From Alphaproteobacteria bacterium (GTDB lineage Bacteria > Pseudomonadota > Alphaproteobacteria > Micavibrionales > UBA2020): a stretch of DNA of 64,000 bases. The position numbers were made by a program, and so were the translations under genes. The DNA lies in the NCBI GenBank assembly GCA_025934695.1, contig JAICWS010000002.1, positions 558,001 through 622,000 on the forward strand, read 5' to 3'. Positions 1-64,000 of the stretch are shown here, piece by piece (position 1 is the first letter of the stretch; each line of letters opens with the position of its first letter). The notes below the pieces were generated by a model. That model saw nothing but the letters and a program-made list of their open reading frames with translations, did not search any database and was not told the DNA's origin.

Positions 1-101
1 AAGCGCGCTGTGCGTATAAAGGAGCAGCGGTGTCGTTGCGGCGTAACCCCGGCCGCGCGGCGCTGTTGTTTAAACCCCAGGCACAAGGAAACTAAAGGCA
101 C

Positions 102-797
102 ATGGCACAATGTACAGCACCAAGAGATGGCCACCGCACAGCGAGCGGAGCAGCGAACTGCCCCGCATGTCGTGGCGGTCGTTATCGCGGCTACTCCTCG
201 TATTCGTCCTACTCTCCGTCCTACAGCACCCCGTCCTATTCCTCGTCTGGCGGCAGCGCAAGGCCGAGATGGTCGCGACCCGGCTCAGTCGTGGTGTACA
301 CGCCTGCCGAGGTGCGGGCACTTACACCGTTCCGCGAAAGCGTCGAGAAGCGCGCTTCCTTGCCTGATCTTCGGGACGTCTTTCTCTGCCACGCGTGGGA
401 CGACCGGGCAGCTGCCGCCAAGGAGCTGCACGATCTGCTCGTGTCGCACGGCGTCTCGGTTTGGTTCAGCGAAAAGGACGTTGGCCTCGGCGTGCCGTTG
501 ATGCGCGCCATCGACAAGGGCTTGGCGAACTCGCGGATCGGGCTCGTGCTAGTTACCCCTGCGCTGTTGCTCCGCCTCCCCAAGGAAGGCATTGCCGACA
601 AAGAGCTTTCCACATTGCTGGCGCGTGACCAGCTCGTTCCCATCGTGCACAACACGACGTATGAAGCTCTCCGCGAAATCAGTCCCATGCTTGCCTCCCG
701 AAGCGGTCTAAGCACCGGCGAAGCGTCGATGGCAGAAGTAGCGGCCAAGATCGCCGAACTGATCGCCATCGACGTCAAGCCGGCCAACGTATCTTAA
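102..797 (+). CDS. TIR-domain protein with Cys/His N-terminus
   Basis: The protein has 231 residues. Residues about 90-220 form a TIR domain: a first strand with DVFLCHAWDD (91-100), then VSVWFSEKDVGLG, and a Lys-Glu-Leu at 167-169 whose Glu168 fits the catalytic glutamate of NAD-cleaving TIR domains. The N-terminus carries C4, H11, C20 and C23, which could bind zinc, followed by a Ser/Tyr/Pro-rich linker (28-55). Bacterial TIR proteins commonly hydrolyse NAD+ in anti-phage defence or act as effectors; that role is inferred here. No partner sensor gene is visible next to it, so it may work alone or its partner lies left of the window. The ATG follows AAGGAAACTAAAGG. Pseudogene fragments downstream suggest an accessory patch. 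Confidence 0.85.
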   Translation: MAQCTAPRDGHRTASGAANCPACRGGRYRGYSSYSSYSPSYSTPSYSSSGGSARPRWSRPGSVVVYTPAEVRALTPFRESVEKRASLPDLRDVFLCHAWDDRAAAAKELHDLLVSHGVSVWFSEKDVGLGVPLMRAIDKGLANSRIGLVLVTPALLLRLPKEGIADKELSTLLARDQLVPIVHNTTYEALREISPMLASRSGLSTGEASMAEVAAKIAELIAIDVKPANVS

Positions 798-825
798 CTC
801 CAATTATCGTAGCTGCTAAACCTCC

Positions 826-855
826 CCCACCCGCTCTCGGTAGAGAGCGGGTGGG
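826..855 (+). other. GC-rich perfect hairpin after the TIR gene
   Basis: A 13-bp perfect stem (826-838 with 843-855) closes a GGTA loop 28 bp after the TIR stop. No T-tract follows on either strand, so it is not a textbook intrinsic terminator. It could still stall polymerase or protect the 3' end of the TIR mRNA. Confidence 0.5.
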
Positions 856-879
856 CGAGAGAAAAAAATGTTGCCTCCG

Positions 880-1112
880 TCAGCCGAACTTTAACAGGAG
901 GCCGTCGATCACATCCGTCACCATACGCTGCTGCGGTTTAGGCAGGCGGGCTAATCTGCTCAATCTGCTGCTGGTACTTCGGTGCGGGGCCACGCTTTGC
1001 GTTCTTCGCCGCCATCCCGAGCAATACTTCCACGTCCATCGACAAAGCGTCGGAGAGGCCGGGAAGCAGGGAAACGGCAACTTGCGACGGTCATTCTCAT
1101 AAGGCGCATAGG
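880..1112 (-). pseudogene. Frameshifted XRE-family regulator remnant
   Basis: Reading the minus strand in three successive frames gives pieces of one recognisable protein tail. YAPYENDRRKLP (about 1110-1075) is the end of an XRE-type helix-turn-helix. SLLPGLSDALSMDVEVLLG leads through KRGPAPKYQQQIEQIS. RLPKPQQRMVTDVIDGLL then runs to the stop at 880. This matches the C-terminal pattern of Cro/C1-type regulators, a Lys/Pro-rich linker plus a final helix. At least two frameshifts separate the pieces and the N-terminal helix-turn-helix is missing, so the gene is dead. It lies antiparallel to the TIR gene. Confidence 0.65.
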
Positions 1113-1116
1113 TTTG

Positions 1117-1146
1117 TTAATTCAGGGGACACTACACCTAATTAAA
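1117..1146. other. AATTAGGTGTAGTGTCCCC-type boundary sequence
   Basis: On the minus strand this stretch reads AATTAGGTGTAGTGTCCCC followed by TGAATTAAC. Closely similar strings flank transposase genes in many environmental bacterial genomes, from memory and not checked. Here no transposase is left. It sits exactly where the XRE remnant loses its N-terminal half, so it may mark the edge of a lost mobile element. Confidence 0.3.
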
Positions 1147-1291
1147 TAATCAAAAAAATTCGGTCGGGGCTCGCGCTCCGGCATTTAATCCGTGACGGCA
1201 TTCATGCCGACCTGGGCTCCTGACTTCAAGGACGTTCATTGCCGCGTAACGTTCAAGAAATTTCCAGTTTTCCGACTATTGGCCGCGGCGG

Positions 1292-1430
1292 CGGCGCGCT
1301 GAACCTGCCTATAACGGCTCGGGTCGGCTGACCACCAACGAGAACGGGCGCTCGCTGTCGCTGACCTACGACGGCTCTAGGCGCGTCTCGACGCTGGTGA
1401 CGCCCGATGACCTGCGCGATAAACTAATCC
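1292..1430 (+). pseudogene. RHS/YD-repeat protein fragment
   Basis: One frame reads AYNGSGRLTTNENGRS directly followed by LSLTYDGSRRVSTLVTP. This matches the YD repeat pattern of RHS proteins (Gly-Arg-Leu-Thr, about ten residues, Leu-Thr-Tyr-Asp-x-x-x-Arg-Val). The open stretch has no start and joins unrelated sequence on both sides, ending before the convergent hydrolase gene. I read it as a scar of a polymorphic-toxin gene or of horizontally acquired DNA. It is only about 45 codons, so the family call is tentative. The rest of 1113-1486 shows no gene. Confidence 0.35.
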
Positions 1431-1486
1431 AACAGCGAGCAGAGTCGGCCGGGATTACAGACGGGGGTTACGTTCTTCTTTTGATG

Positions 1487-2257
1487 TCATTTCAAATGAA
1501 CCCGGAACCACTCCATCAGCGTCTCCGCGACGAAGATGGCATCGTCCTTGCGGTTGTCGAAGAGGTGCGTGGCCTCGTCGTCGAGCGTGATGAGCTCCCT
1601 GTCGCAGGTAGCGCGGGAAACGATCGCCTCGGCGTTCTCGAAGCTGACGATGCTGTCGAAGGGCGCATGAAAGACGAATAGTTTGCATTTCAATAGCGCC
1701 GTATCTTCCGGCACGTGCTGCGAGGTCATATCCTCGACGAAGCTTTTCTTGAAGGCGACCTGGCGGCCCACGACGTTCACCTCGATCGTATCGTCCTTGT
1801 AGGTCAGGTGATTGTTGCGGCGGAATTTGTCAATGACGTATGACGGGTCGCGCGGCGAGCCAATGGTTGCCAGCGCCTGCACATACGGCAGCTGTTTCAT
1901 GGCTGAAATCGCGGCTGTCCCGCTGATGGAATGGCCGATGAGGAGTTTCGGCGGCGCGTGATTTTTGGCCACGTCCTGGCAGGCCGCGACAATGTCGAGC
2001 ACGCGCGTGCTGAAATTGGTATCCGCGAAGCGTCCGTCGCTTTCGCCCAAGCCCGTCATGTCAAAGCGCATCATGGCCGCGCCGTCTTCCGCCAGCGCGC
2101 GGCAGACCTTCGCGGCGCCGTGCGATTCCTTGGGGCAGGTGAAGCAGGGCGCGAAGACCCCCCAGAACAAGGGGTCGCCAGACGGCATGTCGATAAGGGC
2201 GGAAAGCTCCTCGCCGCGGCCGTTGTCGAATTTATGCCTGATGGTTCTGCGGGTCAT
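1487..2257 (-). CDS. Alpha/beta hydrolase
   Basis: This is a 256-residue cytoplasmic alpha/beta-hydrolase. The nucleophile elbow is GHSISG (108-113, Ser110). Asp201 in HAPFDSIV and His231 in EATHLF complete a plausible triad, and the strand before the elbow carries MTGLGESDGRF, an oxyanion-side loop. It resembles the hydrolase half of hydrolase/OsmC two-domain proteins, but no OsmC part follows. The substrate is unknown. It lies 39 bp downstream of the secreted-protein gene at 2297-2929 on the same strand and may be co-transcribed. No Shine-Dalgarno sequence is obvious before the ATG. Confidence 0.8.
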   Translation of the reverse strand: MTRRTIRHKFDNGRGEELSALIDMPSGDPLFWGVFAPCFTCPKESHGAAKVCRALAEDGAAMMRFDMTGLGESDGRFADTNFSTRVLDIVAACQDVAKNHAPPKLLIGHSISGTAAISAMKQLPYVQALATIGSPRDPSYVIDKFRRNNHLTYKDDTIEVNVVGRQVAFKKSFVEDMTSQHVPEDTALLKCKLFVFHAPFDSIVSFENAEAIVSRATCDRELITLDDEATHLFDNRKDDAIFVAETLMEWFRVHLK

Positions 2258-2296
2258 TTAAGAAGGAAAGATAGATGTGAAAGGACGGCGGCGGAT

Positions 2297-2929
2297 TTAT
2301 TCGGGGATCGGCGTGATCTTGCCGCCCTTGCCCGCTTCCTGGATGATCTCATGCCAGGCGAAATCCTTGTTGTGGGTTTTGCGCATGTCCTTGTACTTCT
2401 GAAGCACGGCGCGCTCGATGCCCGGCATCTTGTCGAGGAATTCCTTGTCCTTGGCGCTCAGCTTGCCCACGTTCGCGTTCGCCTTGTCCCATTCCGCTTT
2501 GTGCGCGGCGACATATTGAGCGCTCGCGGCCTTTATCCTGTCCGCCATTTCCTTTTTCTGCGCGGGCGTCATCGCGGCGTAGGACTTGCGGTTTCCTTCG
2601 AAAAACGCCTTGCGCTCGGCGGGCGACATGGCCTTGATCTTCGCAGCCATCTGCTTGACGTAGGCGTCCCGCTGTTCGGGCGTCATATTGTCGAATTTGC
2701 CGGCAGCGGCACCGGAAAATACGCCGATGACCGGCGTCAGCTGCTGGCCCGGGGCGGGCGGGGGCACCGTGAGTCCCTTGGACGGGATGTTCTTGATGGG
2801 GAAGGGACCGCTGTTGTCGATCACGACCGGCGCTTGCATCGCTGCCGGAGCCTGCGCCGCAAATGCCATGGCCGGCGGCAACAGCAGCGCGATCAGAAGC
2901 GCGACGGAGGCGGCGTTACGGATTCCCAT
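2297..2929 (-). CDS. Secreted helical protein, unknown
   Basis: I chose the second ATG (2929) because AAAGAAG precedes it and because it opens a clean signal peptide, MGIRNAASVALLIALLLPP through AFAAQ. The mature part begins with a Pro-rich segment and continues as long amphipathic helices with a recurring pattern, MTPEQRDAYVKQM, then MSPAERKAFFEGN, then MTPAQKKEMADRI. That spacing resembles Spy/LTXXQ-type periplasmic helical proteins, but the diagnostic LTxxQ is not exact, so I leave it unnamed. It is divergent from the ECF sigma operon at 3161, which encodes a Spy/CnrX-like protein, so a shared envelope-stress role is possible. Confidence 0.7.
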   Translation of the reverse strand: MGIRNAASVALLIALLLPPAMAFAAQAPAAMQAPVVIDNSGPFPIKNIPSKGLTVPPPAPGQQLTPVIGVFSGAAAGKFDNMTPEQRDAYVKQMAAKIKAMSPAERKAFFEGNRKSYAAMTPAQKKEMADRIKAASAQYVAAHKAEWDKANANVGKLSAKDKEFLDKMPGIERAVLQKYKDMRKTHNKDFAWHEIIQEAGKGGKITPIPE

Positions 2930-3160
2930 GTTACTTCTTTGATTCCCCAGCATAATCTTCAGCGAAGCCTATTCTATACGTTCCGGGGCCGTCAGGCCAA
3001 AGAAAAACCAACGACTTCAAACGCTTGTGTATATGAAAAATTTGTCTCGAAAGCGCAGGATTCAGTTTTTGCGTACGTGACACATTGTATATAGGGCAAA
3101 ACCGTTTATTTTCAGGGAGCAAGTCAAATTACAGATGTAAGCCCCTGGACACAGAAACGG

Positions 3161-3748
3161 ATGCGAAAACAGGCTCCTATAGCCCATGTGGAAGACGAGG
3201 CGAAAGACGATGCCGAGCTTATGCGCCGTATCGCAGGGGGAGACGAAAGGGCTTTCCAGGCCCTTATGCACCGCCATCTGGCCCGGACGGTCCGGCTGGC
3301 CGCCCGCGTCATGGGCGGGACGGCCGCGGCGGAAGATGTCGCGCAGGAAGCCTTCATCCGCGTCTGGAAGCACGCGGGCGACTGGCTGGAGCCGCACCAG
3401 GCGGGCGCCAAGTTCACGACCTGGCTTTACCGCATCGTGCTCAACCTGTGCATCGACGAAAAGCGCAAGAATCGCTTTTCCGATATCGAGAATATTCCCG
3501 AGCCGGTCGACGAAAGCGACAATGCACAGACCGGCATCGAGCGGCGGGAGCAGTCGGAACGTGTCCGCGCGGCTCTGGGCGACCTGCCCGAGCGCCAGCG
3601 CGCGGCTTTCGTCCTGTGCTTCTATGAAGAACATTCGAACAAGGAGGCGGCCGAGATGCTGGGCGTCAGCGTCAAGGCGCTCGAATCCCTCCTGGTGCGC
3701 TCGCGGCGCGCCCTTAAGGACAAGCTGGTGCAGGAGAAGCAACCATGA
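3161..3748 (+). CDS. ECF-type RNA polymerase sigma factor
   Basis: This is a 195-residue sigma-70 family protein with only regions 2 and 4. Region 2 spans about 18-100 and includes AAEDVAQEAFIRVWKH and the FTTWLYRIVLNLCID helix that binds the -10 element. Region 4 (about 135-187) has the LPERQRAAFVL start and the helix-turn-helix SNKEAAEMLGVSVKALESLL. ECF factors are held by a membrane anti-sigma factor until an envelope signal releases them. The next gene overlaps the stop by four bases (ATGA) and encodes the probable anti-sigma. The 207 bp upstream holds the divergent promoters; I could not identify an autoregulated promoter with confidence. Confidence 0.9.
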   Translation: MRKQAPIAHVEDEAKDDAELMRRIAGGDERAFQALMHRHLARTVRLAARVMGGTAAAEDVAQEAFIRVWKHAGDWLEPHQAGAKFTTWLYRIVLNLCIDEKRKNRFSDIENIPEPVDESDNAQTGIERREQSERVRAALGDLPERQRAAFVLCFYEEHSNKEAAEMLGVSVKALESLLVRSRRALKDKLVQEKQP

Positions 3749-4194
3749 AAACGCTGGATGACTTTAAGGAACATGTCGATCTCTATTCCGCGGACCTCTC
3801 GCGCTGGCCGCAGGACCTCGTGAAGCCCGCACTGCAGATGATCAAGGACGACCGCGGCGCGAAGGAATATTTCGACGCGGCGCTGGCGCTCGACGACAAG
3901 CTGCGCCGCTACGCGCCGAAAGAGCCCGCCTTGGAGGCGCTGGAAAGCCGCATCCTGTCCGAAATCCGCAAGACGCCGCAACAGCAGAAACCTCAAGCGG
4001 TGAAGGGCCCTGCCGCCCTCCGCAAGGCCTGGCTCTTCGCGCCCGGCGGCGGCCTGCTCGCGGCGGCCATTCTGGGTTTCATCATCGGGCTCTTGCCCCC
4101 GCAGCAGGGCGCCGATGTTTCTCCTGACCAGTCCGTGGTGCAGGAACAAATCATCGGCGGCGACGTCGACACCGATACGGGAGGACTCTTCTAA
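3745..4194 (+). CDS. Probable anti-sigma factor, single-pass membrane
   Basis: This 149-residue protein has a hydrophilic N-terminal half (1-95) rich in helices, starting LDDFKEHVDLYSADLSRWP. One membrane segment lies at about 101-119 (GGGLLAAAILGFIIGLLPP) and a short acidic periplasmic tail follows. It has no zinc-binding HxxxCxxC motif. Gene order (sigma, this gene, periplasmic sensor), the ATGA overlap with the sigma gene and the topology support anti-sigma function. The sequence itself does not match a family I can name. The next gene begins two bases after its stop. Confidence 0.65.
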   Translation: MKTLDDFKEHVDLYSADLSRWPQDLVKPALQMIKDDRGAKEYFDAALALDDKLRRYAPKEPALEALESRILSEIRKTPQQQKPQAVKGPAALRKAWLFAPGGGLLAAAILGFIIGLLPPQQGADVSPDQSVVQEQIIGGDVDTDTGGLF

Positions 4195-4196
4195 CA

Positions 4197-4721
4197 ATGA
4201 ATCGGGAAAAACTGACGATCGTCCTGGGCGCGGCCCTTCTCATTTCGCTCGTGGGAAACTTCTATATGGCCGGCCTCATGATGGGCCGCTCCTACAGCGC
4301 ACGCGAGCAGCACGGGCCGGGCGAGGCTGGCGAGCCGCACCGCGGCGAATGGCAGCGGCGCGAGGCGGAAATGCGCCGCCAGATGTCGCCCGCCGACCGC
4401 GAGATCCTGAAGAAGGCGATGCAGGAGCGCCGGCCGAAATTCCAGGCGCTTCGCCAGCAACTCGAAGAGGCGCACCAGAAGGTCGAAGACGCCCAGAATG
4501 CCGAGCCTTTCGACCAGAAGGCGCTGGACGAGACGATGCAGGCGGAGCGGGACAAGAAGTCCGAGCTCCTGCAGGCGCAGCGCCAGGCGCGGCAGGAAAT
4601 CATGCAGCAGCTCTCGCCGGAGGGCCGCACGATATTCAGTAAAGTGGTGCGCCAGCGTTTCGCCGACGCCCCCACGGGCCCCGGCGGCCCCTCGCCGGAC
4701 AAGCCTTCCCCCCAGCCTTGA
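4197..4721 (+). CDS. Periplasmic heavy-metal-sensor/Spy-like protein
   Basis: This 174-residue protein has an N-terminal membrane anchor (8-28, IVLGAALLISLVGNFYMAG) and a periplasmic, charged, all-helical body. The pattern RRQMSPADREILKKAMQERR, then LEEAHQKVEDAQNAEPFDQ, then LRQQL is typical of the CnrX/Spy 'periplasmic heavy-metal sensor' family. In such operons this protein senses metal or misfolding and relays it to the anti-sigma factor. It completes the sigma/anti-sigma/sensor operon, with a two-base gap to the gene before. The C-terminus is Pro-rich. The signal sensed is unknown. Confidence 0.75.
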   Translation: MNREKLTIVLGAALLISLVGNFYMAGLMMGRSYSAREQHGPGEAGEPHRGEWQRREAEMRRQMSPADREILKKAMQERRPKFQALRQQLEEAHQKVEDAQNAEPFDQKALDETMQAERDKKSELLQAQRQARQEIMQQLSPEGRTIFSKVVRQRFADAPTGPGGPSPDKPSPQP

Positions 4722-4785
4722 TTTAACAGAGGCATTTGTCTATCCTGTGCGGTGTCAAACAACACCTAACCGGGAGCCTCAATCC

Positions 4786-5052
4786 GTGAAACACACTCAT
4801 AAACTCGTTCTCTGCCTTGGTCTTCTGACCCTTCTTTCCGCACCTCTGGCCGGCTGCAGCAGCACCTGGGGCGGGATGAAGCAGGACTGGCACAACATGA
4901 CCGGCAGCGACGACAGCTCGGCCGCGCCCGCCGCCACGACCACCACGACGACGACCGCGACCACGGCACCCGCAGCTGCGGCACCCGCAGCCGCGCCGGC
5001 CCCGGGCGACACGGTCATCCGTTCTGAGTCCACAACGACCTACAACAGGTAA
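4786..5052 (+). CDS. Small Thr/Ala-rich lipoprotein
   Basis: An 88-residue protein starting at GTG, preceded by CGGGAG at about 4771. The signal ends in a lipobox, LSAPLAGC, so the mature protein starts with a lipidated Cys. The tail is a low-complexity Thr/Ala/Pro stretch (TTTTTTTATTAPAAAAPAA), likely an extended linker in the periplasm, and ends IRSESTTTYNR. I know of no function. It lies 64 bp after the ECF operon and four bases before the entericidin-like gene, with which it probably forms a transcript ending at the 5219 terminator. Confidence 0.75.
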   Translation: MKHTHKLVLCLGLLTLLSAPLAGCSSTWGGMKQDWHNMTGSDDSSAAPAATTTTTTTATTAPAAAAPAAAPAPGDTVIRSESTTTYNR

Positions 5053-5055
5053 TCG

Positions 5056-5193
5056 ATGAGAACGCTTCAAGCGCTTTTGCTGAGCCTGTCCCTGATGGCG
5101 GTGCTGGGCCTTTCCGCCTGCCACACCGTCCAGGGCCTCGGCGAGGATACCGCCGCCGCCGGCCACGCGATCGAACACGCAGCAGGGCATTAA
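5056..5193 (+). CDS. Entericidin EcnA/B-family lipoprotein
   Basis: A 45-residue lipoprotein. The signal peptide MRTLQALLLSLSLMAVLGLS is followed by the lipid-anchor cysteine (SACHTV) and the short mature sequence TVQGLGEDTAAAGHAIEHAA. Cys-x-Thr-Val-x-Gly-x-Gly-x-Asp followed by Gly-x-Ala-Ile is the entericidin signature. E. coli entericidins are small stress-linked envelope lipoproteins; in Alphaproteobacteria their role is unclear. It starts four bases after the preceding stop and is followed by an intrinsic terminator. Confidence 0.8.
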   Translation: MRTLQALLLSLSLMAVLGLSACHTVQGLGEDTAAAGHAIEHAAGH

Positions 5194-5218
5194 TAAAAAA
5201 GCAAGCCTGAAATGAACA

Positions 5219-5257
5219 AGGGCCGGTTGCTTCAAGAGAGCAGCCGGCCCTTTCATT
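5219..5257 (+). terminator. Intrinsic terminator
   Basis: An inverted repeat, AGGGCCGGTTGCT paired with AGCAGCCGGCCCT, closes a short TCAAGAG-type loop and is followed by TTTCATTTTG. It ends the lipoprotein/entericidin transcript. The gene on the other side is convergent, and the stem can also act for it. Confidence 0.8.
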
Positions 5258-5270
5258 TTGTCGTCAACGG

Positions 5271-8200
5271 TCAGCGGCGGGGTTTCATCGCGGGCGCCTT
5301 CACTTTCCCGGCAGGATAGGTGAAGTTGTCATTCGCCTTCAGGCGCGCGGCGACGATGCTGAAGTCCGCCTGCGGGTCGGGCATGGGGCGCGACTCCGTC
5401 TGCTCTCCTACGACCTGCTTCAGCAGGTATTCGCGGCTCAGGTCGGTCAGCGACGGGGTGACCTTCACGAATTCCGGCGGCAGCGCCTGCAGCGCGTCCT
5501 TGAGCCCCTGCGTCCAGACGGCCTCAGCCCGCGTCGCGGCTTTCGCGTTCTTCAGCCCGTCCTTTTCGACGATGTCGAACAGCTCATTCGCCTGGTCCTG
5601 GTCGAGGCTGATGGGGAAGCTGCGGTCGTCTGCCACGACGAGGGTCTTTTCCTGCGCTGGGCTGTAAAACAGCATGGTCGCACGTGACATCTGCACGACG
5701 TCGGCAGGCACTTCCTGCCCCTTGGCGGTATAATTCGCGCCCACGACGGTGAAACCGTCTTCCGCCGCCAGCTTCTTCAGGATGTTGTAGCCGGTCTTCT
5801 CGTCGCAGGGGATCTGCAGGATGTCGTTGCCGATCAGCAGGCACAGCAGTTCGCGGTCGGGATTGTAATAGGCGTCATCGATGCAGCTTTTGTGGGTGAT
5901 GACATTCTCCGCCGCGATCAGGCCGCTTTTCGACGACAGGCCCTGGAAGATGTTTTTCGCGAGGTCTTCCTCGGCGCTGATGAAGCCGGGCTTGCGCGTG
6001 GGCCCATATTTGCGGCAGGTGAAACCCGTTTCGCGCGCGTCGGTATACATCATGTAGCCAAGCTGGGCGAAGTTGAAGTGCAGGTTCTGCAGCGACTTGC
6101 CGCCGGGCGCCTGGATCATGTCGGAGCTGGCCACCGCCTGTTCCAGTTTCGCGAAGTCGGACTTCGAGGCCAGTTCCACGGGATAGAAATACTGGCCCGG
6201 CACCGCGCTCTCGAGCAGGTCTTCGAAATCGTTGCTCTCGCAGCGGAATTCCAGCGAATTCTTGTCGGCGTTCAGTTGCAGGATCGAGGCGTTCTTCGGG
6301 TTGACGAAGGTGCCGGACAGGTCGAGCAGCGGCTCTTTCGCCGCCACCTGCACTGTGCCGTCGAGGATCTGCACTGCGCCGTAGCGGTCGACCAGCAGGT
6401 GCGTGCCGTCGGACAGCGGCTGCAGCAGCGCGACGCTGCGCTGGTTGATGCTTAAGAGGGCGCCATTCTTCCCCGTGACATGCACGAAATCCTCGCGCGC
6501 ATGCAGGGCGTCGCGCGCGGCAGCATCGACGTTCAACTCGCCCGTATGGCGGTTCCAGGTGATCTTGGTGCCATTCGCGTCGGTCGCGATGCGGTCGATG
6601 TTCTCGGGCCGGTAAATGCCGTCGTACTCGGACTGGAAGCCGCCCTTGCGCTGCAGCAGCGACAGGACTTCGCCCGCTTCCGCAGGCGACAGGCTTTCCA
6701 TGAAGGTTTGGCCCGTGCCGTTCACGGTATAGCGCATGGCCTTCGTTTCGGCATTGTACCAGATATTGGCGATGCGCCCGAGGTTCGTCATGATCTTGCC
6801 GTCGCTCAAGCGCACGTTGTCGCCGGCGTAATTGGCTTCCATGGCGCTCAGGGTCTTCGCGGCGTCCGCATTGGCGCCCGGCGCGGTCGCGGCGGCGTAA
6901 AGGATGTTCGCGCGTGCGGCATCTGACGAAAACGGCTCGACCAGCGCCGCGATCCAGTTCAGCTTGCCGTCGGGCGGCAGCTTGCTTATCGCCACGCGTT
7001 CCAGCCAGCCGCCCTGTTTCGTGAGCTCCGCGCGCAGTTCGTCGAGGCCGCCGTTGGCGAAGCTCGAGGCGATCAGGCGGCGGGTCACGGGCAGGGAGAA
7101 GGCGCCCGGCTCGGCCAGCACCTGCTTGTCGAGGAAGTTGAGCACGTTCTGAGATGCGCCGCGCACCGCGTTGGAATGGACCTTCAGCTCATCCAAAATC
7201 CCGGCGGCGAGGGCCTTGTCCATGAGGTTTGCGAGGTCGGATTTGGTGCTTGCGGTCGCGAGGATCTGGTCGACCAGCGGCGCGGTGGCTTGGGAATGAC
7301 TGAGCTCCCAAAGTGCCATGAACTGGTGGCCGCTCTGCGCTTGCGCCATGCGATCCAGGATCCCGCTCAAAGCCGGGACGTCCTGCCGCGCGACGGCCTC
7401 CATAAAACCCGTGAGATTTTCCTCCGACTTGCCGTTGTTATCGGACAGCCCGTCGAGAAGCTCGCCGATTGCGGCCTTCATCGCCGCGACGCCGCCCTTG
7501 AAGCGCAGCACCAGGCGGTCGAAGGGCGTCATCGCCGTGCCCTTGAGGCCGATCAGCTCGGCCAGGTCTTCGTCTTTCTTGCCGGTGCGCAGGGCGTCGA
7601 GCGCGATCTTGAGCGCACGCGAGTTGAGCGGGTCGTTCGGGGCGGTGGTTTCCTGCATCACGCGCTCGAAAATCTCGCGTTTGGTCTTCAGGCCCGAGAC
7701 TTTAAAGTCGGGCTCGTATTTCAGCGCGGTTTCGAGCAGCAGCAGCTGGTTGGCGCGCGACGTCACGCGGTTGAGCGCGAGGTCGGCGAAGCTGACCGCG
7801 TCGAAGTCCTTCAGCAGGAATTCTTTCAACTGCTTGGCGTCGGTCGTTTCCGGCTTCGGGAAGAGGCTGGGCAGCAACGCCGCGAATTCGGGGATGCGCT
7901 GCTCGTCGATCAGGATGGCGGTCTTCGAATAGGCCAGCGCCTTTTCGCGCAGGGCCTGCGCCTTCACGTTGATGACGAGGTCGTAATCGTGGCGCGCGAG
8001 ATCGATGACATATTGCGGGTTCTGGTAGGTCTCCATCAGCTTGTCGAGATTGGGCGTCGGCTTGTTGGCTTCGGGCGCCAGCGTTTCGCCTACCCAGTTC
8101 ATGAAGCTGTCGACGTAATAGTGGCGGTCGCTCTGCAGCGCGATCAGCTCTCCGCGCACAAGCCGCCAGTGGCGGCGCAATTCATCTTCGCGGCGGCGGA

Positions 8201-8753
8201 TTTCCGCCTCGATCTCAGCCGGGTCGGGCTCGGTGGATTTTTCGTCTTTCCTGAACCAGGAGCCGACCTGCCACCATTTCTTTTTTTCCGTCTCCTTTTC
8301 AGGCTCCGGCTGCGGCGGCGGGGGCGGCGCCGCGACAACGGGCTTGGGCGCGTCGGCATCGGGCAGCGTGATATCGGGCAGGTCTTCGAGGATTTTGGGC
8401 GGCACGCCGACCTGTGCCTTGCGGATCGCCTGCGACAGGGCGCTGTTCGCGCCGAAGCTCGCGTCCGACAGCTTGCCGAAATCGTCGATACTGAGGACGA
8501 AACCGGCGGCATCGCCGAAGGACGACAAAACTTTCAGCGCTTCCGGCTCGTCCTTCTTGTATTTGACGGCGCGCATGAGTTGGTGGTGGCCGACGATAAG
8601 CTGGGCTTGGTTCTTCTGGAGCCAGAGGTTGATGGCATCCGTGTTGCGCTCGAGCGTGTTCAAATAGTCGCTGAGCTGGTCGCGCATCTGGGACAGGGTG
8701 GTGACATCCTCGGGCAGTTTGAACGGCTTGGGCGACGGGGCGGTATCAGCCAT
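5271..8753 (-). CDS. Large unrecognised protein, 1160 residues
   Basis: I do not recognise this protein. It has no signal peptide or membrane segment. Residues 1-130 are helical. Residues about 135-175 form a Pro/Lys/Glu linker (VVAAPPPPPQPEPEKETEKK) with a Trp-rich patch. Residues 175-640 are mostly helical, with repeat-like segments. The last 450 residues look like mixed strand/helix modules that recur about four times, for example IWYNAETKAMRYTVNGTG, AYYNPDRELLCLLIGND and LFYSPAQEKTLVVADD. Each is followed by a Ser/Asp-rich turn and a helix ending near Gly-Phe or Gly-Leu. It is a single-gene unit with its own leader (8754-8980) shared with divergent mscL. Confidence 0.75.
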   Translation of the reverse strand: MADTAPSPKPFKLPEDVTTLSQMRDQLSDYLNTLERNTDAINLWLQKNQAQLIVGHHQLMRAVKYKKDEPEALKVLSSFGDAAGFVLSIDDFGKLSDASFGANSALSQAIRKAQVGVPPKILEDLPDITLPDADAPKPVVAAPPPPPQPEPEKETEKKKWWQVGSWFRKDEKSTEPDPAEIEAEIRRREDELRRHWRLVRGELIALQSDRHYYVDSFMNWVGETLAPEANKPTPNLDKLMETYQNPQYVIDLARHDYDLVINVKAQALREKALAYSKTAILIDEQRIPEFAALLPSLFPKPETTDAKQLKEFLLKDFDAVSFADLALNRVTSRANQLLLLETALKYEPDFKVSGLKTKREIFERVMQETTAPNDPLNSRALKIALDALRTGKKDEDLAELIGLKGTAMTPFDRLVLRFKGGVAAMKAAIGELLDGLSDNNGKSEENLTGFMEAVARQDVPALSGILDRMAQAQSGHQFMALWELSHSQATAPLVDQILATASTKSDLANLMDKALAAGILDELKVHSNAVRGASQNVLNFLDKQVLAEPGAFSLPVTRRLIASSFANGGLDELRAELTKQGGWLERVAISKLPPDGKLNWIAALVEPFSSDAARANILYAAATAPGANADAAKTLSAMEANYAGDNVRLSDGKIMTNLGRIANIWYNAETKAMRYTVNGTGQTFMESLSPAEAGEVLSLLQRKGGFQSEYDGIYRPENIDRIATDANGTKITWNRHTGELNVDAAARDALHAREDFVHVTGKNGALLSINQRSVALLQPLSDGTHLLVDRYGAVQILDGTVQVAAKEPLLDLSGTFVNPKNASILQLNADKNSLEFRCESNDFEDLLESAVPGQYFYPVELASKSDFAKLEQAVASSDMIQAPGGKSLQNLHFNFAQLGYMMYTDARETGFTCRKYGPTRKPGFISAEEDLAKNIFQGLSSKSGLIAAENVITHKSCIDDAYYNPDRELLCLLIGNDILQIPCDEKTGYNILKKLAAEDGFTVVGANYTAKGQEVPADVVQMSRATMLFYSPAQEKTLVVADDRSFPISLDQDQANELFDIVEKDGLKNAKAATRAEAVWTQGLKDALQALPPEFVKVTPSLTDLSREYLLKQVVGEQTESRPMPDPQADFSIVAARLKANDNFTYPAGKVKAPAMKPRR

Positions 8754-8980
8754 CGGGGACGATCCTTCGGAAGAATAGGTTAAATAACGGGGCGACTATA
8801 GCACCCGCATTTTCCTTATGCAAATCATTTTCGGAAAATGCCTTGACGTAATTTCTCCTTGAATTTTAATCAGTTAGTTATTCTTTTTCCAGAAGATTTG
8901 AACGCTTGAAGTATCCTGCCGCATTTGGCACAACAGGTCGTTTCCAGGCGCATTTTCTTTCAACAAGGGGAAGGGGCATC

Positions 8981-9397
8981 ATGCTCAGCGAATTCAAGTC
9001 ATTCATCATGCGCGGCAATGTCGTCGATCTCGCGGTCGGCGTCATCATCGGCGCGTCCTTCGGCAAGATCGTTAACTCGCTCGTCGACGATATTCTGATG
9101 CCGCCGTTGGGTTTGCTGGTCGGAAAGGTCGATTTCAGCAACTTCTTCATCCCGCTGTCGATGACTGACAAGCACTATGCTTCCATCGCCGAGGCGAAAG
9201 CCGATCATGTCGTCACCTGGAATATCGGCATGTTCGCCAATAACCTGTTCCAGTTCGCAATCGTCGCCTTCGCGGTCTTCTTCTTCGTGGTCAAGCCGCT
9301 CAATCGCTTCATGAAGAAAGAAGAAAAAAAGGCCGAGCCGCCGCGCTCGGAAATCCTGCTCGAGGAAATCCGCGATCTTCTCAAGAAAGGGAAATAA
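8981..9397 (+). CDS. mscL: Large-conductance mechanosensitive channel
   Basis: A 138-residue MscL. It has the N-terminal amphipathic helix ([20 protein letters not shown]), first membrane helix with [19 protein letters not shown] (19-37), a periplasmic loop (50-72) and second helix [18 protein letters not shown]. The charged C-terminal bundle ([19 protein letters not shown]) is also present. It forms a homopentameric inner-membrane pore that opens under hypo-osmotic tension. The ATG at 8981 follows AAGGGGAAGGGG. An upstream in-frame extension lacks MscL similarity, so this start is preferred. Its stop codon abuts the stop of the convergent hydrolase gene with no bases between. Confidence 0.97.
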
Positions 9398-10213
9398 TCA
9401 GGGCTTGGCCGGCGCGGCTGCGGCTGGTTCAGCGAAGACGCGGGCAAAGAATTTCTTCATTTCTTCCCACGACGCCTTGTCGGCCGCCTCGTTATAGGCG
9501 ATCGGAATATTGAATTTCTTGCCCAGCTCCGTTGCCTCGGGATTGGTGAAGGCATGCGTCGCGCCGGGGTACTCGATCGACTTGAACTCCACGTCCGCGG
9601 CCGTCATTTCCTTGGCGAAGTTATCTTTGTCCTGCTTCGAGACGAACTTGTCGTCTGCGCCGTTGAGCGCGAGGACCTCGGCCTTGACCTGGCCTTTTTC
9701 CGCGGGCTTGCCCGGCGCGAGGGTGCCATGGAAGCTGACGACCCCTTTCAGGTCTTCGCCACGGCGTGCCATCTCGAGGACGACCGCACCGCCGAAGCAA
9801 TAGCCGACCGCGCCCAGGCGCGACTTGTCGACCTGCGGCTGCGCTTCCAAGACCTTCAATCCGGCTTCGGCGCGGCGCAGCATCAGCCCGCGATCATCAT
9901 AAAAAGGTTTCGACATCTTGCCGGCGGTATCCGGATTGTCGGCCGTCTTGCCCGCGCCGTACATGTCGAGTGCGAAAGCGGCATAGCCGAGGCCCGCCAG
10001 CTGGCGCGCACGGTTCTTGGAATAATCGTTGTTGCCCCACCATTCATGAACCACCACGATGCCGGGCATCGGTGTCTTGACCGCGTCGTCATAGACGTAT
10101 TCGCCGCTCAGCTGCGTGTCGCCATCCTGGTAATTGATAGTCTTTTCCACCAGCGCGGCATGTGCGGTGCTGGAGGCGAGAACAAGGGCGAGGGCCAAGA
10201 GGGCGGATTTCAT
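9398..10213 (-). CDS. Dienelactone-hydrolase-family protein, secreted
   Basis: I place the start at 10213 (271 residues), where GGAG precedes the ATG and a signal peptide follows (MKSALLALALVLASSTAHAA). The body is a dienelactone-hydrolase-type alpha/beta fold: VVHEWWGNNDY with the conserved Glu, nucleophile motif GYCFGG, Asp in NGADDKFVS and His in GATHAFTNP. The triad is therefore Cys-Asp-His, as in dienelactone hydrolases. The signal peptide implies a periplasmic ester or lactone substrate, so classical chloroaromatic degradation is unlikely. No pathway genes are nearby. Confidence 0.88.
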   Translation of the reverse strand: MKSALLALALVLASSTAHAALVEKTINYQDGDTQLSGEYVYDDAVKTPMPGIVVVHEWWGNNDYSKNRARQLAGLGYAAFALDMYGAGKTADNPDTAGKMSKPFYDDRGLMLRRAEAGLKVLEAQPQVDKSRLGAVGYCFGGAVVLEMARRGEDLKGVVSFHGTLAPGKPAEKGQVKAEVLALNGADDKFVSKQDKDNFAKEMTAADVEFKSIEYPGATHAFTNPEATELGKKFNIPIAYNEAADKASWEEMKKFFARVFAEPAAAAPAKP

Positions 10214-10320
10214 CGGGGTCACTCCTTCATAAAAGCTGCCCAAGGTTTTACCGCAGCCTTGGCCCAGGACAAGGGGTGGAATAGGGGTAATTATACATAT
10301 TGCAGGAATGGCGGCGTCTA

Positions 10321-10349
10321 TTGAAGCTCTTGGGATCGCATGGTATCAA
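10321..10349 (+). promoter_or_regulatory. Possible promoter of the ankyrin operon
   Basis: TTGAAG (10321-10326) and TATCAA (10344-10349) lie 17 bp apart, about 35 bp before the GTG start at 10384. The match to a housekeeping promoter is moderate. It is the best candidate in the 10214-10383 gap. Confidence 0.35.
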
Positions 10350-10383
10350 CTATGGGAAATTTTTATTGTCATAGGCAGAATCG

Positions 10384-11094
10384 GTGTTCGGGTTTAACAA
10401 ACAAAAACGCCTCAACGCGAAGCTCATCAGAGCGGCGGCCGCGGGCAATGTGCGCGATATCGCCCTGCTTCTCGATGCCGGAGCCGACATCGAAACGCGT
10501 CAGGGCGCGCATTGGGGCGACACGGCGCTCGGCACGGCGGCCTATAAGGGTCAGCTGCCGGCCGTGACACTCCTGCTCGACCGCGGCGCCAACATCAACG
10601 CCGCCGACATGCATGGGGACGGGCCGCTGATGAACGCCATGTTCGACGGCAACCGCGACATCATCCTGGAACTCCTGCGGCGCGGCGCGGACAAGAGCAT
10701 CAAGAATAACAGGGGGCTGACGCCCATGGACCGGGCGCGCAAATGCAGCGCCGAAATCCGCGCGGACATGGGCATTCCCGAAGAAAAGCCGTCAGTTCCC
10801 GCCGTCGATCCCGATATTGCCGCCGATCCCGATGAAATCATCCTGCGGCGCCGCGTCGGCGACAAGATCATCGCCGAAGCCTTCAACTTCGCGGCGCGTG
10901 AGCGCATCTCGATGGTGCGCTCGGGGCCGGACGGCCCTGTGGAAGCGATGACGCGCGAAAGCTTTGATGCCATCGGTGAGCGCAGCCTGCGGCGCGCCTT
11001 CGAGGTCTATGCCGGCCAGGGCGGCGCGATACCGGAATCCGAAGTATTCCCGGCCGCGATCGCCAAAGTCAAACCTCGGCCGGGGGCGGCATGA
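10384..11094 (+). CDS. Ankyrin-repeat protein with novel C-terminal domain (copy 1)
   Basis: This is the first of five coupled paralogues (236 residues, GTG start). About three ankyrin repeats occupy 10-110, with typical cores NVRDIALLLDAGADIETR, GDTALGTAAYKGQLPAVTLL and DGPLMNAMFDGNRDIILELL. A Pro/Asp linker follows. Residues 151-223 form the shared C-terminal domain, with RERISMVRSGPDGPVEA (172-188), an LRRAF helix and a closing EVFP. There is no signal peptide or membrane segment, so it is cytoplasmic. Ankyrin repeats bind proteins; the C-terminal domain has no known function to me. Its TGA overlaps the next ATG (ATGA at 11091). Confidence 0.85.
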   Translation: MFGFNKQKRLNAKLIRAAAAGNVRDIALLLDAGADIETRQGAHWGDTALGTAAYKGQLPAVTLLLDRGANINAADMHGDGPLMNAMFDGNRDIILELLRRGADKSIKNNRGLTPMDRARKCSAEIRADMGIPEEKPSVPAVDPDIAADPDEIILRRRVGDKIIAEAFNFAARERISMVRSGPDGPVEAMTRESFDAIGERSLRRAFEVYAGQGGAIPESEVFPAAIAKVKPRPGAA

Positions 11095-11861
11095 GCAACC
11101 CGGGCCTCGACAAGAAACTGCGCCACGCCGCAAAGAAGGGCAATCTCGCCGAAATCGCGCGGCTGCTCGATGCCGGCGCAGACATCGAGGGCAAAGGCGG
11201 GTTCTTCTCTCTCGGCCAGACGCCGCTCGCCATCGCCGTCTGGTACGGAAGGGACGAGGCCGTCCGCCTGCTGCTGGAACGCGGCGCGAACACGGAAGCC
11301 CGCGATGACAGCGGAGACACGCCGCTTCTGGTGGCGGCGACATTCGGGCGCGACAAGATTGCCGAACTGCTACTGGAACATGGGGCGGATCCGCGCGTGC
11401 GGGGCGAGGGCGGCGAAAAGGAGAGCGCCGCCGATATCGCGCGCGAACACCATAATTTCGCGCTTTCCGCGCGCCTCGAGACGGCCGTGTTCGAAGCCGA
11501 GCTGCGGGAGCGCATCGCGCGCGAAACTGCGCGGCAGGAACGCGAACAGGCCGCCAGGGCGCAGCGCGACGCCGAGCGGCGTAAGGACGCCGATATCGTC
11601 ATCGTCAACACGGCGCTGGGCGACCGCACGCTGCAGGAAATTTACAATTTTAATTCGCTCGAGCGCATTTCGCTCGTGCGTAACGGCGACGAAGGACCGG
11701 TCGAAGCGATCACGCGTCAGGATTTTTCCGGCATCGGCGACAAGCCATGCCTGCGCCAGGCCTTCGCGGAACACGTCAGGCGCGGCGGCACAGCCGACGA
11801 AGACGCCGTGTTCCCCAACAGCCGTCCGGTCATCAAGCCGCTGCAGAGGCCATTGCCATGA
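11091..11861 (+). CDS. Ankyrin-repeat protein with novel C-terminal domain (copy 2)
   Basis: A 256-residue protein. Ankyrin repeats cover 5-125 (for example GQTPLAIAVWYGRDEAVRLL and GDTPLLVAATFGRDKIAELL). A charged helix, probably coiled coil, lies at about 130-168 (AELRERIARETARQEREQAA). The shared C-terminal domain spans 167-243: LGDRTLQEIYNF, then LERISLVRNGDEGPVEA, LRQAF and AVFP. The coiled-coil spacer is unique to this copy and could mediate dimerisation. It overlaps the genes on both sides by four bases, so translation is coupled along the operon. Confidence 0.85.
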   Translation: MSNPGLDKKLRHAAKKGNLAEIARLLDAGADIEGKGGFFSLGQTPLAIAVWYGRDEAVRLLLERGANTEARDDSGDTPLLVAATFGRDKIAELLLEHGADPRVRGEGGEKESAADIAREHHNFALSARLETAVFEAELRERIARETARQEREQAARAQRDAERRKDADIVIVNTALGDRTLQEIYNFNSLERISLVRNGDEGPVEAITRQDFSGIGDKPCLRQAFAEHVRRGGTADEDAVFPNSRPVIKPLQRPLP

Positions 11862-12553
11862 AGTTCGGCAACCCGCAGCGCCGGCTGGATAAGAAACTGA
11901 TCAAGGCGGCCGCCAAGGGCAACGCGCCGGAAGTCATCCGCCTCCTCGACGCGGGCGCGAATGTCAACGCGCAGTTCACCTATCAGGCCCCGCCGCTGTT
12001 CGCGGCGGCCTACAGCGGCGACACCGACGGCCATCACCAGACCATTGAAATCCTGCTCGCGCGCGGGGCCGAGGTCGACCAGCGCAACGGCGTGAATTGC
12101 ACCGCGCTCATGGGCGCCGCCAACCGCGGGCATTTCCGGGCGGCGCAGCTTTTGCTGGATGCGGGCGCCGACCGCAGCCTTCGCGGCCGCGACAGGGACG
12201 CGCTGGGCTGGGCGTTGATGAGCGGCAACCCCGAGCTGATCGCCTTCCTGCAGCAAAAGCCGCCGGAACCCACCGTCGAAGGTCCACAGGAAGTCGTGCT
12301 GCGCCGCACTCTCGGCAACCGCACGATGGAAGAGATTTTCGACTTCGCCGCGCGCGAGCGCATCACGCTGATCCGCAACGGCGAAGACGGGCCGGTGGAA
12401 GCGGTGACGCGCGACGGGTTTTCCGCCATCGAGGACCGCGCGCGCCTGCGCGAGGCTTTCGTCCTCTACGTGAAAAAGGGCGGCTCGGGCGACGAAGCTT
12501 CCGTCCTCGGCGATGCGCTGGCGAAGCCGAAGCATCCGCACAAGGGGCTGTGA
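11858..12553 (+). CDS. Ankyrin-repeat protein with novel C-terminal domain (copy 3)
   Basis: A 231-residue protein whose ATG overlaps the previous stop (ATGA). Three to four ankyrin repeats lie at 10-130, including a longer first inter-repeat loop (SGDTDGHHQTIEILLARGAE). The C-terminal domain spans 145-218: LGNRTMEEIFDF, RERITLIRNGEDGPVEA, LREAF, then ASVLG in place of the usual VFP ending. The N-terminal stretch LDKKLIKAAAKGN is nearly the same as in copies 1 and 2, so these genes arose by duplication. Function unknown. Confidence 0.85.
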   Translation: MKFGNPQRRLDKKLIKAAAKGNAPEVIRLLDAGANVNAQFTYQAPPLFAAAYSGDTDGHHQTIEILLARGAEVDQRNGVNCTALMGAANRGHFRAAQLLLDAGADRSLRGRDRDALGWALMSGNPELIAFLQQKPPEPTVEGPQEVVLRRTLGNRTMEEIFDFAARERITLIRNGEDGPVEAVTRDGFSAIEDRARLREAFVLYVKKGGSGDEASVLGDALAKPKHPHKGL

Positions 12554-12558
12554 TCCTC

Positions 12559-13206
12559 ATGTCGCCGTTGAACAAGCAAATGACCGAGGCTGCCCAGCAA
12601 GGCGATATCGCGGCGATGGAACGCCTGCTTGCGCAGGGCGCCGAGGTCACTTTTCCGGACACCAACGATCCGCTGATACAAGCCGCCTGCAAGGGCCAAA
12701 CCGAGGCGATCCGCTGGCTGCTCGACCATGGGGCGGCGATCAACCGGCAGGACAATGCCGGCAAGTGGACGCCATTGATGTGCACCGGCTATTACGGCCA
12801 TCCCGAGGCGGCGCAGCTGCTGCTCGAACGCGGCGCCCGGCGCGACCTCGTGAACCACAAGGGCCAGACCGCGCTCGCCTGCGCGCGCGAGCAGCAGAAG
12901 CCGGCCGCGGCGCAGGTGCTTCTGAACAATCCGGATGAAATTTCATTCTTCTATTCCTTAAGCGACCGGACGATGCAGGAAGTCTTCAATTTCCCGCGCC
13001 GCGAGCGCGTCACGCTCATCCGCCAAGGCGATAATGGTCCAGTCGAGGCAATGCAGCGCGACAGTTTTACGTCGCTCGATGATCTGACCGGCCTGCGCAA
13101 GGCCTTCGCCGAGCACAAGCGCATGGGCGGCAAGCTCGAAGAGACGGATGTTTTTTCGACTGGCCTTATCAAACCGAAAATTCTACGCAAGGAGATCCAG
13201 CCATGA
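12559..13206 (+). CDS. Ankyrin-repeat protein with novel C-terminal domain (copy 4)
   Basis: A 215-residue protein. I chose the ATG at 12559, six bases after the previous stop. An in-frame GTG at 12550, which overlaps that stop, is the alternative and would add three residues. Ankyrin repeats cover 5-122 (NDPLIQAACKGQTEAIRWLL and WTPLMCTGYYGHPEAAQLLL). The C-terminal domain occupies 126-200: LSDRTMQEVFNF, RERVTLIRQGDNGPVEA, LRKAF and DVFS. It is the shortest copy because the linker between the two parts is almost absent. Its TGA overlaps the ATG of copy 5. Confidence 0.85.
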   Translation: MSPLNKQMTEAAQQGDIAAMERLLAQGAEVTFPDTNDPLIQAACKGQTEAIRWLLDHGAAINRQDNAGKWTPLMCTGYYGHPEAAQLLLERGARRDLVNHKGQTALACAREQQKPAAAQVLLNNPDEISFFYSLSDRTMQEVFNFPRRERVTLIRQGDNGPVEAMQRDSFTSLDDLTGLRKAFAEHKRMGGKLEETDVFSTGLIKPKILRKEIQP

Positions 13207-14033
13207 CCGACGCGCTTCCCGAAGAGAAGAAGCCTGCCGAAGGCAAAGCCGCCGCGTCGCCCGAGGTGAAAACGCCTGAGCAACTTGCGGCCGAACAAAA
13301 GGCTGCTGCCGAACGGCTTGCCGTCCGCCAGGCGGAAGAGATCAAAGCAGCGCAGCAGAAAGCGCTCGACAAATCTTACCTGGAGGCGGCGAAGAAGGGC
13401 AATCTGAGCCAGTTGCAGGAGCTGCTGGCCAAGGGCGCCAACCTGCTGGCGAATGATGACGGCAATACGGCGCTGTTTTACGCGGCGCAATACGGTCGCA
13501 AGGACGCGGTCGATTTCCTGCTCGACGCGGGCATCCCGCTAAATGCGAAAAACCGCATCGGCTCGACCGCGCTCACCGGCGCCGCCGGCGGCGGCCACAA
13601 GGAAGTGGCCTGGGAACTCTATCTGCGCGGCGCGGACCCGGCTGAGAATAACCTCACCGGCATGTCGCCCTTCGATTACGCGCGGAGCGCCGGTTATGTC
13701 GATATGATCGAGATGCTGAAGCGTCCGCGCGAGGTGGTGGAAGTCTCCTTCACGCGCGAGACGGGCGGGCGCACCTTGCAGGAGATCTTCAACTTCACGC
13801 ACCAGGAACGCCTCACGCTGATCCGCAAGGGCGGCGAGAGCGGCCCCGTCGAAGCTATCCAGCGCGAAGGTTTCGATACGGTCAAGGACGAATGGCGACT
13901 GCGCGAAGCTTTCCAGCTCTACAAGAAGCGCGGCGGCAGCATCACCGAAGCCGCGATCTTTCCGCGCAAGCAGGAGCCGTCTGTGTCCAGGCCTCAGAAA
14001 CGCGTCAAAGGCTGGCTGAATAAAATTTGGTGA
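13203..14033 (+). CDS. Ankyrin-repeat protein with novel C-terminal domain (copy 5)
   Basis: The last gene of the operon (276 residues). It has a charged Ala/Lys/Glu-rich N-terminal extension (1-58), likely a long helix, then ankyrin repeats (58-172). The shared C-terminal domain spans 178-253: GGRTLQEIFNF, QERLTLIRKGGESGPVEA, LREAF and AIFP, with one residue inserted before GPVEA. A basic tail follows and ends in GWLNKIW. The differing ends of the copies suggest each binds a different partner while the C-terminal domain does a common job. A palindromic repeat element follows 15 bp after the stop. Confidence 0.85.
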   Translation: MTDALPEEKKPAEGKAAASPEVKTPEQLAAEQKAAAERLAVRQAEEIKAAQQKALDKSYLEAAKKGNLSQLQELLAKGANLLANDDGNTALFYAAQYGRKDAVDFLLDAGIPLNAKNRIGSTALTGAAGGGHKEVAWELYLRGADPAENNLTGMSPFDYARSAGYVDMIEMLKRPREVVEVSFTRETGGRTLQEIFNFTHQERLTLIRKGGESGPVEAIQREGFDTVKDEWRLREAFQLYKKRGGSITEAAIFPRKQEPSVSRPQKRVKGWLNKIW

Positions 14034-14049
14034 TTTGAAAACCTAAGTG

Positions 14050-14162
14050 CTGCCCGGCGAAGGCCGGGGCCCACGGACTATGGGGGTTGCGGTGTAACTG
14101 GGAATCTCCGGTTCATGACATTTTGGTTCATGTCCGTGGATCCCGGCCTTCGCCGGGGTGAC
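14050..14162. repeat. Palindromic intergenic element, family A copy 1
   Basis: An element of about 113 bp with inverted ends: CCCGGCGAAGGCCGGGGCCC on the left and GTCCGTGGATCCCGGCCTTC leading to CGCCGGGG on the right. The centre contains GGTTCATGACA. A second copy at 22867-22979 shares both ends and part of the centre. It sits between the ankyrin operon and a convergent gene, so the folded RNA could end transcription from both sides. The size, the inverted ends and the absence of a gene resemble a MITE or REP/BIME-type unit. Confidence 0.8.
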
Positions 14163-14189
14163 TTTAACAGTTTCAGTTAAGAAGCGACT

Positions 14190-14711
14190 TTACTTCGTCA
14201 GCCGGAACTTCATCGCCGGGCGCACTTTGATGTGTTCGCGCGAGCCTTCGGTAAAGACTTTCAGGGCTTCGGCCGTCTTGCGCTGTTCTTCCGCGCAATA
14301 GACTTCGCTGAAGCTTTCCTTCAGTTCCTTGCCCGGAACGACGAGGATCGCGTAGGACATCCGGCCGACCATATCGCCGGGCAGGGCGGTATGGGTGCAT
14401 TTCCAGGAAATATGCGTCTCATCGTTATCGAGCCTGAGGCTCTCAAGCTCCATAGTGGTGGGATCGGTGATCCCGCGGCTGGCCATGAGGACCGCCAGCG
14501 CGCCTTCCGGCAAACGGCCGGGCGGCTCGGTTCCCGCATGGCGCCGCCAGAAAAACTCCCACTGGCGCTTGTCGATGCCGCCGGAAATGCGAATGCTGGA
14601 TTCATCGCCACCAGCAAATTCGTCTTCGCCGGAGAAAAAATTGCAGCCCTCGATCAGGGGCGCGCCGGCGCAGCCATCGATCTCAACTTTCTGCGCCTTC
14701 CGCTGCACCAT
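14190..14711 (-). CDS. Unrecognised 173-residue protein coupled to rimO
   Basis: I chose the ATG at 14711, one base after the rimO stop (TGAGATG), because it gives tight coupling. An upstream in-frame ATG inside rimO would add 11 residues. The protein is soluble, with no signal peptide, and carries cysteines in EIDGCAGAPLIEGCNFF, WKCTHTALPG and EVYCAEEQRK. The segment DMVGRMSYAILVVPGKELKE looks like a strand-turn-helix core. I do not recognise a family. The coupling suggests co-expression with RimO, but the context may be coincidental. Confidence 0.6.
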   Translation of the reverse strand: MVQRKAQKVEIDGCAGAPLIEGCNFFSGEDEFAGGDESSIRISGGIDKRQWEFFWRRHAGTEPPGRLPEGALAVLMASRGITDPTTMELESLRLDNDETHISWKCTHTALPGDMVGRMSYAILVVPGKELKESFSEVYCAEEQRKTAEALKVFTEGSREHIKVRPAMKFRLTK

Positions 14712-14712
14712 C

Positions 14713-16062
14713 TCAGACGGCCTTTCCGAACAGGTCGTACTCATCCGCGTCGGTGATTTTGACCTTGATGATATCGCCCGGCTGGAAGCCCTTGCCGGTC
14801 ACCTTCACGCTGCCGTCGATTTCCGGCGCATCGGCGGAGGAGCGGCCCAAACCGCCTTCCTTGCCCACGCTGTCGATGATGACCGGCAGGGTCTTGCCGA
14901 TTTTCGCCTGGAGTTTTTTTGCGCTGATCTTCTGCTGCACCTGCATGAAGCGGTGCCAGCGTTCTTCCTTCACTTCTTCCGGAACGGCGGGGGAGATTTT
15001 GTTCGCTTCCGCGCCCGTGACGGCTTCATATTTGAAGCAGCCGACGCGGTCGAGCTCGGCTTCCTTCATCCATTGCAGCAGGAATTCGAAATCCTCGTCC
15101 GTTTCGCCGGGGAAACCGACGATGAAGGTGGAGCGAATGGCGAGATCGGGGCACATTTTTTTCCAGGACTTGATGCGCTCCAGCGTCTTTTCCTGGTGCG
15201 CGGGGCGGCGCATGTTCTTCAGCACCGCAGGGCTCGCATGCTGGAAGGGGATATCGATATAGGGCAGCACCTTGCCCTCATTCATCAGGCCGAAGACCTC
15301 GTCCACATGCGGATAGGGATAGACGTAGTGGAGACGCACCCAGGCGCCGAGCTCGCCCAGCTCGCGGCACAGGTCGATGAACTTGGTGCGGATGGTGCGG
15401 TTCTTCCACGGATAGGGCTGGTATTTCACGTCGACGCCATAGGCCGAGGTATCCTGCGAGATGACGAGGATTTCCTTCACGCCCGCCTTCACGAGACGTT
15501 CCGCTTCCGCCAGAACCTGGATGATGGGCCGCGACACGAGGTCGCCGCGCAGCTTGGGGATGATGCAGAAAGTGCAGCGGTTATTGCAGCCTTCGGAGAT
15601 TTTCAGGTAGGCGTAATGGCGCGGTGTTAATTTAATGCCCTGCGGCGGCACGAGGTCGACGAAGGGATCATGCGGCGCGGGCGCCGCCTTGTGCACGGCG
15701 CCGACCACTGCTTCATACTGCTGCGGCCCGGTGACGGCCAGCACCTTGGGGAATTCCTTGGTGATCTGCTCGGGTTCCGCGCCCATGCAGCCCGTCACGA
15801 TGACGCGGCCGTTGGCGTCCATCGCCTCGCCGATCGCCTCGAGCGACTCTTTCTTCGCGCTGTCGAGGAAGCCGCAAGTGTTCACGATGACGACGTTCGC
15901 GTCTTCGTAAGAGGGCGAGAGCTGGTAGCCTTCCGAGCGCAGTTGCGTGAGGATCCGCTCCGTATCCACGAGCGCCTTGGGGCAGCCGAGGCTGACGACG
16001 CCCACGGTCGGGGCTTCCTGTTCCTTGGTGTTTTTCTTTTTCTTCGTTGCTGTCGTCTTCAT
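14713..16062 (-). CDS. rimO: Ribosomal protein S12 methylthiotransferase RimO
   Basis: A 449-residue radical SAM methylthiotransferase that adds a methylthio group to the conserved Asp of ribosomal protein S12. The N-terminal domain supplies cluster ligands Cys27 ([10 protein letters not shown]), Cys63 (NTCGF) and Cys92 (GCMG). The radical SAM motif CNNRCTFC gives Cys159, Cys163 and Cys166. A TRAM domain ends the protein (about 381-449). The SLGCPKxLVDTE start and the [20 protein letters not shown] context separate RimO from MiaB. The N-terminal Lys-rich extension (1-16) is variable. Confidence 0.96.
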
Positions 16063-16083
16063 ATTCCTGTCCTAACACCCACC

Positions 16084-16161
16084 GTCATTCCCGCGAAAGC
16101 GGGAATCTTCTTGTCGCAAGCGCGCTCCGTATTTGCGCAAGATCCCGCTTTCGCGGGAATG
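16084..16161. repeat. Palindromic repeat, family B copy 1
   Basis: GTCATTCCCGCGAAAGCGGG and its partner CCCGCTTTCGCGGGAATGA face each other about 40 bp apart, and each half is itself a small palindrome. The same unit recurs at 58273-58352 and, as one half, at 62312-62340. This motif is a widespread type of intergenic repeat in proteobacteria. It lies in the leader region of rimO. Confidence 0.85.
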
Positions 16162-16295
16162 AGGGCCGAGGGTCAAATAAGTACCAAAAATATTGAATTA
16201 TGTAAAGAATTTTCAAGCCTTTGCGGGAGGCGCTCGAGGATTTTTCCAAGGGAGTCACCGCGCGGAGGCTGCGCAATATCAAGCAGTTGGCTGCT

Positions 16296-16547
16296 TCACG
16301 GCAGATGCAGGACTTTCTGCAGGGCCGCGGTCAGGATGCCGAGCGCCGCCGCGTCCGTCTTTCCGCCATCGCGAAACCGGCGAATGGCGGCGCGGATTTC
16401 GAGGTTCTCCGCGTCCAGCACGCCTTCCACGGTTTCGGCGAGATTGAGGTGATTGACGATGATCTGCACTTGCGCGACATCCAGCGGCCCCGGCTCGGCC
16501 AGTTCGAAATAACCTTTCAGCCAGGCCCTGAATTCCGCATTGCGCAT
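16296..16547 (-). CDS. Small protein, paralogue of the 16555 gene
   Basis: An 83-residue protein starting at the ATG at 16547. Its N-terminal half, MRNAEFRAWLKGYFELAEPG, aligns with MKAAEFAYWLQGYFEIKGGD of the neighbour. Both continue with a helix of the type LxxAQxxxIxxHLN. The family of short proteins with (A/N)EFxxWLxGYFE is familiar to me from prophage-like and accessory loci, but I know of no function. The start is seven bases after the neighbour's stop, so the two are co-transcribed. Confidence 0.65.
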   Translation of the reverse strand: MRNAEFRAWLKGYFELAEPGPLDVAQVQIIVNHLNLAETVEGVLDAENLEIRAAIRRFRDGGKTDAAALGILTAALQKVLHLP

Positions 16548-16554
16548 GGGAGGA

Positions 16555-16923
16555 TCAGCACATGGCCTCGATCCGCGGGCGGCCATCGTCAGGACGCGGG
16601 CGGTGCGCCTGGCGCAGCACCGACTGATCGCCGGGCAGCGATGGGTCGATCGCATGGACGAAGAGATCGTTCAGCTTCGTTTTCAATTCCTTTGTGACGG
16701 ACGCCAGGAATTTGTCGGACTGGTCCTCGAGCGTCACCGGGAACAGGAGACCCTTCGCGTAATCGGAAAAGGAATTGGCCTGCGCCTCGACCGGGTTGTT
16801 TTCCGCCTTCACGCTTTTTACTTTTTCCAGGATCTGCTGCGCCTGCGCGTTCGACAGCGGCGCGTCGCCGCCTTTGATTTCGAAATATCCCTGCAGCCAG
16901 TAAGCGAATTCTGCGGCTTTCAT
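16555..16923 (-). CDS. Small protein with EFxxWLxGYFE motif
   Basis: A 122-residue cytoplasmic protein. The N-terminal module is EFAYWLQGYFEIKGGD, then PLSNAQAQQILEKVKSVKA. The C-terminal half (48-122) contains LKTKLNDLFVHAIDPSLPGD and is missing from the shorter downstream paralogue. Start: ATG at 16923 preceded by AGAGGAG. A promoter at 16983-17010 (minus) fits. The pair may be a decayed prophage remnant or a small regulator family; the sequence does not decide. Confidence 0.7.
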   Translation of the reverse strand: MKAAEFAYWLQGYFEIKGGDAPLSNAQAQQILEKVKSVKAENNPVEAQANSFSDYAKGLLFPVTLEDQSDKFLASVTKELKTKLNDLFVHAIDPSLPGDQSVLRQAHRPRPDDGRPRIEAMC

Positions 16924-16982
16924 ATGAAGCTCCTCTTTAAAATGCCAAGTGCGGCCTTACGTGGGGAATCGGCGCAGGATAT

Positions 16983-17010
16983 CTTATATTACATAATGCA
17001 GAAATTGCAA
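16983..17010 (-). promoter_or_regulatory. Probable promoter of the small paralogue pair
   Basis: On the minus strand TTGCAA (17010-17005) and TATAAG (16988-16983) are separated by 16 bp, about 60 bp ahead of the start at 16923. Confidence 0.45.
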
Positions 17011-17027
17011 AGCAGAAAAGCGGCGCA

Positions 17028-17058
17028 TTGCCGCGGGCTCGGCTTTGGTGTACATAAT
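17028..17058 (+). promoter_or_regulatory. Possible promoter of the aminomutase gene
   Basis: TTGCCG (17028-17033) and TACATAAT (17051-17058, read as TACATA with a 17-bp spacer) lie 55 bp ahead of the start at 17113. The match is moderate. Confidence 0.35.
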
Positions 17059-17112
17059 GTTCCGCACGTAAAGCAAGAAAATGAAACAGTTTTTTCCAGG
17101 TCCGGCTCCTCA

Positions 17113-18117
17113 ATGAAGCTTAAGCGCGAACAGCTGCCCCAAGGCGATGCGCTGGCGCAAGTCAGGGAGCGTTATGCCGTTTCCGTGACCGAAGAGGTCA
17201 TGGAGACCATTGATCCCGCCGACCCTGCCGATCCCATCGCGCGCCAGTATCTGCCCTCGGTGGAAGAGCTGCAGACGACGCCGGGGGAACTGGCCGACCC
17301 CATCGGCGACGATGCGCATTCGCCGGTCAAGGGCATCGTGCACCGCTATCCCGACCGCGTGCTGTTGAAACCCGTGCATGTCTGCGCCGTCTATTGCCGC
17401 TTCTGTTTCCGCCGCGAGAAAGTGGGCCCGGGCAGCGAGACGCTGTCGAAGGAAGAGTTGCAGAAGGCGCTCGCCTATATCCGCAACACGCAGCAGATCT
17501 GGGAAGTGATTATCACCGGCGGCGATCCCCTCGTCCTGTCGCCGCGGCGTCTCGCAGAGATCATGGCCGCGCTGAACGAAATTCCGCATGTGCAGGTGAT
17601 CCGTTTCCACACGCGCGTTCCCGTCGCCGATCCATCGCGCGTCACGGACGAGATGATCGACGCTCTTCAGAGCGCCAAGGCGGTCTATGTCGTGCTGCAT
17701 GCCAACCATGCGCGCGAATTGACGGATAAAGTCCGCGCGGCAACGCTGAAATTCATCCGTGCCGGAATCCCGCTGTTGTCGCAGTCGACGCTGCTCAAAG
17801 GCGTGAATGACGACGCGAGCGTGCTGGAAGAATTATTCCGCGCGCTCACCGCCATGAAGGTAAAGCCGTACTATCTGCACCATCCCGACATGGCGCCCGG
17901 CACCTCGCATTTCCGCCTGCCGATTTCAAGGGGGCGCGAACTGATAAAGAAGATCTGGGGCCGCATGTCGGGCGTCGCGCAGCCCAGTTACGTGCTCGAT
18001 ATTCCGGGCGGCTTCGGCAAGGTGCCCGCCGGCAGCGCCTGGATCGAAGAGCGCGAGGGCGACTGCCTCGTCACCGATTACCAGGGCGGCCAGCACGTCT
18101 ATAAGGGCGAAGATTAA
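17113..18117 (+). CDS. KamA-family radical SAM lysine 2,3-aminomutase (EpmB-like)
   Basis: A 334-residue radical SAM/PLP enzyme. The cluster motif CAVYCRFC gives Cys91, Cys95 and Cys98. Other family motifs are ITGGDPLVLSPRRL, IRFHTRVPVADPSRV, LLSQSTLLKGVND, YYLHHPDMAPGTSHFR and VLDIPGGFGKVP. The length matches EF-P (R)-beta-lysine aminomutase EpmB, which is shorter than clostridial lysine aminomutase. It therefore probably converts lysine to beta-lysine for EF-P modification. No efp or epmA is in the window, so the function is inferred from family and size. I chose the ATG at 17113; upstream in-frame sequence lacks similarity. Confidence 0.85.
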   Translation: MKLKREQLPQGDALAQVRERYAVSVTEEVMETIDPADPADPIARQYLPSVEELQTTPGELADPIGDDAHSPVKGIVHRYPDRVLLKPVHVCAVYCRFCFRREKVGPGSETLSKEELQKALAYIRNTQQIWEVIITGGDPLVLSPRRLAEIMAALNEIPHVQVIRFHTRVPVADPSRVTDEMIDALQSAKAVYVVLHANHARELTDKVRAATLKFIRAGIPLLSQSTLLKGVNDDASVLEELFRALTAMKVKPYYLHHPDMAPGTSHFRLPISRGRELIKKIWGRMSGVAQPSYVLDIPGGFGKVPAGSAWIEEREGDCLVTDYQGGQHVYKGED

Positions 18118-18146
18118 CCATCCCCTCTTTTGCCGCGATAAAATAT

Positions 18147-18175
18147 TTGACATAATACCTTCTCTCCGCTATCCT
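18147..18175 (+). promoter_or_regulatory. Promoter with TTGACATAAT box
   Basis: TTGACA (18147-18152) is followed after 17 bp by TATCCT (18170-18175), 24 bp before the ankyrin gene start at 18200. The -35 hexamer continues as TAAT, giving TTGACATAAT, a string repeated at other promoters in this window. Confidence 0.65.
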
Positions 18176-18199
18176 CCTGTGAACGCATAGGAAAATTTG

Positions 18200-19153
18200 A
18201 TGGCGGCTGACGAGAACGAAGATCCATTGGACGCGTATATCCGCAAGGAGCGGGAACGCAAGGCGTCGCGCGAAGCACTGCTTGCAGCCTCCCCACAAAG
18301 CCGCGCTTTGATCGACGCGGTCAAGGCCGGAAACGAAGCCGATGTGATGAAGGCGCTCGATGCGGGGGCGACTGTCGAGGCGCGCGACGTGGATATCGGC
18401 GATACGCCGCTGCTGCTGGCCGCGCGCCGGGGCGACGCCGCGATTATCAGGCTTCTTCTCGTGCGCCATGCCGACACGCAGGCGGTCAACGATCATCTCT
18501 GGACCGGCATCATGCTGGCGGCAGAACAAGGACATGCCGATATTATCGCGCCGCTGACCAAGGCCGGCTGCGACGTCAATGCCCGCAGCAACAACCAGGG
18601 CACCGCGCTGATGTGGGCCGCGGGGCGCGACCGGGCCGCGGCCGCAAAAATTCTCCTGGCGCATGGCGCGGAGCTTGCCGCACGCGACTGCAAGGGCGCC
18701 AATGCGCTGATGCACGCCGCCGACCGCGGCGCCCTCAAGGCGGGCGCGCTGCTTCTGGACTCAGGACTATCACCCGATACCGCCACCGATAACGGTTGGA
18801 CGCCGCTCATGGGTGCCACCGAATACGGACATATCGAATTCGTCCGCCTGCTGCTCGACCGCAAGGCGACGCTTGAGCTGCGCAACAAGCGCGGCGAAAC
18901 GGCCTTAAGCCTCGCCGCCGCCTTCGGACGGGCCGAGATCGCGGAGCTGCTGATGGCGCGTGGCGCGAAAGCCGATGTATCCGATAAGCGGGGCCGCTCG
19001 TCCATCGACTTGGCGCGCAAATTTGCCGAACACGCCGAAACCCTTCCGGGCCTGCTGGTGGAGGGCCTGGCACGCGAAGCCACGACGCTGGGAACCCCCA
19101 CGACTGCCATGAAACGCCTGACCTTCCGCAAGCCGGCGCAGGCGGTTCACTAG
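18200..19153 (+). CDS. Ankyrin-repeat protein (sixth), without the C-terminal domain
   Basis: A 317-residue cytoplasmic protein. After a charged N-terminal helix (DPLDAYIRKERERKASREAL), about seven ankyrin repeats run from 35 to 275 with regular 33-residue spacing, for example GDTPLLLAARRGDAAIIRLL, GTALMWAAGRDRAAAAKILL and GWTPLMGATEYGHIEFVRLL. A short basic tail ends the protein. Unlike the five genes at 10.4-14.0 kb it lacks the GPVEA-type domain, so it is probably a more distant relative. The ATG has AGGAAAA upstream; a TTG directly before it is an unlikely start. It converges with the EndoU gene 69 bp away. Confidence 0.85.
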   Translation: MAADENEDPLDAYIRKERERKASREALLAASPQSRALIDAVKAGNEADVMKALDAGATVEARDVDIGDTPLLLAARRGDAAIIRLLLVRHADTQAVNDHLWTGIMLAAEQGHADIIAPLTKAGCDVNARSNNQGTALMWAAGRDRAAAAKILLAHGAELAARDCKGANALMHAADRGALKAGALLLDSGLSPDTATDNGWTPLMGATEYGHIEFVRLLLDRKATLELRNKRGETALSLAAAFGRAEIAELLMARGAKADVSDKRGRSSIDLARKFAEHAETLPGLLVEGLAREATTLGTPTTAMKRLTFRKPAQAVH

Positions 19154-19222
19154 ACATTCCCTTTCACAATCGGATTGATCGTGCAAGCTGGGCCGATTCC
19201 ATGACAGGAAACCGCTTCAACA

Positions 19223-19711
19223 TCACTCGCTGTTATCATTCGCAGCCGGAAGACAGGCATTGCGTGGCGTGCTGACGGGATAGGCCGTGATGACTTCATC
19301 ATGCTGCCCGTTCACGACGATGCGAATTTTAATTCCTTCTTCTATTACGTCGGCCACGTCATAGCCGTTGCGCTCGTGCCGCCAGTCGAGGTTGTCGTTG
19401 GCCGCGTCCCTCGTGACGGTGAGGATAATTTTATCCGCGCTCCAATTGGCGGGAAATTCGGATTTGCAGGGCGAACCTACGCCGTGCAAGTGCCCGCCGC
19501 CATGCGCGTCGCCGTAAAGAATATGTTGCATGCGCCGTGCGGAAATATGCATCGACGGCGGTACTTTTGCACCCGGCGTCACCACCGTCATTTGCCGAAG
19601 CGCGACATGCGCTATGCCGATGATGATCGCGGCAGCGATGAACAATCTGACAAGGAGCGGGACGCGCAATCTTTGCATGGCAAACCATTGTAAGCATTGC
19701 AAAACTGACAT
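19223..19711 (-). CDS. Membrane-anchored EndoU-type nuclease
   Basis: A 162-residue protein. An N-terminal hydrophobic segment (VRLFIAAAIIIGIAHVAL) acts as signal anchor or signal peptide. The rest fits the bacterial EndoU nuclease domain: HILYGDAHGGGHLHG with the catalytic-type histidines, CKSEFPANWSADKI, then a helix-strand part and GIKIRIVVN, ending in VITAYPV. In other bacteria EndoU domains are toxin tips of polymorphic or contact-dependent systems and cut RNA; here it stands alone behind a membrane segment. Starts are uncertain: ATG at 19711, ATG at 19678 (a cleaner signal) or TTG at 19720 (which has AGGA upstream). No immunity gene is obvious. Confidence 0.7.
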   Translation of the reverse strand: MSVLQCLQWFAMQRLRVPLLVRLFIAAAIIIGIAHVALRQMTVVTPGAKVPPSMHISARRMQHILYGDAHGGGHLHGVGSPCKSEFPANWSADKIILTVTRDAANDNLDWRHERNGYDVADVIEEGIKIRIVVNGQHDEVITAYPVSTPRNACLPAANDNSE

Positions 19712-19770
19712 TGCAAACAATTAATCCTGCCGTGAATGGACTGCGATAAGACCGGTCCTAGACTTAAATT

Positions 19771-20625
19771 ATGAAGGTTTTTCGGGGTTCATCTGCCGTC
19801 GCAACACGCGCTGCCGCCGTCATCCTCGTGGCGGTCTTGAGCTGCGCCGCAAAACAGCGTCCCGTTGACCAGGAAGTTTTAAGCAACAGCGCCATCGTGC
19901 TGGGCCGCATCGGGGTCGCCAAGCTGGCGCTCGCCTATGGGCTCAAGGGCGAGGCGCAGGCGAATATCCGCTTCGCCATCGACACCGCCGAGGTGCTCAA
20001 GGCCAGCGCGACGAAATTCAGCCTCAAGGACCCGATGACCTTCGGGCGGCTGTCTTATCGCAGCCCTGTCGGGGATGGCCAGAGCTTCGTGCCCTTTCTC
20101 AAAGGGGCTTTCTCGACCCAGGTGCTCGACGAAAAGCTGCTGAGATCCGGCGACGCGACCCGGACCGAGTTGACCGACGCGGAAATCGCCAGCGTCCAGG
20201 TTTCCATCGACGGCAATGAGCTCATGGACGATCTGGCCAAGGCCGAAACCGCCATGAAGATGAACAAGCCCGACGACGCCCTGTCGGCCCTGAATGCCAT
20301 AACCGAGGCCTCGCTGACGCCCGAAAAAACAGCGCAGGGAACCCTGCAGCTGGCACGTGACAGTCTTGGGCTGGCGCAGCAATTCCTGCGCGACAAGGAT
20401 TACAAAGCGGCGGCCTTCGCGGCCGGCCATGCCCATGATGCCTTGGCGGCTGCGGCCCGGACGGACGATAAGCTGAAGGCGAAGGCGGCCGATACGGACA
20501 AGGCGGTCAAGGGGCTGGACGATCTGGGCGATGCCATTCGCTCGGCCCGGCCCGTCGGCCAGAAGTCGCCCGACGCGGCGGCATCCGACCTGGCCAAGCA
20601 ATTAGAGGTTCTCGCCGTCAAATAG
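19771..20625 (+). CDS. YfdX-like exported protein, possible lipoprotein
   Basis: A 284-residue exported helical protein. The signal region MKVFRGSSAVATRAAAVILV ends near AVLSCAAKQ, which could be a lipobox with an unusual -2 Leu. The mature part resembles the YfdX family: LGRIGVAKLALAYGLKGEAQANI, a segment with FVPFLKGAFST, then paired helices (LMDDLAKAETAMKMNKPDDAL and LARDSLGLAQQFLRDKDYKAA). YfdX proteins are periplasmic and stress-linked, of unclear chemistry. The family call rests on pattern only. It ends at a terminator and precedes the two-component system. Confidence 0.55.
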   Translation: MKVFRGSSAVATRAAAVILVAVLSCAAKQRPVDQEVLSNSAIVLGRIGVAKLALAYGLKGEAQANIRFAIDTAEVLKASATKFSLKDPMTFGRLSYRSPVGDGQSFVPFLKGAFSTQVLDEKLLRSGDATRTELTDAEIASVQVSIDGNELMDDLAKAETAMKMNKPDDALSALNAITEASLTPEKTAQGTLQLARDSLGLAQQFLRDKDYKAAAFAAGHAHDALAAAARTDDKLKAKAADTDKAVKGLDDLGDAIRSARPVGQKSPDAAASDLAKQLEVLAVK

Positions 20626-20672
20626 GCGAGGCCTCAAACCGACAGAACAACCCTCGCTGCCCCGAGAGGTGC

Positions 20673-20718
20673 GGGAGAGAAGCTATCCCCTCTATCGGCT
20701 TCTCTCCCTTTTCTTTTT
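20673..20718 (+). terminator. Intrinsic terminator
   Basis: GGGAGAGAAGC (20673-20683) pairs perfectly with GCTTCTCTCCC (20698-20708) around a 14-nt loop, followed by a T-rich run (TTTTCTTTTT). It separates the YfdX-like gene from the response regulator. Confidence 0.85.
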
Positions 20719-20764
20719 AAGGAAAGCCAGATATATAAGGGTTGAGGGAGAACGTGAGGATTAC

Positions 20765-21436
20765 ATGCGTATCCTGGTCGTTGAAGACGACAAAAGTCTT
20801 GGCAAATACATCGTCGACGGACTGAAACAGGCCGGCCACAACCCTGACATCGCCTATGACGGGCTGGAAGGCTTGGGGTTGGCCACGTCCGAGAGTTACG
20901 ACGTACTGATCATCGACCGCATGCTGCCCAAGCTCGACGGGCTCGCGGTCATCCAGGCGTTGCGCGCTTCGAAGAAGAATACTCCGGTGCTGGTCCTCAG
21001 TTCGCTCGGCAAGGTGGAAGAGCGCGTGGCGGGTTTGCGCGCGGGCGGCGATGATTATCTCGCCAAGCCCTTTTCCTTCGACGAGCTGCTGGCGCGCGCC
21101 GAAGCCCTGTCGCGCCGCAACGTGCATGAAGCCGAGAAGGTGCGCCTCGAGGTCGCCGACCTCGAAATGAATCTGATCACGCGCGAGGTCAAGCGCGCGG
21201 GCAAGGCCATCGACCTGCAGAACCGCGAATTCCGCCTGCTCGAATATCTTATGCGCCGCCCGGGACAGGTGGTGACGCGCACGATGTTGCTCGAAGGCGT
21301 GTGGGATTTTCATTTCGATCCCCAGACCAACCTCATCGACGCGCAGATGAGCAAGCTGCGCAACAAGATCGACAAGGGCTTCGACAAGCCCCTCATCCAC
21401 ACCATCCGCGGGGCGGGCTACAAGATCGCCGTCTAG
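20765..21436 (+). CDS. OmpR/PhoP-type response regulator
   Basis: A 223-residue response regulator. The receiver domain (1-115) has the acidic pair VVEDD, phospho-acceptor Asp51 (LIIDRMLP), and Lys101 in LAKPF. The winged-helix DNA-binding domain (about 128-222) has the OmpR pattern LTxxEFxLLEYL-like QNREFRLLEYLMRRPGQVVT and IHTIRGAGYKI. It is followed after 22 bp by the sensor kinase. The start at 20765 has GTGAGG upstream. The stimulus and the regulon are not evident from the neighbours, although the adjacent YfdX-like envelope protein is a candidate target. Confidence 0.93.
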   Translation: MRILVVEDDKSLGKYIVDGLKQAGHNPDIAYDGLEGLGLATSESYDVLIIDRMLPKLDGLAVIQALRASKKNTPVLVLSSLGKVEERVAGLRAGGDDYLAKPFSFDELLARAEALSRRNVHEAEKVRLEVADLEMNLITREVKRAGKAIDLQNREFRLLEYLMRRPGQVVTRTMLLEGVWDFHFDPQTNLIDAQMSKLRNKIDKGFDKPLIHTIRGAGYKIAV

Positions 21437-21458
21437 GCGCCTCTCCAGAACAAGGGCA

Positions 21459-22841
21459 ATGTTCAAGTCTTTCACCTTCCGCATCGGCGTCGTGTTCTTC
21501 CTGCTCATCATGGCGACGGTGGTGAGCCTGAAGCTGTTTTCCTATCACCAGACCGTCGTCACCGGCGAAGAAGACATCAAGCAGATCATCCAGGCCCATG
21601 CCGACGAGATCGAGCAGGGCATCGAGCGCGACGGCGTCAAATACGCGATTTACCTCGTCGACGCGCTGACCGACCAGCCCGAAGACCGCCACCTGATCCT
21701 CGCCATGAAATCGGGCGGCATCGTCTACGGCAACCTGAAGGCCTGGCCGCCGGGCCTTGAGGAAAAGACCGGCTGGTACCAGATGAACGTCCAGCTGCAG
21801 CACGAGCCCGACAGCGTGCCGGCGCTCTTGCTCATCAAGCGGTTTCGCAGCAAGCAGGATCTCATCGTCGGCTATGACCTGACGCGCAACGTGCAGGCAC
21901 GCGCGCAGCTGGTCTCGTCGCTGTTCCGGGACTTCTGGCTCGCGGCCTTCGCCGCCCTGTTCCTGACGCTGCTCATGATCTACATCATCAGCCGCCACCT
22001 GGAGCGGATGAACGAAGCCTACCGCCATGTGAAGGCGGGCGAGATTTCCTACCGTATCCCGGCGGACCCCGGCAGCCGCGACGAATTCGCCAAGCTGGCG
22101 GGGAACTTCAATGACATGATGGACTGGGTAGGGTCGCTGATCTCGACCCTGAAGGATTCCACCAACAGCATCGCGCACGACCTGCGCACGCCGCTCGCGC
22201 GCATCCGCCTGCGCCTCCAGCAGCTGGAACAGCAACCGGACCTGACCGCCGAACAGCGCAACATGCTGCAGGAATGCATCGACGACATCGACCACCTGAC
22301 CGAGATTTTCAACGGCATCCTGCGCATCGCCAAGGCCGAAGACCTGTCGCTCGCCCGCCAGTTCGAGCCCGTCGACCTCAACCAGATGATGCGCGACCTG
22401 GCCGAATATTACGCCGCCTACCTCGAGGGTGAAAGCCAGGGCATCGTGCTCGACACGCCGACCGGCCCTGTGTCGGTGATGGGGGAGCGGCAGTTGCTTT
22501 CGCAGGCGGTCGCCAACCTCATCACCAACGCCTCGAAACATGGCGGCGGCAACCAGGACATCGAAATCACGCTGCAGCGTTCCAGCCGGCAAAAAGGCAT
22601 GATCGAAATCATCGTGGCCGACCGCGGGCCCGGCATTCCCGCCGAATACCGCGAGAAGGTCAAGGAACGCTTCTTCCGCCTCGACCAGAGCCGCAACACG
22701 CCGGGCATCGGCCTCGGCCTCAACCTCACCGACGCCGTCGTGCGGTTGCACAAGGGCAAGCTGCTGCTGGAGGATAATAATCCGGGGCTGAAGACCGTCG
22801 TGCTGCTGCCTGAGCATGTGGCAGGACAGAAGGCGGCGTGA
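21459..22841 (+). CDS. Membrane sensor histidine kinase
   Basis: A 460-residue kinase. Transmembrane helix 1 lies at about 10-27 and helix 2 at about 160-180 (FWLAAFAALFLTLLMIYI), with a periplasmic sensor loop between. A HAMP domain follows (180-235). The H-box is NSIAHDLRTPLARIR, the N-box NLITNASKHGGG, and the G-boxes ADRGPGIP and TPGIGLGLNL. It autophosphorylates the H-box histidine and passes phosphate to Asp51 of the upstream regulator. The periplasmic loop is short and carries no known sensor fold that I can name. Confidence 0.93.
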   Translation: MFKSFTFRIGVVFFLLIMATVVSLKLFSYHQTVVTGEEDIKQIIQAHADEIEQGIERDGVKYAIYLVDALTDQPEDRHLILAMKSGGIVYGNLKAWPPGLEEKTGWYQMNVQLQHEPDSVPALLLIKRFRSKQDLIVGYDLTRNVQARAQLVSSLFRDFWLAAFAALFLTLLMIYIISRHLERMNEAYRHVKAGEISYRIPADPGSRDEFAKLAGNFNDMMDWVGSLISTLKDSTNSIAHDLRTPLARIRLRLQQLEQQPDLTAEQRNMLQECIDDIDHLTEIFNGILRIAKAEDLSLARQFEPVDLNQMMRDLAEYYAAYLEGESQGIVLDTPTGPVSVMGERQLLSQAVANLITNASKHGGGNQDIEITLQRSSRQKGMIEIIVADRGPGIPAEYREKVKERFFRLDQSRNTPGIGLGLNLTDAVVRLHKGKLLLEDNNPGLKTVVLLPEHVAGQKAA

Positions 22842-22866
22842 TTAACAACCACCGTATAAATCGAGT

Positions 22867-22979
22867 GCCACCCCGGCGAAGGCCGGGGTCCACGGACTGC
22901 TGAAGTTGTATGTGACAACGCTCCGCCGGTACATGACAAGCCTGTCAAGTCCGTGGACCCCGGCCTGCGCCGGGGTGGC
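22867..22979. repeat. Palindromic intergenic element, family A copy 2
   Basis: The left end CACCCCGGCGAAGGCCGGGG then TCCACGGA faces a right end TCCGTGGACCCCGGCCTGCG then CCGGGGTGG. The centre shares CCGGTACATGACA with CCGGTTCATGACA in the copy at 14050-14162. It again lies between convergent genes (histidine kinase and nadR) and may act as a bidirectional terminator. Confidence 0.85.
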
Positions 22980-22990
22980 TCGCAATGGCG

Positions 22991-24133
22991 TTATTGGGCC
23001 GTTATCTTCCGCGGCGGATCCGACGGCGTCGCGCCGATCATGGCGGGGACGTTCTGATAGACGCTGACGACGGCCTTCTGGAAGCGCTCGTTCCAGTTAT
23101 TGCCGTCGATAACGGCGAAGGGAATTTTCCGCCGCGTCAGCTCGGCCTGCCACCAGTCGAACATGGCGATACGGTCTTTCATGTCGGGCATCAGGCGCAA
23201 GGGATCGGCTTCGTAATGACCTTCGACGCCGCGTGGGTCGAGCAGCAGGTACAGGTCGTATTTGCGCTGCGCGGCCAAACGCTCGATCCAGTGCGCGCAC
23301 TCGCCGAAGAAATGGCGCGACCAGTAGCAGGTCGTCAGGAGCTCGGTATCGCAGAACAGGATGCGGTTCGCCTGCCGCGCCAGCGCGTCTTCCGACGCCA
23401 CCTGCCCGCGCGCGATGGTCGAGAAGTCCAGCGGATCGAGTGACTTGATGTCGAAATCGGGAATATTCGCTGCGTAATCCGTCAGCATCGCACGCGCATA
23501 TTCCGCCACCTGCACCGTGCCGAAATGGGCTGCGAGATTGCGCGCCAGCATGCTCTTGCCGCTCGACTCCGGCCCCACGACGGCCACGCGCTTGAGGAAG
23601 TAAGGCCGCACGACCGGGTGCAGATGCTCCCAGTGCAGCAAGGGATTGTCGCGCATTGCGGTGCCCGAGATCTGGACGAGGTCGCGCTTGACGTTTACGG
23701 GGACGAAGCGGATGTCCATGATCCGCGCGACTTTATAACCGTAAGCTTCGGAGGCGAAGAGCGCGTCGAATTTTTCGCCCGGACAGTGTTTGTGAATACT
23801 GTCCCGCCATGTTTCGAAAAACGGCAGATCTTCGGGGCCTTGCGGTTCTTGAGGTATGTCAATGTAATGATGTACGACATTGCAATCCGGGAATAGCTCT
23901 TTGACCCATTTATAACGCACCTCGCCCGGAATAGGTTCCGAGGGGAGCGAGCAGACGAGGATTGTCAGCTTCCGGCAAGCTGCGCGTGCGAAATTGAGGA
24001 AATAGATATGACCGTTCGTCGGCGGCATGAATTTGCCGAAGGCGAGGCCGTGCCCGACGAATTCGGAATCGATTCCTTCGGTAATATCGCGCCGGATGGC
24101 GAGCGGACTGGTTGCGGCGATATCGTCTTTCAT
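22991..24133 (-). CDS. nadR: NadR: NMN adenylyltransferase / ribosylnicotinamide kinase
   Basis: A 380-residue two-domain enzyme. The adenylyltransferase domain has FGKFMPPTNGH (32-42) and ISGTAMR (155-161). The kinase domain has P-loop GPESSGKS (187-194), EYAR (211-214) and FCDTELLTTCYW. It phosphorylates nicotinamide riboside to NMN and adenylates NMN to NAD. The enterobacterial N-terminal helix-turn-helix is absent, so it is not a repressor. It is the last gene of the six-gene biosynthetic operon and overlaps the NRPS-like gene by four bases (ATGA). That coupling implies a role in the pathway rather than general salvage. Confidence 0.9.
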   Translation of the reverse strand: MKDDIAATSPLAIRRDITEGIDSEFVGHGLAFGKFMPPTNGHIYFLNFARAACRKLTILVCSLPSEPIPGEVRYKWVKELFPDCNVVHHYIDIPQEPQGPEDLPFFETWRDSIHKHCPGEKFDALFASEAYGYKVARIMDIRFVPVNVKRDLVQISGTAMRDNPLLHWEHLHPVVRPYFLKRVAVVGPESSGKSMLARNLAAHFGTVQVAEYARAMLTDYAANIPDFDIKSLDPLDFSTIARGQVASEDALARQANRILFCDTELLTTCYWSRHFFGECAHWIERLAAQRKYDLYLLLDPRGVEGHYEADPLRLMPDMKDRIAMFDWWQAELTRRKIPFAVIDGNNWNERFQKAVVSVYQNVPAMIGATPSDPPRKITAQ

Positions 24134-27100
24134 GCGGCTTTCTCCCGTACTTTCCCGAGCAGCCGTTCAACGGCGGCGCGGGCAGCATTGAATTTGGCAT
24201 CCCACGATCCCGACAGCATGACATAAGACCGGTCGCGCGTCTCAAGCGCCGCACGGCAGCTGTTCAAGAAATTCATTCTGTCTTCCGGCAGGTAGCGGTG
24301 CACATCCGCGACCCAGGGCGCATCCACGTCCATCAGCAGGTAAAGGTCGTAATGCTGCAGTTCCGCCGCGTCGCGCACCCATTGCGGGCATTCCCCGAAC
24401 AGCCGGTCGCTCCAGATCGTGGTCGTCAGCAGGTCGGTGTCGCAGATCAGCAGCCCGTTCGTGGCGCTTTCCGCTTCCTGTTCGGCTGCCGCCTGTCCCT
24501 TGGCGATCAGCGGAATATCGGTGAGAGCAATCGCGCCATTGCGGGCGGCGATATGCGCCTGCGCATATTCTTGCACATGCGGCGCGCCGAAGCTTTCCGC
24601 CAGTTTCTTCGTCAGGGTCGATTTGCCGGTCGATTCGGGACCAAAGAGGCAGATTTTGACGATTTTTTGCTCGTTACGAAAAAACCACCGGATATAGGTG
24701 TCGAGCAGCTTGTCGCTCGCGGCCGGGCAGGAAATGCCGGCGGGCGCCAGGACCGCATCGGCCCGCGTGGTGTCGAAGGTTACATCCGTCGCCTGGAACA
24801 GGTCGAGGGTGCGCACCTGTTCGAAACGCTTGTCGTCACTGACGGCGCGGCACAGCGACAGGGCGGCGGCGGATTCTTCTGCCGAGAGCGGCTTGTTTTT
24901 AATAAGGTCCAGCCATCTGTCCACGGGCAGGCTGCGCAGAACCTTGCCATACCGTGCCAGGGCCGCGCGAATGTCCTTCAACAACGCGCCATCGCGGCCT
25001 GCGATGTGATAGGCGCCGGGCTTTCCTGCCAGCGACAATTTCACCATCGCTTTTGCTGCGTAGCAGATTGGCGTGATATCGACTTTCAGGCGTTCTTCAA
25101 TGCCTTCCGGCAGCGCACCCAGCCGCGCGATGCCGGCGGAGAAGAGTGCGAGGAAATCCGTTGGCGACGAAGCGCCGCTCGCGGCATCGCCCGTCAGCAG
25201 GCCGAAACGGTACTGGTAAATATCGCAGGCCTCGGCAGGTGTCTGCGCCAGCATATGTTCGGCGGCGAATTTGGTCTGCGCGTAACCGCCGTAAACCGTC
25301 GTCACGCCATCCAGCCTATCGGTCTCGAGCAGCCGGCCCGTGTTTTGGTTGGTTGCGACGAAGACCGAGAGGGTCGAGGCATTGTGCAGCGGCTTGCGCC
25401 GGCCTTCGCAGGCCAGCTTCAGCAGGGTCAGCGCGCCGCCCACATTCGCCGCGCGCATGTCGGGATAGGACAGGATCATGTTGACGCAGGCCGCGCAGTG
25501 GTAAATCGCACTCATATTGGCCGCGAGGGTTTGCCACGTCTTGTCGTCCAGCCCCGCGCGCGGCTGCGACAGGTCGCCGGGGACGGGGATAACGCGGGCC
25601 CAGTCGGCGGCGCGCAGCGGAACGTTGAATTTTTCGACAGCTTCCCGAATGCGGCGGAGAACGCCATCGGCATCGACAGCGCGGATCAGGCAATAAATAT
25701 CGCTCGTCGTTTCCTTCAGGAGTTCGTACAGCACGCGAGAGCCGAGAAAACCCGTCGCACCGGTCAGCAGGATGGCATCCGCCTTGGCGGATGCTTCGGG
25801 ACGTTTCGCGGCGGCGGCCAGAATTGTTTTGGTCTCGGCGTCGAAACCGACATCCTTGCGCAGGCGATCGGCCGGCAGGGCGCTATGGGCGACAGCCGCG
25901 TGTTTGGCCTGTTCTCGGATGGTCGCATGGCCCGAAAACAGGGCAGGGGAAACGCTAAGGCCCTGGCGTTCTGCTTCCAAAGTGAGGCGGATGATGCCGA
26001 GGGAATCGCCCCCCACAGCATAAAAAGCATCGGTCGCGCCGAAATCTTCGTGCTTCAGCACGGCGCTCCAGATGGCGAAAAGCTTTTCCTCCAGTTCCCC
26101 GCGCGGCGCCACGCGTTTCGCGGCGCTGCCGAGCGGCATTTTGGCCAAACGGCCGTAATCCGTCTTGCCGGAGGCTGTCAACGGCAGGCGCGCAATCACC
26201 TCGAAATGCTGCGGGATCATCCAGGCGGGCAGGAAGCGGCTTAAGAATCCGCGCAGGTCGTTCGCCGCCGCAGCATCGCTCAAGGCAACGAAGGCGGCCA
26301 GCCGGCCATCGCGCTTCAGCACCGCGGCTTTCATGACCTGTGGATGTGCGCGCAGGCGGGCCTCGACCTCGTCCGGTTCGACCAGCTGCCCGCGCAGCTT
26401 GAACTGGCGGTCGATGCGGCCCAGGAATTCGAGTGAACCGTCCGGGTGCTGGTGCACGCGGTCGCCGGTGCGGTACAGGCGCTTGCCGTTGTGGATGATG
26501 AATTTTTCTGCCGTCAGTTCCGGCTGGTTCAGGTATCCGCGCGCCAGCACATCCCCGCCAATATAGAGCTCCTCGCCGAAGACGACATATTTCACGCCGG
26601 GCAGCGGGTCGCCCAGCAGCGGCAGCTCCCAATCTGCGCCGCAGACGTTCAGGCTGGTGCAGACGGTCGCCTCGGTCGGACCGTAGACGTTAACGACGCG
26701 AAAGCGCTTCGCCCAGCCGCGCACGGCATCCATCGCCGCCGCTTCCCCGCCGATGATGACGGTTTCCAGGCTGTTCGGCATGTCTTCGGGTGCCAGTGCG
26801 CGGAGCAGCGAGGGCGGCATGTCGATATGGGTGATCTTCTCGTCATGCAGCACACGTTTCAACGCCGCGCCGTCCTGCAGCTCCTCCTGCGGGCGGATGA
26901 CCAAAGCCGCGCCCGCCGACAAGGCGACGGTGATATCCGAAATCGAGGCGTCGAAGTTGACCGAGAGGTAAAACAGCGACCTGCTTGTGGACTTCATGCG
27001 AAACGCCTTGCGCTGCGCCGCGCAGAGGTTCGCGATGCCGCGATGCTCGACCATCACGCCCTTCGGGTTGCCGGTCGAGCCGGAGGTATAGATGATATAG

Positions 27101-27483
27101 GCAAGCGTCTCTGATTTTACCTGAACCGGATTCGCTGCGCTGGGCGTAATGCCCTTTGTATCCTCAGCCGTAATGACATGCCGGATGCCCGCTTCCGCGA
27201 TGATATAGTCGCGCCGTTCCTGCGGCAGCGAGGGCGGCAGCGGCACGAAGGCAGCGCCGGCATGCCACACGCCCAAGAGCGCGATCACATATTCGGCAGA
27301 TTTTTCCATGCACAGCGCAACGGGGGTTTCCGGGCCTGCGCCTTGCGCAGTCAACCATTCGCCGATGCCCGCCGCATGGTCGCGCAATTCGGCATAGCTC
27401 ACAATTCTGCCGTTATCGGCAAGGGCGGCATGTTCGGGATAGGCCGCCGCGACTTTCAGGAATTCGCTCCAGAAGCTTTTCAT
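24130..27483 (-). CDS. NRPS-like adenylation-carrier-reductase fused to a NadR-type kinase domain
   Basis: A 1117-residue protein with four domains. Adenylation (1-450) has YIIYTSGSTGNPKG, NFDASISD (whose Asp fits an alpha-amino-acid substrate), NVYGPTEA, YRTGD and LTASGKTD. The carrier domain has Ser494 in GGDSLG as phosphopantetheine site. A thioester-reductase domain (570-930) has GATGFLG (575-581) and the Tyr734/Lys738 pair in GYAQTK. The C-terminal part (940-1117) matches the kinase half of NadR, with P-loop GPESTGKS (948-955) and CDTDLLTTTIW; EYAR is changed to EYAQ. The first three domains should load an amino acid and release an aldehyde or alcohol. The kinase could phosphorylate a riboside or the product. 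Confidence 0.88.
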   Translation of the reverse strand: MKSFWSEFLKVAAAYPEHAALADNGRIVSYAELRDHAAGIGEWLTAQGAGPETPVALCMEKSAEYVIALLGVWHAGAAFVPLPPSLPQERRDYIIAEAGIRHVITAEDTKGITPSAANPVQVKSETLAYIIYTSGSTGNPKGVMVEHRGIANLCAAQRKAFRMKSTSRSLFYLSVNFDASISDITVALSAGAALVIRPQEELQDGAALKRVLHDEKITHIDMPPSLLRALAPEDMPNSLETVIIGGEAAAMDAVRGWAKRFRVVNVYGPTEATVCTSLNVCGADWELPLLGDPLPGVKYVVFGEELYIGGDVLARGYLNQPELTAEKFIIHNGKRLYRTGDRVHQHPDGSLEFLGRIDRQFKLRGQLVEPDEVEARLRAHPQVMKAAVLKRDGRLAAFVALSDAAAANDLRGFLSRFLPAWMIPQHFEVIARLPLTASGKTDYGRLAKMPLGSAAKRVAPRGELEEKLFAIWSAVLKHEDFGATDAFYAVGGDSLGIIRLTLEAERQGLSVSPALFSGHATIREQAKHAAVAHSALPADRLRKDVGFDAETKTILAAAAKRPEASAKADAILLTGATGFLGSRVLYELLKETTSDIYCLIRAVDADGVLRRIREAVEKFNVPLRAADWARVIPVPGDLSQPRAGLDDKTWQTLAANMSAIYHCAACVNMILSYPDMRAANVGGALTLLKLACEGRRKPLHNASTLSVFVATNQNTGRLLETDRLDGVTTVYGGYAQTKFAAEHMLAQTPAEACDIYQYRFGLLTGDAASGASSPTDFLALFSAGIARLGALPEGIEERLKVDITPICYAAKAMVKLSLAGKPGAYHIAGRDGALLKDIRAALARYGKVLRSLPVDRWLDLIKNKPLSAEESAAALSLCRAVSDDKRFEQVRTLDLFQATDVTFDTTRADAVLAPAGISCPAASDKLLDTYIRWFFRNEQKIVKICLFGPESTGKSTLTKKLAESFGAPHVQEYAQAHIAARNGAIALTDIPLIAKGQAAAEQEAESATNGLLICDTDLLTTTIWSDRLFGECPQWVRDAAELQHYDLYLLMDVDAPWVADVHRYLPEDRMNFLNSCRAALETRDRSYVMLSGSWDAKFNAARAAVERLLGKVREKAA

Positions 27484-28298
27484 GCGGCGTTCCTTTTCGG
27501 AAACAAATAGTCGCGAAACGCCTCGGCTTTCGAGGCGTTGTCGGCATTCGGCGCGCCGATTCCCGCGGCATGATCGTCCAGGTGCACGGCCCGGAAATCG
27601 AGGCTGAAACGCGTGACCGGCGAGACATTCTTGACTGTCTGGTGCAGCTGCGCCGCCGAAAAGGCGATGATCTCGCCCGCCCGCGCACCGAAGGCCTGTC
27701 CGCCGTTGACATCAATAGTGGGCGAAGGGAAGGTGACCGGCACTTCCGCCTTGTTGCCCTGCCAGCCGCGTTTTTCCGACCAGTCGGCATAGGAAAAGAC
27801 GGCGGAGTTATTCGGCACCGCCGCGTCGAACAGCTGCGGGTAGAACATGAAGCTGTTATCTTCCGTCACATCCTGCAGCGGGATCCAGAAGTTGATCTGG
27901 CATTGCGGGTTGCCGTACCAAGTGTCGCGATGTGCAGCATAGGCGATCTCGGCGCCCTTGTTCAGGTGGTTGCCCGGCAGCACGCAGCGCAGGCGCAACG
28001 GGTCATAGGCGAATTTCGCGGGCGCGCCCGCCATCTTCGTTATGTCGGAAAGAGCATTCAAAAAGCGCGCTTCGGTCGTTAATATCGTGCGCAGATCGGT
28101 CAGTTTCCCGCGCGTGTCGGCAAAACCGTAGCGTTCATGCAAGCGTTCCAGCGGCGCGCCGAAGTCCCGCTCCAGCATGAGGCGCACATCGGTCACCAGC
28201 TTCCGCGTAGCTAGAGTCGCGGCGAGGCGGAAGATGTTTCCATCATAGATCGCGCGGCGGAATTGGCTGGGGCTGGAAAAGCTGGGCGCGGCGAACAT
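27480..28298 (-). CDS. Fe(II)/2-oxoglutarate dioxygenase (PhyH-like)
   Basis: A 272-residue protein. The iron-binding triad appears as His123 and Asp125 in AAHRDTWYG and His219 in AAQLHQTVKN; Arg230 in VTRFSLDFR fits 2-oxoglutarate binding. The jelly-roll strands QINFWIPLQDV and EIIAFSAAQ support a phytanoyl-CoA-dioxygenase-like fold. In biosynthetic clusters such enzymes hydroxylate amino acids or tailor products; the substrate here is unknown. It overlaps the NRPS-like gene (ATGA at 27480-27483) and begins one base after the methyltransferase stop. Confidence 0.85.
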   Translation of the reverse strand: MFAAPSFSSPSQFRRAIYDGNIFRLAATLATRKLVTDVRLMLERDFGAPLERLHERYGFADTRGKLTDLRTILTTEARFLNALSDITKMAGAPAKFAYDPLRLRCVLPGNHLNKGAEIAYAAHRDTWYGNPQCQINFWIPLQDVTEDNSFMFYPQLFDAAVPNNSAVFSYADWSEKRGWQGNKAEVPVTFPSPTIDVNGGQAFGARAGEIIAFSAAQLHQTVKNVSPVTRFSLDFRAVHLDDHAAGIGAPNADNASKAEAFRDYLFPKRNAA

Positions 28299-28299
28299 G

Positions 28300-29079
28300 T
28301 TACGCCTCCGGTTTCTGGGCGACGGTGATGCAGCGCGGGCTCTGGGGGCCGAGCACTTCCCCCCGTGCGCTGCCGAAAAAGCGGATGTTGGTGAAGCCGA
28401 CGCCTTCGAACAGCGTCTTCAGTTGCATTGAGGTATAGAGCTTCGCGCCGCCGCCGCGTTTTTCGACGCGCCGTCCGTCGCGACCCGTGTAAACCCAGTC
28501 TTTCACCAGCATGTCGCCATCCAGGCGCGAGTCGCAGGTGATAGTGCAGTCCGGCTTTTCCTGCCGGTAGCCGGTTTTGCCTTCCGGGCCGAGTTGGCGC
28601 AGGCGGTCGGCGGCATTCATGTAATCGAGCGCGAACCAGCCGCCGGGCTTCAGCGATGCAAAAACGCATTCCAGCATCTTCGCGTTCTGCGCGTCGTCCG
28701 GCGTATAGCCGAAACTCGTCCACCAGTTGATTGCGGCGTCGCAAGGGACGGGCGTCACATAGGTATAGGCATCGCCGGAGGCGAAGTGGCAGGCCGCGCT
28801 GCCGAGCGCCGCTTCGCGCCGCGCCTGCGCGATATAGGCGGGGATCAAGTCGACGCCATGGGTGCGAAAGCCGCGCTTGGCAAGCGCAAGGCTCAAAGTC
28901 CCCACGCCGCAGCACTGGTCAAAAACCATGTCGCCGGTGCTCACGCGCAAGACGCGGATTAGGAATCCGGTAATATCCGCGACTTCCCCCTCGCTGCGCG
29001 TCATCAGGCAGTGTTCGGCGAACAGATCGTCGAAGAAGTCCTCGCACCAGTTTGTTTGCGGGGTGATCACGTCTTTCAT
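28300..29079 (-). CDS. SAM-dependent methyltransferase
   Basis: A 259-residue class I methyltransferase. Motif I is VFDQCCGVGTLSLALAKRG (52-70), motif II-like HGVDLIPAYIAQA, and the post-motif region has SGDAYTYV and LKPGGWFALDYMN. This is the pattern of small-molecule methyltransferases rather than of RNA or DNA enzymes. The acceptor group (O or N) is not evident. It overlaps the amidotransferase gene by four bases and is followed one base later by the dioxygenase, so all are made together. Confidence 0.85.
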   Translation of the reverse strand: MKDVITPQTNWCEDFFDDLFAEHCLMTRSEGEVADITGFLIRVLRVSTGDMVFDQCCGVGTLSLALAKRGFRTHGVDLIPAYIAQARREAALGSAACHFASGDAYTYVTPVPCDAAINWWTSFGYTPDDAQNAKMLECVFASLKPGGWFALDYMNAADRLRQLGPEGKTGYRQEKPDCTITCDSRLDGDMLVKDWVYTGRDGRRVEKRGGGAKLYTSMQLKTLFEGVGFTNIRFFGSARGEVLGPQSPRCITVAQKPEA

Positions 29080-30992
29080 GCGGATAACCTGAACCTTTCG
29101 TGCAGCGTATGGGCGGTCAACATGGTCATAAGGATCGGTTCGGCGGCGGTGCGGTCCTGCGTCGACATGGCCGGCAGCTGCGCGACGAGCGCGGACGCCT
29201 TGGCCGCGTCGAAGAAGGGCATCTCCGCGAAGCTTTTGCTCGCCAGCGTGTCCTTGATCAGCACCATCAGCCCGCTATTGGCGAAGCGGCTGACGGGCGG
29301 GGCCATGAAGGGGTGTTTCTGGCGTTTGTAGATCGTCTCGGTCAGGACGGGCTTTGCGGCTTCGCGCAGGATGAATTTTTCGACCGTGCCGCGGATCTTC
29401 ATGGACATCGGCAGCCGCCGCGCGAAGGCGAAGAGGTGATGATCGAGGAAAGGGAGGCGGCCTTCCACCGACTGCGCCATTTCCATGCCGTCGCCCAGCG
29501 TGCGCAGGATGTAATTCGCCAAGGCCAGCTTGCTCCACAGCCAGGAAGACTGATTAACGGGATGGCGGCCCGCTAGCTGCTGCATGGGCGCGTTGCGCAT
29601 CAGGTCAGCCAGCGCGTCGCGGCCGGAAAAGCGCGTTTTGAAAGCGCTGGACAGGACAGTTGCCATACGGTGCCCCAGCGACGCCTTTGCTTCAATGAAA
29701 GCGGGGACATAGCCCATATGCGCGCGCACCGCATCAATGGATAACGTTTCACCATGCGCCAGCTGCACGCCCGCCGAAGCGCCGTTCGTCGCATAGAGCC
29801 GCGCCGTCAGGTTTTCGGCATCATTCACCGCGCTCATGCGGAACAGGTCCTGCCGCAGGTGCGGGTAGCCCGCCAGCACCTCGTCCGAGCCTTCGCCGGT
29901 CAGCGCGACCTTGAAACCGGCGGCGCGGATGGCGCGGTTCAGCAGGTACTTCCCCGCCAGGTGGCCGTTGATCGCAAGCCCCTCGCCGTAATAGACAGCA
30001 TCCGGCAGATGTTTGACGAGATCGTCCTGCGTCACATGCACGGCATGGAGCTTCGCGCCGGCTTTCGCTGCCATTTCCTGAGCGATCGGCAGTTCGTCAT
30101 AACCTTCATGGTCGAAGGTGACGGTAAAGGCATCGACGCTACGGTTGAGCCGTTTCGCGGCCAAGCCCAGCACCGACGCGGAATCGAGCCCGCCGCTCAA
30201 GTGGAAGCAAACCGGCACGTCGGCCAACAGGCGCAGGCGAATGGCCTCGTCCAATTCGGCGGCGAAGGCGGCGATGACCTCGTTTTCATTCGTCACACGC
30301 GTGATCTTGTCTTCCGTCGGGAAGTCGAGATCCCAGTATTTAAAGGTCTCGACGCTGTTGCCGCGTGCGACCAGGGCATGGCCGGGCTTGAGCTGAAGGA
30401 TGTTCCTGAACAGCGTGCGGTCCTGCGGCGTGTACTGCAACGACGCCGCGTGGAAGAAGGCATATTCATCCCAGGCCGCGGGCGCACCCATGGCGAAGAG
30501 CGCCTTGGCCTCCGAAGCCAGCAGCACCGCGCCTTTGTCCACGGTATAGCACAGCGGCTTGATGCCGAAGCGGTCGCGCACGGCGAAGAGCAACTGCTTG
30601 TCCTCATCCCACAGGATAAAGGCGAACTCGCCGCGCAGTTGTTCCAGGCAGTTGAAGCCGTATTCTTCGTAAAGATGCAGCACGATCTCGCTGTCCGACC
30701 GGGTGCGGAAGACATGGCCGCGCTTTTCCAGGTCGGCGCGGATGCGGGCATGGTCGTAAAACTCGCCATTCACGACCACATGCTTGCGTCCGTCTTCCGA
30801 AGTGATGGGCTGGGCTCCCGTCGACAGGTCGACGATGGACAGGCGGCGGTGGCCAAGGCCCGCGTTGCCCTGTTCCGAAATCCAGAGGCCTTCGCCGTCG
30901 GGCCCGCGGTGGATCAGGGCGTCCGTGCCGCGGCGGATGTTGTCCGCGGTCACGCGTCTGTCCCAGGAATAGATGCCGGTGATGCCGCACAT
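29076..30992 (-). CDS. Asparagine-synthetase-type glutamine amidotransferase
   Basis: A 638-residue AsnB-family protein. The glutaminase domain begins with the catalytic Cys2 (MCGITGIYSW) and has HRGPDGEG, GHRRLSIVDL and VVVNGEFYD. The synthetase domain has the ATP-binding motif LSGGLDS (265-271) and GEGSDEVLAGYP. It transfers glutamine-derived ammonia to an activated carboxylate. In this operon it more likely makes an amide or lactam on the pathway product than free asparagine, but that is inference. It begins six bases after the dehydrogenase stop. Confidence 0.88.
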   Translation of the reverse strand: MCGITGIYSWDRRVTADNIRRGTDALIHRGPDGEGLWISEQGNAGLGHRRLSIVDLSTGAQPITSEDGRKHVVVNGEFYDHARIRADLEKRGHVFRTRSDSEIVLHLYEEYGFNCLEQLRGEFAFILWDEDKQLLFAVRDRFGIKPLCYTVDKGAVLLASEAKALFAMGAPAAWDEYAFFHAASLQYTPQDRTLFRNILQLKPGHALVARGNSVETFKYWDLDFPTEDKITRVTNENEVIAAFAAELDEAIRLRLLADVPVCFHLSGGLDSASVLGLAAKRLNRSVDAFTVTFDHEGYDELPIAQEMAAKAGAKLHAVHVTQDDLVKHLPDAVYYGEGLAINGHLAGKYLLNRAIRAAGFKVALTGEGSDEVLAGYPHLRQDLFRMSAVNDAENLTARLYATNGASAGVQLAHGETLSIDAVRAHMGYVPAFIEAKASLGHRMATVLSSAFKTRFSGRDALADLMRNAPMQQLAGRHPVNQSSWLWSKLALANYILRTLGDGMEMAQSVEGRLPFLDHHLFAFARRLPMSMKIRGTVEKFILREAAKPVLTETIYKRQKHPFMAPPVSRFANSGLMVLIKDTLASKSFAEMPFFDAAKASALVAQLPAMSTQDRTAAEPILMTMLTAHTLHERFRLSA

Positions 30993-30998
30993 GGGCTT

Positions 30999-31922
30999 TC
31001 AAGCTCCCGGGTTGAAGAAGACCTTTTGCGTCTCCAGCGTCTTCGAGCGTTCGAAGACGGCAGCGAATTCCTCCAGCGGGTGTTCAGGTCCCAAGAGGTC
31101 GTCGACCTGGATCAGCCCTTCAGCCATCAGGCGGATCGCCTCGCCGAAATCGCCGTAGTTGACGGCCGTCAGCGTGATTTCCTTCTTCACCGCCAGCGCG
31201 AGGCTGATGCCGACCGGTTCATGCTTGCGGCTTTTCAGCACGATCTTGCCGCCGGGGACGACGGCCAGCATCAGCTCATGCATGGCCTTGTCGGTCGCCA
31301 GCGTTTCGATGGCGAAGTCGTAAGCGCCTTCGCGCAGGGGAATGCCGGCCGCCGGGTCGAAGACAGTCACGCCGTCGAGACTGTAGGCTTTCAGGATGCG
31401 GTTGATCAGGTGGCTGAAGCGGTTGTTGCCGTAGATGACGCCGCGCTGACCCGCCTTCAGGCCCGCCTTCATGACCGACAGGGCGGCCGCCACCGGCTCG
31501 CTATAGGCGGCGAGGCGAAAGGACATGGCGTCGGGGATTTTATGCACCGCACTCACCGGCACCGCGACCAACTCGCCAAAAGCGCCGTCATGATCGATGC
31601 CCAGCATCGTCGTTGCCTGGCATTTGTCCTGCGCGCCGGCGGAGCAGAGCGCGCAGCGTCCGCAGGGCAGCACCGGCATGGCGGTCACGCGGTCGCCGCG
31701 GGCAAAGCCGGGCGCGTTCTTGCCGGCGGCCTCGACGATGCCCGAAAACTCATGGCCCAGCACCACGTCACTCTTCGCGGGGATGCGGCCTTCGGCCACG
31801 AACACATCGGTGCGGCACAGGCCGGCCAGCTTCACGCGCACCAGCACATCGGTTTCCCGCACGCGCGGGGCATCGACTTCCCGCACCGCGACGCCCTGAT
31901 TGCTTTTGATGATGGCACGCAT
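30999..31922 (-). CDS. Zinc-dependent alcohol dehydrogenase (MDR family)
   Basis: A 307-residue medium-chain dehydrogenase and the first gene of the operon. I start at 31922 (MRAIIKSNQG), preceded by GAGAGGG; an ATG 21 bases upstream has no ribosome site. Catalytic zinc ligands are Cys36 (GLCRTD) and His57/Glu58 (GHEF). The structural zinc cysteines are 87, 90, 93 and 101 (LPCGRCALC). The Rossmann part lies near AGQRGVIYGNNRFSHLI, where the usual GxGxxG is altered to YGNNRF, so cofactor binding may be unusual. It could reduce the aldehyde released by the NRPS-like reductase or oxidise a sugar alcohol. Confidence 0.85.
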   Translation of the reverse strand: MRAIIKSNQGVAVREVDAPRVRETDVLVRVKLAGLCRTDVFVAEGRIPAKSDVVLGHEFSGIVEAAGKNAPGFARGDRVTAMPVLPCGRCALCSAGAQDKCQATTMLGIDHDGAFGELVAVPVSAVHKIPDAMSFRLAAYSEPVAAALSVMKAGLKAGQRGVIYGNNRFSHLINRILKAYSLDGVTVFDPAAGIPLREGAYDFAIETLATDKAMHELMLAVVPGGKIVLKSRKHEPVGISLALAVKKEITLTAVNYGDFGEAIRLMAEGLIQVDDLLGPEHPLEEFAAVFERSKTLETQKVFFNPGA

Positions 31923-31953
31923 GACAACCCTCTCAATCTCCATTATGTAAATT

Positions 31954-32021
31954 TATACTCGGTGAGAGTATAAAAATGCTCATTGAGAGTATTATTTATA
32001 ATCTTACTGAGTATAAGTCAA
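31954..32021 (-). promoter_or_regulatory. Promoter with three operator-like repeats ahead of the NRPS/NadR operon
   Basis: Three 19-bp inverted repeats of the form TATACTC-N5-GAGTATA occur at 31954-31972, 31975-31993 (left arm AATGCTC, right GAGTATT) and 31997-32015 (left arm TATAATC). They are 21-22 bp apart, two helical turns. A minus-strand promoter overlaps them: TTGACT (32021-32016) and TAAATA (31998-31993), spacer 17, or TATAAA with spacer 15. The arrangement predicts cooperative repression of the operon by a dimeric regulator. No candidate regulator gene is in the window. Confidence 0.7.
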
Positions 32022-32124
32022 TAATGTTTTAAGCCCGCGTAAGGTTCTGAAATACCGGCAAATATTTATGGGTATTCGGGCGCCGCCAGGCCGCGAAGGC
32101 ATACGGCGCATGCGCGACTCGGGG

Positions 32125-34221
32125 TTACGGCTTCGGCTTTTGCGTGAAAACCACGACTGACCGGGCCGGGATCATGAACTTCTCGCCGTCGGAGTGGTTG
32201 TCCGGCGCGGCATCGGGGGCGGAGGTGTCGATCTCGCGCGTCCAGCCCGAGCCGCCCTTGAGCGTGGGCAGCTTGAACTCGACCGAGGAAGCCGCACTGT
32301 TGAAGACCGCCAGCAGGCGCTCGCCGTCCTTTTTGCCCGTGATCGCGGCTTCGTTCAGCAGCATGCCGAGGCACTTGTCGCCCCTGTTGTCCCATTCGGC
32401 CTGCGTGCGCTCGTTGCCGGTGGGGGAGATCCAGGTGACGTCCTTGATGCCGTTCTCGCAAACCTTGTTGCCGTGCAGGAAATGCGTGGCATTCAGCGTT
32501 TCCGTGTGGGCCTCGCGGAATTCCATCAGCTTCGCGGTGAATTTCGTCAGCGCCTTGCCTTCCGGCGTGATGTCCTTCCAGTCCAGCCACCCGATGGTGT
32601 TGTCCTGGCAATAGGCGTTGTTGTTGCCCTTCTGGCTGTTGCCGTGCTCGTCGCCTTCTAGGATCATCGGCGTGCCTTGGGCGAGGAACAGCGTCGCCAG
32701 CATGTTGCGCTTCTGCTGCTCGCGCACGGATTTGATGAAGGCGTCGTTGGTGTCGCCCTCCGCCCCGTTGTTGGCCGAATAGTTTTCGTTGCTGCCGTCG
32801 CGATTGTCTTCGCCGTTCGCGAGGTTCTTTTTCGAGGTATAGCTCACCACATCGTGCAGCGTGAAGCCGTCGTGGCAGGTGACGAAGTTGACGCTGTCCT
32901 GGGGCTTGCGCCCGTCGCGGTCGAATTCAGGGGCGGAGGCGAGCAGGCGCGTGGCCAGCCAGCTGATCGTGTCATGGTCGCCGCGCCAGTAGCGGCGGAT
33001 ATCGTCGCGGAAACGATCGTTCCATTCCTTCCAGCCCTGCGGGAAATTGCCGAGCTGATAGCCGCCGCCCGCCGGGTCCCAGGGCTCGGCGATCTTGATG
33101 ACGTCTTTCAGGACCGGGTCGGCTGCCAGTTCCTTGAAGAAGGCCGCCTCTTTCGTATAGGACCAGGGATCGCGGCCCAGCACGGGGGCGAGGTCGAAGC
33201 GGAAGCCGTCGACGCCGAACTCCGTCACCCAGTACTTAAGCGAGTCGAGAACGAGCCTGCGCACCGCGGGATTGCCGATGTCGAGCGTGTTGCCGCAGCC
33301 GGTGTCGTTGGTGTATTTCGTCTTGTCGTTGGGGTCGAGCTTGTAATAGCTCGCATTGTCGATGCCGCGGAACAGCAGGGTCGGGCCTTGCTGGTTGCCT
33401 TCGCCCGCATGGTTATAGACGACGTCGAGAATGACCTTGATGCCGTTCTGGTGCAGCTTGTCGACCATGTCGCGGAATTCCTCGCGCACATGCGCCTTGT
33501 CGGCGGCATATTCGGGTTCGGGTGCGAAGAAACCGATGGTGTTATAGCCCCAGTAGTTCTTGAGGCCCATGAGCGACAGGAAGAAATCGTTCAGCTTCGC
33601 CTGCACGGGCAGCAGCTCGACGGCATTCGCCTTGAGCTCATTCTTGATGTAGTCGATGGACTCGTCCGACGCGAGGCCGGCGTAAGTGCCGCGCAGTGCT
33701 TCGGGAATTTTCGGGTCGGCCATGGTATAGCCGCGTACGTGCAGCTCGCTGATGCGCAGCTTGTTGTCGGGAATATTCGCCGTGGTGAAGTTCAGCGGTG
33801 GCAGCGGCGCGGTCACCCGCGCCTTGACGGTCGCATCCGCGCTGTCCTGCGCGGGATTGGTCTGCTCCGTCGTCCAATTGACGCGGCCGACGATTTCGGT
33901 CGCATAGGGGTCGAGCAGCAGCTTGTTGTCGTTGAAACGATGGCCCGCCTGGGGGTCGAACGGCCCATGCACGCGATAGCCATAGACCTGCCCGGGTTTG
34001 AGGCCCTGCACGCAGCCGTGCCAGATATCGCCGGTGCGCGCGGGAAGGTCGAAGCGGCCGGTCTCGGTCTTGCCGTCGTCGTCGTACAGGCACAGGGTGA
34101 TGCCGGTCGCATTTTTGGAATAAATGGCGAAATTGACGCTGGTGCCGTCGAAGGTCGCGCCCAGGATGTGGGCGGAGCCGGGTTCCGGCTTGATATCCTT
34201 TTTGATATCTTTCGGGTCCAT
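32125..34221 (-). CDS. glgX: Glycogen debranching enzyme (GlgX/isoamylase)
   Basis: A 698-residue GH13 enzyme. An N-terminal beta-sandwich (15-150, AHILGATFDGTSVNFAIYSK) precedes the barrel. Conserved region I is DVVYNHAGEGN, region II VDGFRFDLA with nucleophile Asp343, region III Glu379 (KIAEPWD), and region IV His450-Asp451 (VTCHDGFTLHD). It hydrolyses alpha-1,6 branches of glycogen or limit dextrins. No other glycogen genes are adjacent. The upstream region carries two TTGACAT strings. The C-terminal domain is complete. Confidence 0.94.
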   Translation of the reverse strand: MDPKDIKKDIKPEPGSAHILGATFDGTSVNFAIYSKNATGITLCLYDDDGKTETGRFDLPARTGDIWHGCVQGLKPGQVYGYRVHGPFDPQAGHRFNDNKLLLDPYATEIVGRVNWTTEQTNPAQDSADATVKARVTAPLPPLNFTTANIPDNKLRISELHVRGYTMADPKIPEALRGTYAGLASDESIDYIKNELKANAVELLPVQAKLNDFFLSLMGLKNYWGYNTIGFFAPEPEYAADKAHVREEFRDMVDKLHQNGIKVILDVVYNHAGEGNQQGPTLLFRGIDNASYYKLDPNDKTKYTNDTGCGNTLDIGNPAVRRLVLDSLKYWVTEFGVDGFRFDLAPVLGRDPWSYTKEAAFFKELAADPVLKDVIKIAEPWDPAGGGYQLGNFPQGWKEWNDRFRDDIRRYWRGDHDTISWLATRLLASAPEFDRDGRKPQDSVNFVTCHDGFTLHDVVSYTSKKNLANGEDNRDGSNENYSANNGAEGDTNDAFIKSVREQQKRNMLATLFLAQGTPMILEGDEHGNSQKGNNNAYCQDNTIGWLDWKDITPEGKALTKFTAKLMEFREAHTETLNATHFLHGNKVCENGIKDVTWISPTGNERTQAEWDNRGDKCLGMLLNEAAITGKKDGERLLAVFNSAASSVEFKLPTLKGGSGWTREIDTSAPDAAPDNHSDGEKFMIPARSVVVFTQKPKP

Positions 34222-34300
34222 TTCAGGCCGTGTTTTGTTTCTTTAAGGTCCTGCTGGTTTACGTGAAAGATAGTAACATGACAACGGACATATTCAATCA

Positions 34301-34341
34301 GTTATGTCAATAACAGCCGTCATTTAGCAATATCATGTCAA
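34301..34341 (-). promoter_or_regulatory. Paired TTGACATAAC/TTGACATGAT boxes upstream of glgX
   Basis: On the minus strand TTGACATGAT (34341-34332) and TTGACATAAC (34310-34301) lie 31 bp apart, about 80-120 bp ahead of the glgX start. Neither has a good -10 at 17 bp. They may be half of a promoter or a binding site related to the TTGACATAAT string seen elsewhere in the window. Confidence 0.35.
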
Positions 34342-34369
34342 TATTATAGAAAATAAATCGGAAAAACCC

Positions 34370-35623
34370 TTATGTCTTGTCCGGCGCGTGGGAGTCGACG
34401 ACCGTCCGGCGGAAGGCCGGCGACAGGAAGGCGATGGTGCCGCAGACAATCAATGTCCCGATGCCGCCCAAGACCACGGAGGGGACGAGGCCGAGCAGCT
34501 TTGCCGCCGTACCCGATTCAAAGGCGCCGATTTCGTTCGAGGAGATGATGAACATGCTGCTGATCGAGGAGACGCGCCCGCGCATGGTGTCGGGTGTGAG
34601 CAATTGCATCAGCGTCCCGCGGATCGTCATGTTGATGCTGTCGAACATGCCGCTGAGGGCCAGGAAGAACAGCGACAGCCAGAAATTCGTGCTCGCGCCG
34701 AAGCCGATCATGCAGACCCCGAAAGCCGCCACCACCCATAGGAGGCGCGCGGCGGACAAATGCTTCATGGGACGCAGCGCCAGCATCAGCGTCATGCCGA
34801 CCGCGCCGATGGCGGGCGCCGCGCGCAGGGCGCCCAGGCCTTCCGAGCCCACATGCAGCACCTGGTCGGCATAGGCGGGCAGCATCGCGGTCGCGCCGCC
34901 GAACAGCACGGCGAACATGTCGAGCGACATCATGCTCAACAGCACCTTGTGCGTCCAGATGAACTTCCACCCGGCGCGGATGCTCTTGATCGCATTCTCG
35001 CGCTTTTCGCCGCGTACATGGGCGCCGAGCTTAATGCCGTTGACGGCGATGAAAGCGGCCATCATCAGCAGCCCTGGCAACAGCCAGGCTTTGGGCCCAT
35101 AGCCGCCGTAAACAATGCCCGCGATCGCGGGACCGCCGATGGCCGCGATCTGGAAGCCCGTGCCGTTCCAGGCGGTGGCCGAGGGCATTTCCTCGCGCTT
35201 GACGATCTGCGAGAGCAGCGTGAAAGAGGCAGGCGCCGTGAAGCTGCGCGCGAGGCCCGAGAAAAAGACGCCGCCGAACAGGAGGTATAGCAGCGCCTGA
35301 TGATCGATGGTCGCGAAGCCGCCCGCGAAGATCATCAGCAGCAGCGTATTCAGCAGCAGCGCCGCGGTGCAGCCGATATAAATCTTGTGAGGATGCCCGT
35401 TATCGACCACATGGCCCGCGACCAGCGCGCAGGAAATGGCGGGGATGGCTTCGGCCAGGCCCGTCAGGCCGAGCAGGAACGCGCTTTTGGTGAGCGAATA
35501 TATCTGCCAGCCGACGATGACCGACTGCGCCTGCAGCGCCGTCATGACGAACATACGTGTCATCAACAGCATGCGGAAATTGCGCAGCTTCAGGACCGAG
35601 ACGGAATATTTGGAGGAGGACAT
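34370..35623 (-). CDS. MFS transporter (EntS-like exporter)
   Basis: A 417-residue protein with about 11-12 membrane helices. I start at 35623 (MSSSKYSVSVLKLRNFR), which lines up with the usual first cytoplasmic segment of this family; the open frame upstream runs into the neighbouring gene. Typical elements are FRMLLMTRMF, GLTGLAEAIPAISCALVAG and TPDTMRGRVSSI. The family includes the enterobactin exporter EntS and other small-molecule exporters. The position between glgX and a hydrolase gives no substrate. Export of the product of the nearby NRPS-like operon is possible but unproven. Confidence 0.85.
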   Translation of the reverse strand: MSSSKYSVSVLKLRNFRMLLMTRMFVMTALQAQSVIVGWQIYSLTKSAFLLGLTGLAEAIPAISCALVAGHVVDNGHPHKIYIGCTAALLLNTLLLMIFAGGFATIDHQALLYLLFGGVFFSGLARSFTAPASFTLLSQIVKREEMPSATAWNGTGFQIAAIGGPAIAGIVYGGYGPKAWLLPGLLMMAAFIAVNGIKLGAHVRGEKRENAIKSIRAGWKFIWTHKVLLSMMSLDMFAVLFGGATAMLPAYADQVLHVGSEGLGALRAAPAIGAVGMTLMLALRPMKHLSAARLLWVVAAFGVCMIGFGASTNFWLSLFFLALSGMFDSINMTIRGTLMQLLTPDTMRGRVSSISSMFIISSNEIGAFESGTAAKLLGLVPSVVLGGIGTLIVCGTIAFLSPAFRRTVVDSHAPDKT

Positions 35624-35690
35624 GAAAAGTTTTCTTCTTCTTATGTCCTTTTTAAAGCGTTTAAGGCGCGCTGTAAAGCTTGGTCCCCCC

Positions 35691-36389
35691 TCAATCGCCG
35701 GCGGGATAATTCGACCAGACGCTGTGCACACGCGGGTCGCGGGCGAGACTGGCCGGCGTCACAAGTTCTTGTTTCATGATGATGCCGTAACACTTGTCAT
35801 AGGTCATTGACACATCACCCTTGCACAGCGGATATTCGCGCCAGCGGCTTTCGATGACCTTGTCCATGGCAGCGGATTTTTTCAGATCGCTGATTTTCTC
35901 CCATTTGCCGAGCGAAATGCCGGCGCCGTCGGTATAGGCATCTGCCACGAGCTCGCTGCAATAGAACCTGTCCGTCCCTTTGAGGAAGAAAAAGTCATAG
36001 GGCTTGCCGTACTGCTTCTTCGCCCAGGCCAGCGCCTTCGCGGCCTCGTCGGGCTTCAGATCCTGGATGCGGCGAATGGAAATCCACCGGCCGACGCCGC
36101 GATCGATAAAAGCCTGCAGCGGCGTTTCGCGCACCGGCCCGACTTCGACAACGACAGGGCCTTTTTCTGTCATGCGAATGATGCCGACATGGGTATACAG
36201 CGTATCGGACGCCAGCATGACGGCGAGAGACTGCATGTTGGGGTTGGTCTGGAAGACCAGGTCGCCGTTTTGCAGCGGCGGCAGCTTGCTGATATCCGGC
36301 TGGTGCGCGACGGCATAGGTTTCGAAGCCCAGCAGTGCGGCAAAGAGCGCGGAAACGAAATAAAACAGGGCATGGCGAAGAAAACGCAT
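35691..36389 (-). CDS. YiiX-like permuted papain-fold hydrolase
   Basis: A 232-residue exported protein starting at 36389, where a signal sequence begins (MRFLRHALFYFVSALFAALL). The fold is the YiiX/NlpC-P60 superfamily with permuted order: DGDLVFQ-like NGDLVFQTNP, catalytic-type His in LYTHVGIIRM, EVGPVRETPL, and Cys in FYCSELVADAY. Such enzymes cleave amide or ester bonds in cell-wall peptides or lipids. It precedes the MFS gene on the same strand with a gap of 67 bp. Confidence 0.8.
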   Translation of the reverse strand: MRFLRHALFYFVSALFAALLGFETYAVAHQPDISKLPPLQNGDLVFQTNPNMQSLAVMLASDTLYTHVGIIRMTEKGPVVVEVGPVRETPLQAFIDRGVGRWISIRRIQDLKPDEAAKALAWAKKQYGKPYDFFFLKGTDRFYCSELVADAYTDGAGISLGKWEKISDLKKSAAMDKVIESRWREYPLCKGDVSMTYDKCYGIIMKQELVTPASLARDPRVHSVWSNYPAGD

Positions 36390-36840
36390 GCAGGCCGCCG
36401 AATGAATGAGGATGTTCTTGATGTGATGCCACCCGCGCGCCGCGGCAATAGGGGATCCAAAATTTATTTGACATAATATACGGAATCGGGTATAAAAATA
36501 CCGCGACGTGCAATTTTGTGCCCGCGCGGTTTTCTGGTCCAAAGGACGGTTTCACGCGCCGATATCCCCACAGCACGACCCGCAAAACATCCGCCAATGC
36601 CCGTTTTACAGGATGTTTTGCATGTGTTTCCAATATTTTCAACAACCAGTCTTGACAATGCTTACCGTATTGTGGCACTTATGCTCAAACAGAACATATA
36701 TTATGCGTAAAAAGAGCATATATTTATGAAAAACTCGTTGACATAATAAAGCAGCTTCACCTAGACTACCCGAAATCATAAACCGGATCCGAATCCGGGA
36801 CGGAAAAAAAAGCGAAAACAACTTCATAGAGGGCCAAAAA
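36390..36840 (+). promoter_or_regulatory. Long AT-rich leader region of the NAD salvage operon
   Basis: This 451-bp gap holds no convincing gene. It is AT-rich against its surroundings. Two promoters on the plus strand are visible: TTGACA (36468-36473)-17-TATAAA (36491-36496), and TTGACA (36738-36743)-18-TAGACT (36762-36767). Both -35 boxes continue as TAAT. Between them is an inverted repeat, GCAAAACATCC (36582-36592) with GGATGTTTTGC (36611-36621). In the final leader a hairpin CCGGAT-CCGA-ATCCGG (36783-36798) lies just after the second start site. GAGGG at about 36832 is the ribosome site of the first gene. Confidence 0.6.
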
Positions 36841-38457
36841 ATGAGCATCCTGTCAGCGCTGTGCAGCCATATCCTCAACACCGACTCCTACAAGGCTTCC
36901 CATTACCTGCAATATCCCGAAGGCACCGAATATGTTGTCAGCTACATCGAGGCGCGCGGCAGCAAGTTCGCGCAGCAGCTCGGCAAGGATTATGATTACG
37001 CCGAATTCTTCGGCCTCCAGGCCTTCCTGAAAGACTACTTGAGCAAGCCCATCGACCAGGACGACATCGACTTGGCCGAGGTGCTCTACCGCATGCACGG
37101 CGTCCCCTATAACAAAGAAGGCTGGCAGTACATCCTCGACCACCACGGTGGCAAGCTGCCCATCGAAGTCCGCGCGATTCCCGAAGGTACCGTGCTGCCC
37201 AACAGCAATGCGATGGTCGAAATCGTCAATACCGACCCGAAGGCCTATTGGCTGACCAGCTATGTCGAGACCGAACTGCTGCGCGCCGTCTGGTATCCCA
37301 CCACCGTCGCCACCAAGTCGCGCATGATCAAGGAAGTGATGCGCGGTTTCATGGACCGCACCTCCGACAATTCTGCCGGCCTCGATTTCATGCTCCATGA
37401 CTTCGGCGCGCGCGGCAACAGCTCGATGGAATCCTCGGGCATCGGCGGCATGGCGCATATCGTCAACTTCAAGGGCACCGACACGGTCATGGGCATCGTC
37501 GGGTCGCTCGGCTATTACAGCCACGATTTCGAAAAATTCCACGAGCAGATGCCGGACCGCCCCAAGCGCGCGATGATCAATACGCTCCTGAAGATGGAGC
37601 GCGAAAAGGTTCCGCTGCCTGCTTTCTCCGTCATCGCGTCCGAGCATTCGACCATGACGATCAAGGGCGAGGCCGGCGAAATCGAGCAGATCAAGCTGCT
37701 GATCGACACCGCGAAGACGGGCCGCATCGTCTCCATCGTGTCCGACTCTTACGATTACTTCCGCAACATCGAAAAGGTCTACGGCGAGCAGTTCAAGCAA
37801 GATATCCTCGACGCCGGCAAGGCGGGCGGCCGCATCGTCATCCGCCCGGACTCCGGGGACCCGGTCGAAGTCATTACCAAGACGCTGGAAGTCCTGTGCG
37901 AGAAATTCAAGGATGAATGCACGACCGTCAAGAAGGGCGACAAGGAATTCAAGCTGCTGCCGCCATGCCTGCGCGTCTTGCAGGGCGATGGCATCGACCT
38001 CGACTCCCTGCACAAGATCCTGACCGCCATGGAGCAAAAAGGCTTCTCGGCCGAAAACCTCGTCTTCGGCATGGGCGGCGGTCTCGAGCAGAAGGTCGAC
38101 CGCGACGGGCTCTATTTCGCGCAGAAAGCCTGCGCCGCCCGCATCAACGGCAAATGGGTCGACATCCAGAAGAACCCGAAGACTGCAAGCTCGAAGAAAT
38201 CGAAGGCGGGTGTGCTTTCGACAATCTGGAACGGCGTGGCCTTCGCCACCAAGCGCACGAAAGAAATCCTGGCCGGCGAACTCGACGTGCTGAAGCCGGT
38301 CTTCCGCGACGGCGAGATCTTGGGTACTGAGGGCTGGAATGACGTCTGCGACCGCGCCGAATATTTTACCAAGCGCCTGAGGGAAAAAGCGACGGACTTC
38401 GTCGCAAACCCGTGGGATGCCGTTTCGAAGAAATCCCAGCCCGCGCCGGGGATGTAA
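36841..38457 (+). CDS. nadV: Nicotinamide phosphoribosyltransferase (NAMPT/NadV)
   Basis: A 538-residue NAMPT-type enzyme that joins nicotinamide to PRPP to give NMN. Family motifs: TDSYKASHYLQYP near the start, HDFGARG (186-192), ASEHSTM with catalytic His269, IRPDSGDP (334-341) and FGMGGGL (409-415). It is longer than the usual 470-490 residues, with extra sequence near 355-372 and at the C-terminus. The next gene starts one base after its stop and could both supply PRPP and use NMN. Some phage relatives transfer nicotinamide to ADP-ribose pyrophosphate instead; sequence reading cannot exclude that. Confidence 0.9.
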   Translation: MSILSALCSHILNTDSYKASHYLQYPEGTEYVVSYIEARGSKFAQQLGKDYDYAEFFGLQAFLKDYLSKPIDQDDIDLAEVLYRMHGVPYNKEGWQYILDHHGGKLPIEVRAIPEGTVLPNSNAMVEIVNTDPKAYWLTSYVETELLRAVWYPTTVATKSRMIKEVMRGFMDRTSDNSAGLDFMLHDFGARGNSSMESSGIGGMAHIVNFKGTDTVMGIVGSLGYYSHDFEKFHEQMPDRPKRAMINTLLKMEREKVPLPAFSVIASEHSTMTIKGEAGEIEQIKLLIDTAKTGRIVSIVSDSYDYFRNIEKVYGEQFKQDILDAGKAGGRIVIRPDSGDPVEVITKTLEVLCEKFKDECTTVKKGDKEFKLLPPCLRVLQGDGIDLDSLHKILTAMEQKGFSAENLVFGMGGGLEQKVDRDGLYFAQKACAARINGKWVDIQKNPKTASSKKSKAGVLSTIWNGVAFATKRTKEILAGELDVLKPVFRDGEILGTEGWNDVCDRAEYFTKRLREKATDFVANPWDAVSKKSQPAPGM

Positions 38458-38458
38458 C

Positions 38459-40471
38459 ATGGCGAAGAAGGTCTTCCAGGGCGACGCCGACGAAATCGAT
38501 CAGGAAATCACGGCCGAGGGCTATGAATATGCGATTCCGCCCGGCCGCCGGGCGCCGATGCACCGCATGCATATCCAGTGCGTCTTCGACATCCTGCGCG
38601 CGGGGCTGAAGCCCGTGCTCGCGATCGGCTCCGTCAACGGGCCGGAAAGCAAGCTGTGGAACCCGGTCAAGAACCCGCTTACCGTCGAACAGCAGAAGGA
38701 GCAGTTCCACCGCGCGCTGCCGGGCGTGGACTATAACTCGGCGATGATCATCGAGCTGGAAGACACGCCCGACGACAAGAGCTGGATCGAGAATTTCCAC
38801 AAGAAGCTGAAAGACCTCGGCATCGACGGCAAGTCGGTGGTCTATTTCCGCGCGAAATCCGCCGACGCGGCAACGGCGGCTGACGCGGGTATCAAGCCGC
38901 TCGCGGCTTATACCCAGTCCTTCGTCGACGAAGGCATGGCGGTCTGGCAGTCTTATAACACCGATCCCGCGGACGACAATATCTCGGCCAGCGCGATCCG
39001 CGCCTTCGACCTGAACAACCTCACAGTCGAACAAAAGCGTATCATTGGCGCGCCGGGCTACATCATCCAGCTTGCCCGCGAGGCGCGCAATAGCAACCCG
39101 GACAAGGCGCTACTCGAGGAAAACAATATTCCGCTCACTGTCCTCGACCTCTCGTTCGACCGGATGAGGAAGGAAGCGGGCATTTCGACGGCTGCGGTCA
39201 TCGAGCTCGCGAAAGTCGATGGGCCGGTCGATGTCGCGTCCTTATCGCAAGCAGCGACCGATCTTATCCGCGAGCGCGCGGGCGCGACAATATCGAAGGC
39301 GCGAAAGCCGCTCGTGTTCATGAGCAACAGCGTCTCCGACGAGACGGCGGAAGCCGTCCGGGGCGCGGGCCTGTTTTCGCTCGGGAGCGCTTCGATCGGC
39401 AAGTTCCAGAGCGACGAGCCCTTCGTCGAGCTGTTCTACATGAAACGGGACGGCGACAAGAACGACCAGAAGCTCAAAGAGGAGCTGAAAAAATACTGCG
39501 AAGCGAACCGCGAAAAGGTCAAGGGCAACACGGTTTACATCCTGGGCTCCATGGGCGAGCCGGTGGCCGAGCATATGGTCGACATCCTGCTCATGACGCA
39601 TACCGCCAAGCAATATGGGGCAAAGGAAGTCGTCGTCGTCTCGCCGTTCCTGGCGCTCTCCCGCGAGGACCGCGAATTCGACGAAGGGCTCTGGTCCATC
39701 GGAACGGATTTCATGGCGGGCCAGCTCAAGGCGGCCAAGGCCGACAAGGTCGTCACCTTCACCATGCATTCGCAGGCGGGCGTCGCGGCGTATAAAAAGG
39801 AATTTGGCGACAACTTCATCGCGCTGGACGCGACCGACGTGTTCACGCGTTACCTCGAAGGCATCTTCCGCGGCAACGCGCCCAAATTGATCACGGGCGC
39901 TCCGGACGGGGCCGACAAGCTCAAAGACGAAGGCCAGCGCCGCGCGCGCGAGCTCTCGACGAGCCTCACCGGCGCGTTTAATGAAAAGTCGATGTTCTTC
40001 ATCGCGAAGCGCCACACCGGTACCAACAAGACCGAAATCGATCTCGAAAAATCCAAAATCGAGGTCGAAGGCCAGGACTGCGTCATTATCGACGATCTCA
40101 TCGACGGTGGCGGCACAGCAGTCAATGCCGCAACCGAGCTGAAGAAACGCGGCGCGAAGTCGGTGACGGTGCTCTGCACGCATGGCATCCTGACGCCCAA
40201 GAACGGCACGGCGCTGGAAAAGCTGATGACGACGAAAATCGGCGATGCTTACACAATCGACCGTTTCGCGGTGACCGATTCCATCCCGGAAGCGAAAGCC
40301 AAGATCAAGACCTTTCGCAAGCAGTATCCCGAGCTGGCGGACCGGGTCGACTGGGTCTCGCTGGGTCCCGCCATCGTGGGCGAGATCAAGCGCCAGATGG
40401 CGGCGGAAGCGGCGCCCGCGAATTCCAACGCGCCGGGCAAGCCCAAGGTTGAAGTTCTGAAAGTCGGCTGA
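38459..40471 (+). CDS. Fusion of NMN-adenylyltransferase-like and PRPP-synthetase-like domains
   Basis: A 670-residue two-domain protein. Residues 1-215 are a nucleotidyltransferase: GRRAPMHRMH (29-38) corresponds to the GRxxPxHxxH ATP site, and ISASAIR (175-181) to the ISxTxIR motif. Residues about 285-645 are PRPP-synthetase-like: a STxxPxxD-like loop (LGSMGEPVAEHMVDILLM), FLALSREDREF, and the phosphoribosyl motif CVIIDDLIDGGGTAV (541-555). Together with NadV this would take ribose-5-phosphate and nicotinamide to NAD: PRPP made by the C-domain, NMN by NadV, NAD by the N-domain. The start is at 38459, in TAACATG. Confidence 0.82.
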   Translation: MAKKVFQGDADEIDQEITAEGYEYAIPPGRRAPMHRMHIQCVFDILRAGLKPVLAIGSVNGPESKLWNPVKNPLTVEQQKEQFHRALPGVDYNSAMIIELEDTPDDKSWIENFHKKLKDLGIDGKSVVYFRAKSADAATAADAGIKPLAAYTQSFVDEGMAVWQSYNTDPADDNISASAIRAFDLNNLTVEQKRIIGAPGYIIQLAREARNSNPDKALLEENNIPLTVLDLSFDRMRKEAGISTAAVIELAKVDGPVDVASLSQAATDLIRERAGATISKARKPLVFMSNSVSDETAEAVRGAGLFSLGSASIGKFQSDEPFVELFYMKRDGDKNDQKLKEELKKYCEANREKVKGNTVYILGSMGEPVAEHMVDILLMTHTAKQYGAKEVVVVSPFLALSREDREFDEGLWSIGTDFMAGQLKAAKADKVVTFTMHSQAGVAAYKKEFGDNFIALDATDVFTRYLEGIFRGNAPKLITGAPDGADKLKDEGQRRARELSTSLTGAFNEKSMFFIAKRHTGTNKTEIDLEKSKIEVEGQDCVIIDDLIDGGGTAVNAATELKKRGAKSVTVLCTHGILTPKNGTALEKLMTTKIGDAYTIDRFAVTDSIPEAKAKIKTFRKQYPELADRVDWVSLGPAIVGEIKRQMAAEAAPANSNAPGKPKVEVLKVG

Positions 40472-40503
40472 TATATAATAGGTCTCGGCCTGAAGGAGAG
40501 ACC

Positions 40504-43212
40504 ATGCCCGCGACTTTCGATCTCAAGATCGCATCGGCCAGCTGCAACCAGACGGGCGGCGACTGGCCGCGCAACCTCGCCAATATCTGCGCGGCGATCG
40601 ACCGGGCGGCGGAGGACGGCGCCGATATCCTCTGCCTGGAGGAGCTGGGCCTCGCGGGTTATGAACGCGGCGACGACTTCCATTATTCCGATAACGCCAA
40701 AACCCGGGCGCTGCTGCAGATCATCGCGGATTACGCGGCATCGAAAGACGCGAACCTGATCGTGTCGGTCGGCCACCCCTGGTACTTTGCCGACAAGAAA
40801 ATCCCCGCCCAGCCCGAGCGGCGCAAGAACCCGATCTTCAATCGCATCAATAAGCAGTTCAACGTCCAGTCGGTGCTGATGGGCGGCGACGTGATTTCGA
40901 TGTCGGCCAAGGACTGGCTCTTCACCTATGAACGCGGCTATGAAGGCCGCCATTTCGAGGAATGGAGCGATATTCACGCCAACGCCTATAAGAACGCGCA
41001 TGGCAAGGGCCGCGACGGTGCGATTTTCATCGAATTGCCGGCGACTGCTTATCCTGACGGCGCGGAAGTTCCTGCGCGTACCATTCCCTTCGGTTCGCCC
41101 GTGATCCAGGTGAAGGAGCGGGGCGGCAAAGGGCGCGCGATGAACTTGTTCCAACTGATCTGCGAGGCCTATTGGGTGGGCTCGCGCTTCGACGGCTCGG
41201 CGGATAACAGCGATTACAGCCGCGACAATCCGCTGGCCCGCAAGGCGAAGGACTATGACATCACCGTCTGCATCAATCCCAACGCCAGCCCGCCGGTCAA
41301 GAACAAGATCGACAAGCATGACGAGCTGTGCAAGCTCGGCTCCGGCTATTGCGGCGTGTTCGTTCACACCGACGGGTTGGGCAGCAACGGCTCGACCTTC
41401 GCCCAGTTCGGCAGCCGGCTGATGGCGCAGGGCGGAAAACTGGTTTCGCAAGGCAGGCGCGCCGTTTTTACCGACATCGGCTATACCAGCAAGACGGTAA
41501 CGGTGAAACCGCCGAAGAACAGGCGCGGCAAGCCGCACGTCGTGGTGAACAGGGATTTCCGCGACAAGCATCCGAAGGACAGGCAGGACGGCCCGGCGAA
41601 ATGGGAAAAGGGCCCGCGCCGCGAGCTCGAAGAAGAAATGCGTATCGAGCTTCTGTGGCTCTTCGATTATGTGCGCAAGAATAGCATTTCCGGCATCGCG
41701 CAGGCGCTGTCCGGCGGCAAGGATTCCGCCTATAACGCCGCCAAGGTGCGCATGATGGTCGAACTCGCCGTGAACGAGCGCGGTGTCGACGGATTTTTGG
41801 CCGCGATGAGCCATCTGCCTTACAAGGATAAGGTAAAAAAGGCATTCGAGGCCAGCGGGCGCGATATGGCGGTCGAGGTGATCATGGATCACATGCTGAC
41901 CTGCGTCTACATGGGCACCGACAATTCGTCCGAAGAGACCTTCCGCGCCGCGAAGACGTTAGTCGAAGGCGGCAAAACCGCGACAGGCGAAAGCTTCAAG
42001 GGCATTGGCGGAAAATTCCATTACCGCAACGTGCAGCGCCTCGTCGAAGTCTATGCCGAAATCTTCTCGGGCGTGAACCCGGGCGCGGTCGCCGATGCGC
42101 GCGAGGCGGAAATCCGCAACGAGATCGCGAGCATCCTGCGCCTGCGCGGCGACGAAACGACGCCTGAAGAACTGCAGCGCCGCATCAGCGTGCTCAAGTC
42201 GACTTTCGACGAAGTGGCCTACGATGTGATTTCGACTGCGAATCCTGCGCATTCACTGGCCTACGAAAACATCCAGGCGCGCCTTCGCCAGGTGCTGATC
42301 ATGCTGTTCTCGAACGTCGAGAACAAGATCGCCATTTCCAACCCCAACCTCGACGAGGGCCGCAATTCCTACGCCACCTGGGGCGGCGACCTGCATGGCG
42401 GGATGATCTCAGGCAATGCCCACAAGGGCAAGCACCGGCAGACCGAGCATATGGAGCTGCTGTACGCACACGGGCTCGAGGGCATGGCGCCCGTGAAGGC
42501 CTTCCACTGGGCGCTGCAAAACCGCCCCTCCGCCGAATTGCAGCCCAAGAGCAAGGACGGCAAAGTCACGCAGTTCGACGAAGACCAGCTCGGCCGCACT
42601 TTCCTGCAGATGGACGTCATTTCCCATTTCATGCTCAACGACCGCCCCTTGAGCCAGCAGGAGCGCAAGAACAATCCTGTCGAGGTGTTCGAGAAGTGCC
42701 GCAAGCACCCAGCCTTCAAAGGCGACGATATCGAAACGCTGCATGATCGCATCCGCATGTCGTACGACAAATGGGCGCATGCGCAGTTCAAGATTCACGG
42801 CAGCCCCATCGCCTTCACCTACGGCGAAAACGTCGATCATCAGTCCAGTTTGCGCACGCCGAATATTTCCGCCTTCCACCGGCCGGAGTTGGCGCAGCTG
42901 GCGGTGCATTGCCTCGACCTCATGGCGCGGCGCGACAAGGGCAACGTCAAGGCGCTGATGGGCGGCTCGCGCGGCGCGCTGATGTTGCGCGCATTGACCG
43001 ATGATGCTTTCGCCCAAACGCTTTCGTCGAAAATGTGGACGCCGCGGGCGCAGGACGGGCGCAAGATGAAGGTCGGCACGCTTTATGCCTGGCTGAAAAC
43101 GAACGGCGCGGCATCGGTGGATGAAGCGACTCCTGGCACCGCCATCGTCGCAGCCGCCGCTGGCTTCCGTCGTAAAGCGGCCGGTGTTTCGAAGAAGAAG
43201 CGCGCCTCCTAA
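40504..43212 (+). CDS. nadE: Glutamine-dependent NAD+ synthetase, extra-long
   Basis: A 902-residue NAD synthetase. The nitrilase-type glutaminase domain (5-330) has Glu47 (LCLEELGLAGYE), and Cys220 in LICEAYW as nucleophile. The synthetase domain has the ATP-pyrophosphatase loop LSGGKDS (402-408) followed by SNVENKIAISNPNLDEG. Usual lengths are 540-680, so it carries large insertions, mainly around 330-395 and 560-600 and in the C-terminal 150 residues. It amidates nicotinic acid adenine dinucleotide to NAD. AAGGAGAG precedes the ATG, 32 bp after the fusion gene, so it belongs to the same operon. Confidence 0.88.
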   Translation: MPATFDLKIASASCNQTGGDWPRNLANICAAIDRAAEDGADILCLEELGLAGYERGDDFHYSDNAKTRALLQIIADYAASKDANLIVSVGHPWYFADKKIPAQPERRKNPIFNRINKQFNVQSVLMGGDVISMSAKDWLFTYERGYEGRHFEEWSDIHANAYKNAHGKGRDGAIFIELPATAYPDGAEVPARTIPFGSPVIQVKERGGKGRAMNLFQLICEAYWVGSRFDGSADNSDYSRDNPLARKAKDYDITVCINPNASPPVKNKIDKHDELCKLGSGYCGVFVHTDGLGSNGSTFAQFGSRLMAQGGKLVSQGRRAVFTDIGYTSKTVTVKPPKNRRGKPHVVVNRDFRDKHPKDRQDGPAKWEKGPRRELEEEMRIELLWLFDYVRKNSISGIAQALSGGKDSAYNAAKVRMMVELAVNERGVDGFLAAMSHLPYKDKVKKAFEASGRDMAVEVIMDHMLTCVYMGTDNSSEETFRAAKTLVEGGKTATGESFKGIGGKFHYRNVQRLVEVYAEIFSGVNPGAVADAREAEIRNEIASILRLRGDETTPEELQRRISVLKSTFDEVAYDVISTANPAHSLAYENIQARLRQVLIMLFSNVENKIAISNPNLDEGRNSYATWGGDLHGGMISGNAHKGKHRQTEHMELLYAHGLEGMAPVKAFHWALQNRPSAELQPKSKDGKVTQFDEDQLGRTFLQMDVISHFMLNDRPLSQQERKNNPVEVFEKCRKHPAFKGDDIETLHDRIRMSYDKWAHAQFKIHGSPIAFTYGENVDHQSSLRTPNISAFHRPELAQLAVHCLDLMARRDKGNVKALMGGSRGALMLRALTDDAFAQTLSSKMWTPRAQDGRKMKVGTLYAWLKTNGAASVDEATPGTAIVAAAAGFRRKAAGVSKKKRAS

Positions 43213-43364
43213 GACAGTCATTTCAATGGATTAGCCCCATCTTCCTGGCTGCTAACGTTTCATTAACCAATCCCCGGTATAATTTCCATATCTGCGGTTT
43301 ACAAAAAGTTAATTTCTTATCGAAGCAGTTTTTGAGGGCAACGGATCAGGGAAGGCGGCGCTGA

Positions 43365-43850
43365 ATGAAAGTCAGGGACATGTGGGACAAGATCGAGAAA
43401 GCGGGCTTCCCCAGCCAGACAAGCGCCCAGATCAATGCCGGTATCGCGCATATCGCCGCGGGAAAATTCTCGCTCATGGAAAACTTCAAGATGTCCGTGG
43501 TTGGTACCAACGGAAAGGAAATGCAGCAGGTCGCGCTCGGCGCGCAACGGATCATCGCGAATGACTTCAAGGGCGACGCCAGGGCCGCGCTGGCCTTCTT
43601 CAACGAAGTTCAAAAGAGCGGCATCGGCAATCTCGACTTCCAGCAGCTTGTCGTCGGCGGCCAGGCGGACCGCCTCGCCAAGATGAAACAGACCGATCCC
43701 GCAAGCTACCAGCGCGTGCTGGCCGGGAATTATCCGGATGTGGCGACGCTCGGCAAGGCGCTCGGCATGCGCGTCTCCGAAGGCGATCCGGCGCCGGCCA
43801 TGGCCGCCACGGCGCGCGGCCCGCAGCTGACCCCGCCGCAGCTGGGGTAA
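43365..43850 (+). CDS. Unrecognised 161-residue protein
   Basis: I do not recognise this protein. It is cytoplasmic and helical, beginning MKVRDMWDKIEKAGFPSQTS. The middle part has KFSLMENFKMSVVGTNGKEM and LGAQRIIANDFKGDARAALAFF, and the tail is Ala/Pro-rich. It lies 152 bp after nadE and ends at a strong bidirectional terminator, so it may be the last gene of the NAD operon or a separate unit. The 43213-43364 gap is AT-rich and may hold a promoter. Confidence 0.6.
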   Translation: MKVRDMWDKIEKAGFPSQTSAQINAGIAHIAAGKFSLMENFKMSVVGTNGKEMQQVALGAQRIIANDFKGDARAALAFFNEVQKSGIGNLDFQQLVVGGQADRLAKMKQTDPASYQRVLAGNYPDVATLGKALGMRVSEGDPAPAMAATARGPQLTPPQLG

Positions 43851-43868
43851 ATCGTCTTTTCGGGAATC

Positions 43869-43904
43869 AAAAAAGGCGTTCACATCAGGTGAACGCCTTT
43901 TTTT
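43869..43904. terminator. Bidirectional intrinsic terminator
   Basis: GGCGTTCAC (43875-43883) pairs perfectly with GTGAACGCC (43889-43897) around ATCAG. A-tract (43869-43874) and T-tract (43898-43904) flank it, so it ends transcription from both convergent genes. Confidence 0.95.
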
Positions 43905-43922
43905 GATGTTGCTTTCCCAGTC

Positions 43923-44486
43923 TCAGGGCGTCATGCCGGCCTTGGGTGCCGTAACAGGTGCCGGCGCTGCTGCAGCGGGTTTTGCTTCGCTGGCGGAACT
44001 GTTGAATACGCGCTTCAGATAAGCGCTGAGCTTGGATGATTTCGCGGTTTCCTCCGGATGCGCCTGAACCAGGTTCTTCACTTCGGCATCGGCTTTTTTG
44101 CTGAAGGCGTTCCAGGCGTTTTTCAGCTTGTCCATATTTCCGGCGGTCTTGTAAGCGGATACGCCGCTGGCGCCGGCGACAACAGCGCCGATGATTGCAA
44201 GGGGAATGGCGAAGCCAGTAGTTCCGGCCAGCAGGGCGATCAGACTTGTCGCCGTCGAAATGCCAAGATAGGTGGCCGCAAGACCCAAGAGGCCCGTCGC
44301 GCCCGCGCCCGCGGTTTTCAGCGCTTCGTTGCGGTATGCTGTCTTGAATTTCGCCTCGCTCTCGTCGCGGGCGGTAATCAGCCCGTCGGTGCGTGCCGTA
44401 ATGTCCTCCGCGCCCAGCGCCTGTTCCAGCTTTCCGTTCGCTTCTTTCGTAAGCGGATCCAAAATCTTTTGATTAAAACCGGCCAT
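43923..44486 (-). CDS. Unknown membrane protein with two helices
   Basis: A 187-residue protein starting at 44486, where AGAGGTG lies eight bases upstream (an in-frame ATG further up is less good). The N-terminal 65 residues are soluble (LDPLTKEANGKLEQALGAED). Two adjacent hydrophobic segments follow (GATGLLGLAATYLGIST and LLAGTTGFAIPLAIIGAVVA), forming a hairpin in the membrane. A charged helix and an Ala/Pro-rich tail end it. No family recognised. Transcription starts from the promoter at 44601-44629. Confidence 0.6.
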   Translation of the reverse strand: MAGFNQKILDPLTKEANGKLEQALGAEDITARTDGLITARDESEAKFKTAYRNEALKTAGAGATGLLGLAATYLGISTATSLIALLAGTTGFAIPLAIIGAVVAGASGVSAYKTAGNMDKLKNAWNAFSKKADAEVKNLVQAHPEETAKSSKLSAYLKRVFNSSASEAKPAAAAPAPVTAPKAGMTP

Positions 44487-44600
44487 GTCCAACACCTCTG
44501 AAAATTTTAAACCGCGTATGTTTTGCGCCCCGGCGGAAAAGGCCATGTTGATGTGATAAGAACCCCAACCCCGGCAGTCGTATAAATCCCTTAGCTTAAG

Positions 44601-44629
44601 ATATTACGCCTCTTTAAATATTATGTCAA
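44601..44629 (-). promoter_or_regulatory. Promoter with TTGACATAAT box (minus strand)
   Basis: On the minus strand TTGACA (44629-44624) and TAATAT (44606-44601) are 17 bp apart, and the -35 continues as TAAT. It would transcribe the membrane-protein gene beginning at 44486 with a leader of about 108 nt. Confidence 0.65.
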
Positions 44630-44714
44630 ATGAAAGCGGTTCGCAACCCAGCTTATTTGAATTTTTCTATAATAAACAGTGGCTTAGGCAGCTGACTGCC
44701 GCCGCGTCAGGAAT

Positions 44715-45530
44715 TCACGGCTTCTTCTGGCTGAACAGCCATTCCCACATCTCGTGCGGATACAGCACCGGATTGGGGCAATCGTGGCCGAGGTCCGGCA
44801 GCTTCGTATAGCGGATGTTTGCGCCATGGGCGCGCAGAGCGTCGACAAGGGGCTGCACCTTCGACGCCGGCATATAAGGATCGTTCCCGCTGTTGGCGAT
44901 CCACAGCGGCACGCGCGTCATTTTCGCGGCATCAGCCGGACTCCAGTTGCCGCTGAGCGCCGTGGCGCCCGCAAAGAGTTCGGAATAACGCGCCGCCGCC
45001 GCGAAAGCGCCGAGACCTCCTTCGGAACAGCCGACGACATAGATCCGCTTTGGATCGACCGGATTTTTCTCCATCAGTTGGTGGAGAATCGCGATGGCGT
45101 CGGGCAATGACTGCTTGTTAATCCAGGGCGCATAGCCGGGATCGCCTTCCGGCACCGCCCAGCCGCGGCTGACGGGGGCCATCGGCGCGAAGATAAAGGC
45201 AGGGAATTCGCGGCGCAGCTCGGGCGACGACAGGAATTCGGCGGCCCAGGCATGTCCCGGCCGGCCATGGAGGACCATGACCAGCGGATACTTGCGGTCT
45301 GGCGCAGGATCTTCAGGCGCGCGCCAATAATAGGTGAGAATGTGCTTTCTGCCGGCGTGCGTTGCTTCAAAGGTTTCACGGCGAAATTGCGCAGTGTTGC
45401 TGTCCAGCGGCAGAGCGTCGCGCGGCTCTTCGTAATATACGCCGTCCTTCTCGACGACGCCGGCGTTATCGGGATCCCAGCGAAAAGCCAACACCGCGCC
45501 GATCAGCTCGAGGCCGATGACCGACAACAA
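44715..45530 (-). CDS. Membrane-anchored alpha/beta hydrolase (esterase/peptidase type)
   Basis: About 271 residues. Triad candidates are the Ser in VVGCSEGGLGAF, Asp in ANSGNDPYMP and His in DLGHDCPNP; LVMVLHGRPGHAW supplies the oxyanion loop. This is the pattern of feruloyl-esterase/prolyl-oligopeptidase-like hydrolases. An N-terminal hydrophobic stretch (LLLSVIGLELIGAVLAF) anchors or exports it. The start is uncertain: TTG codons at 45530 or 45533 are the only options after the dnaJ stop, and no ribosome site is clear. It follows dnaJ by about 43 bp and may be read through from it. Confidence 0.75.
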   Translation of the reverse strand: MLSVIGLELIGAVLAFRWDPDNAGVVEKDGVYYEEPRDALPLDSNTAQFRRETFEATHAGRKHILTYYWRAPEDPAPDRKYPLVMVLHGRPGHAWAAEFLSSPELRREFPAFIFAPMAPVSRGWAVPEGDPGYAPWINKQSLPDAIAILHQLMEKNPVDPKRIYVVGCSEGGLGAFAAAARYSELFAGATALSGNWSPADAAKMTRVPLWIANSGNDPYMPASKVQPLVDALRAHGANIRYTKLPDLGHDCPNPVLYPHEMWEWLFSQKKP

Positions 45531-45573
45531 AAGGACGATGCGTTTGCGCGATATGGACAGGGCGGGTACCCGG

Positions 45574-46755
45574 TTAATCCTTCAGGTCTTCCCACAATTC
45601 CTTCACCTTTGCGAAGAAGCTGGAGGACTGCGGGTTGTTCTTGTCGTCGGGCGTGTCGCTCGCGAATTGCTGGAGAAGCTCTTTCTGCTTCTTGCTGAGG
45701 TTCACGGGCGTTTCGACCGCGACCTCCACGAACATGTCGCCGCGGTTGGGCGAGCGCAGGATCGTCATGCCCTTGCCCTTGAGGCGGAACTGCTGGCCCG
45801 TCTGGGTGCCGGGAGGAATGGTGACTTTCATGCGCTTGCCGTCGATGGTCGGCACTTCGACCGCGCCGCCGAGCGCGACCGTCGTCATCGGCACTGGCAC
45901 GCGGCAGAACAGGTTCGAAGCCTCGCGCTGGAAGAAACGGTGCGGCTTGATGGACAGGAATACGTACAGATCGCCCGCGGGGCCGCCGCGCGTTCCGGCC
46001 TCGCCTTCACCGGCCAGGCGGATGCGCGTGCCGTCCTCGATGCCGGCGGGAATGGCGACCGACAATGTTTTTTCGCGACGGTTGCGGCCCGATCCGCCGC
46101 AGACGTGGCAGGGCGTCTTGACCGTCTGGCCGACGCCGCCGCAGGTGGGGCAGGTACGCTCAACCGTGAAAAAGCCCTGTTGCGCGCGGATGCGCCCGAC
46201 GCCGCGGCAGGTTTCGCAAACTTCAGCCTTGGTGCCTTTTTCGGCGCCCGAGCCGTGGCAGGCCACGCAGGAAGCCCAGCTCGCGACCTTGACGGGCACT
46301 TCCTTGCCCTGGAAGGCGTCTTCGAGCGAAATCTCCATCTCGTGGCTGATGTCCGCGCCGCGCCGCGAGGTGGCTTCGCCGCCCCGCCGCTGCTGTTGGC
46401 CCATGAAATCGCCGAACATCTCTTCGAAGATATCGGAAAAGCCGGCGCCGCCGAAACCGCCAAAGCCGCCGCTCATGCCGCCCATTCCGCCGGGGCCTGC
46501 ACCCGCGCTCGCGCCGCGTCCCATGCTGGGATCGAAGGCGCCGTGGCCGAAACGGTCGTAAGCCGCGCGCTTCTGATCGTCCTTCAGGACTTCATAAGCT
46601 TCGGCGGCTTCCTTGAACTTCTGCTCGGCTTCCTTGTTGTTCGGATTTTTGTCGGGGTGATATTGCATGGCAAGCTTGCGGTAGGCCTTTTTCAAGTCCT
46701 CCGCCGTGGCCTTCTTGTCCACGCCCAATATCTGGTAAAAATCTTTCTTGGCCAT
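45574..46755 (-). CDS. dnaJ: Chaperone protein DnaJ
   Basis: A 393-residue type I Hsp40. The J domain (1-70) has the HPD motif in [10 protein letters not shown] Gly/Phe-rich region follows (78-125). Four zinc repeats, [24 protein letters not shown] and CHVCGGSG, form the cysteine-rich domain. The two C-terminal substrate-binding domains are complete. It stimulates DnaK ATPase and delivers unfolded clients. It lies 80 bp downstream of dnaK on the same strand. Confidence 0.98.
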
Positions 46756-46795
46756 ATCTTCCCGATCCCCTGATCCGCCTCAATAGCGGATATAC

Positions 46796-46823
46796 GGACG
46801 CCGCCTTCAGGTGAAGGCGACGC
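46796..46823 (-). other. Intercistronic hairpin between dnaK and dnaJ
   Basis: In the transcript GGCGTCGCCTTCA pairs with TGAAGGCGGCGTCC with only a two-base loop. There is no T-tract. Such hairpins between dnaK and dnaJ can lower downstream expression or stabilise the dnaK message; that is inference. Confidence 0.5.
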
Positions 46824-46835
46824 CCGCGGTATCTT

Positions 46836-48815
<1,980 letters not shown>

Positions 48816-49059
48816 TTTATTCTTTCCTTTCTCTGCGGCGAATTTTTTAAGGGAAAGCCTTTTTATAGTTAAGCACTTTCCCTAATTCCCTTTTACTCCA
48901 AAGCTAACGGGGGCGTTTGGTGCCAAGAAATTACTACCCTTTCGCCTCGAAGTGAAGGACTTTCGTATCGAGGTTTATACGGTCTAATCAGGTCTTTGGA
49001 TGATAAAAAGACGCTTTAGAAAGCGTCCAGTCAACAAGGTAGCTCGGGCCAGTTGGAAA

Positions 49060-49659
49060 TCAAAATACCGGCCCGATCGACGGTGGCGGGGCGGGCGGCT
49101 TTTTCACCTTTTGCGCGGCGCGCTCCAGCAGGCAGAAGTAAGCGAACTGGGTCGTTTCATACAGGTCCTGCACCGGCTTGTTGTGGAGGTTCGGCAGGTA
49201 AATCGCGTCATTCAGCGCACCGCGGTGCAACGTCCCTTTGAGCGCGGCGGGAGTGACATCCAGCGTGCCGGCCTTCACCTCGTCCATCGCCTGTTCCATT
49301 TTGATGACCGAAACGATCGTGATCACCGCCGCCAGATCTTCAGGCAGCGGTGCGCCCGGCAGCTTCGCGGCATTGATGAGAGTGGTGATCAGCCTCTCGA
49401 CATTCTCGCCGTAGGAGGGGTCGCCGTACATCGTATGGCAGGGCAGCGGGTCGAGGCTGATCAGCGAGACGACCATCAGCGTGTCCTTCAAATAGTCCGG
49501 CTTGTCGATCAGGCGGTCGATCAGCTCCACCGCGCGCTCGCGCCCCGCCTTGATGTCCGGCGGCATACCCCCCGTCTCCGGATGCCGCTGGTAAAAATCG
49601 TCATGCTCCCAGAAGGCGAGCTGGGCGAGCGGGTATTTGTCGAGAAGGTCTATGCTCAT
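49060..49659 (-). CDS. Unknown protein, possible relative of the 53124 gene
   Basis: A 199-residue soluble protein. I start at 49659 (MSIDLLDKYPLAQL) because the promoter lies directly against this ATG. It is helical, with ERAVELIDRLIDKPDYLKDT and LPEDLAAVITIVSVIKMEQA, and ends in a Pro-rich tail (KKPPAPPPSIGPVF). The order of elements parallels that of the protein at 53124-53714: KYPL start, R-x-x-ELID, a helix ending xxQM or MEQA, Lys-x-x-x-Leu-Asp, and a Pro-rich end. The two genes bracket the EF-hand pair. Function unknown. Confidence 0.6.
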   Translation of the reverse strand: MSIDLLDKYPLAQLAFWEHDDFYQRHPETGGMPPDIKAGRERAVELIDRLIDKPDYLKDTLMVVSLISLDPLPCHTMYGDPSYGENVERLITTLINAAKLPGAPLPEDLAAVITIVSVIKMEQAMDEVKAGTLDVTPAALKGTLHRGALNDAIYLPNLHNKPVQDLYETTQFAYFCLLERAAQKVKKPPAPPPSIGPVF

Positions 49660-49667
49660 AATGCGGC

Positions 49668-49696
49668 AGATTACGCAGTTATTTGTCATATGTCAA
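49668..49696 (-). promoter_or_regulatory. Promoter giving a near-leaderless transcript
   Basis: On the minus strand TTGACA (49696-49691) and TAATCT (49673-49668) have a 17-bp spacer. Only eight bases separate the -10 from the ATG at 49659, so transcription should start at or within about two bases of the start codon. No ribosome site could fit. Confidence 0.6.
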
Positions 49697-49760
49697 TGGG
49701 ACGTTAACACTTTATTTGTTCCTAGATTGATATGATGCACGGCGTTGGGGAGGGCATTTC

Positions 49761-51347
49761 ATGAAGCAGTTTTTTTGGGCAATTTTCGCCATCGTCATAG
49801 TGACTTATGCGCCTTGGGCCTGCGCGGACGAAAAGCCACAGCCTTATCCAGATATAGAATCGATACCAGCGCCGCTTCTCGAACAGATGCGCTATGGCGT
49901 CGTGTATGAGGAACAATATGTTGCGAATGTACTGCAACAAATCAGGCAAGCCGCACGTGATCACAAGTCACTCACCCAGCAGGATGTCGACGATGCAAAG
50001 CAACGAGCCGTGGATGCGCGTCGGCGCCAGCAGTTTCAGCAGGTCGTCCGTTATGACCTGAATCGCGACGGTCAGGTGACGTCCGAGGAGGTGCGCCGCG
50101 TATACCTGCAGGAGCGCGAAGAGCGGGGCGAGAACGCGCAAGGTTGCGAGGACGAGGCCAATCGCTTCATCAAGACCTACGACGTTGATGGTGACGGCAT
50201 CATATCGCTGGCAGAAATGTCGGCGTTGCCCGCGAACCAGCGAGAAAATTACCAGCAAAACGGGAACATCGAGGCGTTGCTGGAGCTTGATCCAAATCAC
50301 GATGGCAAGCTTACGGTCGAGGAACTCGAAATCCTTGCGCGCAATGCCTTCGCGACGATTGATACGGACGGAAACGGCGTGGCGTCGCCTGACGAGCTTC
50401 AGGCACTGAGTGCGCGCCGCCAAAATGGCGACGGCATGGGCGGCTACGACAGTTTTCACCGCCATCTCGAGTCGATGAGGACAGCTTGTAGCGCCCCAAC
50501 GGCGGCAGCGGGTGAAACGGTGGTACTGCTGGACATTTCGCACGGCGATACGGTGGCTGATCACACGGTGGCGGGCCAAGACACCGTGACAACTTCGGCG
50601 CGCATCCGTATCGCCGATGGCGCCGGTCAGCTGTACATCATTGCCGTCGCGGCTACGCCGGTGATCTGGCAGGTTCAGGGCAACGCGTCGCGAGTTTCTC
50701 ACTTGATACTGATTGGGCCGTTGTCCAGAACCGGCAAGACCATGGCGGGTGCGACCGGTGTGGATCCAGGAAAAGTATCGTTCGTTCATGGCCGCGGCTG
50801 CATGCCCCTCAATTCATACGAGGCCTCTTCCACGGAGTGGTTGCAGGCGAAGGCTGATGCCAAATCCCTGACAGGCAAGGAGGCGCAGCAGTCGATAAGC
50901 GCCGATACGGGCAGCATCTTCAACGTGTCATCCGGCTCTGCGGCGCTGGAAGCGGCTAATCGAGAAACCAAGGCACCCGAAGGTTATGACACCGAGACGT
51001 GGAATCGCCTTCTGGTCTCGGAGCCGGGGGGAATCGCCACTTTCGGTGACACAAAGATCGTTTCCGACGCATCTGCCGAAGCGTATCAGGTGCTGCCGCG
51101 GGAAGCAGGGCTTGCCAATCTCATCGCCCAAGGCAAGCTCAAGCGCGAACAAGCACCGTCCGGCGAGAGGTTTTGGATTGTCAAGGATATCCTGCGTTAT
51201 CCGGGCGATCTTTCCGGCGCGCACACTGTCCGATTCGTGCTGGCTAAGGGCGTCAAACTTCCCGCGGGGGAGTTGAATCATTCTTGCGTCATCTCGGGCG
51301 AAACCGGCGAATATCTGGCGGGCAACCCCGCCGACTGTGCTCATTAA
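49761..51347 (+). CDS. Secreted EF-hand protein with unknown C-terminal domain (copy 1)
   Basis: A 528-residue exported protein (signal 1-22, ending WACADE). Residues 35-230 carry four EF-hand loops: DLNRDGQVTSEE (99-110), DVDGDGIISLAE (141-152), DPNHDGKLTVEE (177-188) and DTDGNGVASPDE (201-212). All have calcium ligands at positions 1, 3, 5 and 12. The remaining 300 residues form an unrecognised domain, with LYIIAVAATPVIWQVQG and VSHLILIGPLS, and end HTVRFVLAKGVKLPAGE. The neighbouring gene is a paralogue along its whole length. It should bind calcium in the periplasm or outside the cell; its function is unknown. Confidence 0.8.
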   Translation: MKQFFWAIFAIVIVTYAPWACADEKPQPYPDIESIPAPLLEQMRYGVVYEEQYVANVLQQIRQAARDHKSLTQQDVDDAKQRAVDARRRQQFQQVVRYDLNRDGQVTSEEVRRVYLQEREERGENAQGCEDEANRFIKTYDVDGDGIISLAEMSALPANQRENYQQNGNIEALLELDPNHDGKLTVEELEILARNAFATIDTDGNGVASPDELQALSARRQNGDGMGGYDSFHRHLESMRTACSAPTAAAGETVVLLDISHGDTVADHTVAGQDTVTTSARIRIADGAGQLYIIAVAATPVIWQVQGNASRVSHLILIGPLSRTGKTMAGATGVDPGKVSFVHGRGCMPLNSYEASSTEWLQAKADAKSLTGKEAQQSISADTGSIFNVSSGSAALEAANRETKAPEGYDTETWNRLLVSEPGGIATFGDTKIVSDASAEAYQVLPREAGLANLIAQGKLKREQAPSGERFWIVKDILRYPGDLSGAHTVRFVLAKGVKLPAGELNHSCVISGETGEYLAGNPADCAH

Positions 51348-51362
51348 GAAGGACCTCCGGCC

Positions 51363-53120
51363 ATGAAAAGACTGATTGCCACAACCGCCTTCCTTATTCT
51401 CGCCGCGAATGTCGGCGTGCACGCAGACGAGGGCGACACCTATCCGGATCTCGCTTCAATCCCTGCCCCATTGGCGCAGCAAGTCAACATTTACAACGGC
51501 GGCTATGAGGAAATGTACGTCTCGAACATGCTGCAAGTCATCCGCAACGCCGCAGCGGATAAGATGTCGCTCACCAAAGGCGATATCGAGAAGGCTCAGG
51601 AAAGGGAGCGGCGAGCAACGGGACAAAATAGTGTTAATGAGATCCTGCGCTTTGATGTCAATTTCGATGAAAAGGTGACGGCGGATGAGATCCTCCAAAC
51701 CCTGAAATCCGAACGCGGGAACAATAGGATCGATGACAAAACGCGTGAGGAGGAAGTCCGGAACCTCATGAAGCGGTTCGACCTCGATGGCGACGGCACG
51801 ATCACCTATGCAGAGGCGCAGTCCGCCACTGACGCGCAGAACAAGCGTATCCTTCGCAATCATCATCGCGGGCAGAGCCAGCTCGAGGCGCTGCTCGCTC
51901 TCGACCCGGACAAGGACGGCGTCCTGACCGTGACGGAACTGGAATCTCTCGCGCGCAAGGCTTTCAGGACGGTCGACACCGATCACGATGGCATTATCTC
52001 ACCCTCTGAAGCGCAGGCATTTCAAGCAGCCCTGCGGCCCGAGGCGGCATTTCCCGAGGGTTGCCAGGCGCCCCCGCCGTCGGATAGCGACAAAATCATC
52101 TTCGTCTCCGTGGGCCAGGCAGGCGCCATCTCCGACGTCGGGTTTTTACGTGAGGGCTTTAACAACGGCCTGGTGCGCGCCGAGCGCCAGGTGACAGGCG
52201 CGCCACAACTCGACATTCAGCCAGGCAAGGGGAAGCTTTATATCATCGCGCAGTCCGCGCAGCAGGCAATTTGGAACGTGACCGGCGATACTCAGCGCAT
52301 TTCGCGACTGGTGCTGGCGGGACCCGGCTCTAACTACGGCCAAGACGAGCCGACGCTCCAGATTGGCGCGGCAGGCATTGATAGAGGCGTCGTCTCTTTC
52401 CTGAAAAGCGAGGAATACCCCAATTGTGCCTTGCAAGTGCCTTTTTCAGAGGGCGCGTCTATGGAGGCGGGCGATACCATTAAGTCCGCTGTCGGAAAGC
52501 TTTTGGGGCACCCCGCGGATTCCATCATGACGGAGCTTTACGGGTCCCGTATCTCCATCGATGCCGACGGCATCGCCGCGCCAGCGTCGCCGGCGCCATC
52601 AGACGACGTCTCGGGACTGGATCCCGAAACATGGAAGGAGGTGCGCCTGCTCTTACCGGGCGGTCTGGCGCGGTTGAAGGGGAAGACAATCATTTCGGAT
52701 TCCTCGACGGAGCCCTATCCGGTTCTTCCGGGCTGGGCCGGTATCGCCCAGTTAGTGCATGACGGTGTGCTTGTGCCTGAGGCGCGCGCAGATCACGCGA
52801 CGCGCATCGTCGTTGATAGCGAAGGCGGACCGCCAGAGTCTATTGTCGGCACAGGTAATTCCGTCGTCAATGCCACGAACGGGGTGGTTAACATCGTGGA
52901 AGAAAAGCAATATCGCATCGTGAAGAACTTAGTCGAATTCCCGCCGGGGCTGGGCGGCGACAGGTCGCTGCGATTTGTCCTCGCCAAAGGAGTTACAAAG
53001 CCCGATGTGCAAATGCCAGTGTGCGTTATCTCCGAAGAAACCGGCAAGCCGCTGGAAAATAATTGGCTCTGCCGAGGGCGTAGCAAAGTCCTCGTTATTC
53101 ACGGCGGCGTTATTTATTAA
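51363..53120 (+). CDS. Secreted EF-hand protein with unknown C-terminal domain (copy 2)
   Basis: A 585-residue paralogue of the preceding gene, starting 15 bp after its stop with AAGGACC as ribosome site. Signal peptide 1-21 (ANVGVHAD). EF-hand loops are DVNFDEKVTADE (98-109, with the central Gly lost), DLDGDGTITYAE (140-151), DPDKDGVLTVTE (181-192) and DTDHDGIISPSE (205-216). The C-terminal domain repeats the pattern LYIIAQSAQQAIWNVTGD then ISRLVLAGPGSN, and ends SLRFVLAKGVTKP with two final cysteines. It carries an extra segment near 475-510. The pair probably forms a complex or divides a common task. It meets a convergent gene three bases away. Confidence 0.8.
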   Translation: MKRLIATTAFLILAANVGVHADEGDTYPDLASIPAPLAQQVNIYNGGYEEMYVSNMLQVIRNAAADKMSLTKGDIEKAQERERRATGQNSVNEILRFDVNFDEKVTADEILQTLKSERGNNRIDDKTREEEVRNLMKRFDLDGDGTITYAEAQSATDAQNKRILRNHHRGQSQLEALLALDPDKDGVLTVTELESLARKAFRTVDTDHDGIISPSEAQAFQAALRPEAAFPEGCQAPPPSDSDKIIFVSVGQAGAISDVGFLREGFNNGLVRAERQVTGAPQLDIQPGKGKLYIIAQSAQQAIWNVTGDTQRISRLVLAGPGSNYGQDEPTLQIGAAGIDRGVVSFLKSEEYPNCALQVPFSEGASMEAGDTIKSAVGKLLGHPADSIMTELYGSRISIDADGIAAPASPAPSDDVSGLDPETWKEVRLLLPGGLARLKGKTIISDSSTEPYPVLPGWAGIAQLVHDGVLVPEARADHATRIVVDSEGGPPESIVGTGNSVVNATNGVVNIVEEKQYRIVKNLVEFPPGLGGDRSLRFVLAKGVTKPDVQMPVCVISEETGKPLENNWLCRGRSKVLVIHGGVIY

Positions 53121-53123
53121 CGG

Positions 53124-53714
53124 CTACAAGGCGAAATCACCGTTTGGCGGCTTGCGCGGAGTCGTGCGCGATTGGGCGGGCGGGGCGATCTTCGCTTCGA
53201 GGGCAGAGAAAAGCTGCTGGCGCGTCTCGTCAAAGCGGGCGAGCAGCGCGGGCGCCTCGAGATAGGCGAAGTTTTCCAGCTCCTGCCCGTAGGCTTTTTT
53301 AACCCCTTCGAGGATCGCTTCGGGCGCGGCGTCGAGCTTGTCCGCTTTCAGCTTGCCCGCGACCGTTTCCATCTGCGCGATGCCGGCGGCGGCGGTGGCC
53401 TGGGCGATGGCGACCGGCATGAAGGAATCCGGCGCGGTCGAAAGCATCGCCTGCACCGAGTTTTCGACTTCCTCGGTATAACCTTCCCAGAAGCGGCCGA
53501 TGTTGGCGAAGAGCGACATCGGGTTCAGCATGATTGTCGCGCAGATCATCGAGGCTTCTTTTTCCTCTTTCGAGCCGGCGCCGTCCGTATCGATGAGCTC
53601 AAGCACGCGTTCCTGCTGCTGGCGCAATTCGGTGTTCGGCGCGCCGAAGACGCTGCGGTCATAGTCGAGGTGTTTCTTGACGAGCGGATATTTGCGCAGG
53701 ATCTCGGGTTTCAT
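53124..53714 (-). CDS. Unknown helical protein upstream-coupled to the acyl-ACP synthetase gene
   Basis: A 196-residue soluble protein, MKPEILRKYPLVKKHLDYD, with QERVLELIDTDGAGSKEEK, IAQATAAAGIAQMETVAGK and a Pro/Arg-rich tail (AQSRTTPRKPPNGDF). It shows a similar order of elements to the protein at 49060-49659. It begins nine bases after the stop of the acyltransferase/acyl-ACP synthetase gene and is probably co-transcribed. No family recognised. Confidence 0.6.
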   Translation of the reverse strand: MKPEILRKYPLVKKHLDYDRSVFGAPNTELRQQQERVLELIDTDGAGSKEEKEASMICATIMLNPMSLFANIGRFWEGYTEEVENSVQAMLSTAPDSFMPVAIAQATAAAGIAQMETVAGKLKADKLDAAPEAILEGVKKAYGQELENFAYLEAPALLARFDETRQQLFSALEAKIAPPAQSRTTPRKPPNGDFAL

Positions 53715-53723
53715 GTTTTCTCC

Positions 53724-56204
53724 TTACAGGCCGGGCGTTTTGGGTGCGGCCGGTTTGTCGGCGGGTTTTTGTTCCACGGGCTGAACGGGGTTGTCGTTCA
53801 CAGGGACCGGTTTCACGGCCTGCGTGAATTCCGCCGCCATGGCGCCTGCCGGTTTCGCGTTGTCGTTCGCCACACTTTCCATCTGCGCGAGTGTTTTTTT
53901 CAGGCTCACGTAGTCGGTCTTGCCCGTGGGCAAGAGCGGCATCGCAGGCACCACATGGATGTCCGGGTTCTTGGGCAGCCCCAGCACGCTGCGGCCGGTG
54001 TCCTGGGCGGCTTTGGCAAGCAGTTCGCGCTTGAGCTTTTCGTCAGTGGTGAAGAGCACGATGGTATCGCCATCTTTCGGATCCTGCTTGAGGACCGTCG
54101 CATGCATGGCTTCGGGTTTCAGCGATGCGGCTCTCGCGATTTCCTCGACCGCGTCGAGCGACACCATCTCGCCGCCGATCTTGGCAAAGCGCTTGGCGCG
54201 GCCCGTCAGTTTCATGAATCCTTCCGGCGTCATGCTGACGATATCGCCCGTGTCGTGCCAGCCGTCCTGCGGCTTCTGGATCACGCCCGGATTGTCATGC
54301 TTGAGGTAACCCAGCATGACGTTGGGGCCCTTGATGTAAAGGTGATAGCTGCCCTGCATATCGGGCACTTCTTCAAGCCGGATTTCGATGCCGGGCAGGA
54401 CCTTGCCGACCGTGCCGCGCTTGTGCGCGCCCGGCACGTTCATTGCGACGGCGGGCGCCGCTTCCGACAGGCCATAGGCGTTGTTCACACGCACGTTGAA
54501 ACGGTCGACGTACATGTCATAGGTCTCGTCCTTCAGGCGCTCCGCGCCCGCGAAGACCATGCGCAGCGACGCGAAATCCTTGTCCGTCGCATTGCGGGCA
54601 TAGAGGTTCAGGAAGGTATCGGTGCCGAACATGATCGTCGTGTCGTAGAAATAGACCAGTTTCGGGATGTTCTTGCCATCGAGCGGATTCGGGTACTGAT
54701 AGCTGCGGATGCCCTTCAGGTTGGGGAGGATCATACCGCCGGCCAAGCCGAACGAGTGGAAGATCGGCATGCAGTTGAAGACCTTGTCGTTGGGTGTCAG
54801 CGGCGTGATCGCATGCGCCTGCGCCGCGTTCGACAGGAGATTGGTCGAACTTAAGACCACGCCCTTCGGCGGCCCTTCCGAGCCCGAGGTGAAGATGATG
54901 CAGGCGGGATCCCCGCCCTTGGCCGCATCTTTCGGGCGCGGCAGCCAGTCGCGCGCGTGCAGAAGCGCCTTGATCTTTGAGAAGAAGCCGATCTGCGGCT
55001 TGATGTCCTCGAGATAAACGATCTTGGTGGTCTCCGACAGCGCCTTGATCTTGTCTTCAAGTTTCGCAAGCTGGACGAACCTGCGTGAGGTCACGATGGT
55101 CTTCAGCGAGGCGGTCGTCGTATAGGACAGCATGTCCGCTTTTTCCGCCTTCGCGTTCAGCATCGTCGGCACGCGGCCATAGGCCTGCAGGCCCCAGAAG
55201 GTCACGGCGGCGCCCTTGCTGTTGGGCAGCAGGAAGCCCACGTTTTCGCCCTTGGAGGTCAGCTTCGCCAGCTTGTCGCCGAGCGCATAGGCGCCGATCA
55301 GCAGCTTGCCGTATTTGAGCGGCTCGCCCTCTGGGTCGTCGATGATGTCGTATTTGTGGCCGAAGTTATGCGCGGCGTCGTGCAGCGCGTCGATCAGCGT
55401 GCGGTCCTTGTTCACCGCATGGACCGGCATTTCCTGCACGATTTTTTCCAGCTGCGCGTCGGCCTCCTTGCGGCGCGCCTTGCCCGCCAGGCCTTTGGGG
55501 ATTTCGATCTTCTGCGGTGGCAGGACAGTGACCGTCATGCGCGGGATGAGGCGCTTGGGATAGCTTTTCAGCCGCGTCGCGCCAAAGCCCAGGAAATTGA
55601 GGCCGTCGGTATAGACGGGTACGATATTCGCTTTCGCATGGTCCGCGACGATGGCCGAGCCGCCGAAGACCTGCATCAGCGTGCCGGTCGAGGTCAGGCG
55701 GCCCTCGGGGAAAATCATCACGGGCTTGCCGGCTTTGGCGAGGCGCGTCAGCTCGCGGATCGCCTGCGGCTTGGTCGTGTCCATCGGGTGGAAGTCAATG
55801 CGGTTGAGCACGAAGCGCGCGAGCGGATTGTATTTCACCAACGGGCTGTTCATGAGCTTCTTGTGGATGCCCGTGTCGATCGCGAAGGCGGCATCAAGCG
55901 GCAGCGCCGCGCCCAGGAAGAAGCCGTCGACGAAGGAAACATGGTTCGCGATGATCAGCGTCGGCTTGCCCTCGAGGCCCTTGAAGTTCTCCGCGCCCGC
56001 AAAGCGGGTGCCGAACACATGTTTGAACGTAAAGCGCAGCGTCGAATGCAACGCCTTCGTCGTGGTGCGGTGCCACCAGCTTCTCTTGATGGGGGCGAGG
56101 GGCGTTTCGTCGGCATCGTCGTCGTTGGCGGCTTCGGGCGGATTTGCGGAAGGCTGGAGTTGCGCGGAGTCTTCCGCAGCGGGCGTCAGGGGAGCGTCGG
56201 CCAT
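53724..56204 (-). CDS. aas: Bifunctional acyltransferase / acyl-ACP synthetase (Aas-like)
   Basis: An 826-residue fusion. The N-terminal PlsC-type acyltransferase has NHVSFVD (87-93) and FPEGRLT (165-171). The C-terminal AMP-binding domain has IFTSGSEGPPKG, NAYGLSEAAP, WHDTGDIVSM, GRAKRFAKIGGEM and LLPTGKTD. In E. coli Aas activates free fatty acids on ACP and re-acylates lysophosphatidylethanolamine. A disordered Ala/Pro/Asp N-terminus (1-38) and an Ala/Pro/Lys tail are additions. There is no transporter domain such as LplT in this chain. The start at 56204 is the only reasonable ATG. Confidence 0.85.
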   Translation of the reverse strand: MADAPLTPAAEDSAQLQPSANPPEAANDDDADETPLAPIKRSWWHRTTTKALHSTLRFTFKHVFGTRFAGAENFKGLEGKPTLIIANHVSFVDGFFLGAALPLDAAFAIDTGIHKKLMNSPLVKYNPLARFVLNRIDFHPMDTTKPQAIRELTRLAKAGKPVMIFPEGRLTSTGTLMQVFGGSAIVADHAKANIVPVYTDGLNFLGFGATRLKSYPKRLIPRMTVTVLPPQKIEIPKGLAGKARRKEADAQLEKIVQEMPVHAVNKDRTLIDALHDAAHNFGHKYDIIDDPEGEPLKYGKLLIGAYALGDKLAKLTSKGENVGFLLPNSKGAAVTFWGLQAYGRVPTMLNAKAEKADMLSYTTTASLKTIVTSRRFVQLAKLEDKIKALSETTKIVYLEDIKPQIGFFSKIKALLHARDWLPRPKDAAKGGDPACIIFTSGSEGPPKGVVLSSTNLLSNAAQAHAITPLTPNDKVFNCMPIFHSFGLAGGMILPNLKGIRSYQYPNPLDGKNIPKLVYFYDTTIMFGTDTFLNLYARNATDKDFASLRMVFAGAERLKDETYDMYVDRFNVRVNNAYGLSEAAPAVAMNVPGAHKRGTVGKVLPGIEIRLEEVPDMQGSYHLYIKGPNVMLGYLKHDNPGVIQKPQDGWHDTGDIVSMTPEGFMKLTGRAKRFAKIGGEMVSLDAVEEIARAASLKPEAMHATVLKQDPKDGDTIVLFTTDEKLKRELLAKAAQDTGRSVLGLPKNPDIHVVPAMPLLPTGKTDYVSLKKTLAQMESVANDNAKPAGAMAAEFTQAVKPVPVNDNPVQPVEQKPADKPAAPKTPGL

Positions 56205-56388
56205 CTTATGTCTTTCTTGAGGCGAAATGCCTGTCGAGTCGTTTCCAAAATGAATGCCGTAACCTACGCAGTATTATGCCAATGGTCAAGCCTTTAGAGA
56301 TTCTGGCAAATGCGGGGAAACAGGTCTTGACGCGTTGCCATAACACCGTATAGTGACCCGGAATTTTACGAATAAAGGGGCTTCCGCT

Positions 56389-56931
56389 GTGAAAATTTTC
56401 GACACCATTTCCGACCTGATCGCGCGCCTGAAGTTCAAGGTGCCGTATTTTTCGGGACGCCGCATGGACAAGGAAGGCAACCAGTACTGGTTCTACCGGC
56501 TGAAAGAGCACCGCGACAACGACCTGCCGGCTTATATCGGCAAGGACGGCACGCAGAAATGGTGGCACTACGGCAAGCTCTCCCGCAAGAACGGCGAGCC
56601 CGCGGTCATTACCTCCCTCGGCACGAAAGAGTGGTGGGTCGACGGCGAGCGCCACCGCGACTTCGGCCTGCCCGCGGTCGAAAAATACGACGGCACGAAG
56701 GAATGGTATATCAACGGCAAGCTGAGCCGCGACGACGGCCCCGCCATCGAACGTCCCGACGGCAAGAACGAATGGTACCGCGATGGCCAGGTCTGGGCCG
56801 AAGGCCGCGCCAAGGCGCCTGAGATCCGCGAACAGAAAATCGAAAAGGCCGTGGAACAGGCGACCGTGGCCGAAGACGGCGTGAAAGTCATGGCCCCCAT
56901 CAAGTTCAAGCGCCCCACGCCAGGGATGTAA
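56389..56931 (+). CDS. W-x-x-x-G-K repeat protein
   Basis: A 180-residue protein, GTG start with AAGGGG ten bases upstream. It consists of about five repeats of 20-24 residues, each of the form DGTxxWWxxGKLSRxxGPAV. Examples are DGTQKWWHYGKLSRKNG, LGTKEWWVDGERHRDFGLPA and DGTKEWYINGKLSRDDGPA. The N-terminus (VKIFDTISDLIARLKFKV) is amphipathic. Similar 'W..(D/N)G..HR..GPA' repeats occur in phage- and giant-virus-type proteins and in MORN/YwqK-like proteins. There is no signal peptide. It probably folds as a beta-ladder; function unknown. Confidence 0.7.
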   Translation: MKIFDTISDLIARLKFKVPYFSGRRMDKEGNQYWFYRLKEHRDNDLPAYIGKDGTQKWWHYGKLSRKNGEPAVITSLGTKEWWVDGERHRDFGLPAVEKYDGTKEWYINGKLSRDDGPAIERPDGKNEWYRDGQVWAEGRAKAPEIREQKIEKAVEQATVAEDGVKVMAPIKFKRPTPGM

Positions 56932-57020
56932 ATTTTTAACGAGGCAAGCCGCATTACGCTCGACGAACGGCATGAAGCGCTCCAACAAGAGCGGCCCGCG
57001 CCCGTAAGCGAAGACACTTC

Positions 57021-58199
57021 CTACTTCTTTTTCCGCGCCTTGGTGGATTCGGCTTCGTTCAGCGCCGAGAGGCGCAGCTTGGCCAGGCCGATGCCCTGCT
57101 TGTCGCGCTCGAGCGCGGTGTCGATAAGCTGTTTGGCGCGTTCGGGATTTTTGCGCACGCCTTGTCCGTTCTCCAGCATCTTGCCGAGGAAGACCATCGA
57201 TTCCGGATCGTTGTAGCGGGCGGCCTTTTCGAAATAGGCGGCGGCCTGTTTGTGATCGGCCTTGACGCCTTCACCCAGGTACAGGCAGCGTCCAGCTTCG
57301 CGCAGCGCGTCGATATAGTCCTGGTCGGCGGCTTTTTTATACCATTGGAACGCCTGAGCGGGGTCGCGGTGCTGCATGCTGGATCCTGAATCGCAGGCGC
57401 GGCCAAGCTCGAACTGCGCCTCGGCGTCGCCGGCTTCCGCCGCGCGCCGGAACCAGAAGAAGGCCTTGTCCCGGTTCAGCTCGTTCTGCTTGCCGCCGAA
57501 GATGTACCGATGGGCCAGCTCCACCTGCGCATCCAGGTCGCCGGAATCCGCGCGCTTCTGCAGGCAGCTGAACTGGAAGCTTTCGAGCGCCATCTTGCGT
57601 TTCTTGCGCGCCTCGGGGCTTTCCGGCATGGCCAGCGTCACGCCGTAATTCTGGGCGAGGTAGGTGCGGCCGAGTTCGCTGAACTCGGCATCCATGAGCG
57701 CGGCTTCCGCGATGATGTCGCGGCCCATCTGAATGTCTTTCGTCACGCCGTTGCCGTGATAAACGCACATGCCATACTCTCTCAAGGACTCGCGCTTGCC
57801 GTAGGTATAGGCGGATTCCTTGAACGCCGCGGCGGCTTTCTTGAATTCCTGCTGCTGCTGGTAAACGCGGCCGAGGCCGAACAGCGCCTCGTGGTATCCG
57901 GCGGCCGCCGATTTTTTGTACCATTCGATGGCGCGCGCGAGGTCGATGGGCGTCACCTTTTCCTGCAGCACTTCGCCGGTGCGGAATACGTCCGCCAGCC
58001 GCTCCATGGCGACCGCATCGCCGCCTTCCGCCGCCTTCATCCACCAGTGAAAGGCTTTCAGCCGGTCCTGCTTGATCGCCTTGCCGGCGGCATAAGCCTG
58101 GCCGAGGTCGCCCTGCGCGGTGGGTTCGCCATCTTCCGCCGCGCGGATCAGGTCTTTGATGTCGCCGAAATTGCGCCGGATGCGAGGAAGACGCGCCAT
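57021..58199 (-). CDS. Sel1-like repeat protein
   Basis: A 392-residue cytoplasmic protein of about nine Sel1-like (TPR-type) repeats of about 36 residues. Clear copies are AQGDLGQAYAAGKAIKQDRL then AFHWWMKAAEGG, and AQFELGRACDSGSSMQHRDP then AFQWYKKAADQ. Sel1 repeats mediate protein-protein contacts. It ends in a basic tail (ESTKARKKK). The partner is unknown. A palindromic repeat lies between it and grpE. The 56932-57020 gap before its convergent neighbour shows nothing. Confidence 0.88.
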   Translation of the reverse strand: MARLPRIRRNFGDIKDLIRAAEDGEPTAQGDLGQAYAAGKAIKQDRLKAFHWWMKAAEGGDAVAMERLADVFRTGEVLQEKVTPIDLARAIEWYKKSAAAGYHEALFGLGRVYQQQQEFKKAAAAFKESAYTYGKRESLREYGMCVYHGNGVTKDIQMGRDIIAEAALMDAEFSELGRTYLAQNYGVTLAMPESPEARKKRKMALESFQFSCLQKRADSGDLDAQVELAHRYIFGGKQNELNRDKAFFWFRRAAEAGDAEAQFELGRACDSGSSMQHRDPAQAFQWYKKAADQDYIDALREAGRCLYLGEGVKADHKQAAAYFEKAARYNDPESMVFLGKMLENGQGVRKNPERAKQLIDTALERDKQGIGLAKLRLSALNEAESTKARKKK

Positions 58200-58272
58200 G
58201 GAAATTCCACAATTAATAATCGAGGACCGAGTCTGTCAAAAAGCCATGAAGAGGTCAACTTGCCCAATTTTT

Positions 58273-58352
58273 GTCATTCTCGCGAAAGCGGGAATCTCGT
58301 GCAGTCAGATGCTTTGCGAATTCGACGGGATCCCCGCTTTCGCGGGGATGAC
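58273..58352. repeat. Palindromic repeat, family B copy 2
   Basis: GTCATTCTCGCGAAAGCGGG faces CCCCGCTTTCGCGGGGATGA across about 40 bp. It is the same unit as at 16084-16161, with compensating changes in the stem. It follows the grpE stop and precedes the Sel1-repeat gene. Confidence 0.85.
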
Positions 58353-58363
58353 GGAAAATCGAA

Positions 58364-58981
58364 TTAAACCTGCTTGTCCACCGTCTCGCCCGCTTCGGGG
58401 ATGTCGCCTTTGGCGACACCGACGCGCGCGGGACGCAGCAGGCGCTCGTGGATCATGAAGCCGGGGTCGATGACCTGCACGACCGTGCCGGGCGCCTGGT
58501 TGGGCGCATCGGCCTCGAACATCACCTCGTGGAAGTTCGCGTCGAACTTCTGGTTGAGGGGATCGATGCGCTTGATGCCGTTGTTTTCGAAAACGCGCAG
58601 CAGGTCGCGCTCGATGGCGGAAATCCCGGTGTGGATGTTGACGAGCTCGGGGTTGCGCTCCCGCACGTCGGCGGGCATGGCACCCAGCGCGCGGCGCAGA
58701 TTGTCGGCAACCGACAAAAGGTCGCGCGCGAAGGACGAGACGGCGAACTTGGCCGTGTCTTCCTTGGCGCGTTCGGCGCGCTTGCGGGTATTGTCGGCTT
58801 CCGCCAGCGCGCGCAGCGCCTGGTCTTTCACTTCGGCCAGTTTCTTTTCAAGCTCGGCGACGCGCGCTTTCGCGGCGGCCAGTTCCGCCTCGGCGGGCGG
58901 CGCAGGCGGCTCGGACGCCTGGTTCTCAGGCGTGGGCGCGGTCTGTTCCTGGGACGGCTCGTCAGCGGGCTCAGAAGTCAT
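58364..58981 (-). CDS. grpE: GrpE nucleotide exchange factor (copy 1)
   Basis: A 205-residue GrpE. A Pro/Glu-rich N-terminus leads into the long coiled coil (AELEKKLAEVKDQALRALAEADNTRKR) and the four-helix segment (FARDLLSVADNLRRALGAMP). The C-terminal beta domain has LNQKFDANFHEVMFE and the signature GTVVQVIDPGFMIHERLLRP. It releases ADP from DnaK. A second grpE-like gene lies 74 bp upstream on the same strand. This copy fits the family best and is the likely housekeeping one. Confidence 0.93.
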   Translation of the reverse strand: MTSEPADEPSQEQTAPTPENQASEPPAPPAEAELAAAKARVAELEKKLAEVKDQALRALAEADNTRKRAERAKEDTAKFAVSSFARDLLSVADNLRRALGAMPADVRERNPELVNIHTGISAIERDLLRVFENNGIKRIDPLNQKFDANFHEVMFEADAPNQAPGTVVQVIDPGFMIHERLLRPARVGVAKGDIPEAGETVDKQV

Positions 58982-59055
58982 GTGTCATAATCCCTTATCA
59001 GCTTTCGCCAGTAAGAATGGTCGCTTTTTCCGGCGAATTCAAGGGGTCTGAAGGG

Positions 59056-59742
59056 TCAATCCGGCGGCGTGACGATGACTTTCGCATGACGGATGACGCG
59101 GCCGTTGATCTCGTAGCCTTTCTGGGCCACGGCGACAACGGTTTCGCCGTCGCAGCCGTCCTTGCACTGGGTCATGATGGCCTCGTGCTTTTCGGCGTCG
59201 AAGGGTTCATTGAGCGGATTGATTTGCTTGACGCCGAATTTGTTGAACACGGCGGTCAGCTGGCCGAGCGTTTTCTCGACGCCTTCCGCGAGCTTCGCGA
59301 ATTTCGGGTCTTCCTCGCGGTGCTTCTTGTCGATGGAGGCGAGGCCCAGCTCCAGCGTGTCGATCACGGGGATGGCCTGCTTGATGAAGCCTTCGACCGC
59401 GTATTTCTGGTCGTCGAGCGCTTTCGCCTCGGTGCGCGAGACGAGGGATTTGGCTTCCTCGAGGCGCTTCATGAGGGTCAGGTTGTCGGCCTGGCTCTTC
59501 GCGAGCGTATTGGCGGTGGAGGCGAGCTTCAGCAGCAGCTCGTCGCGTTCCTGGCGCAGGGATTCGACGGTGTCGACTTTCTTGTTGCCCTGATCGTCCT
59601 CGTCGAGGTCGCCGAACAACTCGTCCATCTTCTTGTCATGGGCGGCGTCTTCCGCGGTTGTGTCCCGTTTGCCGGGATCGTAGACGTCTTCCGGATTCAG
59701 ATGTTCATCCGGATTGCTTCCGGGATTCTTTTCGTCGGACAT
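59056..59742 (-). CDS. GrpE-like protein (copy 2)
   Basis: A 228-residue GrpE homologue starting at 59742, where GGAGAT precedes the ATG. The N-terminus is long and acidic (DELFGDLDEDDQGNKK). The coiled coil (LRQERDELLLKLASTANTLA) and the helix AIPVIDTLELGLASIDKK match GrpE. The C-terminal domain has PLNEPFDAEKHEAIM, then ETVVAVAQKGYEINGRVIRH, with His where most GrpE have Pro after Arg-x-x-Arg. A CKDGCDG insertion adds two cysteines. Differences from copy 1 are large, so this is an old duplicate or an acquired gene. Confidence 0.88.
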   Translation of the reverse strand: MSDEKNPGSNPDEHLNPEDVYDPGKRDTTAEDAAHDKKMDELFGDLDEDDQGNKKVDTVESLRQERDELLLKLASTANTLAKSQADNLTLMKRLEEAKSLVSRTEAKALDDQKYAVEGFIKQAIPVIDTLELGLASIDKKHREEDPKFAKLAEGVEKTLGQLTAVFNKFGVKQINPLNEPFDAEKHEAIMTQCKDGCDGETVVAVAQKGYEINGRVIRHAKVIVTPPD

Positions 59743-59880
59743 AGCATCTCCTGCTGGCAGATTTTCATATTGTTTAAACCAGAATGGGGAGGGAGTCAAT
59801 CCGGTCTTTTTGTAATGTTTTCAGGAAAATGGCATTCATATTACATAATACAAGAATCGCCAAGGGCATTATTTTTTATT

Positions 59881-59963
59881 GTCATTCCGAGCGCAGCGAG
59901 GAATCTTTCTCCCCATGCCAGGCCAAAGATCCCTCCGCGGCTGTGCCGGCGTTCGGGATGACA
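59881..59963. repeat. Palindromic repeat, family C copy 1
   Basis: GTCATTCCGAGCGCAGCGAG then GAATCTTTC faces GATCCCTCCGCGG and GTTCGGGATGACA about 30 bp on. It belongs to the widespread GTCATTC...GAATC type. A second diverged copy is at 61246-61328. It directly precedes the GAF-domain gene. Confidence 0.75.
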
Positions 59964-59979
59964 GGAGAATGAGGAAGTG

Positions 59980-60468
59980 ATGGCCGAAAGCCTGAAAATA
60001 TCCAAATGCGGCAGCAAAGAAGATGTCTACCGGGAGCTGCTGCCGCAGATCGAATCCGTGATCGCCGCGACGAAGGATATGGTCGCCAACATGGCGAACG
60101 TGGCCGCCATCCTCAAAACCGCTTTCGATTTCCATTGGGTCGGCTTCTATCGCGCCGTGAAACCCGAGGCGCTGATCTTGGGTCCGTTCCAGGGACCGCT
60201 CGCCTGCGTCGACATTCCTTTTTCGAAAGGCGTCTGCGGCGCCGCCGCGCGAACGCAGAAAACCGTCATCGTCCCCGACGTGGAGCAATTTCCCGGCCAC
60301 ATCGCCTGCAGTTCGCTCTCCAAATCGGAGATCGTCGTGCCGGGCATCGTCAACGGCAAGACCGCTTTCGTGCTCGATGTGGACAGCGACAGGCTCGATG
60401 CTTTCGACGATATCGACCGGGCCTGGCTGGAAAAGATCGTGACGGCGCTCCTCCGCGCAGCATCATAA
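59980..60468 (+). CDS. msrC: Free methionine-(R)-sulfoxide reductase (GAF domain)
   Basis: A 162-residue single GAF-domain enzyme. The family signature is present: LGPFQGPLACVDIPFSKGVC, then GAAARTQKTVIVPDV and FPGHIACSSLSKSEIVVP, with the three conserved cysteines in ACVD, GVCG and IACS. It reduces free methionine-(R)-sulfoxide in the cytoplasm, using the Cys pair and thioredoxin. I prefer the ATG at 59980 over the GTG three bases before it because GAGGAAG is better spaced. The 3' end overlaps the convergent truA by six bases. Confidence 0.92.
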   Translation: MAESLKISKCGSKEDVYRELLPQIESVIAATKDMVANMANVAAILKTAFDFHWVGFYRAVKPEALILGPFQGPLACVDIPFSKGVCGAAARTQKTVIVPDVEQFPGHIACSSLSKSEIVVPGIVNGKTAFVLDVDSDRLDAFDDIDRAWLEKIVTALLRAAS

Positions 60469-61233
60469 GACTGGATAATCCACGCGCGTGAAGTACAGCC
60501 CGTGCGCCGGCGCCATCGGGCCCGCTTTCGTTCGGTCTTTCGCGTCGAGCGCGGCCTTTACGTCGTCCGGTTGCCATTTGCCTTCTCCCACCAGTTTCAG
60601 CGTGCCCGCCATATTGCGGATCTGGTGATGCAGGAAGGATTTCGCTTCGGCCCACAGCTCGATATGGCGGCCGAAGCCGAGCGCGGATTTATTTTCAATG
60701 AACTCGAGGCGCAGCAGCGTGCGCATCGGCGAATGCGCCTGGCATTCAGACGCGCGGAAGCTCGAAAAATCATGCGAGCCGAGAAGATGTTTTGCGGCCG
60801 CGTTCATTTTGCCGACGTCGAGCTCCCAGCTCACGTGCCAGGCGCGGTCGCGGTGGAGGACCGTGTCAGCGCGCCGTCCCATGATGATCTTGTAGCAGTA
60901 AACGCGGTGCAGCGCGGAAAAGCGCGCATGGAACTCAGGGTGCACGCGCTCGGCCGTCACGATGGCGATCGGGTGCGGGCGCAGGTGGAAGTTGATGGCG
61001 TCGCGAACGGTCTTTTCATCCGTGTCTTTCTCGAGGTCGATATGCGCGACCTGTCCCGTCGCATGCACGCCCGCATCGGTGCGGCCCGCGACATGCACCG
61101 TCACCGTCTCGCCGCAAAAGCCATGCACGGCTTTCTCGACGCATTCCTGCACCGAGATGACGTTGTCCTGCCGCTGCCAGCCCGAAAAAGGCGTGCCGTC
61201 GTATTCGATAGTCAGTTTCCAGCGCTGGGTCAT
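60463..61233 (-). CDS. truA: tRNA pseudouridine(38-40) synthase TruA
   Basis: A 256-residue pseudouridine synthase. The catalytic Asp lies in AGRTDAGVHATGQ. Other TruA signatures are YDGTPFSGWQRQ, HPEFHARFSALHRVYCYKI, HDFSSFRA and FLHHQIRNMAGTL. It acts on the anticodon stem-loop of tRNA. It is the last gene of the rmuC-def-fmt-truA group; a family C repeat separates it from fmt. Confidence 0.97.
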   Translation of the reverse strand: MTQRWKLTIEYDGTPFSGWQRQDNVISVQECVEKAVHGFCGETVTVHVAGRTDAGVHATGQVAHIDLEKDTDEKTVRDAINFHLRPHPIAIVTAERVHPEFHARFSALHRVYCYKIIMGRRADTVLHRDRAWHVSWELDVGKMNAAAKHLLGSHDFSSFRASECQAHSPMRTLLRLEFIENKSALGFGRHIELWAEAKSFLHHQIRNMAGTLKLVGEGKWQPDDVKAALDAKDRTKAGPMAPAHGLYFTRVDYPVL

Positions 61234-61245
61234 ATTTCTTCCGCT

Positions 61246-61328
61246 GTCATTCTGAGGGAGCGTAGCGACCGAAGAATCTCCCTTCTGGGCGGAAAGAAAG
61301 GGGGATCCTTCGCTGCGCTCAGGATGAC
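61246..61328. repeat. Palindromic repeat, family C copy 2
   Basis: GTCATTCTGAGGGAGCGTAG then CGACCGAAGAATCTC faces GATCCTTCGCTGCGCTCAGG then ATGAC. The ends are inverted copies of each other. It lies between fmt and truA on the path of their transcript. Confidence 0.8.
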
Positions 61329-61339
61329 AAGGAAGGAAG

Positions 61340-62281
61340 TCATGTCAGCCAGTCCCCGACATTCAGATGCGCGCCGTTCATGAAGGAGAGGCCGTCCATA
61401 GGCTTCCTGTCCTGCGGCTGAATTTTCCTGAGCAGCAGCGAGCCTTCGCCACAGGCGACGACCAAGTGCCGGTCGAGGATATGTCCGGGCTTACCATGCA
61501 CGCCGTGGGGGCGGTCGATGGCGGCTTCGAGCACTTTCAGGCGGTGCTGGCCCAGCATGCACCAGGCGCCCGGCCAGGGGGTGAGGGCGCGGATCTGCCG
61601 CTCGATCTCTTCGGCAGAGTCTTTCCAGTGGATGCGCCCTTCCTCTTTTTCCAGCATATGGGCGTAGGTGACGTCGACCGTAGCCTGTTTTTCCGGTTTC
61701 GGCGGACGTCCCTCCGCGATGTCGGCCAGCGTTTTCACGATCAGTTCCGCGCCCTGCACGGCAAGCGCATCGTGAAGCTGGGAGGCGTTCATCGTGGGCG
61801 TGATCGGCGTGACGCCGCGCATCAGCACATCGCCGGTATCCAGCCCTTCGTCCATCTGCATGATGCAGATGCCGCTTTCCTTGTCGCCCGCCATGATCGC
61901 GCGCTGGATCGGCGCGGCGCCGCGCCAGCGCGGCAGCAGCGAGGCGTGGATGTTCAGGCAGCCGTATTTCGGCGCTTCCAGCACTTCCTTGGGCAGGATT
62001 AGCCCGTAGGCGGCGACGACCGCGAGATCGAGGTTCAGCGCCTTGAAATCGGCGCGCGCCTGTTCGCTTTTCTTGAGCGATTTCGGGTGGCGCACGGGGA
62101 TGCCCAGTTCTTCCGCGCGCTTGTGCACGGGCGAGGGCTGCAACTTGTGGCCGCGTCCCGCGGGCCGCGGCGGCTGGGAGTAAACGGCCACGATCTCATG
62201 CCCCGCCGCATGCAGCGCGTTCAGCGCCTGCACGGCGAAGTCCGGGGTGCCCATGAAGGCGATGCGGAGTTTCTTCGTCAT
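61340..62281 (-). CDS. fmt: Methionyl-tRNA formyltransferase
   Basis: A 313-residue Fmt. [20 protein letters not shown] opens the formyl-transfer domain; the active-site part is [20 protein letters not shown] with the conserved His, and [11 protein letters not shown] contains the catalytic-type Asp. The C-terminal tRNA-binding domain follows (from about 205). It formylates initiator methionyl-tRNA. Def removes that formyl group later and lies upstream in the same operon. Confidence 0.98.
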
Positions 62282-62311
62282 GTTAGAGGTTTAGCAGTTT
62301 TCCCCGCTGCC

Positions 62312-62340
62312 GTCATCCCTGCGCAAGCGGGGATCTCGTA
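62312..62340. repeat. Half unit of repeat family B
   Basis: GTCATCCCTGCGCAAGCGGG then GATCTCGTA corresponds to one arm of the family B repeat. The opposing arm is missing, so this is a solo or decayed copy. It lies between def and fmt. Confidence 0.6.
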
Positions 62341-62392
62341 AGGAAAAGGGAGGGGTCGGTTCATGCGGCGCGGGATGGTAAAACGGGAATGA

Positions 62393-62986
62393 TTAAAGCA
62401 CATGCGACGCGGCGAGATCGTCGGCGTTTTCCTTGGTGAACTTGCGCAGCTTGCGCATGACGATGTCGCGCTTGAGGGTTGACAGATGATCAACGAAAAG
62501 TATGCCGTTGAGATGGTCCATCTCGTGCTGCAGGCAGGTGGCGAGCAGCCCGTCGGCTTCGATCTCCTGCTGCTTGCCGTCATAGCCGAGGAATTTCACG
62601 CGCACGCGCTTGGGGCGCTCGACCTCGGCATACTGACCCGGAACGGAAAGGCAGCCTTCGTCATAGATATTGCTTTCTTCCGAAGACCAGACGATTTCCG
62701 GGTTCACGAAGAACTGCGGCTTGCCAGGCCTGCGCACCTTGGGCAGCCCGTCATCGGGCTTTTCGCCGTCTGTCTCGTCATCATCATTCTTCTGGTCGAC
62801 GTCGAGGACGAGGAGGCGGACGGATTCACCCACCTGCGGCGCGGCGAGGCCGATGCCGGGCGCTGCATACATGGTCTCCAGCATATCGTCCATGAGCTTG
62901 CGCAGCTCGTCGTTCACCTGCGCCACCGGCTCGGCGATTTTCTTCAGCACCGCGGCGGGTGCGACGTATATCTTTTTAATGGCCAT
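62393..62986 (-). CDS. def: Peptide deformylase
   Basis: A 197-residue deformylase starting at 62986 (MAIKKIYVAP), preceded by AAGAAG. Motif 1 GIGLAAPQVG, motif 2 EGCLSVPG and motif 3 QHEMDHLNGILFVD are intact, providing the metal ligands Cys and two His. An acidic insertion (DQKNDDDETDGEKPDDG) lies between motifs 1 and 2. It removes the formyl group from nascent proteins. A longer upstream frame would add 14 residues without similarity. Confidence 0.97.
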   Translation of the reverse strand: MAIKKIYVAPAAVLKKIAEPVAQVNDELRKLMDDMLETMYAAPGIGLAAPQVGESVRLLVLDVDQKNDDDETDGEKPDDGLPKVRRPGKPQFFVNPEIVWSSEESNIYDEGCLSVPGQYAEVERPKRVRVKFLGYDGKQQEIEADGLLATCLQHEMDHLNGILFVDHLSTLKRDIVMRKLRKFTKENADDLAASHVL

Positions 62987-63066
62987 ATAAACTTCTTGCT
63001 CTGCTCCTCCCCAAGGGGAGGAGATCAAGCGCGAATATAGGCGATTTGTTTAAAAAATCAAGAAAA

Positions 63067-64000
63067 TCAGCCGTTTTCGACCGTTTTCAAGGGGGTGACG
63101 GTGGCTTCATGTTCGGCGCTATCGTCTTCCAGAAGCCCTTGCGGCATGGTCTTCGAGGCCTTGATCCCCAAAGCCTGCAGGTCCTGCGTCTTTTTCAGGA
63201 TATTGCCGGGACCGGTGGTGAGGTTCTTATAGGCCTTGTCATAGGTGTCATGCGCGGCGGAGAGTTTCTTGCCGAGATCGTCCATGTCTTTGACGAAGAC
63301 GGCGACCTTGTCGTAGAGCAGCCCGCCCTGCTTGGCGATTTCCAGCGTATTGCGGTTCTGCCGCTCGATGCGCCAGAGCGACGCGATCGTGCGCAGCGTG
63401 GCAAACAGCGTGACGGGCGAGACGATGACGACCTTCTTTTCCCAGGCGTTCGAATGCAGGCTCGCGTCTTCCTGCACGGCCAGCGAATAGGCGCCTTCGA
63501 TGGGCATGAACAGCAGCACCATGTCGGGCGCGCCCAGCCGGTCGAGATCCTGGTAGCGCCGCGCTTCCAGCCCTGCCACATGGGCGCGGATGGAGTTGAG
63601 GAATTCTTTCAGCGCGAGAGCGCGCGCGGTTTCATCCTCCGCGCCGCAGAAACGCTCGTAATGCGTCAGCGAAACCTTCGCATCCACGATGATGTGCTTG
63701 TTGTCGGGCAGGTTGACGATGACATCGGGGCGCTGCGCCCGGCCCTCGGCATCCTTCAGGCCCAGGTCGGCGCCCTGCACGATATAATCCTCGTCGCGGC
63801 GCAACCCGGACTCCTCGAGGATTTTCTCGAGCATCACCTCGCCCCAGTTGCCTTGGGCCTTCACGTCGCCTTTGAGCGCGCGGGTGAGGCTCTCGGTCTG
63901 GGCCGACATCTTCTCATTCACCGAGACGATGTTCTCGATCTCCTTGCGCAACGAAAACTGCTCTTTCGCCTGCTGGCCGAAGGACTCGTCGACCTTCTTC
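63067..64000 (-). CDS. rmuC: DNA recombination protein RmuC (cut by window end)
   Basis: The visible 311 residues are the C-terminal part of RmuC; the frame stays open past the right edge. Conserved pieces are GNWGEVMLEKILEESGL, PDVIVNLPDNKHIIVDAKVS, a nuclease-like core with HIIVDAKVSL, and MFMPIEGAYS-like LLFMPIEGAYSLA. RmuC limits inversions at short inverted repeats. The N-terminal coiled coil lies outside. Its place upstream of def matches the conserved alphaproteobacterial order. Confidence 0.95.
   Translation of the reverse strand, partial: KKVDESFGQQAKEQFSLRKEIENIVSVNEKMSAQTESLTRALKGDVKAQGNWGEVMLEKILEESGLRRDEDYIVQGADLGLKDAEGRAQRPDVIVNLPDNKHIIVDAKVSLTHYERFCGAEDETARALALKEFLNSIRAHVAGLEARRYQDLDRLGAPDMVLLFMPIEGAYSLAVQEDASLHSNAWEKKVVIVSPVTLFATLRTIASLWRIERQNRNTLEIAKQGGLLYDKVAVFVKDMDDLGKKLSAAHDTYDKAYKNLTTGPGNILKKTQDLQALGIKASKTMPQGLLEDDSAEHEATVTPLKTVENG

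Follow-up and report, generated by a model that had tools for sequence, protein, structure and literature searches.

Among described proteins, the nearest likeness to the kinase considered here is found in NadR, whose biochemistry is treated in PMC7221760. The NadR proteins of Lactococcus lactis (6gye) and Haemophilus influenzae (1lw7) share its fold, Walker A motif and catalytic Asp motif, and the gene next to it also shows their order of NMNAT and kinase domains. Unlike known NadR, this kinase is fused to an adenylation-carrier-reductase (A-T-R) protein, has the arginine of the EYaR motif replaced, and lies in a biosynthetic operon whose host genomes are mostly without PnuC. The order of A, carrier and reductase domains is that of NRPS-like A-T-R reductases (the last module of MxcG, which was the best NCBIfam match, and carboxylic acid reductases), but the fusion protein has its own A-domain code, a C-terminal kinase and no Pfam match to a condensation domain.

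Pairs of kinases and nucleotidyltransferases activate alcohols in pathways of the CDP-ethanolamine type. The logic that we propose below, phosphorylation followed by nucleotide transfer, would be the same, whereas the operon has enzymes of the NadR type, whose product would be an adenylate, and a transferase partner was not seen among the conserved neighbours. NAD itself serves as a biosynthetic building block (PMC11610977). The altemicidin pathway, in which SbzP uses β-NAD, is similar in the possible use of NAD in biosynthesis; the operon, which has NadR-type enzymes, differs from it in showing no match to a PLP enzyme.

Full-text literature was searched for NadR or nicotinamide riboside (NR) kinases together with NRPS, thioester reductases or gene clusters; the matches listed were few, dealt with NAD synthetase or with unrelated topics, and included no paper on such a system, in agreement with the original prediction that this fusion had no described counterpart. 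The kinds of enzyme are known, and their combination is new within the literature searched: the operon joins NRPS-like reductive release to NadR-type nucleotide chemistry.

The fusion protein and the adjacent NadR

The window, i.e., the whole stretch of 64,000 nucleotides that was analysed, contains the operon listed in Table 1. The predicted coordinates of the fusion gene are exact; its strand, which the original prediction did not give, is minus. Pfam and NCBIfam reproduced the predicted chain of A domain, carrier, thioester reductase and kinase. Pfam placed AMP-binding at residues 10-318 (230 bits), AMP-binding_C at 372-440, PP-binding at 467-528 (38.3 bits), NAD_binding_4 at 573-813 and AAA_28 at 943-1096 (116.5 bits, cut-off 27). 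NCBIfam recognised AA-adenyl-dom (TIGR01733; 348 bits, cut-off 317) and Thioester-redct (TIGR01746; 236.5 bits, cut-off 213). By its A domain, carrier serine and reductase with YxxxK, the protein is an NRPS-like A-T-R enzyme.

Table 1 Features of the operon in the window
Feature	Position	Strand	Details and evidence
ADH, zinc-type alcohol dehydrogenase-like, first gene of the operon	30999..31943	-	314 aa; ADH_N 94 bits
AsnB-like glutamine-dependent amidotransferase	29076..30992	-	638 aa, N-terminal Cys2 present; TIGR01536 438.7 bits, cut-off 267
SAM-dependent methyltransferase	28300..29079	-	259 aa; Methyltransf_25 44.8 bits
PhyH-like 2-oxoglutarate/Fe oxygenase	27480..28298	-	272 aa; PhyH match right at the cut-off (22.0 bits); HxD and distal H can be read
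A-T-R-kinase fusion	24130..27483	-	1117 aa; ORF, Pfam and NCBIfam matches
Adenylation domain, aa 10-440	26164..27456	-	Pfam; nine-residue code DASDIGVVC
Carrier (PP-binding) domain, aa 467-528	25900..26085	-	GGDS; Pfam
Thioester reductase domain, aa 571-932	24688..25773	-	YxxxK present; TIGR01746 236.5 bits, alignment
NadR-type (RNK) kinase domain, aa 942-1097	24193..24660	-	Pfam, NCBIfam, model, structure match
NadR: NMNAT domain aa 29-175, RNK domain aa 178-363	22991..24133	-	TIGR01526, both domain HMMs; Walker A and EYAR intact

The C-terminal domain has the fold, Walker A (GPESTGKS, residues 948-955) and DTD motif of RNK kinases, with Gln in place of the EYaR arginine. Only the kinase half of the NadR model TIGR01526 (positions 162-323 of 325) was matched, below the cut-off. 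An AlphaFold2 model of the domain (pLDDT 90.9, built from 15 aligned sequences) found NadR as its best solved-structure match (8x7f, TMq 0.84); Z was 21.3-22.9 for the NadR entries among the matches listed, versus 17.3 for the best thymidylate kinase. The AAA_28 match, the matched half of TIGR01526 and the structural comparison all support the NadR-type identity first read from the sequence. An unrelated AAA ATPase, a possibility that had been raised against it, is ruled out.

The kinase is indeed present twice at the locus, as had been predicted: the gene that follows encodes a NadR with both domains, covering positions 3-325 of the 325 in TIGR01526, with both NMNAT and kinase halves. Its score of 216.3 bits lies below the cut-off of 341.15, which only two of the 12 matching control genomes exceed. 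The fused kinase and the kinase of this NadR are 38% identical.

A search for homologues of the same domain order recovered the uninterrupted fusion in six more genomes (G001, G006, G007, G009, G011 and G015), in frames of 1128-1217 aa. With the one in the window, seven genomes carry it, all of one alphaproteobacterial family, so that chance or misassembly, including the assembly artefact considered in the original prediction, is excluded. The kinase region was matched in 17 of 143 genomes (own genome included), i.e., seven fused kinases, eight separate genes and two weak matches. The two genomes with weak matches (G055 and G087) lack the operon genes, loci L042 and L043, taken from weak matches, showed none either, and the kinase region had no match in the same-genus genomes G002-G005. 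No plasmid record covered 80% of the T-R-K query, and the best rows were ordinary NRPS or thioester-reductase proteins.

A conserved six-gene operon

The genes are ordered as alcohol dehydrogenase, AsnB-like amidotransferase, methyltransferase, PhyH oxygenase, A-T-R(-kinase) and NadR. The four genes upstream of the fusion lie on the same strand, with 4-nt overlaps or gaps of at most 6 nt. Using the T-R alignment as a profile on genome contigs, we obtained 92 relatives, of which the 80 best were retained (L044-L123). Presence was counted in these 80 loci only; the contigs of L028-L041 recur as copies among L044-L074. Among the best 80 of the 92 relatives, AsnB was found in 59 loci, the methyltransferase in 49, the dehydrogenase in 48, PhyH in 27, a kinase in 49 and NMNAT in 46, with genes past a contig end scored as missing. 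The weakest T-R matches mostly consist of A and T-R domains only.

A kinase lies nearby in 46 of the 59 loci that combine A-T-R with AsnB. Of the 13 others, six belong to genomes with a kinase elsewhere and seven to genomes with none or a weak match (MAGs may be incomplete). About nine phyla contribute operon loci, subject to possibly wrong taxon labels of MAGs: Pseudomonadota (including Legionella MAGs), Cyanobacteriota with Obscuribacterales/Melainabacteria, Bacteroidota (Prevotellaceae), Planctomycetota, Verrucomicrobiota, Myxococcota, Actinomycetota, Bacillota and Uhrbacteria. One locus, L080, belongs to the complete genome of Limnoglobus roseus PX52. Gene order is mostly kept even in distant groups. 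PhyH had no match in the 15 Prevotella-type loci. In the flanks of the 59 loci and the window, no shared extra partner (transporter or exporter, glycosyltransferase, transferase) was found beyond lineage-specific groups.

The A-domain code follows the pattern DASD(I/V/T)G(V/C/I)(V/I)C in all 59 operon A domains counted (the window and 58 loci; L047, L082 and L094, with A matches too short or split, are omitted), with D, A, S, D, G and C invariant. Its positions were placed by hand mapping on GrsA, and the code partly resembles those for Lys, Gln/Glu and Tyr. Prediction of the A-domain specificity, proposed earlier as a check, thus yielded a near-invariant code across operons and no assigned amino acid. 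The operon A domains probably load one particular amino acid, and the near-invariant code together with the operon content across phyla points to one conserved metabolite.

Three A-T-R relatives from Leptospiraceae (L075, L083 and L098) read DASC(V/I)GVVC, with C at the fourth position in 3/3; AsnB and NadR are absent from the available DNA around these loci, which perhaps represent a sister pathway. The A-domain search also matched an 826-aa protein of the window with acyltransferase and AMP-binding domains (53724-56204, minus strand), about 22 kb from the operon.

Packaging and phylogeny of the kinase

In most loci the operon kinase is the second half of NadR. L055 and L074 have it as a separate gene beside A-T-R, with NadR present too, and the NadR of L074 has lost the EYaR and lid residues. 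In a Prevotella MAG (L081, 8486-12478, plus strand), A-T-R, NMNAT and kinase form one frame of 1330 aa, which, in this single MAG, could either be genuine, as a second kind of fusion, or result from a frameshift.

All seven fused kinases have kept Walker A. Four of the seven genomes with the fusion combine an intact fused kinase with a broken NadR kinase: Walker A is missing from the NadR kinase in each of the three members of one genus (L050, L051 and L136), and the NadR kinase of L029/L130 contains an in-frame stop, perhaps through a sequencing error. In those genomes the fused domain is therefore likely to be the working copy. The original prediction was right that the A-T-R-kinase fusion is real, but the domain at the end of this NRPS-like enzyme is no odd appendage: it is the NadR-type kinase that belongs to the operon itself, and the kinase step has likely been moved onto the reductase rather than added. 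The fusion hints at which two steps of the pathway are consecutive.

A tree of 93 kinase domains, from which the cut or decayed NadR kinase halves of L045, L050 and L051 and the truncated one of L211 were omitted, grouped the fused and separate kinases with NadR kinases of Prevotella, Micavibrio and Obscuribacterales (supports 58 to 83). The NadR kinase of the window grouped, with support 91, with that of L057 and with the NadR kinases of further loci that have two kinases. PnuC-linked NR kinases of Bacteroidales (support 98) are nested inside the operon kinases, as sister to the window NadR kinase and its kin (77). A separate clade of operon kinases had been seen in a smaller tree without these Bacteroidales kinases (L034, a duplicate of L052, and NMNAT pieces below 110 aa were omitted there), and was gone in the 93-domain tree.

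Acceptor residues

The EYaR arginine is present in 37/37 reference NR kinases (four from PDB, seven from phages and 26 from Bacteroidales). It occurs in none of the seven fused and neither of the two separate kinases, in 18 of the 42 single-NadR operon kinases (L084/L187 and L089/L188, the same or nearly the same sequences, are both counted among the 42) and in four of the five NadR kinases of two-kinase loci. K, H or Q stands in its place in the seven fusions, and Q in the window. The residue after the lid arginine is Tyr or Phe in 38/42 single-NadR and 7/7 fused kinases (together 45/49) and in one of the two separate ones; the same holds for none of the five NadR kinases of two-kinase loci and for one of 36 references. 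These residue counts have the same omissions as the 93-domain tree; the motif alignments omit 12 rows, L060 among them.

Loss of the arginine in 9/9 fused or stand-alone operon kinases favours a changed acceptor, while the nesting of PnuC-linked NR kinases among the operon kinases favours nicotinamide riboside. Operons with Arg-less kinases only and operons with Arg-type kinases only both exist, so the two kinase types may do the same job. The original prediction offered a phosphorylated amino alcohol, a nicotinamide- or riboside-linked product, or a need for NMN, and the sequence does not discriminate among these three.

Single-NadR operons carry FWxxW in the NMNAT loop, like two NadRs of phages whose neighbouring genes are annotated as PnuC-type transporters; the window NadR has FFETW at this position. 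Bacteroidales kinases share a neighbour family in 22 of 27 loci, and the one member tested is PnuC. Two further candidate marks were rejected. The lid sequence D-G-x-R, which PDB and phage sequences had suggested to be typical of true NR kinases, failed because the PnuC-linked Bacteroidales kinases mostly have D-P-L-R and the like. In H. influenzae NadR, Trp and Tyr sandwich the nicotinamide (we deduced the position numbers from the chain offset). As a diagnostic, this Trp was found in two of four PDB chains, none of the seven phage kinases and none of the 26 Bacteroidales kinases.

NAD metabolism of the hosts and nucleotidyl transfer

NadR matches above 100 bits were obtained in 13 of 55 relatives of the order (own genome included), all of them genomes with the operon; in operon genomes of other groups, the operon's NadR was the sole match above 100 bits in 15 of 15. 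Among 149 relatives of a Prevotella-type genome, at least three have a full NadR, each adjoining the A-T-R gene of an operon (G144, which is L088; L187; L188); at most 13 first-look candidates were scored per genome, and these counts are lower bounds. NadD exceeded the cut-off in the own genome and in 11 of the 12 hosts searched, the G001 copy having internal stops. PnuC did so in only two of the 27 hosts searched (0/12 and 2/15), and none was found in the own genome. With this distribution of NadD and PnuC, NR salvage is not the obvious role for the operon enzymes.

In Obscuribacterales, the NMNAT half of NadR is decayed in L053, and the L060 NMNAT scores alike (89 vs 86 bits). A double NadD protein adjoins the NadR or A-T-R gene in four loci (L053, L060, L061 and L066); that of L053 (15870-17237, minus strand) has an intact HxGH-type motif in its first copy and lacks the catalytic His in the second (GQFDPISQGD). 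The genome of L105 has a kinase about 700 nt from a double NadD. NadD paralogues are common, with four to nine NadD places in each of the eight Obscuribacterales-type genomes searched (halves of double proteins counted apart). Nucleotidyl transfer probably belongs to the pathway.

NrtR is a family of repressors of NAD metabolism. An NrtR-like Nudix regulator with a readable Nudix box is encoded just upstream of the dehydrogenase in eight of the 15 Prevotella-type loci (L082, L084, L085, L087, L088, L089, L092 and L096), several of the other seven having little upstream DNA. The one regulator tested scored 80.9 bits with NrtR_WHD; its best NCBIfam match, an ADP-ribose-responsive repressor, was below the cut-off.

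Proposed pathway and alternative explanations

We see slightly less than an even chance that the fusion protein holds the central position in a conserved pathway of six genes, whose kinase and NMNAT cap the pathway's own product as an adenylate conjugate. The A domain would load one amino acid onto the carrier, and the reductase, with NADPH, would release it as an aldehyde, or as an alcohol together with the dehydrogenase. Amidotransferase, methyltransferase and, where present, PhyH oxygenase would tailor the amino-acid-derived product. The NadR-type kinase may then phosphorylate a hydroxyl of the released aldehyde or alcohol product, or of an intermediate further along the pathway. AMP would then be added by the NMNAT domain of NadR to give an adenylate-capped (ADP-type, NAD-like) conjugate. 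Where kinase and reductase are fused, the released product would be handed straight on. Judged by the domain content, the predicted mechanism is well founded up to reductive release, and for what follows we favour the view that the pathway phosphorylates and adenylates a product of its own. A broader proposal, which we make only tentatively, is that one operon class in about nine phyla would convert an amino acid into a NAD-like dinucleotide, i.e., a reduced, amidated and methylated amino alcohol that is ADP-capped by NadR-type enzymes, with the kinase built into the reductase in one family.

Nicotinamide riboside stays a serious rival as acceptor, given that PnuC-linked NR kinases nest among the operon kinases. 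Kinase and NMNAT would then act on NR, and the NMN or NAD so formed would serve the pathway as a building block or as a local supply of cofactor. The kinase phylogeny and NMNAT motifs close to NR-salvage enzymes speak for this, as do the NrtR-like regulator beside eight Prevotella-type loci and the NadD-type protein beside four Obscuribacterales loci, and NAD as a building block is known chemistry (PMC11610977). Against a building-block role, however, stand the lack of a PLP-enzyme Pfam match among the six operon genes, the occurrence of NadD in 11/12 and of PnuC in 2/27 hosts searched, and the loss from 7/7 fused kinases of the arginine kept in 37/37 references; on balance we regard this explanation as rather unlikely.

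Capping of the pathway's own product also has to be weighed against two readings that make less of the enzymes' proximity or give them a defensive task. The fusion could be a neutral join of neighbouring genes, with reductase and kinase uncoupled. Read-through fusion would be easy, as in 36 of 46 loci, fused ones included, NMNAT or kinase starts downstream of the reductase at a distance of no more than 300 nt. Moreover, only one family showed the A-T-R-kinase fusion; the intact Walker A in 7/7 fusions and the retention of the fused kinase where the NadR kinase has decayed nevertheless make such a join improbable. It is highly improbable that NadR is a spare, product-resistant copy in a pathway making an inhibitor of NAD metabolism, with the fused kinase serving self-protection or pro-drug handling. 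Duplicated target enzymes are a known theme of resistance, and NadR accompanies the operon in the relatives searched, but the general enzyme of the hosts searched is NadD rather than NadR, and a resistance copy would be expected neither to fuse to a reductase nor to come with a NadD-type protein.

Other genes in the window

A 684-aa protein (38417-40471, plus strand) gave PRPP-synthetase-like and phosphoribosyltransferase matches, both in its C-terminal half, its N-terminal half being without a match. The 1160-aa ORF at 5271-8753 (minus strand) had zero Pfam matches at E 0.001. Two adjoining genes at 49761-51347 and 51363-53120 (plus strand) encode proteins with several EF-hand motifs.
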